A stretch of 36,607 nucleotides of DNA from Acidilobaceae archaeon (lineage in GTDB: Archaea > Thermoproteota > Thermoprotei_A > Sulfolobales > Acidilobaceae), in the NCBI GenBank assembly GCA_027080775.1, contig JALWPV010000080.1, forward strand, positions 1-36,607, given 5' to 3'. A model generated the notes under the pieces. It searched no databases. It was given only the letters and a program-made list of their open reading frames with translations, and was not told the DNA's origin. How positions within the stretch are numbered: the stretch's first letter is position 1; each line of letters starts with the position of its first letter. The position numbers were made by a program, and so were the translations under genes. Below are positions 1-36,607 of this stretch, in pieces.

Positions 1-41
1 CTCAGGGGCGCCCCCGCCCTTAGGCCCGGGGCGCCCCTGAG
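1..41. repeat. terminal inverted repeat, left end
   Basis: Bases 1-14 (CTCAGGGGCGCCCC) are the exact reverse complement of bases 28-41, with a 13-base loop. The repeat sits at the very edge of the window inside the MFS reading frame, which stays open through both arms. The other end of the window also finishes in a perfect palindrome, so a fold-back amplification or assembly artefact is more likely than a biological hairpin. Confidence 0.75.
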
Positions 42-620
42 GGCCAGCCCGGAGGCGGTGGCCACCGCGGAGGATACCGCCGCCAAGGCGGCGGCGTAGC
101 CTAGCACGCGGGTGCCGAGGGCGCTGTAGAGCAGGTCCCCGCCCATGGCCCCGAGGCTCCCGCTTATGCCGTAGACAGCGTAGGCCCTACCCCTCCACCG
201 CGGGGGAACGGCCATGGCTAGGAGTATCTGGGCCGACGTCCAGGCTAGCCCGTTGAGCACGCCCTGGAGCCCCCTCACGAGGAGTAGGCCAGCGTACCCG
301 GGCCCCGTGGAGAGGTAGAGTATCACACCCACGTGGCCGGCGAACGCTGCGGAGGCCACGAGCCCCGCCCTGAGGGGCCTCGAGGAGGCGTAGCCCGTGC
401 CCACGGCCGCCCCGGCCCTCACCAGGTAGAACGCCGCCGTCATCCCCCCAACTCCCAGGGCGGCGACGCCGAGGACGCTCCTGGCGTAGAAGCTCATGAG
501 GGGTATCGTAGACCTAACCGCCAGGGTCCCGGTGAAGGCTAGGAGTGAGAGCAGCGCCACAGCCAGCGCTGCGGCCCCGGGCCTGGTGTTGGAGTCTACA
601 CGGTTATCCCCGGCGGCCAT
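1..620 (-). CDS. MFS transporter, C-terminus cut by window edge
   Basis: An open frame runs on the minus strand from ATG at 620 to the window edge, about 206 codons without a stop. The N-terminal stretch is hydrophobic (residues about 15-45), followed by alternating hydrophobic segments. A cytoplasmic-loop motif PPRWRGRAYAVYG near residues 145-157 matches the loop signature of the major facilitator superfamily, and GLLLVRGLQGVLNGL resembles the transmembrane helix 4 motif. About six helices are present, so roughly the C-terminal half is missing. The substrate cannot be inferred. It is divergent from the nucleotide-sugar dehydrogenase at 719. The last codons, at bases 1-14, fall in a terminal palindrome and may not be genuine. 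Confidence 0.8.
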   Translation of the reverse strand, partial: MAAGDNRVDSNTRPGAAALAVALLSLLAFTGTLAVRSTIPLMSFYARSVLGVAALGVGGMTAAFYLVRAGAAVGTGYASSRPLRAGLVASAAFAGHVGVILYLSTGPGYAGLLLVRGLQGVLNGLAWTSAQILLAMAVPPRWRGRAYAVYGISGSLGAMGGDLLYSALGTRVLGYAAALAAVSSAVATASGLALRGAPGLRAGAPL

Positions 621-670
621 CGAGCCCGTGCGCCCCCGTGGCTCGGCGGCACAAGGCTGGGACAGCCACA

Positions 671-678
671 TTTACATT
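671..678 (+). promoter_or_regulatory. putative TATA box for the dehydrogenase gene
   Basis: TTTACATT is an AT-rich patch in GC-rich sequence, about 44 bases before the TTG start at 719. Transcription would start near 700. Confidence 0.35.
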
Positions 679-718
679 CCCCTCAGTACCTCCGGGCTCC
701 CTGGGTGGCTGGTGCCGC

Positions 719-1918
719 TTGGGTGGAGGCGACTGCCCGGAGAGGCTTGTAATCATAGGGGGAGGCTACGTAGGCATCCACGACGCCGTGCTCGCCGCTA
801 GACGCGGCGTTCGCTCCGTACTCGTGGTCGACATCAACCCCGAGGTGGTGGAGGCCATCAATGGGGGGCGGGGTGAGCTCCCGCATGTGAGGGACTACTA
901 CGTGAGCCTCCACTGGCGCGAGGTGAGGGACAGGATAGAGGCGACCACCAGCTACAGCGAGGCCCGCGGCGCGGGGGTCTACATAGTGGCGGTCCAGACC
1001 CCCCTCAGGGGGGGCAGGGTCGACTACACCCCGCTCCGCTCCGTCGCGGAGAGCCTCTCGGGCGTCATAGAGCCCGGCGTCCTGGTCGCGTCTGAGACCA
1101 CGATATACCCCGGGGGCACGGTGGAGCTGCTGGGGGAGCCCCTCTCGAGGGCGACGGGCTACAGGCTCGACGGGGACATCCTGCTGGCCCACGTGCCCGA
1201 GAGGGTCAACCCCGGGGACAGGGTGTGGACCCCCGAGAACATACCCCGGGTGGCCGGGGCGGTGGGGCCCCGCAGCCTCGAGGCGGCCCTCCGCTTCTAC
1301 AGGGGCTGCCTGGGCCTCGAGGTCCACCCGGTCAGCGACATAAGGGTTGCTGAGGCGTCGAAGCTCCTCGAGAACACCTACAGGTTCGTCAACATAGCCC
1401 TTGTCAACGAGTTGAAGAGACTCCTAGAGCCGATGGGGGTGGACGTGAGGGAGGTGATAGAGGCCGCCGCCACCAAGCCCTTCGGCTTCATGCCCTTCAG
1501 GCCGGGCCCCTACGCCGGAGGGCCTTGTATACCCAAGGACTCGAGGATGCTCGAGGAGGCGACAGGGTCGCTATTGCTAAGGATAGCGAGGCACATCAAC
1601 GAGACGCAGCCCCACTACTACGCGGCCCTCATACTGAGGAGGGCCCGCAGCCTAGGGGCTGGGAGGATCCTCTTCTACGGCCTAGGCTACAAGCCGGGGG
1701 CCTGCGTCGCAGTGGAGAGCCCCGTGCTACGCGTCATGGAGGCCCTCAGGAGCCTGGATCCCGCACTCGAGGTCGCAGGCTACGACCCCTGCATACCGTC
1801 GGCGAGCACCTTCCACTCCGAGGAGGAGGCCCTGGGCTGGGCTGATCTAGTGGTCAGGTGGGGCTACCGCGACAGGGACCTCGGGGGCCTCGAGGTAGTA
1901 CAGCTCGAGGACCTCTAG
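719..1918 (+). CDS. UDP-glucose/GDP-mannose dehydrogenase family protein
   Basis: This is a predicted NAD-dependent nucleotide-sugar 6-dehydrogenase, which oxidises a UDP- or GDP-sugar to its uronic acid for cell-surface glycans. The Rossmann motif GGGYVG is at residues 14-19. ASETTIYPGGTVELL is the central-domain motif. GGPCIPKD carries the expected catalytic cysteine (Cys270). The product is 399 residues, slightly short for the family. TTG 719 was chosen because the Rossmann strand begins only nine residues later. A longer frame opens upstream at 545, but its extra residues are low-complexity and overlap the divergent promoter. The C-terminal motif reads YKPGACVAVESPV where most relatives have KP(N)TDDVRxSP, so the usual acidic and Arg residues are changed. 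A glycosyltransferase follows 21 bases downstream. The exact sugar substrate is unknown. Confidence 0.88.
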   Translation: MGGGDCPERLVIIGGGYVGIHDAVLAARRGVRSVLVVDINPEVVEAINGGRGELPHVRDYYVSLHWREVRDRIEATTSYSEARGAGVYIVAVQTPLRGGRVDYTPLRSVAESLSGVIEPGVLVASETTIYPGGTVELLGEPLSRATGYRLDGDILLAHVPERVNPGDRVWTPENIPRVAGAVGPRSLEAALRFYRGCLGLEVHPVSDIRVAEASKLLENTYRFVNIALVNELKRLLEPMGVDVREVIEAAATKPFGFMPFRPGPYAGGPCIPKDSRMLEEATGSLLLRIARHINETQPHYYAALILRRARSLGAGRILFYGLGYKPGACVAVESPVLRVMEALRSLDPALEVAGYDPCIPSASTFHSEEEALGWADLVVRWGYRDRDLGGLEVVQLEDL

Positions 1919-1939
1919 CCCCGCAGGGGGCGCCGGGGC

Positions 1940-2917
1940 ATGGGGAGGATCCTGCTGACAGCCGCCCCCGGGGGGCACTCGGGCTACGCCTATGCCATAG
2001 GCTACCACCTCTCCAGGATGGGCCTCGAGGTACACTTCCTAACCGTCGACTCAGAGTGGCTCGTCAAGAAGCTCTCCCGCGTGGGCCGCGTGCACCTGGC
2101 CCCCATGCCCCGGAGGCCCGGGGAGCCCCTGGCGGCGACCCTCCACAGGTGGCCCGGCGCCCTTGTTAGGGCTTGGAGGGTTGTGGCGAGGCTCAAGCCC
2201 GCGGCCCTGGTAGCGTGCGGCTCCAACTTCAGCATACCCCCAGCCATGGCCGCGAGGCTCCGCGGGATCCCCCTGTACAACGTGGAGAGCATCGTGAGGA
2301 TACTCGAGCCCGGGAGGACGCCTAGGCTGCTCCACAGGATCTCGAGGGCCACGCTCCTCCACTGGCCCGAGCAGCTCCGCCACTACCCCGGCGGCCGGGT
2401 GGTCGGCCCCATCTACGAGCCCCCAGAGCACCCCCCGCGGGACGAGGGCTACGTGCTTGTCACCGCTGGAACCCTCGGGAACGCGGAGCTCTTCAGGGCC
2501 GTGGTCGAGTCGGGCCTCCCCGGGAGGGCCGTAATCCAGACGGGCCGCTTGGACCCCGAGCCCCTCAGGAGGCGCAGGCCCGACTGGGTCTACATCAGGT
2601 TCACGCCGGACCTCGGCAGGCTGATAAGCGGTGCGAGCGTGGTCGTAACTCAGTTCCCCGGCATGACCAGCGCGACAGCCGCCCTGGCCTACTCTAAGCC
2701 CGTCGTCATGGTGCCCGCCAGGCACCTACGCCTCTCGGCATCGCTCGCCAACGCGAGGATATACGCCGAGAAGATAGGGGCCGTCTACCTCGAGGAGGTG
2801 ACCCCGGAGGCCATACTAGAGGCCATAGAGGAGGCCAGGAGGACCCCCAGGCCGAGCTATCCCGATGGCGCCCGCGAGGCCGCCAGGATCATAGCGGAGG
2901 AGGCGGGGGACCCATAG
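1940..2917 (+). CDS. Alg13/Alg14-like glycosyltransferase (Agl24-type, GT28)
   Basis: This is a predicted membrane-associated N-acetylglucosaminyltransferase-like protein of 325 residues. The N-terminal half (about 1-165) resembles Alg14/PssD: a first beta strand followed by the motif PGGHSG at residues 10-15, containing the GGH histidine that is essential in this family. The C-terminal half (about 170-320) resembles Alg13/MurG, with VTAGT, VVVTQFPGMTS and SKPVVMVPA as the donor-sugar site. The fused arrangement is like Agl24 of Sulfolobus, which adds the second GlcNAc to the N-glycan lipid precursor. It probably forms an operon with the dehydrogenase upstream. Its role in N-glycosylation is inferred from family and context; another polysaccharide pathway is possible. 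Confidence 0.8.
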   Translation: MGRILLTAAPGGHSGYAYAIGYHLSRMGLEVHFLTVDSEWLVKKLSRVGRVHLAPMPRRPGEPLAATLHRWPGALVRAWRVVARLKPAALVACGSNFSIPPAMAARLRGIPLYNVESIVRILEPGRTPRLLHRISRATLLHWPEQLRHYPGGRVVGPIYEPPEHPPRDEGYVLVTAGTLGNAELFRAVVESGLPGRAVIQTGRLDPEPLRRRRPDWVYIRFTPDLGRLISGASVVVTQFPGMTSATAALAYSKPVVMVPARHLRLSASLANARIYAEKIGAVYLEEVTPEAILEAIEEARRTPRPSYPDGAREAARIIAEEAGDP

Positions 2918-2936
2918 GCCCCGTGGGGGGACCGCG

Positions 2937-2951
2937 CCCCCTTTAAGGGGG
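2937..2951. promoter_or_regulatory. palindromic TATA-like element
   Basis: CCCCC-TTTAA-GGGGG is an inverted repeat with 5-base arms around an AT core. It lies 20 bases after the glycosyltransferase stop and about 57 bases before the penicillin-acylase start. It may be a promoter with a long leader, or a terminator of the upstream operon. Confidence 0.4.
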
Positions 2952-3007
2952 AGCCCACCGTTATTCCAACCCGGTCCCCTACGGGATCCTCTAGGGGGAT
3001 TGATAGC

Positions 3008-5599
3008 TTGGGTAAGGCCCTAGCCGTCCTGGCAGCGGTTGGGCTCGCCCTGCTACTAGCGGTTCCCGCAGCGATCCCCGTGTTCAGGAGCTTCATAGAC
3101 CCTTACCACGGCATCCTGGGGGTGGCGAGGGCCTCAGGGCTCCCCAGCGGCACCTTCAAGGCACCCGGTATCCCGGGCGTGGCCCACGTCGTCTGGGACC
3201 AGTACGGGGTGCCCCACATCTACGCCACAACCGACGAGGCCGGGGTCTACGCCCTCGGCTGGGTCACGGCGAGCATGAGGCTCTTCCAGATGGACATACT
3301 GCGCCGCGTCGGCGAGGGCACCCTGGCGGCCCTCGTGGGCTCGCCGGGGCTGTCGAACGACGAGTTCATAAGGTCGATTGGACTGCCCATAACGATAAAC
3401 AAGACGTGGGAGGAGATCCAGAGGAGGCCCGAGCTAGCCAAGCTCAAGACGCTACTGGAGGCCTACGCGCGGGGCGTCAACGACTACATAAGCTACGCTG
3501 AGAAGCACAACCTGCTGCCAGTGGAGTATAGGGTGCTGGGCCTCAAGCCCCAGCCCTGGAGGCCCATAGACACTATAGCGGTGGCGAAGGTCATAGCGCT
3601 GGGCCTGGCCTGGAACGATGAGGACCTAGTCCTAGAGCAGCTAGTGAAGAGGTGGGGCCCCCAGATCATACCCTACATGGGCCTCCCCGACTGGAACGGC
3701 ACCATGGTTCAGGGGAACTGCTCCATGGCAGTCCCCTGGGGCAAGGTCAGCCTGAAGCCCAACGCCTACAACTACAATAAGTCAACCGGCGGCTTCCCGG
3801 GGAGCGTGCTCGAGGCTCCACGGGGAGTCGAGGAGGCATCGGAGGCACCGGATCCCCGGCCTATCCTGGCGTGGGTGACGCCCCTCGAGGAGTTCTGGAG
3901 GAGTCTCGTGGGCCCTCTGGGGGCCTCGAATAACTGGGTAGTCTCAGCCAACTACACAACGACGGGTAAGCCCATACTGGCTAATGACCCGCACCTGGAG
4001 CTTAGCGTGCCCCCAATATGGATACTAGCCGAGCTGGACACGCCCTCCTTCAAGTCGATCGGCGCGCTCTTCCCGGGTACCCCACTAGTCGTTATAGGGA
4101 GGAACCAGCACCTAGCCTGGGCCTTCACGAACGTCGAGGGGGACTTCACGGACTACTACTACTTCAAGTGGAGGGGCGACGAGTACCTCTACAAGGGCCA
4201 CTGGCTGAAGGCTAAGGTGAGGGTCGAGGACATCAGGGTCTACAACCCCTACACCCACAAGTACACGGTGAAGAAGCTCAGGGTGCTCGAGACCGTCCTG
4301 GGCCCTGTTCTCGAGAGGAATGGGACCCGCTACGCGGTCCGCTGGACGGGCCTCGACGTCAGCTTCGAGCTCCAGTTCTTCGTGGAGTTGAATAACGCCT
4401 CAACGGTGAGGGAGGCGATAACGGCTCAGAGGTGGTTCCACGTCCCCATCCAGAACTTCGTCGTGGCGGATGACAAGGGCAACATAGCGTACTCGCCGGT
4501 GGGCGCCTACCCGGTCAGGGGCAACGAGCCCGTTGTGCTGGTATGGCATGGCAGGGAGATAGTGAATAAGGGCTTCCTACCCTTCAACGGTAGCGCCGGG
4601 CAGGGGGTCTGGCTCGGCTACATACCAAAGGAGCGGCTCCCCATACTCTACGACCCGCCGATGCCCTTCATAGCGACTGCGAACTCCAAGCCCTGGGCCG
4701 GCACCTGCTGGGGCCTCAGCGGTAACTTCGTGGGGTGGCACTACATAGACAAGTACCGCCTCGAGAGGATAGTGGAGATGCTCTCTAGCATAATAAGGGA
4801 GAAGGGGAAGGTGAGCCCCCAGGACGTCATGAGGGTCCAGACCGACTACCACGACCTCGGCGTGGCCGACTACCTCGAAACAGCGATACTGCCATACGCC
4901 TCCGACACCCGCGAGGCCAAGATACTGAGGGAGTGGCTGGACCAGACGGGGGCGCTCATGAGTAAGGACGACTACAGGCCCACCATAGCGATGGCGTGGG
5001 TCTACACGTACCACGAGGACCTCTGGAAGCACCTCTACGGCTCCACGAGCCACCTAACATTCCTGCGAATCTACTACGCCCTCAACATAGTCAAGGCCGC
5101 CGCCCGCGGCGACCCCTACGCCCTCAAGCTCATACCATACGGCAGCCTCTCCAAGGCGGCCCACGAGTCCCTCAAGGAGGCCCTGAAGGTGCTCCAGGAC
5201 TACTACCACACCAGCGACGAGTCCAAGTGGGTCTACGGCGAGATACACTACTACAACCCGAGGCACCCAGCCTTCAGGGCGCTGGACTACAAGCACGTAC
5301 CAGCCAACGGGGGCCCCTACACCATCAACGTGGCCCCACCCGAGACCTTCAACCCCAAGGACGGCATGCCGGTAACCCACGGCCCCAGCATAAGGCAGGT
5401 GGTCCCACTAGGCAGCCCCACATACTACATAGCGCTGCCCGGGGGTGAGGACGGCAACCCCCTGAGCACCCACTACCAGGACATATACCTCAACTACTGG
5501 ACCCAGAACAAGTACATCCAGTACACCCTGGCACTCCCATACCAGGAGGCCCTCAAAACCTATGGCGGCCCAGTCCTCACATTCCAAGGCACAGCCTAG
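3008..5599 (+). CDS. penicillin acylase family amidase, membrane-anchored or exported
   Basis: This is an N-terminal-nucleophile hydrolase that cleaves amide bonds of acylated compounds (beta-lactams, acyl-homoserine lactones or N-acyl peptides). The 863-residue length is in the family's usual range. A hydrophobic N-terminal segment (about residues 4-26) suggests a signal anchor, so the enzyme probably faces outside. The A chain would be residues about 55-290 (GVPHIYATTDEAGVYALGW). The B chain would start at Ser307 in the self-cleavage motif GAS-NNWVVS, followed by GKPILANDPHLELSVP, both hallmarks of the family. The C-terminus holds the HGPSIRQVV region. TTG 3008 is preceded by a GGGGGAT ribosome-binding site. 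The natural substrate is unknown. A role in scavenging acyl-amides or peptides fits the peptide transporter and gamma-glutamyltransferase further on. Confidence 0.9.
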   Translation: MGKALAVLAAVGLALLLAVPAAIPVFRSFIDPYHGILGVARASGLPSGTFKAPGIPGVAHVVWDQYGVPHIYATTDEAGVYALGWVTASMRLFQMDILRRVGEGTLAALVGSPGLSNDEFIRSIGLPITINKTWEEIQRRPELAKLKTLLEAYARGVNDYISYAEKHNLLPVEYRVLGLKPQPWRPIDTIAVAKVIALGLAWNDEDLVLEQLVKRWGPQIIPYMGLPDWNGTMVQGNCSMAVPWGKVSLKPNAYNYNKSTGGFPGSVLEAPRGVEEASEAPDPRPILAWVTPLEEFWRSLVGPLGASNNWVVSANYTTTGKPILANDPHLELSVPPIWILAELDTPSFKSIGALFPGTPLVVIGRNQHLAWAFTNVEGDFTDYYYFKWRGDEYLYKGHWLKAKVRVEDIRVYNPYTHKYTVKKLRVLETVLGPVLERNGTRYAVRWTGLDVSFELQFFVELNNASTVREAITAQRWFHVPIQNFVVADDKGNIAYSPVGAYPVRGNEPVVLVWHGREIVNKGFLPFNGSAGQGVWLGYIPKERLPILYDPPMPFIATANSKPWAGTCWGLSGNFVGWHYIDKYRLERIVEMLSSIIREKGKVSPQDVMRVQTDYHDLGVADYLETAILPYASDTREAKILREWLDQTGALMSKDDYRPTIAMAWVYTYHEDLWKHLYGSTSHLTFLRIYYALNIVKAAARGDPYALKLIPYGSLSKAAHESLKEALKVLQDYYHTSDESKWVYGEIHYYNPRHPAFRALDYKHVPANGGPYTINVAPPETFNPKDGMPVTHGPSIRQVVPLGSPTYYIALPGGEDGNPLSTHYQDIYLNYWTQNKYIQYTLALPYQEALKTYGGPVLTFQGTA

Positions 5600-5613
5600 G
5601 GGGGTGGTAGGCG

Positions 5614-6033
5614 GTGAGCGCCTCCAGGGTAGCGGCGGCCATCATAGGGGGCATAGCCATCTACGCAGTCCTACTCATCGCCCCCTACGGCTACTACCTC
5701 GCACCCATAATAGCCGGGATCTACATAGGAGCCCTCCTACCACACCGCGGCGCCGCGGCGGCATCGACAGGCCTGCTGGCGGGCATCATAGGCTGGGCGG
5801 CACTCGTAGCCTCGATAGGGGGCTTCAAGGCCCTAGGCCTAGCGGCAGGCATAGGAGGCACAGCCGCCCTTGGAGTAGCCCTAGTCTACCACCTAGGCAC
5901 ACCAGCCCTCGTAGCCTACCTCGCCGCGAGGCCCTGGACCCCCACGGAGGCAGCCCCAACGCCTGCCGCGGAGCCGGGAGCCCCCAGGGCACCCGAGGCC
6001 GGGCCCCAGGGGGAGGGCGGCCAAGGCCGATAG
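5614..6033 (+). CDS. small integral membrane protein, unknown function
   Basis: The protein has 139 residues. Four hydrophobic stretches (about 5-25, 28-45, 50-70 and 75-105) are rich in Ala, Gly and Ile. A hydrophilic tail of about 30 residues rich in Pro, Ala, Glu and Gly follows. The GTG start at 5614 has GGGGTGGT about seven bases upstream. It begins 14 bases after the acylase stop, so the two are probably co-transcribed. I do not recognise a family. Confidence 0.6.
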   Translation: MSASRVAAAIIGGIAIYAVLLIAPYGYYLAPIIAGIYIGALLPHRGAAAASTGLLAGIIGWAALVASIGGFKALGLAAGIGGTAALGVALVYHLGTPALVAYLAARPWTPTEAAPTPAAEPGAPRAPEAGPQGEGGQGR

Positions 6034-6094
6034 GGCCCCCGCCTCCCCTAGCGGGTTCTTCCAGGGTTCCCCCTCCCCCTAGTTTCTCTAGGCC

Positions 6095-7264
6095 TCAGCC
6101 CCGCCTCCCCTCTCTTCCCCGGGGCTTCCTGGGTGGGGGCCATACCACGAGGACCGCGGCGGCTAGCGCCGCTAGGAGTGAGGCCCACATGAGGGGATTG
6201 GGGTAGTGGCCCACGCAGGGGGCGGCGGCCGCTATGGCTAGGAGGGCGTAGGGGGATACGTTGTAGCGCCTGGCCGTGGGTATGCCTAGGATTACCGGGA
6301 GCATCATGGGGGCGTGGATGAATATGTGGAGGCCCGCGAACCCTATGGCGGTCGCGTGTATCAGGCACCCGAGCCTGACGGGCCAACCCGCGGCCCTGAG
6401 GGAGGCTAGGTAGAGTATGTAGGCTACTATTATCGCCACGTAGACGTGGCCCCAGAGGAAGTACTTGTGCGTCTTAACCACTATGGGCGGCTTCCTCTCC
6501 CTAGACACCTCCCCAGCTATCCTGGGGGCCTCGTGGATCCTCGCGGCGGGTATGTAGGCCACAAGCGAGAGCGCCGCTGCCACCAGGATCCACGGCGCGG
6601 GCCTGGCCTCGACGGCTAGGCCCAGGGAGGCGGCGGCCGCTAGGGCGAAGGGTAGCGGCAGGAGGGGCCAGAGGGGCTTGCGGCCGTAGGTTGAGGGGAA
6701 GGCGTGGAGGCTGACGGCGAATATCATTGGGACAGGGAAGGCGTAGAGGAGCCCGAGCCCCACGAGGACCGGGTTCCCCCGGAGGGTATGGGCCGCCACC
6801 CCGAGGTAGACCGCTGTGAGGGCGTTGCTGAATGCCGAGGCGGCCAGGGAGGCCCTCACGCTCCCCCGGGATAGGCTAGCCCCCACGAGGGCTGGGATGA
6901 CTTCGAGTGCCAGGGAGGCTATGAGCGTGGCACTCCAAGCCCCGAGGCCCAGGGCGACCCCTATGGGGGGCGCGAGCGCGGCGATTATCGGTGATGCCAC
7001 TAGGAAGGCGTAGGAGGCCCCCATTAGCGGGTGGCTCTTAGCCCTCATAGGTGAGACCACGTAGGACGACTCAACTGCGACGACAAACGCCACCAAGACC
7101 CCGCCAGCCATCATGAAAACGTGGTACTCAGCCGCCCTCACCGCGGCGGCCACAAGCCCTATAGCGAGGTAGGCTAGCGACGCCAGGATCCCCGCCATGC
7201 TAGCCCTGTGGACCCTCTTGATCCGCCTCGAATCCATGGTGCTGGGGCTCAAGGCTCCCCACAC
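6095..7264 (-). CDS. polytopic membrane protein with conserved-looking histidines
   Basis: A 389-residue protein with about 11-12 hydrophobic segments. Several histidines lie in or next to membrane segments: VSLHAFPSTYG, KYFLWGHVYVAI and, most strikingly, GFAGLHIFIHAPMMLPVIL. This spacing recalls heme- or copper-binding membrane proteins such as NnrS or heme-copper-oxidase-like families, but I cannot assign it to one. The GTG at 7264 is the longest start. An internal ATG ten codons in (MDSRRIKRV) is an alternative. It is divergent from the flavodiiron protein, and the shared intergenic region contains two inverted repeats, so a link to NO or O2 metabolism is a reasonable guess, not a demonstration. 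The C-terminal tail is basic (RKPRGREGRRG). Confidence 0.7.
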   Translation of the reverse strand: MWGALSPSTMDSRRIKRVHRASMAGILASLAYLAIGLVAAAVRAAEYHVFMMAGGVLVAFVVAVESSYVVSPMRAKSHPLMGASYAFLVASPIIAALAPPIGVALGLGAWSATLIASLALEVIPALVGASLSRGSVRASLAASAFSNALTAVYLGVAAHTLRGNPVLVGLGLLYAFPVPMIFAVSLHAFPSTYGRKPLWPLLPLPFALAAAASLGLAVEARPAPWILVAAALSLVAYIPAARIHEAPRIAGEVSRERKPPIVVKTHKYFLWGHVYVAIIVAYILYLASLRAAGWPVRLGCLIHATAIGFAGLHIFIHAPMMLPVILGIPTARRYNVSPYALLAIAAAAPCVGHYPNPLMWASLLAALAAAVLVVWPPPRKPRGREGRRG

Positions 7265-7276
7265 CGTATAAGGTGT
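7261..7276. promoter_or_regulatory. inverted repeat at start of the membrane-protein gene
   Basis: ACACC-(6)-GGTGT is a perfect 5-base inverted repeat overlapping the GTG start at 7264. It is a candidate operator for the minus-strand gene. Confidence 0.35.
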
Positions 7277-7288
7277 CGCTATGTCCTG

Positions 7289-7302
7289 TTAAGTACGCTT
7301 AA
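7289..7302 (-). promoter_or_regulatory. TATA region overlapped by an inverted repeat
   Basis: TTAAG-TACG-CTTAA is a 5-base inverted repeat. On the minus strand it overlaps TATTAAGC, which lies about 35 bases before the GTG at 7264, the right place for a TATA box. A repressor bound here would block that promoter. Confidence 0.4.
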
Positions 7303-7337
7303 TACATACCCCGCACTCCACGGCTAGGAGCTAAGGG

Positions 7338-7344
7338 TATATTC
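7338..7344 (+). promoter_or_regulatory. TATA box for flavodiiron protein gene
   Basis: TATATTC, preceded by a purine-rich BRE-like AAGGG, lies 33-39 bases upstream of the TTG at 7377. The leader would be about ten bases long. Confidence 0.55.
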
Positions 7345-7376
7345 TAGGGGACACTAGCTTCAGCCGGGTAAGTGGT

Positions 7377-8591
7377 TTGGGCGCCTATATCGTTGAGGAG
7401 ATTGAGAGGGACTTCTACATACTCAGAGTTAACGACAGGTACACCCGGTACTTCGAGGCCCTCTGGGAGATACCGGAGGGAATCACCTACAACGCCTACC
7501 TCCTCCGCACTCCAGAGGGTGCAGTGCTCTTCGATGGGTGGAAGAAGATATTCTCCGAGAAGCTGGTCGAGCTACTGGAGTCCCTCGTATCCAGGGACGA
7601 GCTGAGGTACATAGTCGTCAACCACATGGAGCCCGACCACAGCGGAAGCCTGGATGACGTGGCTAGGTGGGCCCCCCGGGCGAGGGTGCTCGGCCACCCT
7701 ATGGCGGCTAAGATGCTGGGCGCCTACCCCGAGGCCAAGAAGAGGTTCAAGCCCGTCAGGGACGGCGAGGAGCTACGGATAGGCGGCGAGGTCATCAGGT
7801 TCATCCACACGCCCTGGCTCCACTGGCCCGAGACCATGGTATCCTGGGTGGAGAGCAGGGGCATACTAGTCTCATGCGACGTCTTCGGGGGCTTCGGGGT
7901 GCCCTACGCCGTCTACGACGACGAGTGCGTCAGGCCCCTCGAGGCCCTGAGGGAGATGAAGAAGTACGTCGTGACAGTCATAGGCCACTACAGGCAGTGG
8001 ATAGCCAAGAACCTAGCGAAGCTCGAGTCCCTAGGTGTAAAGCCTAGGATCATAGCCCCGGCACACGGGCTCGCCTGGAGGTCCAGGCCCGAGAGGGTCG
8101 TCCAGATCTATAGGGAGCTAGGGGAGGCCAGGCCCATCAGGGGCAAGGTGCTGATAGTCTACGCCTCCATGTACGGCACGACTGAGTACCTCATAGCCAG
8201 CCTCACCCGGAGGCTCAGCAGGAGCGGCTACCACCCAGTGGTCTACGGCTTCACCGACACGACGAGGCCCCCCATCTCGGAGGTGCTAACCGACGCTATA
8301 GACTCGGAGGCAATAGTGCTGGCGGCCCCCACCTACGAGGCCGGGATCTTCCCCTTCCTCAGGTTCGTGGCCGAGGAGATATGCTGGAAGGCCTCCGACG
8401 GCAAGAAGGCTGTTGTGGTGTCAAGCTACGGGTGGGGGAGCGTCGCCGCCAAGCAGCTCAAGTCGATACTTGAGGGGTGCAACTACAGCGTCGTCAAGGT
8501 CGTGGAGTACAACGCCATAGGCCCCGAGGCGATAAGCCCCGGGGAGGCCGAGAGGATAGCCTCCGAGGTCCTCGAGGCACTCAGCGGCTAG
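7377..8591 (+). CDS. flavodiiron protein (A-type flavoprotein, FprA family)
   Basis: This cytoplasmic enzyme reduces O2 to water and/or NO to N2O with electrons from rubredoxin, ferredoxin or F420H2. The 404 residues are the standard two-domain length. The N-terminal metallo-beta-lactamase domain has a complete set of diiron ligands: His83, Glu85, Asp87 (in NHMEPDHSG), His149 (LHWPETM), Asp168 (SCDVFGGFG) and His230 (APAHG). The C-terminal flavodoxin domain starts near residue 256, with the FMN phosphate loop ASMYGTTEY. The TTG start is supported by the TATA box at 7338 and by the family N-terminus. It stands alone as a transcription unit, divergent from the His-rich membrane protein. O2/NO detoxification in an anaerobe or microaerophile is the likely role. 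Confidence 0.95.
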   Translation: MGAYIVEEIERDFYILRVNDRYTRYFEALWEIPEGITYNAYLLRTPEGAVLFDGWKKIFSEKLVELLESLVSRDELRYIVVNHMEPDHSGSLDDVARWAPRARVLGHPMAAKMLGAYPEAKKRFKPVRDGEELRIGGEVIRFIHTPWLHWPETMVSWVESRGILVSCDVFGGFGVPYAVYDDECVRPLEALREMKKYVVTVIGHYRQWIAKNLAKLESLGVKPRIIAPAHGLAWRSRPERVVQIYRELGEARPIRGKVLIVYASMYGTTEYLIASLTRRLSRSGYHPVVYGFTDTTRPPISEVLTDAIDSEAIVLAAPTYEAGIFPFLRFVAEEICWKASDGKKAVVVSSYGWGSVAAKQLKSILEGCNYSVVKVVEYNAIGPEAISPGEAERIASEVLEALSG

Positions 8592-8671
8592 CCCATCCTT
8601 CTCCCCGCGCAACCCTAACTTATTAGTGGGTACCAAGCATAATCTAGAGCGAGTGCCACCCCAGTGGGAGC

Positions 8672-10546
8672 GTGGTATCTTTGGAGTTCAAGGTAGCCCG
8701 GATAGACCTCCGGGAGTGGAAGGCCCGGGAGGAGAGGATACCCGAGAAGCTCCTCAGGAAGTACATTGGAGGCAGGGGCCTCGGAGCCTACCTAGCCCTC
8801 AGGGAGATACCCCCCAAGATAGACCCCCTCTCCCCCGAGAACAGGATCTACATACTCACCGGCCCCCTAACGGGGACCGGCGCGTTCCAGAGCGGCCGCT
8901 ACCACGTCGTGGGTAAGAGCCCCCTGACCGGGATCCTCGGGGACTCCAACAGCGGGGGTCAGTTCGGGCCCTGGCTCAGGTTCTCCGGGTACGACGGCCT
9001 CATAATAGAGGGTGCCAGCGACGAGCCCGTTTGGATCAGCATCGTGGACGGGGAGATACAGTTCCACCCCGCGAAGAGGCTCTGGGGCAAGGGCGTGGTC
9101 CACACCGAGATGGTTATCAGGAGCGAGATGAAGACGCCGAGCGAGTACATTGGCAGCGTGCTAGCGATAGGCCCGGCGGGGGAGAACCTCTCGAAGATAG
9201 CCGCGATAATGAACGACCGCTACCGCGCCGCCGGCAGGACGGGCCTCGCCGCCGTCCTGGGCGCCAAGAAGCTGAAGGCGATATTCGTTAAGGGCTCGAG
9301 GAAGATAGAGATAGCTGATAGGAGGAAGTTCGCCGAGGAGTCGAAGAAGCTCACGAAGAAGATAATGGAGCACCCAATAAGCGAGGCCCTGGGGAAGTTC
9401 GGCACCGCGGTCCTCGTCAACATAATAAACGCCCACGGCGCCTTCCCAACGAAGAACTGGACCCGCGGCACGTTCGAGAAGGCCTACGAGATAAGCGGCG
9501 AGTACCTCGCCGAGAAGTACCTCGTAACCAACAAGGGCTGCTGGGGCTGCGCCATACAGTGCGCCAGGGTCTCGAAGGTCGACACGGGCCCCTACAGGAC
9601 ACCCGTCTCCGAGGGGCCCGAGTACGAGACCATATGGGCCTTCGGAGCCAACACCCTCATAGGGAACCTAGAGGCCCTAATCAAGATAAACTACCTGGCC
9701 AACGACCTGGGCTTCGACACCATAAGCCTGGGCAACACGATGTCAACGCTCATGGAGCTCTACGAGAAGGCCAAGAAGGGGGAGCTACCCAAGGAGAAGG
9801 CAGAGGAGCTGATGAAGCTCCTAGGCGACATAGAGCCCACCTGGGGCAACGCCGAGGCCTTCATACAGGCCGTGTGGAGGACGGCCTACAGGCACGGCAT
9901 AGGCGACATAATGGCTGAGGGGGCGGCGAGGCTGGCCGAGTACTTCGGAAGCCCCGACTCGGCGATACACGTAAGGGGCCTCGAGCTGCCCGCCTACGAT
10001 CCCAGGGGCATAAACAGCATGGCCCTAGCCTACGCTACATCGAACAGGGGCGGCTGCCACCTCCGCTCCTACGCCGTCAGCTTCGACGTGCTGGGTGCGC
10101 CGAAGAAGTACGATCCACTGGAGATTAACATGGAGAAGGTGGAACTCGTGAAGTACCAGCAGGACTACTTCTCCGTCATAGACAGCCTCGTCGTGTGCAA
10201 GTTCAACACGTTCGCCACGGACCACACGGACTACGTGGGCGTGCTCCAGGCCGTGACTGGCTGGGAGGACCTCACAGCCGAAGAGCTACTAGAGGCAGGC
10301 GAGAGGATCTACAACCTCGAGAGGCTCTTCGCCGTCAGGGAGGGCCACGGCTACAGGGACTACCTACCCAAGAGGCTCCTGGAGGAGCCCCTACCAGACG
10401 GCCCCGCCAAGGGCAAGACAGCCAAGGAGGCCCTAGAAGCCTACCTACCACGCTACTACGAGCTACGCGGCTGGGAGGACGGCAAGCCCAAGCCCGAGAC
10501 GCTCAAGCGCCTAGGCCTAGACGAGTTCCTATACATAGTAGCCTAG
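8672..10546 (+). CDS. tungsten-dependent aldehyde:ferredoxin oxidoreductase
   Basis: This enzyme oxidises aldehydes, often derived from 2-keto acids of amino acid breakdown, to carboxylic acids with ferredoxin as acceptor. The 624-residue length is standard. The N-terminal domain shows GGRGLGAYLA and TGPLTGTGAFQSGRY, typical of pterin binding. The [4Fe-4S] cysteines are Cys290, Cys293 and Cys297 (GCWGCAIQCAR), and Cys509 is placed for the fourth ligand. GTG 8672 has GGGAG a few bases upstream. An AT-rich patch ACTTATTAG near 8617-8625 may be the TATA box. It lies 80 bases after the flavodiiron gene on the same strand. The aldehyde range (AOR, FOR or GAPOR type) cannot be fixed by eye. Confidence 0.93.
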   Translation: MVSLEFKVARIDLREWKAREERIPEKLLRKYIGGRGLGAYLALREIPPKIDPLSPENRIYILTGPLTGTGAFQSGRYHVVGKSPLTGILGDSNSGGQFGPWLRFSGYDGLIIEGASDEPVWISIVDGEIQFHPAKRLWGKGVVHTEMVIRSEMKTPSEYIGSVLAIGPAGENLSKIAAIMNDRYRAAGRTGLAAVLGAKKLKAIFVKGSRKIEIADRRKFAEESKKLTKKIMEHPISEALGKFGTAVLVNIINAHGAFPTKNWTRGTFEKAYEISGEYLAEKYLVTNKGCWGCAIQCARVSKVDTGPYRTPVSEGPEYETIWAFGANTLIGNLEALIKINYLANDLGFDTISLGNTMSTLMELYEKAKKGELPKEKAEELMKLLGDIEPTWGNAEAFIQAVWRTAYRHGIGDIMAEGAARLAEYFGSPDSAIHVRGLELPAYDPRGINSMALAYATSNRGGCHLRSYAVSFDVLGAPKKYDPLEINMEKVELVKYQQDYFSVIDSLVVCKFNTFATDHTDYVGVLQAVTGWEDLTAEELLEAGERIYNLERLFAVREGHGYRDYLPKRLLEEPLPDGPAKGKTAKEALEAYLPRYYELRGWEDGKPKPETLKRLGLDEFLYIVA

Positions 10547-10612
10547 CCCCCCACCCCTCTCTTTCTCGGCCCTAGCCCCCTCATCCTACTCATTTACTAC
10601 TGGATACCCCGG

Positions 10613-10631
10613 CCCCTCCCCGGGGGAGGGG
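10613..10631. terminator. GC-rich hairpin between AOR and GGT genes
   Basis: CCCCTCCCC-G-GGGGAGGGG is a perfect 9-base inverted repeat. It lies 67 bases after the AOR stop, behind a pyrimidine-rich run (10547-10569), and 30 bases before the GGT start. It could be a terminator or a structured leader. Confidence 0.4.
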
Positions 10632-10660
10632 CGCTGGGAGCCCTAGTCCCTAGGGGCCTC

Positions 10661-12193
10661 GTGAGGGAGGCGCACGGCTTCTCGGGGGCGGTTGCTAGCG
10701 AGTGGATGCCTGCCTCGCTAGTGGGCCTCGGGATCCTCCGGGAGGGCGGTAACGCCGCGGACGCCGCGGTGGCCGTTAGCCTCGCATCGGCTGTGGGGAT
10801 CCCCCACTTGGGCGGGGTGGGTGGGGACTACTTCGCCCTGGCCCGCCTCCCCGGTGGGGGCTACTTCTTCGTGAACGGCTCCGGCCACGCCCCGCGGAGG
10901 CTAACCAGGGGCCTCCTGGAGGGGATGGGCTACTCCAGGATGCCCGAGTGGGGGCCCCTCAGCGCCACGGTGCCCGGGATGATAGAGGGCCTCCACGCGC
11001 TCTGGCGCAGGCTGGGCTCCATGGAGTGGCGCAGGCTCGTGGAGCCAGCCGCTAGGATGGCCCGGGAGGGCTTCCCGGCCCCGAGGAGCCTAGTGGAGTA
11101 CGTGAGGGCCTCGTGGGGGAGGCTCTCTAGGGACCCCGGGAGCAGGGAGGCCTACGCCCCCCTGCTCGAGGCGGGGCCGGGTGACAGGGTGAGGTTCCCG
11201 GGGCTGGCGAGGCTCCTGGAGCTGGTGGCCGAGGATCCTAGGGCCTTCTATGAGGGGGAGCCCGCTGAGGCCCTCGAGTCATACCTGGGGCAGCGCGGCG
11301 GGGTCATGGAGGCGGGGGACCTCAGAGGCTATAGTGCCTGGGTGGGCGAGCCCGTTAGGAGCGAGTACCGGGGCTGGAGGCTCGCTGAGATGCCCCCAAA
11401 CACGCAGGGCCTCACTACGCTGCACATACTCAAGGTCCTCGAGCAGTGGAGCCTCCCCAGGGACCCCCTCGCGAGGGCCCCGCTCGTCGTCAGGGCCTCG
11501 CCGCCATGCTACGAGCTTAGGGACCGCGAGCTGGGGGACCCGAGGTACATGAGGGTTAGCGTTGACTACCTGCTCTCGGAGGAGGTTGTGGGGGAGCTGA
11601 GGTCCAAGGCCTCGAGCCACACGGGGGCCCCCCGCTGCGGCCCCGGCCCCGGGGGTGACACCACCTTCTACGCCGTAGCCGACGGGGAGGGCCTCCTAGT
11701 CGCTGGGATACAGAGCCTCTTCTACCCCTTCGGCTCGCACGTCACCGAGCCTAGGTTCCAGGTCACACTAAACTCGAGGGCCCAGGGCTTCACTCTGGAG
11801 CCGGGGCACCCCAACTCCCTTGAGCCGGGTAAGAGGCCCCTCCACACCCTCTCGGCGCTGGTAATGGAGGGCCCCGGGGACAGGCTCGTGGCGATCGGGA
11901 CCAGCGGGGGCCACTATAGGCCGCAGCAGCACGCCCTCCTAGCCACTTCCATAGTGGACGCTGGCATGAGCCCGGGGGAGGCGGTGGCGGCCCCTAGGAT
12001 CCTCTGGGCCCCGGGGACCTGTAGTCTAGTGGTGGATGAGGGCCTCGAGGCGAGGGCCGAGGAGCTACTGCCGGGCCTGAGGGCGAGGGCGGGGCGCACG
12101 GGCGTCGCCGCGATAGTGGAGCTGGACGCCTCCAGGGGGGTCTACACGGCGGCGACTGACCACCGGGGCGAGGGGTACCCGGTCACATTCTAG
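10661..12193 (+). CDS. gamma-glutamyltransferase family protein
   Basis: This N-terminal-nucleophile hydrolase is made as a precursor and self-cleaves; it hydrolyses gamma-glutamyl amides or related acyl compounds. It has 510 residues. The large-subunit part has the family pattern GNAADAAVAVSLASAVGIPHLGGVGGD. The small subunit would begin at Thr334 in GGDTTFYAVAD. The usual next residue His is Phe here. Downstream are YPFGSHVTEPRFQVTLNSR and GTSGGHYRPQQHALL, the latter in the position of the family's GSPGG oxyanion motif. No clear signal peptide is visible, so it is probably cytoplasmic. The GTG start is at 10661, the longest one without running into the hairpin. It converges with the DMT gene, overlapping it by 11 bases. 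The substrate may not be glutathione, since archaea of this kind generally lack it. Confidence 0.88.
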   Translation: MREAHGFSGAVASEWMPASLVGLGILREGGNAADAAVAVSLASAVGIPHLGGVGGDYFALARLPGGGYFFVNGSGHAPRRLTRGLLEGMGYSRMPEWGPLSATVPGMIEGLHALWRRLGSMEWRRLVEPAARMAREGFPAPRSLVEYVRASWGRLSRDPGSREAYAPLLEAGPGDRVRFPGLARLLELVAEDPRAFYEGEPAEALESYLGQRGGVMEAGDLRGYSAWVGEPVRSEYRGWRLAEMPPNTQGLTTLHILKVLEQWSLPRDPLARAPLVVRASPPCYELRDRELGDPRYMRVSVDYLLSEEVVGELRSKASSHTGAPRCGPGPGGDTTFYAVADGEGLLVAGIQSLFYPFGSHVTEPRFQVTLNSRAQGFTLEPGHPNSLEPGKRPLHTLSALVMEGPGDRLVAIGTSGGHYRPQQHALLATSIVDAGMSPGEAVAAPRILWAPGTCSLVVDEGLEARAEELLPGLRARAGRTGVAAIVELDASRGVYTAATDHRGEGYPVTF

Positions 12194-13070
12194 GCTCCTC
12201 GCCGGCCAGCACGGCCCCTATCCCGGCCAGGGTGACAGTCATCCAGAGGGCCTCGCCGGGTGTCAGGGGCTCGCCCAGGATTAGCCACGCCAGTAGCGAG
12301 GCCCCCAGGGGCTCGCCAAGCACCGGCACTGTGGCCGCTAGCAGGGAGAGCCTCGGGAGGACGTAGTTTATGATAGTGTGCCCCCCAAGCATGGGTAGGA
12401 GCGCGAGGAGCACCAGGTACACGTAGGACCTCCCCGGGTAGCCGGTGAGCCCGTAGCCCAGGGCCCGCGTCGCTATCACGGAGGCTAGGGCGGCGGCCCC
12501 GTAGACTATCCCCGTGTACTCGAGGGTCGAGTGCCTCCCCCTCATGGCCTTCCCGATACTGAAGTAGAGGGCCACGCACAGCATGCCAGCGAGTGAGAGG
12601 GCCGCCCCCAGGAGGGGCCTAGCCCCCGGCGGCGCGGGGGCGCTCCTAGCCTCGAGGGAGAGGCCCGCGACACCCGCCAGAGCCACGGCTGCCCCTAAGA
12701 GCTGGGCGGGCGCATACCTCTCACCCAGCAGGAAGCGCCCGGCAACGGCGAGCACAGCCGGGTAGCTGTCGACGATGGTCACGCTCGAGGCGACGCTCAT
12801 GTAGGAGAGGCTCATCATCCAGAGGCCGAAGTGGAACGCCAGAGCCACCCCGGAGACCACCATCAGGACTGTGTCCCTAGGGCTCGGCCTCGGCGGGCCG
12901 CGGCGCGCCTCGAGGACGGCGTAGGCGGCGAGTGTTATAGCGGAGGATAGTATGAGCCTCCAAGACGCAGCCACGAAGCCGGGGACGCCGCTGAGCCTCA
13001 CCAGTATCGAGGCCGTCGATATGTCGGCGACCGCCAGCGCGAGAAGTGCTATGTAGCGTGGCCGCGGCAC
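12183..13070 (-). CDS. EamA/DMT-superfamily permease
   Basis: An integral membrane protein of 295 residues with ten predicted hydrophobic helices in two repeated halves (about 1-140 and 150-290), the layout of EamA/RhaT-type drug/metabolite exporters. GEPLGASLLAWLILGEPLTPGEALW near the C-terminus is the classic EamA end motif, and LLGERYAPAQLLGAAVALAG is its counterpart in the first half. The start is GTG at 13070. The 3' end overlaps the convergent GGT gene. The substrate is unknown; amino acid or metabolite export is typical. Confidence 0.88.
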   Translation of the reverse strand: MPRPRYIALLALAVADISTASILVRLSGVPGFVAASWRLILSSAITLAAYAVLEARRGPPRPSPRDTVLMVVSGVALAFHFGLWMMSLSYMSVASSVTIVDSYPAVLAVAGRFLLGERYAPAQLLGAAVALAGVAGLSLEARSAPAPPGARPLLGAALSLAGMLCVALYFSIGKAMRGRHSTLEYTGIVYGAAALASVIATRALGYGLTGYPGRSYVYLVLLALLPMLGGHTIINYVLPRLSLLAATVPVLGEPLGASLLAWLILGEPLTPGEALWMTVTLAGIGAVLAGEEPRM

Positions 13071-13130
13071 CCAGCCTACCCCGCCCTGGGAGCGCCCCTG
13101 CCGTGGGCTGGGGGAGCGGGGTGGGGCCTG

Positions 13131-14099
13131 TTAGGCTCTGAGCCAGCAGGCCACGTAGTGGCCGCTCTCGACCTCCTCTAGGGGCGGCTCGTGCTTGCGG
13201 CACACGTCCTTCGCGTAGGGGCACCTGGGGTGGAACCTGCAGCCCGGGGGCGGGTTTATGGGGCTCGGCGGCTCTCCTGGCAGGCGTATCTTCTTCCTCC
13301 TCCTCGTCTCCGTGGGGTCTGGGAGTGGTATGGCCGCTAGGAGGGCCTGGGTGTAGGGGTGTAGCGGCTTCTCGAAGACCTCCTCGGCGGGGCCGTACTC
13401 GACTATCTTGCCGAGGTACATGACTGCTATGTAGTCGCTCATGTACCTGACAACGCCGAGGTCGTGGCTTATGAAGAGGTATGTGAGGCCGTACTCGCGC
13501 TGGAGGCTCTTCAGCATCTCGAGTATCTGGGCCTGGACGCTCACGTCGAGCGCGCTCGTGGGCTCGTCTAGCACTATGAACTCCGGCCTGAGGGCGAGCA
13601 CCCTGGCTATCGCTATCCTCTGCCTCTGCCCCCCGCTGAACTCGTGGGGGTACCTGTAGAGGTGGGTCTCGTTGAGGCCGACCTTGTATAGGAGGTCTAC
13701 CACGAACTTCTCGGGGTCGCCGACCTTTATGCCGTGGTACTTGAGCGGCTCGGTTATGATCTGGAAAACCGTCATCCTAGGATTGAGGCTCGAGTAGGGG
13801 TCCTGGAAGACTATCTGCGCCCTCCTCCTGAACTCGAGGAGCTCGCGGCCCCTGAGCTTGTAGATGTTCTTACCGTTATAGTACACCTCGCCCTCCGTGG
13901 GCTCCAGGAGCCTCACCAGGAGCCTCCCGAGGGTGCTCTTCCCGCACCCGCTCTCCCCGACCAGCCCCAGCGTCTTGCCCCTCTCAATCCTGAGGTTGAC
14001 CCCATCGACAGCCCTCACGTAGCCTATGGTCCTGAAGACCCCCTTGACGGGGAAGTACTTCTTGAGGTTCCTAGCCTCGACCAGGACCTCGCCAGCCAC
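13131..14099 (-). CDS. oligopeptide/dipeptide ABC transporter ATP-binding protein (OppF/DppF type)
   Basis: The second cytoplasmic ATPase of the peptide importer. Walker A is GESGCGKST, the signature is FSGGQRQR and Walker B is [12 protein letters not shown]. The C-terminal oligo/HPY extension has [17 protein letters not shown] plus a final Cys (VACWLRA), a four-Cys set that in relatives binds an Fe-S cluster. GTG 14099 was chosen because residues then begin [16 protein letters not shown], as in homologues, and GGTAGGGGGTG precedes it. The longer open frame up to 14210 lies inside the upstream ATPase gene. The start is 15 bases after the upstream gene's stop, consistent with an operon. Confidence 0.93.
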
Positions 14100-14113
14100 C
14101 GCCGGGGCACCCC

Positions 14114-15106
14114 CTACCTGGCGTAGAGCCAGCACGCCACCCTGTGGTGCTCGTCGACCCAGATCTCGGGCGGCTTCTCGCGCTTGCAGACATCCATGGT
14201 GTGGGGGCACCTTGGGTGGAACCTGCAGCCGGGGGGTGGCTCTATTAGGTTCGGCACGGTCCCGGGTATGGCCTCGAGCTTTATGGTCCTCCTACCCGGG
14301 TGGGGCACGGCCCTTAGTAGGGCCCTCGTGTAGGGGTGTAGCGGCTTCTCGAAGAGGTCGTAGACGGGTGCCTCCTCTACTATCACGCCAGCGTACATCA
14401 CGGCTACCCTGTCGCATACCTCGGCGACGAGGCCCATGTTGTGGGTTATCAGTAGTATGGTGAGGCCCTCCCTCTTCTTGAGGTCCATCAGCAGGTCCAT
14501 GAGCTGGGCCTGCACGGTGGCGTCGAGGGCCGTGGTGGGCTCATCCGCTATCAGGAGCCTGGGCCTGTTGCTTAGGGCTATGCCTATCACGCCCCTCTGC
14601 CTCATGCCCCCGCTTAGCTCGTGGGGGTAGCTCCTGGCCCTCCTCTCGGGGTCGGGCATGAGGACTCTCCTGAGTACCTCGACGGCCCTCCTCATGCCCT
14701 CCTTCAGCTTGGCCACGGTGCCGTGCTCGTACATGGTCTCAGCCACCTGGTAGCCTATGGTGTAGAGGGGGTCCAGGGCGGCTGTTGGGTCCTGGAAGAC
14801 GTAGGCTATCTCGGCCCCCCTGATCTTGTTGAGTTCCTCCTCGCTGAGGCTCATTATGTCGACTCGCTCACCGTCCCTGTAGTAGTAGATCTCGCCCTCC
14901 TCGATCTTACCTGGGGGCCTTATGAGCCTGGTGAGCGCCCTGGCAGTGACACTCTTCCCGCAGCCGGTCTCGCCTACGAGGCAGTAGGTCTCGCCCTTGC
15001 ATATCCTGAATGATACGCCATCTATGGCCTTCACTACCCCGGCGTAGGTGTAGAAGTTCACCTTGAGGTTCTTGACCTCTATTATGGGGGTGCACATCTC
15101 ACTCAC
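14114..15106 (-). CDS. oligopeptide/dipeptide ABC transporter ATP-binding protein (OppD/DppD type)
   Basis: The first ATPase of the importer, 330 residues. Walker A is GETGCGKSV, with Val in place of the usual Thr/Ser at the end. The signature is LSGGMRQR and Walker B is [12 protein letters not shown]. The C-terminal [17 protein letters not shown] and HRVACWL provide four cysteines as in its partner. The start GTG at 15106 overlaps the TGA of the upstream permease by four bases (GTGA), a sign of translational coupling. Confidence 0.94.
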
Positions 15107-16278
15107 TTCTCCTCTCCCTCCGCGCGCCTCTTCTTCACCTTGAACTCTATGCTCCTCCTAGTCTTCGGGTCCAGCACGTCTCGGAGTGTGTCGCCTATCA
15201 GGTTGAACCCCAGCACGGTGAGGAATATCGCTAGGCCGGGGTAGGCCACTAGCCAGTAGGCCCTCGGGAAGAACTCGGAGCCATCGTAGATTATCCTCCC
15301 CCAATCCGCTATAGGCGGCACGGCGCCGACGCCGAGGAAGCTGAGGCCGGCCTCGGTCAGTATGACCCCGCCGAAGTCCAGTGTGAGGTAGACGAGCAGG
15401 GGGCCGAGTATGTTCGGGAATATGTGCCTGAAGAGTATTGTCCTAGTCGGCAGCCCCAGGGCCTTGGCTGCCTCGACGTAGATGTTCTCCCTCTCACTAA
15501 GCGTCATGCCCCTGGCCAGCCTGGCGTAGCCGGGCCACCAGACTATCCAGAGGGCTACTATCACGCTCACGAGGCTCGCCATAGCGCCGACGTGCTGGGG
15601 CCTCAGGGCGAAGAGTTTGAGGAAGAACTCTGCTACCAGCTTGTGGCTGGCAAGGAAGCCCTGGATCCTCGTGGGTAGCACGGCCGAGAAGGCCATTGCT
15701 AGTATCAGGCCTGGGAAGGCTAGGAAGATATCGGTAAGCCTCATGAGGGTCTCATCCACCTTGCCGCCGTAGTAGCCGGCCACGAGGCCTATCAGTATGC
15801 CTATCCAGGGGCCGACGAGCATCACAAGTATCGCAACAACCAGGCTCGTGCGCGCGCCGTAGAGGATCCTGCTGAACAAGTCCCTGCCCTGCCCGTCACC
15901 CCCCAGTAGGAGCTTGTAGTGGCCAGGCTTCACGCCGAATATCTTGGCTAGGCTGTTGTTGGGTATCGTTATCACGGTTCCGGGCTTGGCTAGGTACGCC
16001 TTCTGGTCGAAGAATGTGAGCTGGATGTCGTAGCGGAAGGGGGCTACGTAGGGGCCTATGATAGCTATGATGAGGAATATCGTGACCAGGGCGGCCCCGA
16101 TCACTCCCGGGGGGCTCCTGTGGAAGGCGTAGGCCATCAGCTTCCACTCGTTGACCCTGCTCCTATTCCTCTCACGCCACCCAGGCCTTATCCTATCCAT
16201 TAGGGCGGCGAACGCGTCTATAGTGGCGTCTGAGAGGCGGTCGAGGAGCTTCTTCTCGTAGACCTCCTCGGCGGCCAC
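15103..16278 (-). CDS. oligopeptide ABC transporter permease (OppC/DppC type)
   Basis: Inner-membrane channel subunit of 391 residues. An N-terminal cytoplasmic region of about 50 residues precedes the first helix (VIGAALVTIFLIIAIIGPYVAPF). A large outward loop (about 75-130) follows, then five further helices. The coupling-helix EAA motif is EAAKALGLPTRTILFRHIFP, typical of this subunit. The GTG start at 16278 shares a base with the stop codon of the upstream permease (TAGTG). The 391 residues are longer than the usual 290-300 because of the N-terminal extension and extended loops. Confidence 0.93.
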   Translation of the reverse strand: MAAEEVYEKKLLDRLSDATIDAFAALMDRIRPGWRERNRSRVNEWKLMAYAFHRSPPGVIGAALVTIFLIIAIIGPYVAPFRYDIQLTFFDQKAYLAKPGTVITIPNNSLAKIFGVKPGHYKLLLGGDGQGRDLFSRILYGARTSLVVAILVMLVGPWIGILIGLVAGYYGGKVDETLMRLTDIFLAFPGLILAMAFSAVLPTRIQGFLASHKLVAEFFLKLFALRPQHVGAMASLVSVIVALWIVWWPGYARLARGMTLSERENIYVEAAKALGLPTRTILFRHIFPNILGPLLVYLTLDFGGVILTEAGLSFLGVGAVPPIADWGRIIYDGSEFFPRAYWLVAYPGLAIFLTVLGFNLIGDTLRDVLDPKTRRSIEFKVKKRRAEGEEK

Positions 16279-17276
16279 TAGTACCTCACCCTGGGGTCTA
16301 TCCAGGCGTAGAGTATGTCCACGATAAGGTTGGCGGTGATGTAGATTATCGCCACGAAGAATACCGAGCCCGTTAGGGCCAGGTAGTCGTAGGATTGTAT
16401 GGACTGGTACATGTAGTTACCCAGCCCCGGCAGGCCGAAGATGGTCTCCGTTATGGGGGCGCCGGCCAGGAGGCCCCCGAACATGAGGCCGAGCACCGTC
16501 ACAACGGGGACTAGCGCGTTCCTGAAGACGTGCCTGTATATCCTCCACTTCGACAGGCCCCGGGCCAGGGCGTAGTCCGTGAAGTCCGCGCTATAGGCAT
16601 CCAGGAAGCTGTTCCTCACAATCCTAGCCACCACCCCCGTGCCAGCGAAGCCGAGCACGAAGCCTGGGAGCCAGTACCTGTGAATCACCTCGGCGAACGT
16701 CCTGAAGTCGAGCTTCAGGAGCGAGTCAATGAGGGGGATCCCTGTTATCGAGTAGGGGGGCGTGGGCGTGCCCGAGAGCGTTATCCAGTGGAGCTTAGTG
16801 AAGAAGAGGTATATCAGGAGGTAGGCGAGCCAGAATATGGGTGTGGAGACCCCTATGAGAGCGAATATCCTAACCACCGTGTCTATCCAAGTGTCCTTCT
16901 TGAGGGCCGAGACTATGCCGAGGGGAATGCCCAGCGCTAGGACGAAGACGAAAGCTATAATGGTGAGCTGGAGCGTGACAGGGAAGACCTCCTTGAGGTC
17001 CTCCCAGACGTAGTCGTGTGTGACCGGGCTAACCATCTCGTTGGTTAGGAGTCCCTTCATTATATAGTAGTACTGGACGAGGATGTTATCGTTTAGGTGG
17101 TACTCCTTGATTAGCTCCTTAACGACCTGGGGATTAGCCTTCTGGCCCCCCGCCCACAGGAGGGCGGGGTTAGCCGGAACAACGGCCGCTATTATGAAAA
17201 CTATGAAAGTGACACCTATCAACGTGGGAATGAAGGTGATGAGCCTGCGTATCACGAATCTACGCAGCTCAGCCAC
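16278..17276 (-). CDS. oligopeptide ABC transporter permease (OppB/DppB type)
   Basis: The other channel subunit, 332 residues with six hydrophobic helices. The first (FVIRRLITFIPTLIGVTFIV) is the standard OppB opening. The EAA region is DYALARGLSKWRIYRHVFRN, followed by the FGLPGLGNYMYQSI motif. The start is GTG at 17276, in agreement with homologues. It is the first permease after the binding-protein gene, from which it is separated by 166 bases holding a strong hairpin. Confidence 0.94.
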   Translation of the reverse strand: MAELRRFVIRRLITFIPTLIGVTFIVFIIAAVVPANPALLWAGGQKANPQVVKELIKEYHLNDNILVQYYYIMKGLLTNEMVSPVTHDYVWEDLKEVFPVTLQLTIIAFVFVLALGIPLGIVSALKKDTWIDTVVRIFALIGVSTPIFWLAYLLIYLFFTKLHWITLSGTPTPPYSITGIPLIDSLLKLDFRTFAEVIHRYWLPGFVLGFAGTGVVARIVRNSFLDAYSADFTDYALARGLSKWRIYRHVFRNALVPVVTVLGLMFGGLLAGAPITETIFGLPGLGNYMYQSIQSYDYLALTGSVFFVAIIYITANLIVDILYAWIDPRVRY

Positions 17277-17362
17277 CGAGCAGCCCCCAGGGTTCCACGA
17301 GGCCTACCTCTGGCCCGGGGACTAATTATGCTACACGATCCTGAGGACATGGGTGTAAAGAG

Positions 17363-17381
17363 GGCCGCCCCCGGGGCGGCC
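17363..17381 (-). terminator. hairpin between binding-protein and permease genes
   Basis: GGCCGCCCC-C-GGGGCGGCC is a perfect 9-base inverted repeat in the 166-base gap. On the minus strand it follows the binding-protein stop and is trailed by CTTTAC. In ABC operons such a hairpin often stabilises or ends the binding-protein transcript, so that more of it is made than the permeases. Confidence 0.5.
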
Positions 17382-17442
17382 GTCAAAGAAGGGGGGTTTG
17401 GAGAATAGTTCTCCCTGATCACCCTGGTCCCGTTGCTGAGTG

Positions 17443-19743
17443 TTAGCCGCTCGCGAAGAGGCTAGTGACCTGGCTCGGGTTTGTGGTCTCTATGTACTTG
17501 AGTAGGCTGAAGTGGGTTCCACCGTATAGTAGCGGGCCGGCGTAGTCGTCTGGGTCGAGGTAGTCTGGGGCCCAGCCTATTATGTAGACGTCGAAGTCTC
17601 CCTTCTCGGTCCTGTCGAGTAGCGTTGGCCAGTCTAGGCCCCTAACGGTGACCTTGAAGCCCAGCTGGCCCCAGATCGTCTGAAGGTAGCTTGCGACCTT
17701 CATACGCTGGGAGTTGCCCGTGTTGTACCAGATCTCGAAGCTGTACTTGCTCGGGTTTATGCCCGCCTTCTGCAGTAGCTCTCTAGCCTTGGCTAGGTTG
17801 AAGGTGTACTTTATCACTATGTTATCGTTGTGGCCGGGGAAGCCTGTGGGTAGGACTCCGTAGAGCCTGGCCAGGTAGCCGCTGTAGACGTCCTGGTTTA
17901 TCTGCGGGAATGGTATGGCGTACATTAGGGCCTGCCTGACGAGGGTGTTATTGAAGGGCGCCTTCATGCAGTTGAGCACTATGTAGACTATGTCGGGTGT
18001 TATGCCTCCAGTGTAGGCCCTGATCTTGAAGCTCGTGCCGGGGTACTTCGTGCCGTTCACGTCCTTTATCCTGGTGAGTGGTACGACGCCCGTGTCGGCC
18101 TCCCCGCTCTTGATTATCTGTATCCTAGAGTTCGCGTCATTGTTTATCAGGTATATCACTATCTTGTGCTTGGGCACGCCGTTGGAGCCGTAGGGGGCGG
18201 TGCTCCAGAGTGTCCTGTTCCAGTAGTACGGGTTGTACTCGAGTACTATGTAGGCGCCGCGCTTGTACTCCTTAACGTAGTAGGGCCCGGTGCCCACGGG
18301 GTACTTGTGCATGAGTAGGTGCGTCGGCTCCTGGTCGCCGGTGCCTATGTACTTGGCCCAGGCTGCGGGGTTCTTGCCGTAGTCGCTGTCCTTGAGTGCG
18401 GCCTGGTACTTGTCTAGGCCGAGGCCCTTGGAGTACTCGAAGACGTACTTCATAGGTATGACGGAGGCGAAGGGGTCGGTTAGTATGCTGAGTATGGCCC
18501 CGTAGGGCTGGTACAGCTTGAGCATGACGACCCCAGCCGTCTTGCCGCTGTAGCCGTAGAAGCTGAGCAGCTGGCTCAGGCTCGTGGGCTCTATCTTCTT
18601 ACCCTCATACTCGGCGACCAGTCCTCCCTTGGAGAGTACCTGGTTGAACTCCGACTCGCTCAGCACCTTGCTGGCGTTCACGTTGACGAACGCCGTTATC
18701 ATCCAGCTCGGGTCTAGGTTGAGCCTCGCGATCCTCCATATGCTGAAGAGGACGTCCACAGCCGTTATGTCGTAGGTCTTATTGTGCCACGGATCATAAG
18801 CCTTGACGCCGCCCCTAATGACGAAGTACCACGTCGTGCCGCTCTTGTCGTGGACCCACGCCACGGCTAGGTCGGGCTTTATGTGCTCGGTGTCACTCTT
18901 CCAGTAGGTCACCAGGGTGTCGCCTATGTTGTGCCATATGGCCCAGCCGAAGGTCTCGTAGTCAGCCGCGGGGTCGAAGGTGTCGGGCCACCCGATATCT
19001 GCTATAACATAAGTTGTGGCGTTGTTGTAGTAGCTGCCTATGCCCAGGGATAGGCTGGGGGCGTTAGAGTCCTCCCAGAGGAGGTCGTACCTCTCGGCCA
19101 GGGTGGGGTGGTAGTAGCGGCCGTGGAGCCAGTTCCACTCCACGCGCACGAGCTTGTACTGGCCCAGCCAGAGGATGGGTACCTCGTAGTTGCTGAGCTT
19201 GTATACGGCCTCGTAGAGCTGCTCCCTGATGAAGGGGTCTGTAGCCTTCCTAGCTGCGAGTATGAGGGCGTCTATAGTGTAGTTCCTGTAGAAGGCCGGG
19301 TCGACGGAGGTGAAGCCCTCCAGCTGCGAGACGGGCTTCGTAGCGGTCTTGTTGACCTCGTAGACGACGGCTATTATTGGCTTGCCCGACGGGAGGCTCG
19401 GCACCCTAGCCCCCTTAGGCCCTACTACAACGACGGCCTTGCTTGTCTCTATTACTAGCGCAGTCGGCCCCTTGAAGGTTGTAGTGGTTGCAGGTGTGCC
19501 CGTAGCCGTGGGTGATGACGTGGTCTGGGTTGGAGTTGAGGTCGCCGCCGGAGTACTTGTGGCGGCTGGCGTCGTAGTTGTAGTGGGTGTGGTGGTCGTG
19601 GTAGCCTTCGACTTGCCGTGCCAGGCATAATACGCCGCCACGGCCCCTATGATTATTATTATAACGATTATCGTCGCGGCCGCGGCTGTTGACATGCTCC
19701 TAGAACGAGAGCGCCTACGCGCCAAGGCGGCATCACGCTCCAC
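17443..19743 (-). CDS. extracellular solute-binding protein, family 5 (oligopeptide binding)
   Basis: This is the receptor of the peptide ABC importer, 766 residues. A basic N-terminus (RRRSRSRS) is followed by one hydrophobic helix (about residues 19-40), then a Thr/Pro/Ala-rich linker (about 47-92) of the kind that holds archaeal binding proteins off the membrane and is often glycosylated. The SBP_bac_5 fold covers about 220-755, with WPDTFDPAADYETFGWAIWHNI and HLLMHKYPVGTGPYYVKEYKRG-like motifs. The GTG at 19743 is favoured because the TATA box lies about 35 bases upstream. The ATG at codon 17 (19695) is an alternative. It is the first gene of a minus-strand operon with both permeases and both ATPases. 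Peptide specificity is inferred from the family. Confidence 0.93.
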   Translation of the reverse strand: MERDAALARRRSRSRSMSTAAAATIIVIIIIIGAVAAYYAWHGKSKATTTTTPTTTTTPAATSTPAATSTPTQTTSSPTATGTPATTTTFKGPTALVIETSKAVVVVGPKGARVPSLPSGKPIIAVVYEVNKTATKPVSQLEGFTSVDPAFYRNYTIDALILAARKATDPFIREQLYEAVYKLSNYEVPILWLGQYKLVRVEWNWLHGRYYHPTLAERYDLLWEDSNAPSLSLGIGSYYNNATTYVIADIGWPDTFDPAADYETFGWAIWHNIGDTLVTYWKSDTEHIKPDLAVAWVHDKSGTTWYFVIRGGVKAYDPWHNKTYDITAVDVLFSIWRIARLNLDPSWMITAFVNVNASKVLSESEFNQVLSKGGLVAEYEGKKIEPTSLSQLLSFYGYSGKTAGVVMLKLYQPYGAILSILTDPFASVIPMKYVFEYSKGLGLDKYQAALKDSDYGKNPAAWAKYIGTGDQEPTHLLMHKYPVGTGPYYVKEYKRGAYIVLEYNPYYWNRTLWSTAPYGSNGVPKHKIVIYLINNDANSRIQIIKSGEADTGVVPLTRIKDVNGTKYPGTSFKIRAYTGGITPDIVYIVLNCMKAPFNNTLVRQALMYAIPFPQINQDVYSGYLARLYGVLPTGFPGHNDNIVIKYTFNLAKARELLQKAGINPSKYSFEIWYNTGNSQRMKVASYLQTIWGQLGFKVTVRGLDWPTLLDRTEKGDFDVYIIGWAPDYLDPDDYAGPLLYGGTHFSLLKYIETTNPSQVTSLFASG

Positions 19744-19772
19744 TTATCTCGCGTGGAACGATCTAGGGGTGG

Positions 19773-19786
19773 GGATATATTATAAC
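19773..19786. promoter_or_regulatory. AT-rich TATA region, probably bidirectional
   Basis: An uninterrupted AT stretch reads TTATAATATATCC on the minus strand, correctly placed for the binding-protein operon (GTG 19743). The plus-strand reading (ATATATTATAA) could serve the gene starting at 19830. Confidence 0.6.
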
Positions 19787-19829
19787 TTTACCCGTCACCA
19801 GCGCTCCAAGGACCCGAGGGCTGGGAGGC

Positions 19830-20348
19830 TTGAAGCTGGAGGTGGCGGTCCCCTATAATAAGGTGAGGCTAAGCGACAGGCTCGTGGGACTCGACGCCCA
19901 CTTCTGGGGCCGCGTCGCGGTCAATGCTAGGCTCGTGCTCCTCGTAAGGCCCGCCTCCGCCCTCTCGGGGGAGCCGCCCCGGGGGCCCCTTAGGGCGCTG
20001 AGGAGTAGGGTGGGGTTCGCTGAGCAGATCGCGGACCTCAAGAGCCTCCGGGGAGGCATGGCTAGGTGGGCCTCGAGGCATGCCAGGTGGAAGCTCAAGC
20101 GCCTCCTATACCCGGCCCGCGAGCCCCCCGGGGGCTGGGAGTACGCCTACGCCTCCAGGATAGTAGGCCTCCTAGACCTGGATCACGCTGAGCCCCTCGG
20201 CGCCGCCTGGCTGCCTGTGACATTCGACGTCGACGCTAGGAGAGCCGTGGTGGGCGGCTCAACGGACAAGCTCTACACTTGGCTCCTAGAGAAGGATCCC
20301 GAGTTCAGGAGGAGCGTGGCCCAGCTAGCCCGGGGCGCAGACTCATAG
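19830..20348 (+). CDS. conserved-looking hypothetical protein
   Basis: The protein has 172 residues, is soluble and is rich in Arg (a cluster GGMARWASRHARWKLKRLL at about residues 74-92). No motif that I recognise. The sequence has the codon use of its neighbours and no shadowing by a better frame, so it is probably real. The start is the TTG at 19830, just after GGGAGG, but spacing to that ribosome-binding site is very short, so a nearby start is possible. It shares the AT-rich promoter region with the divergent peptide-transport operon. Confidence 0.6.
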   Translation: MKLEVAVPYNKVRLSDRLVGLDAHFWGRVAVNARLVLLVRPASALSGEPPRGPLRALRSRVGFAEQIADLKSLRGGMARWASRHARWKLKRLLYPAREPPGGWEYAYASRIVGLLDLDHAEPLGAAWLPVTFDVDARRAVVGGSTDKLYTWLLEKDPEFRRSVAQLARGADS

Positions 20349-20407
20349 TGCCGGGTTCTCTAGACCAGCGCACTTATCCTACGGTCTACCCCCGAGTGCT
20401 TCGGGGC

Positions 20408-20695
20408 ATGAGGCGCTTGAGGGTCACGGTGCTCTTCGTCCAGGAACTCATAAGACTAGCGGGCGGCCACAAGGCGGTCTACGAGCTACCCGAGGGCTCC
20501 CGGGTCGCGGACCTCCTAGAGAGGCTCCCCGAGGGCGTCAAGAAGCTAGTCTACGACCCGGCGAGGAGGGAGCTACGCTGGCCCTCCATGGTGCTGGTCA
20601 ACGGTAGGAGGATAGAATTCCTCCAGGGCCTCGACACCCCCCTGAGGGATGGTGACGTAGTCCTAGTGTCGCCGAGGGCCCTCTTCGTGGTCTAG
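20408..20695 (+). CDS. ThiS/MoaD-like beta-grasp protein without C-terminal GG
   Basis: A 95-residue ubiquitin-fold protein. It begins RLRVTVLFVQELIRLAGG, has the middle helix SRVADLLERLPEGV and the typical VLVNGRR...LRDGDVVLVSP end of sulfur-carrier proteins. These donate sulfur for thiamine, molybdopterin/tungstopterin or tRNA thiolation through a C-terminal Gly-Gly. Here the chain ends SPRALFVV, so the Gly-Gly is missing and adenylation/thiocarboxylation is not expected. The ATG at 20408 was chosen over a longer frame from 20279 that overlaps the upstream gene. An AT-rich ACTTATCC near 20369 may be its promoter. It may be a regulatory or structural beta-grasp protein. Confidence 0.7.
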   Translation: MRRLRVTVLFVQELIRLAGGHKAVYELPEGSRVADLLERLPEGVKKLVYDPARRELRWPSMVLVNGRRIEFLQGLDTPLRDGDVVLVSPRALFVV

Positions 20696-20702
20696 ACCCC
20701 TC

Positions 20703-20710
20703 TTATATCC
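20703..20710 (+). promoter_or_regulatory. TATA box for HIT gene
   Basis: TTATATCC lies just after the stop of the beta-grasp gene and 50-100 bases before the two possible HIT starts. Confidence 0.45.
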
Positions 20711-20807
20711 CCGATCCCCGGTGGGGCCTGGGGGATGAGGACATGCACCTCCACCGATGGGTGACGAGATCAGCCTGGCCCCGACCCTGCCCCGGGGGTG
20801 TAGATGC

Positions 20808-21257
20808 TTGGGTGGGTGCGTGTTCTGCAATATAGTCCGGGGGGTCGAGGAGGCTTACAGGGTCTACGAGGACGACGTGGTTGTCGTGATCCTTGATAAG
20901 TACCCCGTCTCCGAGGGGCACCTGCTAGTCATAACTAGGAGGCACTACCGGGGCGTCGAGGACGCCGAGCCGCGGGCTGCGGCCCACGCCTTCACGGTGG
21001 CCTCGGCTCTAGCCAGGATCTACAGGGAGCGCCTCGGGGCTCCGGGGGTGAACGTGGTGACCAACTCGGGGCGCCCCGCTGGCCAGGTGATATTCCACTT
21101 CCACGTCCACGTCATACCCAGGTGGCACTCCGGCGGCCCCATGTGGAGCCCCAGGCACACCCTAACCCCCGGGGAGGCGGAGAGGGTCACCTCCAGGCTC
21201 AAGCCGCACCTCGGCCTCGTCTCGGAGTACCTCTCGAGGGCCGGGCTCGGCGATTAG
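20808..21257 (+). CDS. HIT family nucleotide hydrolase/transferase
   Basis: A small (149-residue) histidine-triad protein that hydrolyses nucleoside phosphoramidates or dinucleotides. The triad is His97-Phe-His99-Val-His101, in HFHVHVIPRW. An N-terminal CVFCNIVRG is the CxxC opening of the HIT domain. The TTG start at 20808 has GGGGGTG seven bases upstream and gives the family's usual length. The ATG at 20757 would add 17 residues without a ribosome-binding site but is closer to the TATA box. Its stop overlaps the end of the convergent radical SAM gene by four bases. Its physiological substrate is unknown. Confidence 0.9.
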   Translation: MGGCVFCNIVRGVEEAYRVYEDDVVVVILDKYPVSEGHLLVITRRHYRGVEDAEPRAAAHAFTVASALARIYRERLGAPGVNVVTNSGRPAGQVIFHFHVHVIPRWHSGGPMWSPRHTLTPGEAERVTSRLKPHLGLVSEYLSRAGLGD

Positions 21258-22363
21258 AGGGGCTCGGCCAGGTAGATCCCGTCCCTATCAGCGGTTATCC
21301 TAGCCCTAACCCTGGCCCCGGGCTCTAGAGCGGCGCCCCCGGGGGCTCTGAGTGTGACTATCCTCTCGAGGTCTAGGGTGACGGCGGTTAGGTGCCCCCG
21401 GATCCAGCCGGGCGCAGCCACTAGGAGCCCCACCCTCGAGCCCCTCCGCAGGGGCTCCGGGGTCCTTGGGGCCCTCTTCATGCCCCACTCCTCCATGCTC
21501 CAGGCAACCCTAAGCCCCGTCTCGGCCTCGAGCCTCTTGAGCCTCCGCCAGAACTCCCGCCAGCCCATCTCCCTGGCGCCCCGGGGCTTCCTGCCGTAGC
21601 GGTGCCTGTTGTACTTCTGGATCGTCACGGGGGGCCACCTCTTGCCGGCCCCTATCCTGTAGGCCCACTCCACCACCTCAACCACGTCCTCATCGTTGAG
21701 GCCGGGCACCCAGACGGGAGTGACGTGGAGGTCTATGCCCGTCTCCCTGGCAATGTACTCCGCCGCCCTCCTAACCCTCTCAACATCGAACCAGGGCGTG
21801 CCCGTGAGCCTCCTAGCCTTCTCGGGGTCGAGGGTGTCTATGCTAAGGTTCACCCTATCGAGGCCAGCCTCCTCCAGCCTCTCTATGAGGCGCCTCGAGA
21901 GCGCCCAGCCGTGGGTCTCAACGGCCACCCAGCGTATGCCCGGCTGCGACTTAAGGCTCGATACAAGCTCGACGAGCCTCGGGTAGGCGAAGGGGTCTCC
22001 CACACCGTCTATGAGGGCCTCAACCCACACCCCCTTAGCCGCAGCCACCCTGCCGGCCCACTCGGCTAGCCACAAGGGATCCTCAACGTAGAACTCAGCC
22101 GCCCTCCACCTGCTCCGGGGGCCGGCGTCTACGCTGCAGAAGGCACAGCTGAGCGGGCAGAGGGTCGTGGGCCTCACCTGAAGGACGTTGGTCCCCCTAT
22201 CTATGACCCCGATGAAGACAGCGCCCATTAGGGGCGCCGGCCTCGAGAGGGCCACTAGGGGCCGGCCCCACACCCTCCCCCGCACCCTGAACCCGGCAGC
22301 CTCAAGAGCGGCCTGCCGTGCCTCGACCAACTCCTCCCCAGCCCTCGCTTGGACCCTGTGCAC
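21254..22363 (-). CDS. radical SAM protein with C-terminal TRAM-like domain
   Basis: A 369-residue radical S-adenosylmethionine enzyme of unknown reaction. The Fe-S cluster cysteines are Cys69, Cys73 and Cys76 in LCPLSCAFCSVD, preceded by the archaeal-type VLQVRPTTLC. Barrel motifs include IDGVGDPFAYPRL (the GGE-like position), VNLSIDTLD and LHVTPVWVPGLND. The last 60 residues (VTLDLERIVTLRA, ALEPGARVRARITADRDGIYLAEPL) look like a small beta-barrel RNA-binding TRAM domain. That combination occurs in RNA-modifying radical SAM enzymes, so a tRNA or rRNA substrate is a reasonable inference. GTG at 22363 is the start, with a TATA-like AGTATATTG about 45 bases upstream on the minus strand. Confidence 0.88.
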   Translation of the reverse strand: MHRVQARAGEELVEARQAALEAAGFRVRGRVWGRPLVALSRPAPLMGAVFIGVIDRGTNVLQVRPTTLCPLSCAFCSVDAGPRSRWRAAEFYVEDPLWLAEWAGRVAAAKGVWVEALIDGVGDPFAYPRLVELVSSLKSQPGIRWVAVETHGWALSRRLIERLEEAGLDRVNLSIDTLDPEKARRLTGTPWFDVERVRRAAEYIARETGIDLHVTPVWVPGLNDEDVVEVVEWAYRIGAGKRWPPVTIQKYNRHRYGRKPRGAREMGWREFWRRLKRLEAETGLRVAWSMEEWGMKRAPRTPEPLRRGSRVGLLVAAPGWIRGHLTAVTLDLERIVTLRAPGGAALEPGARVRARITADRDGIYLAEPL

Positions 22364-22457
22364 CCTGGCTGGGAGGGGTATTGTAGGGGATAGTGGCCAC
22401 TAGAATCAATATACTCCCCAAGCGAGGGGTCTCGAGGAAACAGGACAGGTATATCCT

Positions 22458-22462
22458 AAAAA
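22458..22462 (-). terminator. oligo-T terminator after the dehydrogenase/hydratase gene
   Basis: On the minus strand, about 20 bases after the stop of the fusion gene, a pyrimidine-rich tract ends in CTTTTTAGG. A T5 run like this is a typical archaeal terminator. Confidence 0.5.
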
Positions 22463-22483
22463 GTGGGAATGTGGGGGTGGGTG

Positions 22484-24502
22484 TTAGCGGCCCTTGAACT
22501 GTGGCTTCCTCTTGCTGAGGAAGGCTGAGACTCCCTCGGCCACGTCCTCGGTGCTGAAGAGTAGGCCAAACTCGCTGGCCTCTAGGGCTAGGCCGGCCCA
22601 GATGTTGCTCTCGAGGCCGTAGTTCACGGCGTACTTGGCGGCCATCAGCGCCAGCGGCGGCTTCTCCGCCAGCTTGAGGGCGAAGGCCCTGGCCTCCTGC
22701 TCGAGGCGCTCGGGCGGCACGACCTTCTCGACTAGGCCTATCCTGTAGGCCTCGGTTGCCGGTATCATGTCACCGGTGTAGATCAGCTCCTTGGCCTTGG
22801 CCCTGCCGACTAGCCTGGAGAGCCTCTGGGTGCCGCCGGCGCCGGGTATGAAGCCCAGGTTTATCTCGGGCTGGCCCAGCATGGCGGTCTCGGAGGCTAT
22901 CCTGAAGTCGGCGCTCATCGCTATCTCGAGGCCGCCGCCTAGCGTGTAGCCGTTCAGCGCTGCGATCACGGGCTTGGTGTAGTACTCTATCTTGAGGGTC
23001 AGCTCCTGGAAGCGCCTCGAGAATATGGCCGCCTTCACCGGGGTTACGCCTGCGAAGGCTGTCACGTCGGCCCCGGCGCTGAAGGCCCTGCCAGCGCCCG
23101 TTAGTATCACGACCCTGACGTCCTCCATCTCCTCGAGCTCGTCGAGGGCCTCGCCCAGCTCCTTTATCATCTTGGGGCTTATGGCGTTGAGCCTCTCCGG
23201 CCTGTTTAGTATTATCCAGGCTATCGGCTTCTCGAGGCGTATGAGTATGGTCTCCTTCTTTATCTCCTCGACGGGCCTGTACTCCTTGAAGCCCTTACCG
23301 ACCTTCCTGCCGAGCCTGCCCTCCTCGACCATCTTCACTAGGAGCGGGTCGGGCTCGTACTCCTCGAAGCCGGTCTCCTCCTTCAGCTTCTTCAGCGTCT
23401 CAACTATCACGTCGATCCCTATCTCGTCGGCGTAGTCGCTCACGCCCTTGGGCCAGCCGAGGCCCAGCATGACGGCCTTGTCTATGTCCTCGAGGGTGGC
23501 GACCTCGTTCCTGATCAGCCAGGCCGCCTCGTTGATAGCGGGGGCTATGAGGCGTACGTGGTCAACCTTCTCGCCGGCCTCCTTGGGTATCTTAGGCCTG
23601 ACGTACTTGCCGGGGGCGGGGTACTCGTAGAAGCCCTTCCCGGTCTTCATGCCGAGCTCCTTCTTCTCGTACTTCTCCTTGAAGAGCGGGCACCCTGTTA
23701 TCTTGAAGCCGCGCTCGATCATGGCCTGGAACACGAGGTAGAACACGTCTATGCCGCTGTAGTCGGCTAGCTCGAAGGCGCCCATGGGGAAGCCCAGCTT
23801 GTAGCGGACAGCGCTGTCGACCTCCACGACACTGGCCTGGCCCCTGGCGACCATCCAGCAGGCCTCGTTGAGGAACCTGGCTAGTATCCTGTTCACGATG
23901 AAGCCGGGCACGTCCTTCTTGACTACCACGGGCTGCTTCCCGAACTTCTTGGCTAGCTCGTAGACCGTCTTCACGGTCTCATCGCTGGTCTTCTCGCCCT
24001 TGATTATCTCCACGAGCGGCATGAGGGGCGGCGGGTTGAAGAAGTGCATCCCCACTACCCTCTCGGGCCTCTTGGTGGCGGCCGCTATCTCGGTGATTGG
24101 CAGGCTGCTCGTGTTGGTCGCGAGTATGGCGTGCTCCGGCATGTGCTCGTCCGCGAACTTGAAGAGCTGCTGCTTGAGGTCGAGCCTCTCGGGTATGGCC
24201 TCTATCATCATGTCGGAGTCCTTTAGGGCTGCCGCGAACTCCTCGGTGTACTTGCCGTCCTTGAGGTTCACGACCGGCTTAATCCTGGCCATGACGGCGT
24301 CAACTGTCTCGCGGAGCTGGCCCTTCTCGCTGAGCTTGCTGAGGCTCCACCTAATCTTCTCGAGGGCATTCTTCAGTATCTCATCGCTGATATCTGCTAG
24401 GTACACCTCGTAGCCAGCCATAGCGGCGACCTCAGCTATACCATGGCCCATGGTGCCGGCGCCTACGACGGCTATCTTCTTGATCTTCTCCACTCCAGAC
24501 AT
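22484..24502 (-). CDS. bifunctional 3-hydroxyacyl-CoA dehydrogenase / enoyl-CoA hydratase
   Basis: A fusion of two consecutive enzymes that interconvert enoyl-CoA, (S)-3-hydroxyacyl-CoA and 3-oxoacyl-CoA. The length (672 residues) and order match the crotonyl-CoA hydratase/3-hydroxybutyryl-CoA dehydrogenase of crenarchaeal 4-hydroxybutyrate cycles. The NAD site is VVGAGTMGHGIAEVA near the N-terminus. The dehydrogenase catalytic His lies in GMHFFNPPPLMP. A second C-terminal dehydrogenase domain follows (about 290-385). The hydratase domain occupies about 405-665, with NGYTLGGGLEIAMSAD and GQPEINLGFIPGAGG, so both catalytic glutamates are present. ATG 24502 has GGGGTG upstream; a frame open to 24523 adds seven unlikely residues. 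Whether it serves CO2 fixation, acetoacetyl-CoA formation or fatty acid oxidation needs the rest of the genome. Confidence 0.95.
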   Translation of the reverse strand: MSGVEKIKKIAVVGAGTMGHGIAEVAAMAGYEVYLADISDEILKNALEKIRWSLSKLSEKGQLRETVDAVMARIKPVVNLKDGKYTEEFAAALKDSDMMIEAIPERLDLKQQLFKFADEHMPEHAILATNTSSLPITEIAAATKRPERVVGMHFFNPPPLMPLVEIIKGEKTSDETVKTVYELAKKFGKQPVVVKKDVPGFIVNRILARFLNEACWMVARGQASVVEVDSAVRYKLGFPMGAFELADYSGIDVFYLVFQAMIERGFKITGCPLFKEKYEKKELGMKTGKGFYEYPAPGKYVRPKIPKEAGEKVDHVRLIAPAINEAAWLIRNEVATLEDIDKAVMLGLGWPKGVSDYADEIGIDVIVETLKKLKEETGFEEYEPDPLLVKMVEEGRLGRKVGKGFKEYRPVEEIKKETILIRLEKPIAWIILNRPERLNAISPKMIKELGEALDELEEMEDVRVVILTGAGRAFSAGADVTAFAGVTPVKAAIFSRRFQELTLKIEYYTKPVIAALNGYTLGGGLEIAMSADFRIASETAMLGQPEINLGFIPGAGGTQRLSRLVGRAKAKELIYTGDMIPATEAYRIGLVEKVVPPERLEQEARAFALKLAEKPPLALMAAKYAVNYGLESNIWAGLALEASEFGLLFSTEDVAEGVSAFLSKRKPQFKGR

Positions 24503-24594
24503 AGGAGGCACCCCACGCCACAACTACAACGGGGGCACGGGGGTTAATCATTGACACACCCGGGAGAGGGGGAGTCAGAGCCAAGGGGATACCC

Positions 24595-24600
24595 TTAAAA
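24595..24600 (+). promoter_or_regulatory. TATA box, leaderless gene
   Basis: TTAAAA lies 22-27 bases before ATG 24622, which would place the transcription start at the start codon. The opposite-strand fusion gene has its own TATA-like GATTAACC near 24540-24548. Confidence 0.6.
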
Positions 24601-24621
24601 CCCCCGGAGCCGGCGGCGCCC

Positions 24622-24897
24622 ATGGGGTGCGTAAGAGTGAGCGACTACATACAGAAGGTAATCGAGGCCGTGAGGCCCAAGCTCTCCGAGTACGGGCTCA
24701 AGCTCCTCCCCAGGGGCAAGAATAGCTTCAGCCTCATCCGCGGCACCACGATAGTCATGACGGTCAGGGACGCTGGCGAGATAGTGGAGCTCTCGTATAA
24801 GAGTAAGAAGTACACCTACGACAAGTGGTACACCAAGCCAGAGCACCTAACAGCGATGATACTAAACGTCCTCGAGCACCAAGAGAAGCAGCAGTAA
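24622..24897 (+). CDS. small basic protein, unknown function
   Basis: A 91-residue soluble protein. It starts with a helix (YIQKVIEAVRPKLSEYGLKLL), then has a beta-rich middle (NSFSLIRGTTIVMTVRDAGEIVELSY) and a C-terminal helix ending in EHQEKQQ. I do not recognise the family. The TATA box supports leaderless translation from ATG 24622. GTG 24637 (MSDYIQKV) is an alternative. It is monocistronic or the first gene before the threonine-synthase-like gene. Confidence 0.6.
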   Translation: MGCVRVSDYIQKVIEAVRPKLSEYGLKLLPRGKNSFSLIRGTTIVMTVRDAGEIVELSYKSKKYTYDKWYTKPEHLTAMILNVLEHQEKQQ

Positions 24898-24984
24898 CCC
24901 GACCCCGACCCCACCCACGGGGGCCCGGGGGGCCACGCTCTTTAGACCAAGCCTTAGCCTGCCGGGATCCCCCCGGGGAGCTGC

Positions 24985-25998
24985 TTGGAGGCCCCGCGCC
25001 TCTACTGCCCGGCCTGCGGCTACGAGCTACCCCCGGGGAGCTACAGGCACCGATGCCCCCGCTGCGGCCGCCCCCTCGAGATCCTGGGCAGCTTCGAGTG
25101 GCCCCGCCTCCTGGGCGAGGGGGAGACCCCGGTAGTCGAGTATACCAGGGGAGGCTCTAGGGTAGCCTTCAAGCTGGAGTACCTCAACCCCACGGGCAGC
25201 TTCAAGGACCGGGGCGCGGCTGCGAGCCTCTACCACGCGAGGCTCCTAGGCTACGAGTGCGTCGTCGAGGACTCCAGCGGCAACGCTGGCCTGGCGGTGG
25301 CGGCCTACGCAGCCAGGCTCGGCTTGAGGGCGAGGATCCACACCTACAGGGGTGCTGGGAGGGGGAAGAAGGCCCTCATACGCTCCCTCGGGGCGGTGCT
25401 CGTGGAGTGGCCCACGAGGGCCGACGCCGCCCGAGCCGCCGAGGCCGAGGCCGGGGAGTGCTACTATGTGGCGCACTCGTGGAGCCCGATCTTCATAGAG
25501 GGGGTCTCTACCATAGCGGGCGAGCTAGGCGCCTATAGGGACTGGGACTTCATAGTCCCCGCCTCCAGTGGGACGCTACTCCTCGGCCTCTGGAGGGGCG
25601 CCCTGAGGAGGGGGTGGAGGCCCAGGCTCATAGTGGTGCAGGCGGCCGAGGCGGCGAGCCTCCTCGGGAGGGTGAGGCTCCTAGCCAGGGCTGGGGGGCC
25701 GACTAGCAGGTTGGCGGACGCCCTCGTGCTAAGGGACCCGCCTAGGCTCGATGAGATGGCGAGGGCCGTGAGGGAGAGCGGCGGGGGCCTCGTGGTGGTC
25801 GGCGATGAGGCAATAAGGGAGGCGCTCCGCGATCTCCTATCTATGGGCTTCATAGTCGAGCCGACCTCGGCGGCGGCGTGGGCCGCTTTTAAGGCGCTTC
25901 AGGGGGAGGGGTATGCCCGCGACTCGGTGGTAGTGCTCACAGGTAGCGGCCTGAAGTACGCCGAGGTACTCGAAGTTGAAGCTGGGGAGCACCGCTAA
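24985..25998 (+). CDS. threonine-synthase-like PLP enzyme
   Basis: A fold-type II pyridoxal-phosphate enzyme of 337 residues, most like archaeal threonine synthase, which converts O-phosphohomoserine to threonine. An N-terminal zinc ribbon has Cys8, Cys11, Cys24 and Cys27 (CPACG and CPRCG). The PLP lysine is Lys74 in NPTGSFKDRG. SSGNAGLAVAAYAARLGL binds the phosphate side, and VVLTGSGLKY is the C-terminal cofactor-binding motif. TTG 24985 has GGGGAG four bases upstream. Other family members (cysteate synthase, diaminopropionate ammonia-lyase) are possible; the zinc ribbon and SFKDRG favour threonine synthase or a close paralogue. The 3' end overlaps the next gene by 23 bases. Confidence 0.85.
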   Translation: MEAPRLYCPACGYELPPGSYRHRCPRCGRPLEILGSFEWPRLLGEGETPVVEYTRGGSRVAFKLEYLNPTGSFKDRGAAASLYHARLLGYECVVEDSSGNAGLAVAAYAARLGLRARIHTYRGAGRGKKALIRSLGAVLVEWPTRADAARAAEAEAGECYYVAHSWSPIFIEGVSTIAGELGAYRDWDFIVPASSGTLLLGLWRGALRRGWRPRLIVVQAAEAASLLGRVRLLARAGGPTSRLADALVLRDPPRLDEMARAVRESGGGLVVVGDEAIREALRDLLSMGFIVEPTSAAAWAAFKALQGEGYARDSVVVLTGSGLKYAEVLEVEAGEHR

Positions 25999-26986
25999 GG
26001 AGCTGCTCGGGGCCATCGGGGTCGTAGCTATAGCCGTGGCCGCCCTATCCATAGCCCTCGGAAGCCCTAGGAGGCTCGTAGAGGAGCTCGCCTCAGTAGA
26101 CCCCTGGGCCCTCCTGGCATCGATAGCCCTCCTGATGCTGGTAGAGGTGGCGAAGGCCGCCAGGCTATGCGTGCTGGCCGACAAGGGCCTCGGCTCCATG
26201 AGGGCCTGCCTCTTAGCGAGGCTCCTCGGCAGGGCCGCCGCCAGCGTGACCCCCGCTGGCCTGGGGGGCATACCCACGAGGACCGCCGTGCTGGCGAGCG
26301 AGGCCAGGATAGAGTTCGGGAGGGCCTTCGGGGCCGCGGCGGGCGAGACCCTGGCCGATAACAGCGTCGCGCTCCTAGCCCTCTTCGCGGGTGCCGCCCT
26401 CGGGGTCATGAACCTGGTGGTACTAGCCGTGGCGGCCCTCATAGCCTTCTTATGGGTAACGGGCATCGTGGTAGGCGTCCACGAGAGGACGATAACCGCC
26501 CTCTACAGGCGCTTCCACATAACAGGCACCCTCAGGTGCAGCCTCGAGAGGGAGAGGAGAGCAGCCCTCCAGGCCCTCGGGATCCTCCTCAAGCCCCGGA
26601 GGGCGGCCCTGGTCTACGCCTACACCCTCGCAGCCCACGTCCTCGAGTACGCGAGCGTGCTAGTCTTCACGGGCACCTGGGGGGACCCCAGGCTATGGCT
26701 CCACTCCATACTAGCAGTCGAGGCCGGGTACCTCATGATCTTCACCCCAGCCCCAGGCGGGGGCGGGGGGGTCGAGTACGCCCTAGTCTCCTACCTAGGC
26801 CCACGGCTAGCCCTATACTGGAGAATAAGCTACCTCATAGCTGCACTCACACCCCTAGCCCTAGCATACATAGTCTACCCGGGCTTCAAGGAGTACCTCG
26901 GCAACTACAGAGCCGCGAGCACATGCGACGACATGGAGCGCCCAGAGCCCTCACGAGCAGGGGCCAGCCAAGCAAGCGCCTATTAA
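25976..26986 (+). CDS. UPF0104/LPG-synthase-TM family membrane protein (AglD-like)
   Basis: A 336-residue membrane protein with about eight hydrophobic helices. Family signatures are RLLGRAAASVTPAGLGGIP in the first half and FTPAPGGGGGVEYALVSYLGP near the C-terminus, the P-x-P-G-G-x-G-x-x-E motif of this family (lysylphosphatidylglycerol synthetase membrane domain, archaeal AglD C-terminal domain). It probably acts on polyprenyl-linked intermediates or lipids as a flippase or transferase component. TTG 25976 overlaps the upstream gene by 23 bases, so the two are likely co-transcribed, although no functional link is obvious. Confidence 0.8.
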   Translation: MKLGSTAKELLGAIGVVAIAVAALSIALGSPRRLVEELASVDPWALLASIALLMLVEVAKAARLCVLADKGLGSMRACLLARLLGRAAASVTPAGLGGIPTRTAVLASEARIEFGRAFGAAAGETLADNSVALLALFAGAALGVMNLVVLAVAALIAFLWVTGIVVGVHERTITALYRRFHITGTLRCSLERERRAALQALGILLKPRRAALVYAYTLAAHVLEYASVLVFTGTWGDPRLWLHSILAVEAGYLMIFTPAPGGGGGVEYALVSYLGPRLALYWRISYLIAALTPLALAYIVYPGFKEYLGNYRAASTCDDMERPEPSRAGASQASAY

Positions 26987-27013
26987 GAGAAGCGATGAAG
27001 CCCAGCCCAGGCG

Positions 27014-27023
27014 ATATTTAAGG
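27014..27023 (+). promoter_or_regulatory. TATA box of the TumE-like module
   Basis: ATATTTAAGG lies 36-45 bases before ATG 27059. It marks the beginning of the AT-richer accessory island. Confidence 0.6.
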
Positions 27024-27058
27024 TTGTAACTACACATATCCACCCCACGGGGGCTCCC

Positions 27059-27309
27059 ATGGCTGATGCCTCGGCAATAAACGCCATCGAGGAGTTAATC
27101 CTGAGGAGGAGACGGCTCATAGAAGAGATAAAAAAATCGAGAGAAAATATGGCATTAAAAGCGGGGAGTTCTACGAGAAATGGAGTAAGGGGTTACTACC
27201 TGAACCCCTCGATCCCGAGATGCATGGAGACTTCATGCTATGGTATGGGCTCATAGAGGAGCTTAACAGCATTGAAAGAGAGCTAAGGAGGAAACTCAAG
27301 ATGACGTGA
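27059..27309 (+). pseudogene. TumE-partner antitoxin, split by a -1 frameshift at an A7 run
   Basis: The frame from ATG 27059 encodes a helical start (ASAINAIEELILRRRRLIEE) and then turns into unlikely sequence after the A7 run at 27130-27136. The -1 frame takes over with convincing sequence, KYGIKSGEFYEKW then HGDFMLWYGLIEELNSIER, ending at TGA 27307. Adding one A restores an 82-83-residue all-helical protein that looks like the small antitoxin usually encoded before TumE (DUF6516) toxins. The run ATA AAA AAA forms an in-frame A-AAA-AAA slippery heptamer, so programmed -1 frameshifting, a sequencing error and a true mutation are all possible. The toxin gene follows. Confidence 0.7.
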
Positions 27310-27347
27310 GGTTCTACCAGGAGAGCGGGCAATGCAAACAAGACTAG

Positions 27348-27716
27348 TTGATACGGATAGCATATGTTACGGATAAACTACGGCGATTAGTGTTCCAAAA
27401 CATAATCCTCGCAACCTACAGGCCCGGCCCCACGGGCATGGATGGTTACTATAAGCTTCAAGCAGTGAAGAATGACTTCAAAATATTCGTGTCGGAACTC
27501 ATGATTAGAGGCTCAATAGCGAAGTATTCCTATACTCTCTTGCACAAGGAGGAAATCATACTCAGATACGATAACGCCCCGCATCACCCGCGTATAGAAA
27601 CGTTCCCGCATCATAAACACTGGAGAGACGAGGTAATGCCAATCTACGATCGTTCAATAGATTCCTTCCTGGAGGAGGCGGCATCCCTAATGGAGGGGCC
27701 AGGCCGTGGTAGATAG
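27348..27716 (+). CDS. TumE-like (DUF6516) toxin-family protein
   Basis: A 122-residue protein whose second half carries the strongly conserved DUF6516/TumE segment RYDNAPHHPRIETFPHHKH, preceded by SIAKYSYTLLHKEEIIL. The family is the toxin of type II-like pairs; it is proposed to be an RNase, but the mechanism is not settled. TTG 27348 gives the open frame. A better start signal, ATG 27332 with AGGAGAG six bases upstream, is in another frame that closes after 14 codons, so the 5' end may itself carry an indel. The gene is 38 bases after the frameshifted antitoxin. Base composition is clearly lower in GC than the chromosomal genes around. Confidence 0.75.
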   Translation: MIRIAYVTDKLRRLVFQNIILATYRPGPTGMDGYYKLQAVKNDFKIFVSELMIRGSIAKYSYTLLHKEEIILRYDNAPHHPRIETFPHHKHWRDEVMPIYDRSIDSFLEEAASLMEGPGRGR

Positions 27717-27909
27717 TAGCCCCTCCCCGCCTCATAGAGATGTAGCTGGGTGCTCCTGGGACCCCGTTACTCGGGCTCTTCTCCAGGCCATACGAGGTAG
27801 GCTCCACGCCAGGGAGTAAAGCCGGTCAGCGCCGCGCCAGAGCACCGCGGCTCTCGGCCGGGTTATGGGCGAGGTTATGAACTCTCCACGCGGGCCCGCG
27901 GGGTGTGGG

Positions 27910-28668
27910 GTGGGTTTGTTGGCGGGTAGGCTCTACGACATGCATTGCCACTGCAGCGAGTTCGAGCCCAGGGAGCTGGGGGCCATACTTGAGGGGCACC
28001 CGGGCCTGGTGGTCGTGGCCGTCTCGGAGGATGTGGAGAGCCTCCTGGAGACCATAGGGCTGGCCCACCTCTACCCGGGGAGGCTCGTGCCGTGCGCGGG
28101 CTTCCACCCCTGGGTGATAGGGGAGAGGCCCCTCTCCCAGCTCGAGGAGGTCCTCAGGCTAGCCTATAGGCACGGCATAGCATGCCTCGGGGAGGTGGGC
28201 CTCGACAGGAAGTTCGTACCCCACACCTGGGAGGCCCAGGTCCAGGTTTTCACGAGGATCCTCCGGGAGGCCCGCGACACGGGGGCCCTCGTGAACATAC
28301 ACGCCCCCGACGCCTGGAGGGACGCCCTAGCCCTACTCCTAGACTACGAGGTCGAGAGGGCCTTCTTCCACTGGTACACCGGGCCCCTAGACCTCATACC
28401 CGCCATAGGGGAGGCTGGCTACAAGGTCTCAATAAACGCCGCCATCAGGATACAGAAGAAGCACCAGAGGGTGGCCGCCCACACCCCCCTAGAGTACATG
28501 GTCACCGAGAGCGACGGCCCCTACAACTACAGGGGCCTGAGACTGAGCCCCGCAATGATACCAGAAACAATCAAGGTCATAGCCGAGGTAAAAGGCGTCG
28601 ACCCCCAGGAGGTCGAGGAGGCGGCTAGGAGGAACGCGGAGAGGCTCCTAGCAACGGTTAAACCCTAA
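27910..28668 (+). CDS. TatD family metal-dependent hydrolase
   Basis: A TIM-barrel amidohydrolase related to TatD DNases. Metal ligands are present in order: HCH in YDMHCHCSEF (His12 and His14 from this start), Glu in CLGEVGLDRK, His in VNIHAPD, His in FFHWYTGPL and Asp in TESDGPYNY. Length is about 252 residues, normal for the family. The start is ambiguous: GTG 27910 and TTG 27919 both have GGGGTG-type sites and place the first beta strand right at the N-terminus. ATG 27865 would add 15 residues of low-complexity sequence. Codon use is that of the host, so this is chromosomal DNA between two accessory patches. Confidence 0.88.
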   Translation: MGLLAGRLYDMHCHCSEFEPRELGAILEGHPGLVVVAVSEDVESLLETIGLAHLYPGRLVPCAGFHPWVIGERPLSQLEEVLRLAYRHGIACLGEVGLDRKFVPHTWEAQVQVFTRILREARDTGALVNIHAPDAWRDALALLLDYEVERAFFHWYTGPLDLIPAIGEAGYKVSINAAIRIQKKHQRVAAHTPLEYMVTESDGPYNYRGLRLSPAMIPETIKVIAEVKGVDPQEVEEAARRNAERLLATVKP

Positions 28669-28670
28669 AA
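28665..28670 (+). promoter_or_regulatory. TATA box of the tRNA gene
   Basis: CTAAAA just at the stop of the TatD gene, about 32-37 bases before the first base of the tRNA. Confidence 0.5.
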
Positions 28671-28701
28671 GCCCCACGACCACAAGCCCCAAGCTAGGGG
28701 A

Positions 28702-28795
28702 GCCGCCGTAGCTCAGCGGTAGACCCCTGCGCGGGGCCGACAGCGCCGGCCTTGTAAGCCGGTGGTCGCGGGTTCGAATCCCGCCGGCGGCTCCA
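28702..28795 (+). tRNA. tRNA-Thr(UGU) with a 19-base insertion in the D-arm
   Basis: The acceptor stem is GCCGCCG (28702-28708) paired with CGGCGGC (28785-28791), discriminator T28792 and encoded CCA (28793-28795). The anticodon stem CCGGC/GCCGG encloses loop CTTGTAA, anticodon TGT. The T-arm is GCGGG-TTCGAAT-CCCGC. The D-stem GCTC (28711-28714) can only pair with GAGC if 19 bases are removed between 28722 and 28743, so the gene appears to carry an intron at an unusual D-arm site. The 3' half is the apparent integration target of the elements downstream. Confidence 0.85.
28724..28742 (+). other. candidate tRNA intron in the D-stem
   Basis: Removing 28724-28742 (or equally 28723-28741, because both ends have A) joins GGTAGA to GCG and restores the D-stem GCTC/GAGC. 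The segment itself contains a small hairpin, CCCC-TGCGC-GGGG. I could not draw a canonical bulge-helix-bulge around the junctions by eye, so the splice mechanism is unproven. Confidence 0.6.
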
Positions 28796-28809
28796 CAAAC
28801 ACCTCCTAA
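28751..28809. repeat. att-like repeat, copy A (inside the intact tRNA-Thr)
   Basis: The 59 bases from the anticodon loop through the tRNA 3' end and 14 bases of flank recur at 29910-29968 with a single mismatch (A28756 versus G29915). This fits the left attachment site of an element integrated in the tRNA gene. Confidence 0.85.
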
Positions 28810-28856
28810 CCATCACAGGCCTAGTTGTAATTGCAAGCGCTACATCCCTGCGGTGC

Positions 28857-28863
28857 TTTTAAG
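28857..28863 (+). promoter_or_regulatory. TATA box of the DUF104/PIN module
   Basis: TTTTAAGG lies about 38-44 bases before the TTG at 28901. The start also has AGGTGG five bases upstream. Confidence 0.5.
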
Positions 28864-28900
28864 GCTTAGGACTGTGTTATAGAAGAGTTAGGTGGGCGGA

Positions 28901-29107
28901 TTGGCTAGGGTTGTTCGTGTGCGTTATGAGGGGGGTGTGTTAAAGCCTCTGGAGGAGCTAGACCTTAACGAGGGAGAGGAGTTGACGGTTGTTATTAAGG
29001 GCAGGAGCTTCTACGAGGTGGCCAGGGAGCTCCAGGTTGAAGCGAGGGAGGATGTGGATAAACTAGTTTCGGAGGTCCGCGGGCGTGGCAAGAAGCTCTA
29101 CAACTAG
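28901..29107 (+). CDS. DUF104-family antitoxin
   Basis: A 68-residue protein matching the AF2212/PG0164-like (DUF104) antitoxin family: an N-terminal beta part VVRVRYEGGVLKPLEELDL, then NEGEELTVVI, followed by a toxin-wrapping tail with helix FYEVARELQVEAREDVDKL. TTG 28901 is preferred over GTG 28892 because it has AGGTGG at the right distance and gives the family's usual MARVVRVRY-type N-terminus. It overlaps the PIN-domain gene by 23 bases, the usual arrangement for such pairs. Confidence 0.85.
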   Translation: MARVVRVRYEGGVLKPLEELDLNEGEELTVVIKGRSFYEVARELQVEAREDVDKLVSEVRGRGKKLYN

Positions 29108-29591
29108 CGTTGTGCTAGACACTACTGTCATCGTTAAAAGCATCCTAAAGCCTCCAAGGCATCTTCCTCCCCACGTATATAGGCGGGAGGTCGAGACACA
29201 CAGGAAAATCCATGCTATCCTGGAGATTCTTGAGAGCCGAGGCTATACAGTCTACTTTCCCCGGGCGGGTATCGTTGAAGTGGCAGCTGTTCTGAAACGG
29301 GGTGGACTTAGCAGACAAGCCATAATCGGGCTGGTAAAGAGTATGGAGGAGACGTTTATCATCGTAGGCGAGGACATAGTCTATGGTAAAGCCTTCGAGA
29401 TAGCTCTTGAAAGGGCTCCCTCAGGCTTTGACACCTACTTCATAGCATTAGCTGCAGCGACAAGCTCAATGCTGATAACCGATGACAAACCCATGGCTAG
29501 CCATGCAAAGGCCCTAGGTATAGAAACGATTCTCGTGCGAGAGACTAGTCTAGAACAAATACGAAGGAACCTAGCAAAACAACCAAAGTAA
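29085..29591 (+). CDS. PIN-domain toxin (VapC family)
   Basis: A 168-residue PIN-domain ribonuclease of a toxin-antitoxin pair. Predicted metal-binding acids are Asp12 (VVLDTTVIVKS), Glu65 (AGIVEVAAVL), Asp116 (GFDTYFIALAAA) and Asp133/Asp134 (LITDDKPM). GTG 29085 has GGAGGT eight bases upstream. The gene appears intact. Together with its antitoxin it is the only coding content of the 1.16-kb interval between tRNA repeats A and B. Confidence 0.87.
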   Translation: MARSSTTSVVLDTTVIVKSILKPPRHLPPHVYRREVETHRKIHAILEILESRGYTVYFPRAGIVEVAAVLKRGGLSRQAIIGLVKSMEETFIIVGEDIVYGKAFEIALERAPSGFDTYFIALAAATSSMLITDDKPMASHAKALGIETILVRETSLEQIRRNLAKQPK

Positions 29592-29909
29592 AACCCGTAG
29601 CACGTCCACGGCTCCTCGAAGCCTTCACGATAATGTCCGGGATAATATTCTGGTTGCCCTGAACACATAGTAACGTTAATAGCTAGTCGTACAACTAGGT
29701 TACTGCCCGCCTCTGGCGCTGCTCTGGCATACGTGTTCAGGAGGAGCCACGAGAGGAGATTTCCCTCGGCCCCAAGCTCTCGCAACAAGACCTTACTCGC
29801 AGGGCAGCGTTTCACTGGGCAGGCATGATCATTTGCCTTGATAGCTGGCTGTGCGTAAACGTTTCAGATTCTCATCGATTACTGAGACATCTGTATCTGT
29901 ATCTCTGGT
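29592..29909. other. region without a recognisable gene, up to repeat B
   Basis: No frame here looks like a protein. A minus-strand frame reaching into it is a shadow of the PIN gene, and another ends in translated tRNA sequence. The composition is AT-richer than the chromosome. It may contain element termini, but I see no repeats or RNA structure that I can defend. Confidence 0.5.
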
Positions 29910-29968
29910 CTTGTGAGCCGGTGGTCGCGGGTTCGAATCCCGCCGGCGGCTCCACAAACACCTCCTAA
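29910..29968. repeat. att-like repeat, copy B (tRNA-Thr 3' half plus flank)
   Basis: 58 of 59 bases match 28751-28809, including the anticodon loop, T-arm, acceptor 3' strand, CCA and 14 flanking bases. The 5' half of the tRNA is absent, so it is not a working tRNA. It is best explained as the right attachment site. Confidence 0.85.
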
Positions 29969-30019
29969 TCTTCGAGATTATATTACTATCCTCATTTAGA
30001 ACACTTTTACACCCAATCT

Positions 30020-30364
30020 TCACGTTTTCAGTTCTAACTCGAACTCATAGCCTAGTTCGGAGGCTGCCTCGGCTATCACTCTGAAGTCTTTATCTCTTGT
30101 TATCAGCCTCTCCCCTCTGTTAAGTGCTATGGAAGCTATTAGTAGGTCGGCGAATGCTTGAGGACTTCCTTTCTTTAATAGTTGCAGTTGGAGTTTATGA
30201 GCGGTGAGATAATCTTGCTCCACGGGGAATATAACGTTGCCTTGGAAGCGTTTGTAGTACACTATACGAGGGTATTCCACGAGGGTCACGACGCTTATAT
30301 CCTCGATTATGTGCTTCCTCTCGCGGACCAGGTCTATCACAATACTGGTATCTAGTATAGTCAA
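30020..30364 (-). CDS. VapC-type PIN-domain toxin
   Basis: A 114-residue PIN-domain ribonuclease, compact like most VapC toxins. Predicted active-site acids are Asp5 (MTILDTSIVIDL), Glu30 (SVVTLVEYPR), Asp73 (AFADLLIASIA) and Asp91/Asp93 (LITRDKDF). The TTG start overlaps the antitoxin's TGA by four bases (TTGA), showing translational coupling. The gene appears intact. It lies just after repeat B, in the second interval of the island. Confidence 0.9.
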   Translation of the reverse strand: MTILDTSIVIDLVRERKHIIEDISVVTLVEYPRIVYYKRFQGNVIFPVEQDYLTAHKLQLQLLKKGSPQAFADLLIASIALNRGERLITRDKDFRVIAEAASELGYEFELELKT

Positions 30365-30609
30365 GATAGTCGCTCCCTCTCGCGTCTACGCAACTCTTCT
30401 ACATCGTATTCTCCCGCCTCAATGTCCTCTAGTAGCTGCTCTCTCTCCACGCCGAGCCTAGCCCTAATTTCTTCGATACTAATCCGACCCCAGAGCCTCG
30501 CCGTCACCTCCTCCACAACTCTCCGGGCCTCCTCCTCCGAGACCCACGGGGGCAGTCTAACCGTGATAGTCTTCGGCTTACTACCCACCGCCACCACCAC
30601 TCCTACCAA
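30361..30609 (-). CDS. VapB-type antitoxin
   Basis: An antitoxin of about 82 residues directly upstream of the VapC gene. The N-terminal segment KPKTITVRLPPWVSEEEA looks like a ribbon-helix-helix DNA-binding domain. The C-terminal half is helical and highly charged (EQLLEDIEAGEYDVEELRRR), as expected for a toxin-binding tail. The start is uncertain: TTG 30609 gives the longest frame, while GGTAGGAG suggests that one of the GTG codons a few triplets later is used. Confidence 0.8.
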   Translation of the reverse strand: MVGVVVAVGSKPKTITVRLPPWVSEEEARRVVEEVTARLWGRISIEEIRARLGVEREQLLEDIEAGEYDVEELRRRERERLS

Positions 30610-30675
30610 ACTTCAGCTAATGAATTCCCGCTCAAACCTTAAAGGTACTCGTGAGCCTTAAGATTCGAACCTCTG

Positions 30676-30905
30676 TTATTGATGCGAAACAGTCTTCATA
30701 TCCTCCTCAAGCTCCCTGGAGGTCGTAGTTTAGCGGTGCCCTTCTGGAACGCAGCTCGTAGGGAAACTCCCTGAGACTTAACCCAGCCAGCTCAGCGGCC
30801 TTCCCCAGCGAAACCCTCCCCTCACGGTAGAGTTCAAGTGCCACTAGTAGCCCTAGCTCCTCCTCGACGCTACGAGGCCTCGCGGGCTCAGAGTCTAATT
30901 AGCAT
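30676..30905 (-). pseudogene. UPF0175 antitoxin remnant with frameshift(s)
   Basis: The minus strand reads VALELYREGRVSLGKAAEL, then AGLSLREF and PLNYDLQ, the unmistakable second half of UPF0175 small proteins. At the GGG of 30713-30715 the frame is lost; skipping one base continues as ELEEDMKTVSHQ and stops at 30676. The N-terminal part of the family is missing, and the only nearby ATG (30903-30905) is also out of frame by one base. So the gene is truncated and interrupted. UPF0175 proteins are usually antitoxin-like partners of PIN or DUF3368 toxins. Confidence 0.65.
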
Positions 30906-30946
30906 GCTAGCCTATTATGTTCTAAGAGCATGAAGGGCGGCCCTCC

Positions 30947-31142
30947 CTAGACCCAGCCCTTGCTGCCGTACTTCTCTATAAGCTCCCTTGTTCTTATGGA
31001 GCTGGTGGGCTAGCTCCTCCCCCTCCACTGGCTCGTGGACAACCACCTCTACGCCCCCAATAATGTATCTGCAGGGCTCCACTACATCGGGAACCTCATC
31101 CAGGCTATGGTAGACCTTAACCCTAGCCTTAACCGCGCCCAA
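30947..31142 (-). pseudogene. small protein downstream of HicB, interrupted by a frameshift
   Basis: From TTG 31142, which has GGAGGT five bases before it, the frame reads KARVKVYHSLDEVPDVVEP then VEVVVHEPVEGEELAHQLHK. Near 30986-30996 one extra A shifts it: removing one base continues as TRELIEKYGSKGWV and stops at 30947. The uncorrected frame instead runs on to 30915 with unlikely sequence. It overlaps the 3' end of the HicB-like gene by 14 bases. I do not recognise the family; it is not a standard HicA. It could be a toxin partner or an unrelated small protein. Confidence 0.5.
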
Positions 31143-31350
31143 CTTCAACCTCCAGCACGCCCACAATGCCCCGATCGAGCCGCTCCAGCTTCTCCAGAGC
31201 CTCCGGGACCTCTTCTAGGTATAGCTCCAGAGCCTCTCGGGGATTCTTAATTGCCTCCTCAACCGTTTTGCCTTGGCTGGTGACCCCTGTAGTAACCTCT
31301 CTAGCCACATACATATCCTCCTCGAGCCAAACAACGACTCTTACACGCAT
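31129..31350 (-). CDS. HicB-like antitoxin
   Basis: A 73-residue HicB-type protein: RVRVVVWLEEDMYVAREV then GVTSQGKTVEEAIKNPREAL and ELYLEEVPE, the classic HicB partial RNase-H-like fold. ATG 31350 is the true start. The frame stays open to 31497 only because it reads through a tRNA T-arm fragment. A TATA-like CTTTAA lies about 22 bases upstream on the minus strand, so the mRNA is probably leaderless. The start sits in a perfect 12-base palindrome, CATCCCGGGATG, a possible autoregulatory site. No HicA is visible. Confidence 0.8.
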   Translation of the reverse strand: MRVRVVVWLEEDMYVAREVTTGVTSQGKTVEEAIKNPREALELYLEEVPEALEKLERLDRGIVGVLEVEVGRG

Positions 31351-31467
31351 CCCGGGATGCCCCTTAAAGTTACGATAAAAGTTACAATACCTGCTTCCAA
31401 GATAAAATCTTGACAGCCCGTATTTTTCTATTATTAATAGTTTGGCTGAAATAATGTTTTGTAGGGT

Positions 31468-31491
31468 GGTGGTCGCGGGTTCGAATCCCGC
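31468..31491. repeat. diverged third copy of the tRNA 3' segment (copy C)
   Basis: GGTGGTCGCGGGTTCGAATC plus CCGC (24 bases) is identical to the variable loop and T-arm of the tRNA-Thr. To the left, TTTTGTAGGGTG aligns without gaps to CCTTGTAAGCCG with several mismatches. To the right the acceptor sequence differs (TAGCATCTC). It is a degenerate att-like remnant, or the 3' piece of another tRNA. Confidence 0.7.
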
Positions 31492-31644
31492 TAGCATCTC
31501 TGTTCTAAGTAGAGCAAGACTATGTGCAGGATCCTCGTCTGCCTAGCTAGACGGCGTATGGTAGACCTTTGAAGAGGTGGATGTGCTGGGCGGGTATATG
31601 GGGGGCGGCCAGCGAAGTGGTCTGCGTGTTTTCGTCCCCTCATG

Positions 31645-31652
31645 GTTTAATA
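31645..31652 (+). promoter_or_regulatory. TATA box of the AbrB/VapC module
   Basis: GTTTAATA lies 24-31 bases before GTG 31676, implying a leaderless transcript. Confidence 0.6.
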
Positions 31653-31675
31653 GTCGGGCTTAGCCGGGTTGAATT

Positions 31676-31957
31676 GTGAGTGGACCTGATTTGCCCCTTA
31701 AGTTGAGGGTTAGGAGGAAGGGCTACATAATACTGCCGAAGGCCATTCGGGAGGCGGTAGGCATAGATGAGGGTGATGAGGTTATAGTCGAGCTTGGGGA
31801 TGGAATCATACTCAAGCCCGCGAAGAGGAGGGTTAACGAGGAGGAGATTAGAAGATCCCTAAGGATGCATCTGGAGAGGCTTAGGGAGATACAGGGCAGA
31901 AGGGAGCCTAGGCCCGGCGAGCTCGCCGGGGCGTATCTCGAGGAGGAGTTCGAGTGA
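31676..31957 (+). CDS. AbrB/MazE-type (SpoVT-AbrB) antitoxin
   Basis: A 93-residue swapped-hairpin AbrB protein: LKLRVRRKGYIILPKAIRE then VGIDEGDEVIVELGDGIILK, followed by a charged helical tail (about 50-93) that would bind a PIN toxin. GTG 31676 is leaderless by its TATA box. Its TGA overlaps the start of the next gene as GTGA, the usual VapBC coupling. The antitoxin reads intact while its toxin is broken, so it is either an orphan antitoxin or on its way to decay. Confidence 0.85.
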   Translation: MSGPDLPLKLRVRRKGYIILPKAIREAVGIDEGDEVIVELGDGIILKPAKRRVNEEEIRRSLRMHLERLREIQGRREPRPGELAGAYLEEEFE

Positions 31958-32374
31958 TAAAGGCCTTCATAGATTCCCCCGCTCCTCGTTCACCTCAACG
32001 CGATGTCGGCCCCAAAGCTAGGATGCTCTACAAGGGCTTCTACATAAGAGCCCTAGCCGAGTATAAGCTCTGCACAGACGTACTCGTACTCGGCGAAGTC
32101 GTCTACGTCTCCAGGGAGAAGTAATCCCATATGACGTTTCAGTGGAATTTTATAGAATCAGTAGTCCTCCCCTACGTATCCATTATCAATCTAGTATCAA
32201 TCTAGGCGAGGACGAGTACAGACTAGCAGCGGAAATCCTTGTGGAGTATAGCCTCAAAACCTCAGGCTCCCTCCACTTGGGGGCCATGCTTAGTAGTGGC
32301 ATCAACTGGTAATTAGTGAGTATAGGGGGTTTGATGGGGTAGTGGCGGTAAAAGATTATGGATGTAAACCCTAA
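31954..32374 (+). pseudogene. VapC PIN-domain toxin, inactivated by several frameshifts
   Basis: Starting at GTG 31954 the frame reads VIKAFIDSPAPR, then PKARMLYKGFYIRALAEYK and DVLVLGEVVYVSREK, and hits TAA at 32122. Recognisable PIN-domain sequence goes on in shifted frames: IPYDVSVEF, then IESVVLPYVSIINL, then GEDEYRLAAEILVEYSL and LHLGAMLSSGIN, then FDGVVAVKDYG, ending at 32374. One shift is explained exactly by an 11-bp tandem duplication. The first metal-binding motif is also altered, since FIDS is followed by PAPRS rather than SVLV. The N-terminal Asp and the Glu of LGEVVYVS remain, but no functional toxin can be made. Confidence 0.8.
32184..32205 (+). repeat. 11-bp tandem duplication within the dead VapC gene
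   Basis: TATCAATCTAG occurs twice in a row. Deleting one copy joins YVSIINL directly to GEDEYRL in one frame, as in intact relatives, so the duplication is a recent inactivating event. Confidence 0.85.
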
Positions 32375-32675
32375 ACATAGACAAACGGCCATTACGTCCG
32401 CGGTCTCGTTATGAATATTGCTTAAGCTACTGGAGGTACAGCCCAGAGCCCAAGACTGGCAGCGAAGCTGTGAGCAAAGGAGCGGCGAGGTTTACCGGCA
32501 GCTAGAGTCTAGGTTCTAAGCCCATCGCTAGTCCCACTGGACTGGCAGCCACGGAGCACGCCTCTCGCTCTATTCCCACCAAAGACCCGCCGTCCCACCT
32601 CTTTACCTAAGTGGATATGAGGCAAGGCTTATCCGAATGTACCATGCTGCTTCTATTTATGAGGGAGGGGCCTCT
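32375..32675. other. intergenic region without recognisable gene
   Basis: About 300 bases between the dead toxin and the next membrane protein. No convincing reading frame, tRNA or repeat is visible. A CTTTACC near 32611 may be part of the downstream promoter. The frame of the next gene can be extended to ATG 32637, but the start with the ribosome-binding site is 32676. Confidence 0.5.
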
Positions 32676-33356
32676 ATGGTGACGAGCAGCGTGTACCGCT
32701 GCACCCTGCTAATAGGCATTGCCCTCGCCTTCGCTGTTCTCATCGGCTTGGGTGTCAAGAAGAGGAGTCACGTCTACTATACTATAGGGGCTGCGGGGTT
32801 AGGCCTCGCCGCACTCGAGCTAGTATATCCCAGGGCCTTCGGCGCCGCCGCCATAGCGGCCGACCTAGCACTCATACCGGTCGCCGTCTGGGCTGCGGCA
32901 CAGTATGAGAGAGGGAGGCTGGATAGGTACTCCCAGGGTCTCGTAGCAATAGTGGTCGCCATAATCCTCCTGACGGGGGTCTCGATGAGCCTCGCCCCCC
33001 GCGACCTCTATGATATAATGCTCGGAGCCGGGATCCTGGCGGCCTACCTGGTCCTAGGGGCCCTCTACTACCTGGCAAGGAGGAGGGGCATCCGCCTGGC
33101 AGACCTCAACCTATGCTCCATGGCCGACAGGAGGATCCTCTACGCATCAATGGCTGTAGGCCTCCTAGTCTCTGTCATACTAGGAGGGCTCCTCTACGCT
33201 CCCCTAGCCTACGTGCACAGGGCGAAGCTGGGCCATAGCCTAGCCAGAGACGAATTCATCGACTGGGTCATTATCGCCTCAAGCACCTACACGATCTACT
33301 GGCTGATGGAGTGGAGCGTAGGGAGATGCCTAGCCCTGAGGATGAGTAGAGCATAG
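32676..33356 (+). CDS. seven-helix membrane protein, unknown function
   Basis: A 226-residue integral membrane protein with about seven hydrophobic helices, for example CTLLIGIALAFAVLIGLGV, VAIVVAIILLTGVSMSL, ILAAYLVLGALYYLA and FIDWVIIASSTYTIYWLMEW. Loops are short and basic (KKRSH, LARRRGIR). ATG 32676 is chosen because GAGGGAGGGG lies five bases upstream; ATG 32637 would add 13 residues. The codon use returns to that of the host, so the island ends before this gene. I do not recognise the family. It converges with the minus-strand gene at 33405. Confidence 0.7.
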   Translation: MVTSSVYRCTLLIGIALAFAVLIGLGVKKRSHVYYTIGAAGLGLAALELVYPRAFGAAAIAADLALIPVAVWAAAQYERGRLDRYSQGLVAIVVAIILLTGVSMSLAPRDLYDIMLGAGILAAYLVLGALYYLARRRGIRLADLNLCSMADRRILYASMAVGLLVSVILGGLLYAPLAYVHRAKLGHSLARDEFIDWVIIASSTYTIYWLMEWSVGRCLALRMSRA

Positions 33357-33404
33357 TGACTTCAACCCTAGCGTGGGCTTACATAACTAGGGAGGTGCCA
33401 CTTG

Positions 33405-33875
33405 CTATCTCTTAGCTAGGGCTGCGGCGATTGCTACGGCGATTATCGCCGCTGTGGCTCCTAGCACTATGCTTGTGCTTGCCTTGGGGTGTTGCCGCTC
33501 CCCCTGCAGGGTGGCCTCGGGCGTTCCTGGCTGCTGTGCTGGGGTGTTGCTTGTGGTGAAGGCCTGCGTTGGCCCTGTGGGCTTCTTTAGGCCGAGGTCG
33601 TCCTCTGCTACTAGCTTGAGCGCGCTCCTGAGGAGCCTGAAGTCGGCCGAGCTACCCACGGGCACCCCATTGTAGCGGTACGGCCTGCCCGTCAGCCTCC
33701 TCACAGCCTCCCTAAAGGCGAGCCTGGGGCTAAGGGAGAGAGTCATGAGCAAGCCCTTCACAACACTATAAGCGCGACCCCCCGGCAAAGCCTTACACCT
33801 GGCCGGCCCCCAGGCCCTCCAAGGATACTGGTGGACCCTCCTCTTCAAGCATACTCTAGTGTAGTATATGTGCAC
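33405..33875 (-). CDS. small protein with a C-terminal membrane anchor, next to the CARF-like gene
   Basis: The convincing part starts at an internal Met (33746): SLSPRLAFREAVRRLTGRP, then SSADFRLLRSALKLVAEDD, a Pro/Thr/Gln-rich linker (about 35 residues) and a C-terminal hydrophobic helix IVLGATAAIIAVAIAAALAKR. This is the layout of a tail-anchored protein with a cytoplasmic helical head. The start is uncertain. The frame is open to 33914, but a strong TATA box at 33921-33931 implies transcription starting near 33900, so GTG 33875 or ATG 33746 is more likely. No family recognised. It follows the CARF-like gene on the same strand. Confidence 0.5.
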   Translation of the reverse strand: MHIYYTRVCLKRRVHQYPWRAWGPARCKALPGGRAYSVVKGLLMTLSLSPRLAFREAVRRLTGRPYRYNGVPVGSSADFRLLRSALKLVAEDDLGLKKPTGPTQAFTTSNTPAQQPGTPEATLQGERQHPKASTSIVLGATAAIIAVAIAAALAKR

Positions 33876-33919
33876 TACCCCGTTAATGGGGAGCAGTGGG
33901 CCCTCCCCCAGCAATCATC

Positions 33920-34390
33920 TTAATATAATATTATGAGCCTCGCCCTCCAGGGGAGGCTCTTCCCGCAGGGTTCTCTGCAGTCTCTGATCCTCCTATAGTC
34001 CTCGTCCGATATTATAGCCGAGACTATGATGGAGCCCCTGTTGAGGGCCTCGAGGGCTGCTGCGACGGCCATGAGCTTCCTCCCCCCTGTCAGGTCGAGT
34101 ATCGAGTCAGCGTCCAGGATGCCTCCGAGGATCCTCCTCAGGGCCGCTAGGTCCCCGGGCTCTCTGATGTCGTTGAATGGTAGCAACTCTACCCTAGCCG
34201 GGACCCCAGGGGGCCTCCCGTCGGGTGCGCAGGGGCAGGTTGAGAGGATCCCCAGGGCCTCTCGGGCCACGTCGGGGTTAGTGGCTAGTATGACGTGCTC
34301 CTCGAGCCTGTAGCCCTCCCCCGCGAGGAGGCAGGCGACAGTATGCGGGGTGCCCGGGCTCATGCCTAGCAGCGAGACCAGCCTCGCCAC
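33920..34390 (-). CDS. CARF-domain protein, CRISPR ring-nuclease-like
   Basis: A 156-residue single-domain protein that looks like a Rossmann-type CARF domain, which binds cyclic oligoadenylates in type III CRISPR immunity. Residues 4-13 read LVSLLGMSPG, the first strand and loop of ring nucleases and Csx1-type CARF domains, with a Ser at position 11. DSILDLTGGRKLMAVAAALE at about 96-115 is the signature [DN]xTGGxK motif. A Lys-rich loop near the end (CGKSLPW) might supply a further ligand-binding residue. The short length without an effector domain suits a ring nuclease (Crn1 type) that degrades the messenger, but a pure sensor is also possible. GTG 34390 is the start. It is divergent from the NurA-HerA pair. 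Confidence 0.7.
   Translation of the reverse strand: MARLVSLLGMSPGTPHTVACLLAGEGYRLEEHVILATNPDVAREALGILSTCPCAPDGRPPGVPARVELLPFNDIREPGDLAALRRILGGILDADSILDLTGGRKLMAVAAALEALNRGSIIVSAIISDEDYRRIRDCREPCGKSLPWRARLIILY
33921..33931 (-). promoter_or_regulatory. TATA box for the anchored small protein
   Basis: On the minus strand ATATTATATTA overlaps the TAA of the CARF-like gene. It lies 46-56 bases before GTG 33875, so the downstream gene may have its own promoter. Confidence 0.5.
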
Positions 34391-34424
34391 GCCGCGGTCC
34401 CACCGTGTGCTCCCCAGGAGAGGG

Positions 34425-34431
34425 ATTTAAC
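34425..34431. promoter_or_regulatory. shared divergent TATA element, CARF-like / NurA
   Basis: ATTTAAC is the only AT-rich patch in the 81-base gap. It is 35-41 bases from the GTG of the CARF-like gene on one side and 41-47 bases from the NurA TTG on the other, so one element could serve both directions. Confidence 0.5.
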
Positions 34432-34471
34432 CCAGCCCCCACGAGCCTATACCTGGGGGTGCCCCGGGCCC

Positions 34472-36052
34472 TTGGCTCTCCACGGCCTCCAGCTCGTCGC
34501 AGCCCTCCTAGGAACAGGGGCCGCCGGGGAGCTGATGGAGGGCTCCAGCGCCATCCCCCCGCTGGAGGTCCTAGACGGGGAGTTTGGCGTCGTATACGTG
34601 GACGCCAGCTCCCGCGGAGAGCCCTCCGGCCTCAATGCCTACCTAGTGAAGCTCGCCATACTCACGCGACTCCACACCCCCGGGGGTGTGGCGGAGAGGA
34701 TCCTCCACCCCCTCCCCACGGCTGAGGGCGGCGGTGAGTTGCCGCCCCTCCTCATGGGGAGGGGCTCGGAGAACACCAAGCAGGCCGTGGTCTACGCCGT
34801 CGAGCTGGCCTCGCTTCTGGCTGTGGCCGAGGCTCCCGAGGCCTACTTCGGGGCCTCGCCTCCCCGTAGGCTACTCCTAGTGAGGCACGGGCCCATCCTG
34901 CAGATGCTCAGCCAGTACCTCTCCAAGCCCTACATAATCGACGCCGACGACGCTGTCAATGCCCTAGTATACGCTGGCCTAGAGAGGGGTAGGGCCCTCG
35001 AGATCCTAGAGTACACCCACCCCTGCGAGGCCTCCGACCTGGGGTACAGGCAGAACCGCAACAAGTCCGTGCTAGGCCTACTCATAATAAGGCTGCTCGA
35101 GGACCTCGTAGACAAGGCCCGCGAGAGGGGCTACGGGCTAGCAGGCGTTGTAGAGGACACCTCCAGGAGTAGGAGCCTCGTAGCAGCGGCCCTAGCGAGC
35201 CTCCTAAGGGCTCGCCCTCCCGCCCGCGGGAAGACCCACAGGGATTGGGCCAAGAACTGGGCCGAGAGCCTCCGGGGGGCGGCGGAGGCCGTGTCAACGG
35301 AGAAGATGGGGGACTGCCTGTGCCTGGAGAGGGAGCTTCTAGGCGACCTACTAGCCTCCCACAAGGAGTGGGAGGAGGTACTCAGAGCCGTGAAGGAGGT
35401 CGCCGTGACGAGGTTTACGATTAACTCCATCGAGGAGCTACTCATTGGAGGGCATGAGGGAGAACTCGAGGCCTCGATCATATGGTCGGGCGTGATGCCC
35501 GACATGACGGACTCGGAGCTACTCTACACGCTCCACTATCTAACCGCGAGGAAGCCGCCATTCGACTACCCAGCTACCCGCGAGCTGAGCCACTCCGGCA
35601 GGCTAGCGATAACGAGGTACTACCTAGAGCAGAAGGGCCTCGTGAGATGCGGCACCGCCGAGTGGCTTGAGCGGGCCCTCGGGAAGCTGGAGGCCATGCG
35701 CTACCGCTACCTAGCCCCCAGCGACCCGCCGAAGTGCGATGACCTGGCTGGTAGCCGCTTAGGTCTGAGGCCCTGCGAGCTCGCCGAGTTGCAGACGGTG
35801 CCGCCAGCCATTAGGCTCGAGTACCTCGAAGGCATGGAGATGCTCGAGGAGGCCGTGGCACTCACCGTCTACCCGGCCCGCTTGGTACTCTACGGCTACC
35901 CCCCACAGCTCCTGGTGGTGGACCACTATAGCAGGATAAAGCCCTCTGAGGCCATGGCCTTCCACGCCATAGCAGGGGAGCTGGCCAGGAGGCTACAGCC
36001 CTACGGCTACTTCATCAGGAGCTGGGAGAGGAGGATAGCCTCGATACTATGA
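34472..36052 (+). CDS. NurA-family nuclease, long form
   Basis: A protein of the NurA family, the 5'-3' nuclease that works with the HerA translocase in DNA end processing. Family features in order: VYVDASSRGE at about 47-56 (the VDGS-like metal motif), RLLLVRHGPILQML (where relatives usually have DGP), GLAGVVEDTSRSRSL, and the C-terminal AIRLEYLEG plus LYGYPPQLLVVDHYSRI. At 526 residues it is clearly longer than the usual 320-420; extra sequence lies in the middle. The Asp-to-His change in HGP means a catalytic residue may be missing. The start TTG 34472 has GGGGGTG 11 bases before it. It is followed by the HerA gene and divergent from the CARF-like gene. Confidence 0.75.
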   Translation: MALHGLQLVAALLGTGAAGELMEGSSAIPPLEVLDGEFGVVYVDASSRGEPSGLNAYLVKLAILTRLHTPGGVAERILHPLPTAEGGGELPPLLMGRGSENTKQAVVYAVELASLLAVAEAPEAYFGASPPRRLLLVRHGPILQMLSQYLSKPYIIDADDAVNALVYAGLERGRALEILEYTHPCEASDLGYRQNRNKSVLGLLIIRLLEDLVDKARERGYGLAGVVEDTSRSRSLVAAALASLLRARPPARGKTHRDWAKNWAESLRGAAEAVSTEKMGDCLCLERELLGDLLASHKEWEEVLRAVKEVAVTRFTINSIEELLIGGHEGELEASIIWSGVMPDMTDSELLYTLHYLTARKPPFDYPATRELSHSGRLAITRYYLEQKGLVRCGTAEWLERALGKLEAMRYRYLAPSDPPKCDDLAGSRLGLRPCELAELQTVPPAIRLEYLEGMEMLEEAVALTVYPARLVLYGYPPQLLVVDHYSRIKPSEAMAFHAIAGELARRLQPYGYFIRSWERRIASIL

Positions 36053-36062
36053 AGCGGCTCGC

Positions 36063-36068
36063 ATATAT
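36063..36068 (+). promoter_or_regulatory. TATA box of the HerA-like gene
   Basis: ATATAT lies 24-29 bases before GTG 36092, so this gene can be transcribed on its own as a leaderless mRNA. Confidence 0.5.
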
Positions 36069-36091
36069 CTAGCCCCACCCACTAGCCACTA

Positions 36092-36607
36092 GTGGGAGGT
36101 GGGTGGGCCTTACAGGCTCCTCCCCAGAAGGCTTCCCCGGGCTTCGCGGGGTTCCTAGTGGAGGTAGAGTCCTACACCCAGGCCAGGGCGGTGATCTACT
36201 CTAGGCAGACGAGCCTCCTACGCTACGGGGCCCTGGCCCTAGTGGAGGACCACGCGGGCCCGAAGTACTTAGCTCTAGTCACGGATGTGATGGAGCATAG
36301 CATCATGCCGGCTATAGACTCGGAGAAGCTCTCCAAGATAATGAGGATCTCCTCCTCGGCGCCCGCGGATCCCCTGCAGATCATGCAGAAGCTCTTCTCG
36401 CCGACCACGAGCCTAGTGCAGTGGCACGGCGTTAGGGAGGTTAGACTGAGGATCCTAGGCCAGATAACCCAGGGCCGCAGGGGCCCCACGCTCGCCCTGC
36501 CCGAGAGGCCCCCTAGGCCCCCCGCGATCGTCAGGGAGCCGGATCCCGCCCTACTGGGTAGCATAGTCTCGGGGGGCCTCGGCCCGAGACTATGCTACCC
36601 AGTAGGG
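36092..36607 (+). CDS. HerA-like ATPase, N-terminal HAS-barrel region only
   Basis: The frame runs from GTG 36092 off the window, about 172 codons. The visible part is the HAS-barrel that precedes the HerA motor: FAGFLVEVESYTQARAVIY, LLRYGALALVEDHAGPKYLA, LVTDVMEHSIMP and VREVRLRILGQI. The hexameric FtsK-like ATPase with Walker motifs would follow outside the window. It lies 39 bases after the NurA gene, as in NurA-HerA pairs. Its last codons fall in the terminal palindrome: the residues encoded after about 36582 are the reverse complement of the earlier arm and are probably artificial. Confidence 0.75.
   Translation, partial: MGGGWALQAPPQKASPGFAGFLVEVESYTQARAVIYSRQTSLLRYGALALVEDHAGPKYLALVTDVMEHSIMPAIDSEKLSKIMRISSSAPADPLQIMQKLFSPTTSLVQWHGVREVRLRILGQITQGRRGPTLALPERPPRPPAIVREPDPALLGSIVSGGLGPRLCYPVG
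36549..36607. repeat. terminal inverted repeat, right end
   Basis: A 25-base arm (36549-36573) is followed by a 9-base loop (GGGCCTCGG) and its perfect reverse complement at 36583-36607, exactly at the end of the window. It lies inside the HerA-like reading frame. A fold-back artefact at a contig end is the simplest explanation. Confidence 0.8.

Follow-up and report, generated by a model that had tools for sequence, protein, structure and literature searches.

The window analyzed here, a stretch of 36,607 nucleotides corresponding to contig C80 of an Acidilobaceae archaeon genome (G000; 1.78 Mb, draft in 85 contigs, 99.9% complete), carries an intact tRNA-Thr(TGT) gene that is followed by a second copy of its own 3' half (Table 1). 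The tRNA identity was obtained with the intron option of ARAGORN, and the tRNA-Pro identity returned without this option was dropped. The non-canonical intron of about 20 nt (about 28724-28742) is located in the 5' half, outside the duplicated segment, and was confirmed by intronless orthologues. Just upstream of the tRNA lies a TatD-like gene with 73% protein identity to that of the nearest named relative of G000, an Acidilobaceae archaeon MAG. Before this gene, positions 27059-27716 hold a toxin gene of the TumE type (PF20126), preceded by a short ORF that resembles an antitoxin. This region has 68 to 69% DNA identity to the TumE cassettes described below, and no tRNA fragment adjoins it.

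A tRNA-Thr 3' half duplicated around a toxin-antitoxin pair

A sequence-only reading of this DNA had reported that positions 28751-28809 and 29910-29968 are identical at 58 of 59 bases, and direct alignment bears this out, the sole mismatch being A/G at 28756. In a BLAST search against the whole 1.78-Mb genome, the repeat of the tRNA 3' half scored 97% identity over 62 bases (E = 6e-24); the two copies are spaced 1,159 bp apart. The match indeed continues 14 bases past the tRNA; rather than duplicated chromosome, these bases probably represent a left terminus that two consecutive units have in common. This terminus, CAAACACCTCCTAA, recurs at the left boundary of the 13-kb unit of another genome (G014).

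The same reading had described the interval as a DUF104/PIN pair plus some 320 bases free of genes; judged by Pfam and ORFs, the gene-free part measures 318 bp, and the only ORFs between the repeats are those of the toxin-antitoxin (TA) pair, with no integrase encoded in 28796-29906. The antitoxin and toxin genes are adjacent, overlap, and belong to known families, which is the gene layout of type II TA systems. The G+C content is 50.5% in the cassette region versus 64% in window bases 1 to 27000. The right arm of cassette 1 comprises GTTTCA (29809-29814), GTTTCAG (29861-29867), TGAGAC (29883-29888), and a 24-nt motif (29883-29906). TGAGAC is a decayed form of the TGAAAC found elsewhere, and this slight decay of the window's arm counts against the explanation that we favor.

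Beyond the displaced tRNA half lies a second, composite and partly decayed unit, which contains VapBC together with remnants of a UPF0175-type antitoxin, an ORF (30915-31166), and HicB. Its VapB-like ORF has no Pfam match. A homologue of the probable third-unit remnant further downstream follows a tRNA fragment in contig C12 of G020 and in G014.

Table 1. Features of the tRNA-Thr locus in the window
Feature	Position	Strand	Basis
tRNA-Thr(TGT), intact; target, now attL	28702..28795	+	ARAGORN with introns; Rfam, 60 bits; intronless orthologues
Left att core, reaching from the anticodon stem-loop to 14 nt beyond the tRNA	28748..28809	+	
Cassette 1, entire unit between tRNA 3' halves	28796..29906	+	Full-length, same-ended homologues in G031, G020, G115
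DUF104/AF2212-like antitoxin gene	28892..29107	+	PF01954, E = 1.2e-14
PIN-domain toxin gene	29085..29591	+	PF01850, E = 3.3e-6
Right arm, putative integrase arm-binding region	29809..29906	+	Common to units of unrelated cargo and integrase-bearing elements
Displaced tRNA-Thr 3' half, both attR for cassette 1 and the left end of unit 2	29907..29968	+	
Unit 2, composite, partly decayed	29955..31454	+	Individual pieces share 80-91% identity with cassettes in G056, G017, G033, G004, G115, G020
PIN toxin (VapC-like) of unit 2	30020..30364	-	PF01850, E = 3.9e-7
Putative VapB-like antitoxin of unit 2	30361..30609	-	Position; ORF and same partner kept in G056, G017, G033
HicB-like antitoxin without intact HicA	31129..31365	-	PF24113/HicB-like; 79-85% DNA identity to HicAB cassettes
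Decayed third fragment of the tRNA 3' half, bordering unit 2 on the right	31455..31491	+	91% of 33 bases, E = 7e-7
Probable third-unit remnant: MazE/AbrB-type antitoxin and truncated toxin	31676..32124	+	PF04014

Recurrence of the arrangement at tRNA-Thr

The tRNA 3' half was used as the query against 60 relatives, with later searches added, and tRNA-Thr(TGT) followed by a downstream second 3' half was found in 15 genomes besides the window (G031, G020, G004, G017, G014, G011, G024, G010, G033, G016, G027, G056, G048, G115, and G164); this and the other genome counts given here are threshold-dependent lower bounds, most of the genomes being draft MAGs. In nearly all of the 15, the second copy begins at the same tRNA position. 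The units are flanked by about 45 to 62 bp of near-identical tRNA sequence, and the interval is 0.66 to 1.9 kb long in most genomes, 13 kb in G014, and 32 kb in G164. Most short units hold one TA pair each, whose family varies: DUF104/PIN (G031, G020, G115), VapBC (G056, G033, G017), HicAB (G020, G011, G048, G024, G010), TumE with a partner (G004, G017, G020), UPF0175-like/PIN (G017, G115), or a DUF4258/DUF2283-like pair (G016), where the names VapB, UPF0175, and DUF2283 were read from the ORFs and the other families assigned by Pfam. An exception is G027, with an ABC transporter in the interval and a poor tRNA fragment. Tandem arrays of two or three units occur in G017, G115, and G020, and in a genus mate, G002, a tRNA fragment is located on a contig without the tRNA.

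The window unit is thereby one member of a recurrent family of cassettes and arrays. Chance or an assembly artefact, for which the draft state of a MAG in 85 contigs might speak, is effectively refuted by this recurrence: the same arrangement appears in many independent assemblies, some of them with long contigs and with host-specific tRNA variants, and the repeat itself has the very low E value given above.

The 13-kb unit of G014 (L072, G014:C8, about 1365-14615) lies between tRNA-Thr and the same 24-nt motif with a tRNA fragment. It encodes a restriction-modification system of type I together with a CRISPR module of type III (Cas10, Cas5/Cas11, and Cas7, matching III-A/III-F best); an ORF for an integrase was not seen.

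Empty sites, which the sequence-only reading had proposed to look for, were not found within the genus, where the mate G001 carries these TA genes at this tRNA as well, so that one of the refuting conditions named by that reading partly applies inside the genus. Outside the genus, many tRNA-Thr genes have no downstream fragment. The site is best described as hypervariable rather than simply empty, because two species of one genus (G015 and G023; L075, L076) are 84% identical upstream and as far as 6 bp beyond tRNA-Thr, after which nothing is shared over the next 10 kb. In these genomes, variable DNA sets in sharply at the end of tRNA-Thr. A large integrase-bearing element with unrelated borders, the alternative that had been named as incompatible with a minimal integrated element, does not account for the arrangement in the window.

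A common right end

Units of unrelated cargo share a right end of the form GTTTCAG-N14-CTGAAAC, 24 nt before the tRNA core. For eight units, the mean column identity of the right end is 0.75 over 54 nt, compared with 0.44 for random windows (maximum, 0.50 of 2,000). TGAAAC begins exactly 24 nt from the core in all eight, which differ in cargo, and the spacer inside the GTTTCA(G)-TGAAAC repeat is more variable (0.59). Scans of 214 genomes of the order retrieved 13 occurrences of the 24-nt motif, all beside a tRNA-Thr fragment (0 for the reversed control), and nine places with the exact inverted repeat in six genomes, all adjoining a tRNA or tRNA fragment (1 for the reversed control); several of these nine sit at the start of an integrase. 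Exact-pattern scans of IMG/VR returned no instance of the 24-nt motif or of the tRNA half. Within the DUF104/PIN family, the right arm is conserved no better than the neighboring noncoding DNA, a finding that counts against our preferred explanation.

We considered whether the 24-nt motif is a promoter of the TA genes and rejected this, because its position is tied to the tRNA core rather than to the TA genes, which can have either orientation. Given a TATA-like stretch, it is possible that the motif acts as a promoter facing the core.

Integrase-bearing elements with the same repeat

A 17-kb element at tRNA-Arg(CCG) in G128 encodes an intact integrase of about 435 amino acids and has the inverted repeat at both ends. 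The left repeat overlaps the integrase start codon, and in the right one TGAAAC is placed 24 nt from the core, beside a 94% identical tRNA 3' half. In G059 and G178, integrase elements located at tRNA-Arg have a left end of the same layout. These integrases match PF16795, have KxxR and a C-terminal tyrosine, and are encoded by unsplit genes (the G178 row, a wrong ORF, was left out of the alignment); KxxR is the signature of SSV-type integrases (PMC8371274). At tRNA-Arg(CCG) of G059 (L263, G059:C47), the integrase element is followed by a DUF104/PIN unit and then by a TumE-like unit that includes a 399-aa ORF outside any Pfam family, after which further tRNA-Arg fragments continue to the contig end. 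Since TA pairs are thus lodged between tRNA-Arg fragments, the logic of the arrays is not confined to tRNA-Thr.

Pieces of such integrases are also found in arrays at tRNA-Thr. In G002, a HicB-containing unit and fragment precede a 72-aa C-terminal integrase piece, 77% identical to full-length relatives; in G033, a cassette and fragment precede a broken N-terminal piece; in G178, a left arm and a broken integrase N terminus lie directly behind tRNA-Thr; and in G001, a decayed left arm in that position is followed by a DUF104 gene. The only intact integrase found at tRNA-Thr(TGT), of 432 amino acids, belongs to a 32-kb element with a perfect 48-bp repeat in G164 (L259/L260, G164:C14), and its differing arm repeats (GAGTTCCC/GGGAACTC) count against the preferred explanation. 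Several large uncharacterized genes are also present in this element. The left inverted repeat of the integrase-bearing elements is absent from the cassettes, a further point against that explanation.

Neither phage and plasmid records nor IMG/VR contained a match to the integrase with GTTTCAG arms, and for this reason no free element was found. Likewise, G000 has no detectable relative of this cognate integrase, so the cassette may be stranded there. No PF00589 recombinase, not even XerA, was detected in G000 despite its rated completeness, while 18 of 20 genomes searched have one. Two SSV-type (PF16795) integrase genes of G000 (G000:C28:175874-176356 and 210720-211136), near weak tRNA-like fragments, suggest other integrated elements in this genome. 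An integrase of G000 itself was dropped as the mover, PF00589 being absent and the two PF16795 genes lacking the arm and lying by other tRNA-like fragments. A small ORF near the right end of two different units (L221, G115:C73, 8811-9062; L081, in reading orientation, 4219-4425) has no Pfam match, shows CxxC pairs in the G115 copy, and is possibly a directionality factor.

Horizontal transfer of units without an integrase

In G000, G031, G020, and G115, the DUF104/PIN unit shows collinearity that starts immediately behind the tRNA and extends to the right arm. Its DNA, noncoding parts included, is 87 to 92% identical across these four genera of two families. Among 214 genomes, only these four have the unit at full length, each time at tRNA-Thr. 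RpoB DNA identity is 69.6% between G000 and G020 and 65.5% between G000 and G115, with G031 not included as its RpoB was not found. Other cargo behaves similarly, with 90% identity over 1,169 bp for the UPF0175/PIN units of G004 and G115 and 91% over 633 bp for VapBC of G000 and G056, where RpoB DNA is near 60% in both cases. Cassette types with fixed left ends change their place between arrays, so that a type that leads one array can occupy the second or third position elsewhere. Because the DUF104/PIN unit is so much more similar (87 to 92%) than RpoB (65 to 70%) and is always located at tRNA-Thr, these comparisons demonstrate, at the level of DNA identity, that the integrase-less form itself was transferred between lineages.

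This bears on the view that the units are stationary relics of larger elements that decayed in place, the TA pair resisting loss, with no later movement. Such decay fits the pieces of integrase genes and the decayed left arms that lie within or next to the arrays of G001, G002, G024, G033, and G178, as well as the decayed fragments and the missing cognate integrase in the window's genome. Yet several genera from two families have identical deletion end points, at the identities given above and always at tRNA-Thr. Since independent decay would not give identical ends, nor vertical descent such identity, we consider decay in place improbable as the only process.

Homologous recombination through the tRNA 3' halves (about 50 bp) of incoming DNA would need no integrase at all. 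Near-identical tRNA sequence does flank each unit, and short homologies are able to recombine in some Sulfolobales. However, this process leaves unexplained why a conserved arm with a fixed 24-nt spacing is shared with integrase-bearing elements. It also fails to explain the tRNA fragment of G004, in which an Arg(CCT)-type anticodon loop is joined to the 3' part of tRNA-Thr, a hybrid that leads us to place strand exchange in the anticodon loop. Recombination of this kind is quite improbable in our estimate.

A cassette probably moved by a borrowed integrase

The att anatomy, the shared arm, the fixed unit ends, the arrays, and the integrase remnants inside them are direct observations. We propose, with a probability of roughly 0.7, that the interval is a non-autonomous, site-specific, CIME-like cassette, derived by internal deletion and moved by the tyrosine integrase of a co-resident element, in trans or in cis. 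The suggestion of the sequence-only reading that this is a minimal integrated unit or deleted remnant is upheld in the form of an integrase-less, att-bounded deletion derivative that has, at its end, the recognition repeat of integrases whose genes lie elsewhere. Its claim of an integrase supplied in trans fits by inference only, and carriage in cis, in a tandem composite with an integrase-bearing element, may apply instead. As the mover, a PF16795 integrase with GTTTCAG arms is most likely, judging from the shared repeat.

In the mechanism that we envisage, the arm at the right end of the cassette, GTTTCA followed by GTTTCAG-N14-CTGAAAC and then 24 nt, beside the copy of the tRNA-Thr 3' half, would be bound by the tyrosine integrase (PF16795, R..KxxR..Y) of a co-resident element. 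The enzyme would exchange strands in the anticodon loop, so that the unit inserts into the tRNA gene and completes it with the 3' half that it brings along, the resident 3' half being displaced to the far end of the insert. Repeated insertion at the same site would generate arrays. The units themselves probably originated from integrase-bearing elements by internal deletions that kept the right arm and one TA pair, or in one case a defense island. TA modules have a well-known stabilizing role, and here the pair plausibly makes loss of the unit costly.

A sub-case of this proposal is that cassettes move only in cis, within a composite excised by an integrase element of the same array, as in CIME accretion. 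The cassettes followed by an integrase remnant in G002 and G033 and the TA units behind the integrase element at tRNA-Arg of G059 are in line with it. In contrast, the varied orders and combinations of the same cassettes suggest individual movement, although serial composites could also produce them, and we regard the restriction to cis as rather unlikely.

Returning to the borrowed integrase in its general form, tiny TA units of these heat-loving archaea apparently spread among distant species by using the enzyme of larger elements, whose recognition sequence they have retained. Conceivably, a single tRNA gene might even serve as an integron-like platform, at which helper integrases capture, stack, and exchange TA and defense cassettes across genera and families, a notion that we advance tentatively and at somewhat less than even odds. 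Either way, the cassettes offer a concrete and testable vehicle for the spread of TA pairs in archaea. A mobile unit of about 1 kb would be possible without an enzyme of its own, with borders and recognition arm readable from the sequence, and it would account for the tRNA-fragment debris seen beside TA genes. The acting integrases are predicted to be those of PF16795 with GTTTCAG arms. As the cargo reaches a 13-kb island of restriction-modification and type III CRISPR, the route is linked to defense islands as well.

Comparison with known systems

Archaeal elements that target tRNA genes are known with SSV-, pTN3-, pT26-2-, and pNOB8-like integrases (PMC8371274). As in these elements, the tRNA 3' half serves as the att site, the anticodon-loop region is implicated in recombination, KxxR is present in the related integrases, and the 3' half is duplicated at the far end; the window unit differs in having no integrase of its own. 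The related integrase genes are whole and adjoin the tRNA (type II layout), yet have the SSV-like signature. A term search of the text of this review found no mention of toxins. Thaumarchaeal cryptic integrated elements of 2.6 to 98 kb are likewise small archaeal elements of unknown origin found via att repeats, but the maps shown for them carry integrases, whereas our units lack integrase genes and for the most part are smaller than that (PMC6563490).

No description of arrays of TA-only, tRNA-bounded cassettes in archaea was found in the open-access literature, which is weak evidence of novelty given that subscription papers were outside the scope of the search. Chromosomal integrons with TA cassettes resemble the arrays in their modularity, fixed platform, promiscuous cassettes, and TA cargo. 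The window unit is nevertheless no integron: IntI and attC are lacking, with no PF00589 protein in G000, the borders of the unit are tRNA halves that act as att, and the integrase would be one encoded elsewhere.

The closest parallel is the CIME, an element minus its integration genes that retains attL and attR and, in bacteria, accretes in tandem at a resident att site (PMC5704250). Similarly, the window unit is devoid of integration genes and has kept attL and attR (97% over 62 bases, plus the right arm). Sister arrays contain integrase remnants and decayed left arms, and no transfer genes were seen. What sets the present cassettes apart from the CIME is that they are archaeal, about 1 kb in size with one TA pair, distributed as integrase-less units across genera and families, and equipped with a conserved integrase arm common to autonomous elements.

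Follow-up and report, generated by a model that had tools for sequence, protein, structure and literature searches.

A CARF gene beside a NurA-like/HerA pair in an Acidilobaceae archaeon: probably one antiviral module

At the end of a contig from a thermophilic Acidilobaceae archaeon, a small CARF-type gene stands back to back with a nuclease-like gene and the beginning of a HerA gene, which raises the question of whether these genes are chance neighbours, a further set of repair genes, or a defence unit in which a cyclic nucleotide signal is linked to a nuclease-translocase, as an earlier note on this DNA had proposed. The window, i.e., the whole stretch of 36,607 nucleotides that was analysed, is the entire contig (C80 of genome G000; related genomes and contigs are numbered likewise), and the HerA gene is truncated for this reason. 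The layout that had been described is all present: a 156-residue frame with LVSLLGMSPG and DLTGGRK lies 81 bp from a divergent 526-residue frame, and a HerA-type N-terminus begins 39 bp further on.

33920 to 34390, minus strand: Crn1-like CARF protein, 156 residues, GTG start, short C-terminal tail (from profiles, PDB sequences and the predicted fold)
34391 to 34471, no strand: divergent intergenic region, 81 bp, with putative promoters read from the sequence (ATTTAA at 34425-34430, CTATAC at 34447-34452)
34472 to 36052, plus strand: gene for a nuclease of predicted NurA fold, 526 residues, outside Pfam NurA
36092 to 36607, plus strand: N-terminal portion of a HerA translocase gene that runs off the contig (from identity to the HerA of relatives)

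The divergent gaps of three other loci contain, by eye, different AT-rich stretches. The final 59 nt of the contig (36549-36607) consist of a 25-bp perfect inverted repeat with a 9-nt loop; the HerA frame tracks its relatives to about 36590 and then, by eye, runs backwards through the repeat, so that the final ~20 nt resemble a fold-back artefact of assembly. The toxin-antitoxin island reported beside the cluster was found again, with TumE, two PIN-domain genes, a MazE-type gene and a DUF7387/HicB-like gene. An exact-repeat scan of the window detected no CRISPR array, as the earlier note had stated, and the searches described here brought up no cas gene close to the module in the window. Two neighbours were considered as further components. 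The frame at 33405-33914 on the minus strand is open and has a hydrophobic C-terminal tail, but the suggestion that this small anchored protein belongs to the cluster found no backing, since it has no Pfam match and none of the 46 related loci yielded a relative in tblastn (E up to 1); the membrane protein at 32637-33356 was rejected because no relatives of it were found in the 46 loci.

The CARF assignment, for which a profile check and a structure prediction had been proposed, is borne out by both. The 156-residue protein is matched by PADLOC CARF_m13 at 9.2e-31 and by the PDB sequences of Sis0455/Sso2081 at 5e-14 to 3e-13, and its predicted model (pLDDT 93.6) has a CARF Rossmann-type fold, for which Sso2081/Sis0455 are the closest structures (Z 19.4-20.9, rmsd 1.9-2.2 A over 150-152 residues). 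The narrower description as ring-nuclease-like stands for the fold but not for the family profile or the lid: NCBIfam Crn1 (NF040581) matches at 3.5e-19 with 69.2 bits, below the curated 125-bit cut-off (module relatives score 91.9 and 48.0 bits, and Sulfolobaceae-type, or f9, controls 236.9 and 220.2), and the window protein does not have the full C-terminal helical lid of Crn1, the lid region of its model being reduced to helices of just 9 and 4 residues. The stretch after GGRK is 49-53 residues long in the 11 members of the clade whose tail is complete, versus 58-79 in the 43 f9 places. Among the residues of Sso2081, the equivalents of D75, R105 and K106 are kept in all ten complete module CARFs, and S11 is S in nine of them and T in one; T10 is not kept but varies, and E17 is replaced by T. 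The CARF protein probably reads or destroys the CRISPR cyclic-nucleotide signal.

The claim of a NurA-family nuclease fared differently, since the predicted fold upholds it and the family profile does not. The 526-residue protein has no Pfam match, PF09376 is missing in all 16 members of its NurA-like group A1, the window included, and NCBIfam and PDB sequence searches gave nothing relevant. Its predicted model (pLDDT 74, pTM 0.79), however, has NurA, NurA-like TM1739 or TdpAB as its best ten realigned structures (Z 9.6-14.2), versus 7.4 for the next, unrelated row; it aligns to 3tal with Z 14.2 (rmsd 4.5 over 272 residues) and to 2ygk with Z 13.5 (rmsd 4.2 over 248). Foldseek by itself gave a weak result (NurA 9x1l at rank 19, E 0.16). 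An hhalign comparison of the NurA-like family with 21 canonical NurAs aligned no more than the C-terminal motif (probability 26%, E 7e-4), and a profile of canonical NurAs matched the relatives in G167 and G018 at 2e-5 in small sets, values that became 6e-4 and 0.03 when the nominal search size was raised. The 526-residue protein is thus, by structure prediction, of NurA fold, and it differs from archaeal NurAs with 10-13% identity in the structure alignments. D44 is invariant in 16 of 16 members, with a weak alignment to the NurA DGG motif; catalysis is not certain, because most members have HG in place of the DG motif of canonical NurA. A class-level search for the family returned, outside the order, two weak matches alone (G220, G223), and two scans of viral contigs for carriers gave no relative.

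The third gene is limited in the window to the HerA N-terminus, which is 52% and 44% identical to the HerA N-termini of G010 and G018; the HerA genes of both relatives carry the HerA domain PF01935 (5e-16 and 2e-15). The rest of the gene was sought on other contigs of the same genome; the HerA-like frames that were aligned, on C10, C7, C63 and C68, give local matches to module HerAs (up to 54% over 70 residues), and the window HerA part has no match among these four. A separate Mre11-Rad50-NurA-HerA operon lies on C63 (Mre11 and Rad50 named by eye), and the idea that the module is the repair copy of NurA-HerA was rejected on that account. The module resembles the HerA-NurA end-resection complex of Sulfolobus, Pyrococcus and Thermococcus in its NurA fold, HerA family and adjacent genes, but its NurA-like protein has 526 residues versus 396 in the genome's own repair NurA, has a CARF partner, and has no Mre11-Rad50 seen beside it.

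Whether the three genes belong together was examined in a survey across 214 genomes of the order, in which 61 CARF places were counted, and in a CARF tree of 60 rows. A short-tailed CARF clade adjoins the NurA-like/HerA pair in 11 of its 12 places, versus one of the 49 other CARF places (Fisher p 3e-10, a value that ignores the relatedness of the genomes), and the twelfth member (G174) is a contig-end fragment beside a cas10 gene. The proposed linkage is hence conserved, and chance neighbourhood is rejected. The hosts are Acidilobaceae and Pyrodictiaceae, in which the genes occur in several orders; with start codons chosen mechanically, HerA and CARF overlap by 4 bp in G172 and G173, and NurA and CARF are 3 bp apart in G016. 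No CARF fused to NurA or HerA was seen. The three genes stay side by side in relatives and are therefore probably a single antiviral module, and the defence reading gains from both the CARF identification and the linkage. That the pair is instead a second NurA-HerA set for DNA repair, with the CARF gene beside it by chance, would fit the CARF-less NurA-like/HerA pairs that are common in Acidilobaceae, which indicate that NurA-like/HerA can do without a CARF neighbour; nevertheless, this explanation is contradicted by the linkage, which holds in two families and in more than one gene order, by the shared pairings in the trees described below and by the separate repair operon in the same genome, and we regard it as very improbable.

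In the NurA-like, HerA and CARF trees, G018 and G172 pair across families, and G000 and G166 do likewise, less firmly; these shared pairings suggest that the module was transferred between archaeal families as a cassette. The CARF-linked rows do not form one clade in the NurA-like and HerA trees, where the long-branched G167 groups with CARF-less rows with weak support, and the pair on G016:C34, a 4-kb contig with no CARF gene, falls inside the CARF-linked rows.

CRISPR arrays lie within about 1.1 kb of the module in four of the 11 CARF-linked loci (the window counted among the 11) and beside the further pair G016:C34, versus none of 15 CARF-less NurA-like/HerA loci (p 0.022 without and 0.0098 with G016:C34). 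Arrays also occur, however, in 18 of 43 f9 CARF loci, of which three have the array no more than 1 kb from the CARF gene, and in the two extra CARF loci of G158 and G167 that have neither NurA nor HerA; because unlinked CARF genes have them too, CRISPR arrays are not special to the module. This bears on the explanation that the module works in the acquisition of spacers or the repair of arrays, with NurA-HerA processing DNA ends for adaptation and CARF tuning the process by an infection signal. Bernick et al. made such a proposal for nurA-csm6-herA (PMC3396285), and the arrays beside four module loci and one further pair agree with it, but their presence beside some CARF genes without NurA-HerA speaks against it, and we consider it improbable. 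As for type III components, Cas10 occurs in nine of the 11 module genomes and was not found in G010 and G172 (82% and 76% complete); since the Pfam model finds it in only 13 of 48 family genomes, co-occurrence with Cas10 alone is weak. The same model overlooked Cas10 in G166 and G170, where a search with a Cas10 protein recovered it. The distance between module and cas10 could be read off in the three genomes that are single contigs, and is 10.7, 33.1 and 32.2 kb (p 8.5e-4 if placement were uniform). Csx1 (CARF-HEPN) stands next to HerA in G166, G159 and G158, and APE2256-type (Cas_APE2256) CARF genes were seen near the module in G166 and G159 only; both count for a link of the module with CRISPR. 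The cas10 gene elsewhere in the window's genome has HD and GGDD motifs.

A different explanation takes the CARF protein as a ring nuclease that clears cA4 and switches off Csx1 and other effectors, with NurA-HerA as an independent DNA-processing pair of the CRISPR island. The fold closest to Sso2081/Sis0455 and the kept S11, R104 and K105 are consistent with it, as is the report that T10A had no noticeable effect in Sso2081 (PMC10018336); moreover, Csx1 adjoins HerA in three of seven Pyrodictiaceae module loci. On the other hand, much of the lid is gone in this clade, and NurA or HerA is near one of 43 f9 CARF places, as against 11 of 12 in the short-tailed clade, so that a ring nuclease generally needs no NurA-HerA. 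The explanation is a serious one but, in our estimation, rather unlikely.

HerA-type motors act with nucleases in the defence systems TdpAB, HerA-DUF4297 and HerA-Sir2, in which no CARF protein is known; TdpAB (8wfd) is itself among the structural matches of the NurA-like model (Z 10.9). HerA-DUF4297 and HerA-Sir2 are named as defence systems in PMC12977600. A CARF-NurA-HerA cluster of another type is known already, namely nurA-csm6-herA of Thermoproteales (Bernick 2012, PMC3396285), which likewise joins a CARF-family gene to a dedicated nurA-herA pair apart from the repair pair. Those clusters lie near CRISPR arrays, have csm6/APE2256 as the partner, contain NurAs with Pfam E-values and belong to Thermoproteales, whereas the window copy lacks a neighbouring array, its CARF is Crn1-like with a short tail, its NurA is missed by Pfam, and the hosts are Acidilobaceae and Pyrodictiaceae.

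On balance, we lean towards reading the three genes as a CRISPR-associated module for DNA degradation that belongs to the type III signalling branch. On infection, the Cas10 complex, whose cas10 gene lies at another place in the genome, would become active and make cyclic tetra-adenylate; the CARF protein, in which D74, R104, K105 and S11 are observed, would bind the cA4 ring through these residues; and the dedicated HerA ring would pump DNA into the NurA-fold nuclease for degradation. It would be the CARF protein that connects this machinery with the signal; its likeliest role is that of a slow timer and regulatory partner, although it may be no more than an off-switch that destroys the signal. 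We infer that a cyclic nucleotide controls the NurA-HerA nuclease. Judging from gene order and trees, the module survives rearrangement together and has seemingly been exchanged between archaeal families as a unit. More tentatively, and with doubts that outweigh our confidence, the short-lidded CARF may be a stoichiometric cA4-gated subunit of HerA-NurA, which would make the assembly an ATP-driven, processive DNA-degrading type III effector whose sensor doubles as the timer and which hyperthermophilic archaea carry and exchange as a cassette.

Known cyclic-oligoadenylate effectors are mostly single fused proteins (RNases, nickases, proteases and deaminases). A NurA group missed by Pfam is now defined and can be searched for elsewhere. 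If true, a signal-linked HerA-NurA would place a motor-driven DNA shredder under the control of CRISPR, and the CRISPR-linked nurA-herA pairs described in 2012 would gain a function.

The window comprises the entire contig C80 (36,607 bases) of a 1.78-Mb genome in 85 contigs that is rated 99.89% complete (G000), and the open reading frames, strands and motifs described in the earlier note were all found in its sequence.

27348: TumE-type toxin-antitoxin gene
27865: TatD DNase
29085: PIN gene
30020: PIN gene
31129: DUF7387/HicB-like gene
31676: MazE-type gene
33405-33914: open frame of 169 aa, C-terminal tail hydrophobic
33920-34390, minus strand: short-tailed Crn1-like CARF gene
34472-36052, plus strand: NurA-like gene
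36092 onwards, plus strand: start of HerA

The toxin-antitoxin island said to border the module is present, with such genes spanning 27348-31957; the small anchored protein (33405-33914), suggested as a possible further component, finds no support, having no relatives in 46 loci and no Pfam match. A perfect 25-bp inverted repeat with a 9-nt loop (36549-36607; folding z = -9.9) lies inside HerA at the exact contig end, and is probably an assembly fold-back, because the HerA frame tracks its relatives, by eye, until about this repeat.

Linkage of the CARF gene to a NurA-HerA pair, as postulated in the earlier note, is conserved in related genomes. A profile built from three CARFs returned 61 CARF places in 44 of the 214 genomes of the order, and the surroundings of all 61 (the window being one) were examined, about 6 kb or more per side where the contig allowed, by a six-frame scan whose profiles covered the two NurA types, the two HerA types, CARF, Csx1 and APE2256. 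The NurA-like/HerA pair adjoins CARF at 11 of these places, in the Acidilobaceae genomes G000, G010 (where the contig ends within CARF), G016 and G018, and in the Pyrodictiaceae genomes G158, G159, G166, G167, G170 (whose NurA falls outside the contig start), G172 and G173. In a 60-row CARF tree, from which the 38-residue G010 stub was omitted, the ten linked CARFs and an unlinked one from G174 are set apart with a branch support of 99%. The latter is a 77-residue fragment of the short-tailed clade at a contig end (L150, 5462-5692), with a cas10 gene on its visible side and the opposite side absent from the assembly. Linkage therefore holds for 11/12 places of this clade versus 1/49 of the remainder (Fisher p 3e-10, a value that ignores the relatedness of genomes).

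Gene order varies within the module: it is divergent in G000, G010, G166, G167 and, with two extra genes between, G159; NurA-HerA-CARF in G018, G172, G173 and, as far as visible, G170; CARF-NurA-HerA in G016; and NurA-HerA-Csx1-CARF in G158. In both G172 and G173 there is a 4-bp overlap between HerA and CARF. A 568-aa protein encoded between NurA and CARF in G159 (L143, 8005-9711) shows a weak CARF-PIN likeness (PADLOC CARF_m3 CARF_PIN, 1e-9). The single linked place outside the clade, G196 (L159, 4911-9293), belongs to family f9, presumed Sulfolobaceae on the basis of some CARFs that, by eye, resemble near-copies of the ring nuclease Sso2081. Here one strand carries, in a single run, a full-length Crn1, a canonical NurA (PADLOC label 'Type III coevolved'), HerA and a CARF gene of the APE2256 type, making another CARF-NurA-HerA combination that is seemingly independent.

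The identity of the CARF protein is supported by both profile and modelled fold. It matches PADLOC CARF_m13 at 9e-31, a model that also scores the Crn1 proteins of f9, and the PDB sequences of Sis0455 and Sso2081 at 5e-14 to 3e-13; its NCBIfam Crn1 score is 69 bits, below the cut-off of 125. An AlphaFold2 model (4-row alignment, pLDDT 93.6) aligns with Sso2081/Sis0455 at Z 19.4-20.9, the next group being Cad1 at Z 15.5. Besides the fold, module CARFs share with these enzymes D75, R105 and K106 (Sso2081 numbering; 10/10 complete sequences) and S11 (S in nine, T in one), whose single mutations lower cleavage by Sso2081 according to the available text of PMC10018336. They differ at T10, which is variable and whose T10A mutation has no noticeable effect in Sso2081, at E17, which is T in the 10 complete sequences, and in the helical lid that, with Y133, shuts over the ligand (same text). 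In the 11 members of the clade whose tail is complete, 49-53 residues follow GGRK, versus 58-79 in the 43 f9 places; therefore, much of the lid is absent in the clade. With the key residues kept and much of the lid gone, the CARF protein likely binds a ligand and possibly cleaves it.

The start of the HerA-type gene, the part within the window, shares 52% and 44% identity with the HerA N-termini of G010 and G018, both PF01935-bearing genes, the former itself cut at its end. The NurA-like protein matches nothing in Pfam or NCBIfam and no PDB sequence up to E 10, and 0/16 members of the NurA-like set including it match Pfam NurA; profile-profile comparison with 21 canonical NurAs aligned the C-terminal motif alone (probability 26%, pairwise E 7e-4). 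Foldseek with its model (5-row alignment, pLDDT 74, final 59 residues <50) was weak, with Argonaute rows best (E 0.08) and NurA at rank 19. The protein is taken to have a NurA fold, as the nuclease call anticipated, because the top ten realigned structure rows are NurA, NurA-like TM1739 or TdpAB (Z 9.6-14.2), clear of the next row (7.4). D44, E111 and D484 are invariant across the 16 sequences, and D44 may be equivalent to D49 of Thermococcus kodakarensis NurA, whose D49A mutant loses activity (PMC12977600, available text). Where canonical NurA has DG, most of the 16 carry HG (G016 has DG), so any assignment of the active site is tentative. The genome also carries an Mre11-Rad50-NurA-HerA repair operon on C63 (Mre11 and Rad50 named by eye) and, apart from it, a further NurA (512 aa, Pfam 4.5e-8) near the end of C2 (L075, 8800-10338).

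In neither the NurA-like nor the HerA tree do the CARF-linked rows come together as one clade (exceptions G167 and G016:C34). The pairing of G018 with G172 is supported at 100/100 in the NurA-like tree, 100/100 in HerA and 97/95 in CARF; that of G000 with G166 at 100/97 in the NurA-like tree, more weakly in CARF (84/87), and at 82/65 in HerA, where the window row is 21% filled. Each pair joins Acidilobaceae with Pyrodictiaceae and has its three-gene order in common, which suggests that the module moved between families as a cassette.

CARF-less Acidilobaceae NurA-like/HerA pairs sit near two conserved genes, fam2 and fam3 (both at L035, L038-L042 and L046; fam2 only at L049; both plus CARF at L037); both neighbour genes and CARF are present in G016. 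One neighbour gene (~257 aa) shows a weak, below-cut-off likeness to DNA-modifying DpdA in 3/8 members (best E 0.019), and the other (~170 aa) is without any Pfam match. Possibly, the same nuclease pair has here a second use, tied to modification.

By an exact-repeat scan, G166, G159 and G173 have CRISPR arrays at distances from CARF of 909, 140 and 293 bp, respectively. In G158 the array is about 1,050 bp away from NurA, and the CARF-less contig G016:C34, whose NurA-like gene is of the same group, has one at 279 bp from NurA. The scan found arrays at 4/11 module loci versus 0/15 loci of other, CARF-less NurA-like genes (p 0.022; 5/12 and p 0.0098 counting G016:C34). Arrays also occur at 18/43 f9 CARF loci, three of them <1 kb from CARF, and near the additional CARF genes in G158 and G167; they therefore mark CARF genes in general, and separate CARF-linked from CARF-less pairs but not from other CARF loci. 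Csx1 is next to HerA in G166, G159 and G158, and an APE2256-type CARF is near the module in G166 and G159. A Cas10 protein query matched in 9/11 module genomes, the exceptions being G010 and G172; in three single-contig genomes, cas10 lies 10.7-33.1 kb from the module (p 8.5e-4, assuming uniform placement). The type III locus of G000, on contig C16 rather than the window's, is probably III-B because Cmr3 and RAMP genes are present; its Cas10 carries HD and GGDD motifs, and the locus also contains two arrays and a CARF gene of the APE2256 type.

In the available parts of the literature, nurA-csm6(APE2256)-herA clusters near CRISPR arrays were described in Pyrobaculum, Thermoproteus and Vulcanisaeta with a proposed role in spacer acquisition (Bernick et al. 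2012, PMC3396285), a figure legend places NurA and HerA among putative auxiliary genes of CRISPR (Altae-Tran et al. 2023), and an antiviral role was suggested in the T. kodakarensis paper (PMC12977600). Searches of the open literature turned up no account of a Crn1-like CARF beside NurA-HerA in Acidilobaceae or Pyrodictiaceae; an earlier mention elsewhere is possible. Comparative genomics supports the module idea of the earlier note; the module is most likely a type III CRISPR-linked, DNA-degrading HerA-NurA system with a CARF sensor or timer, whose direct control of the nuclease pair is putative.
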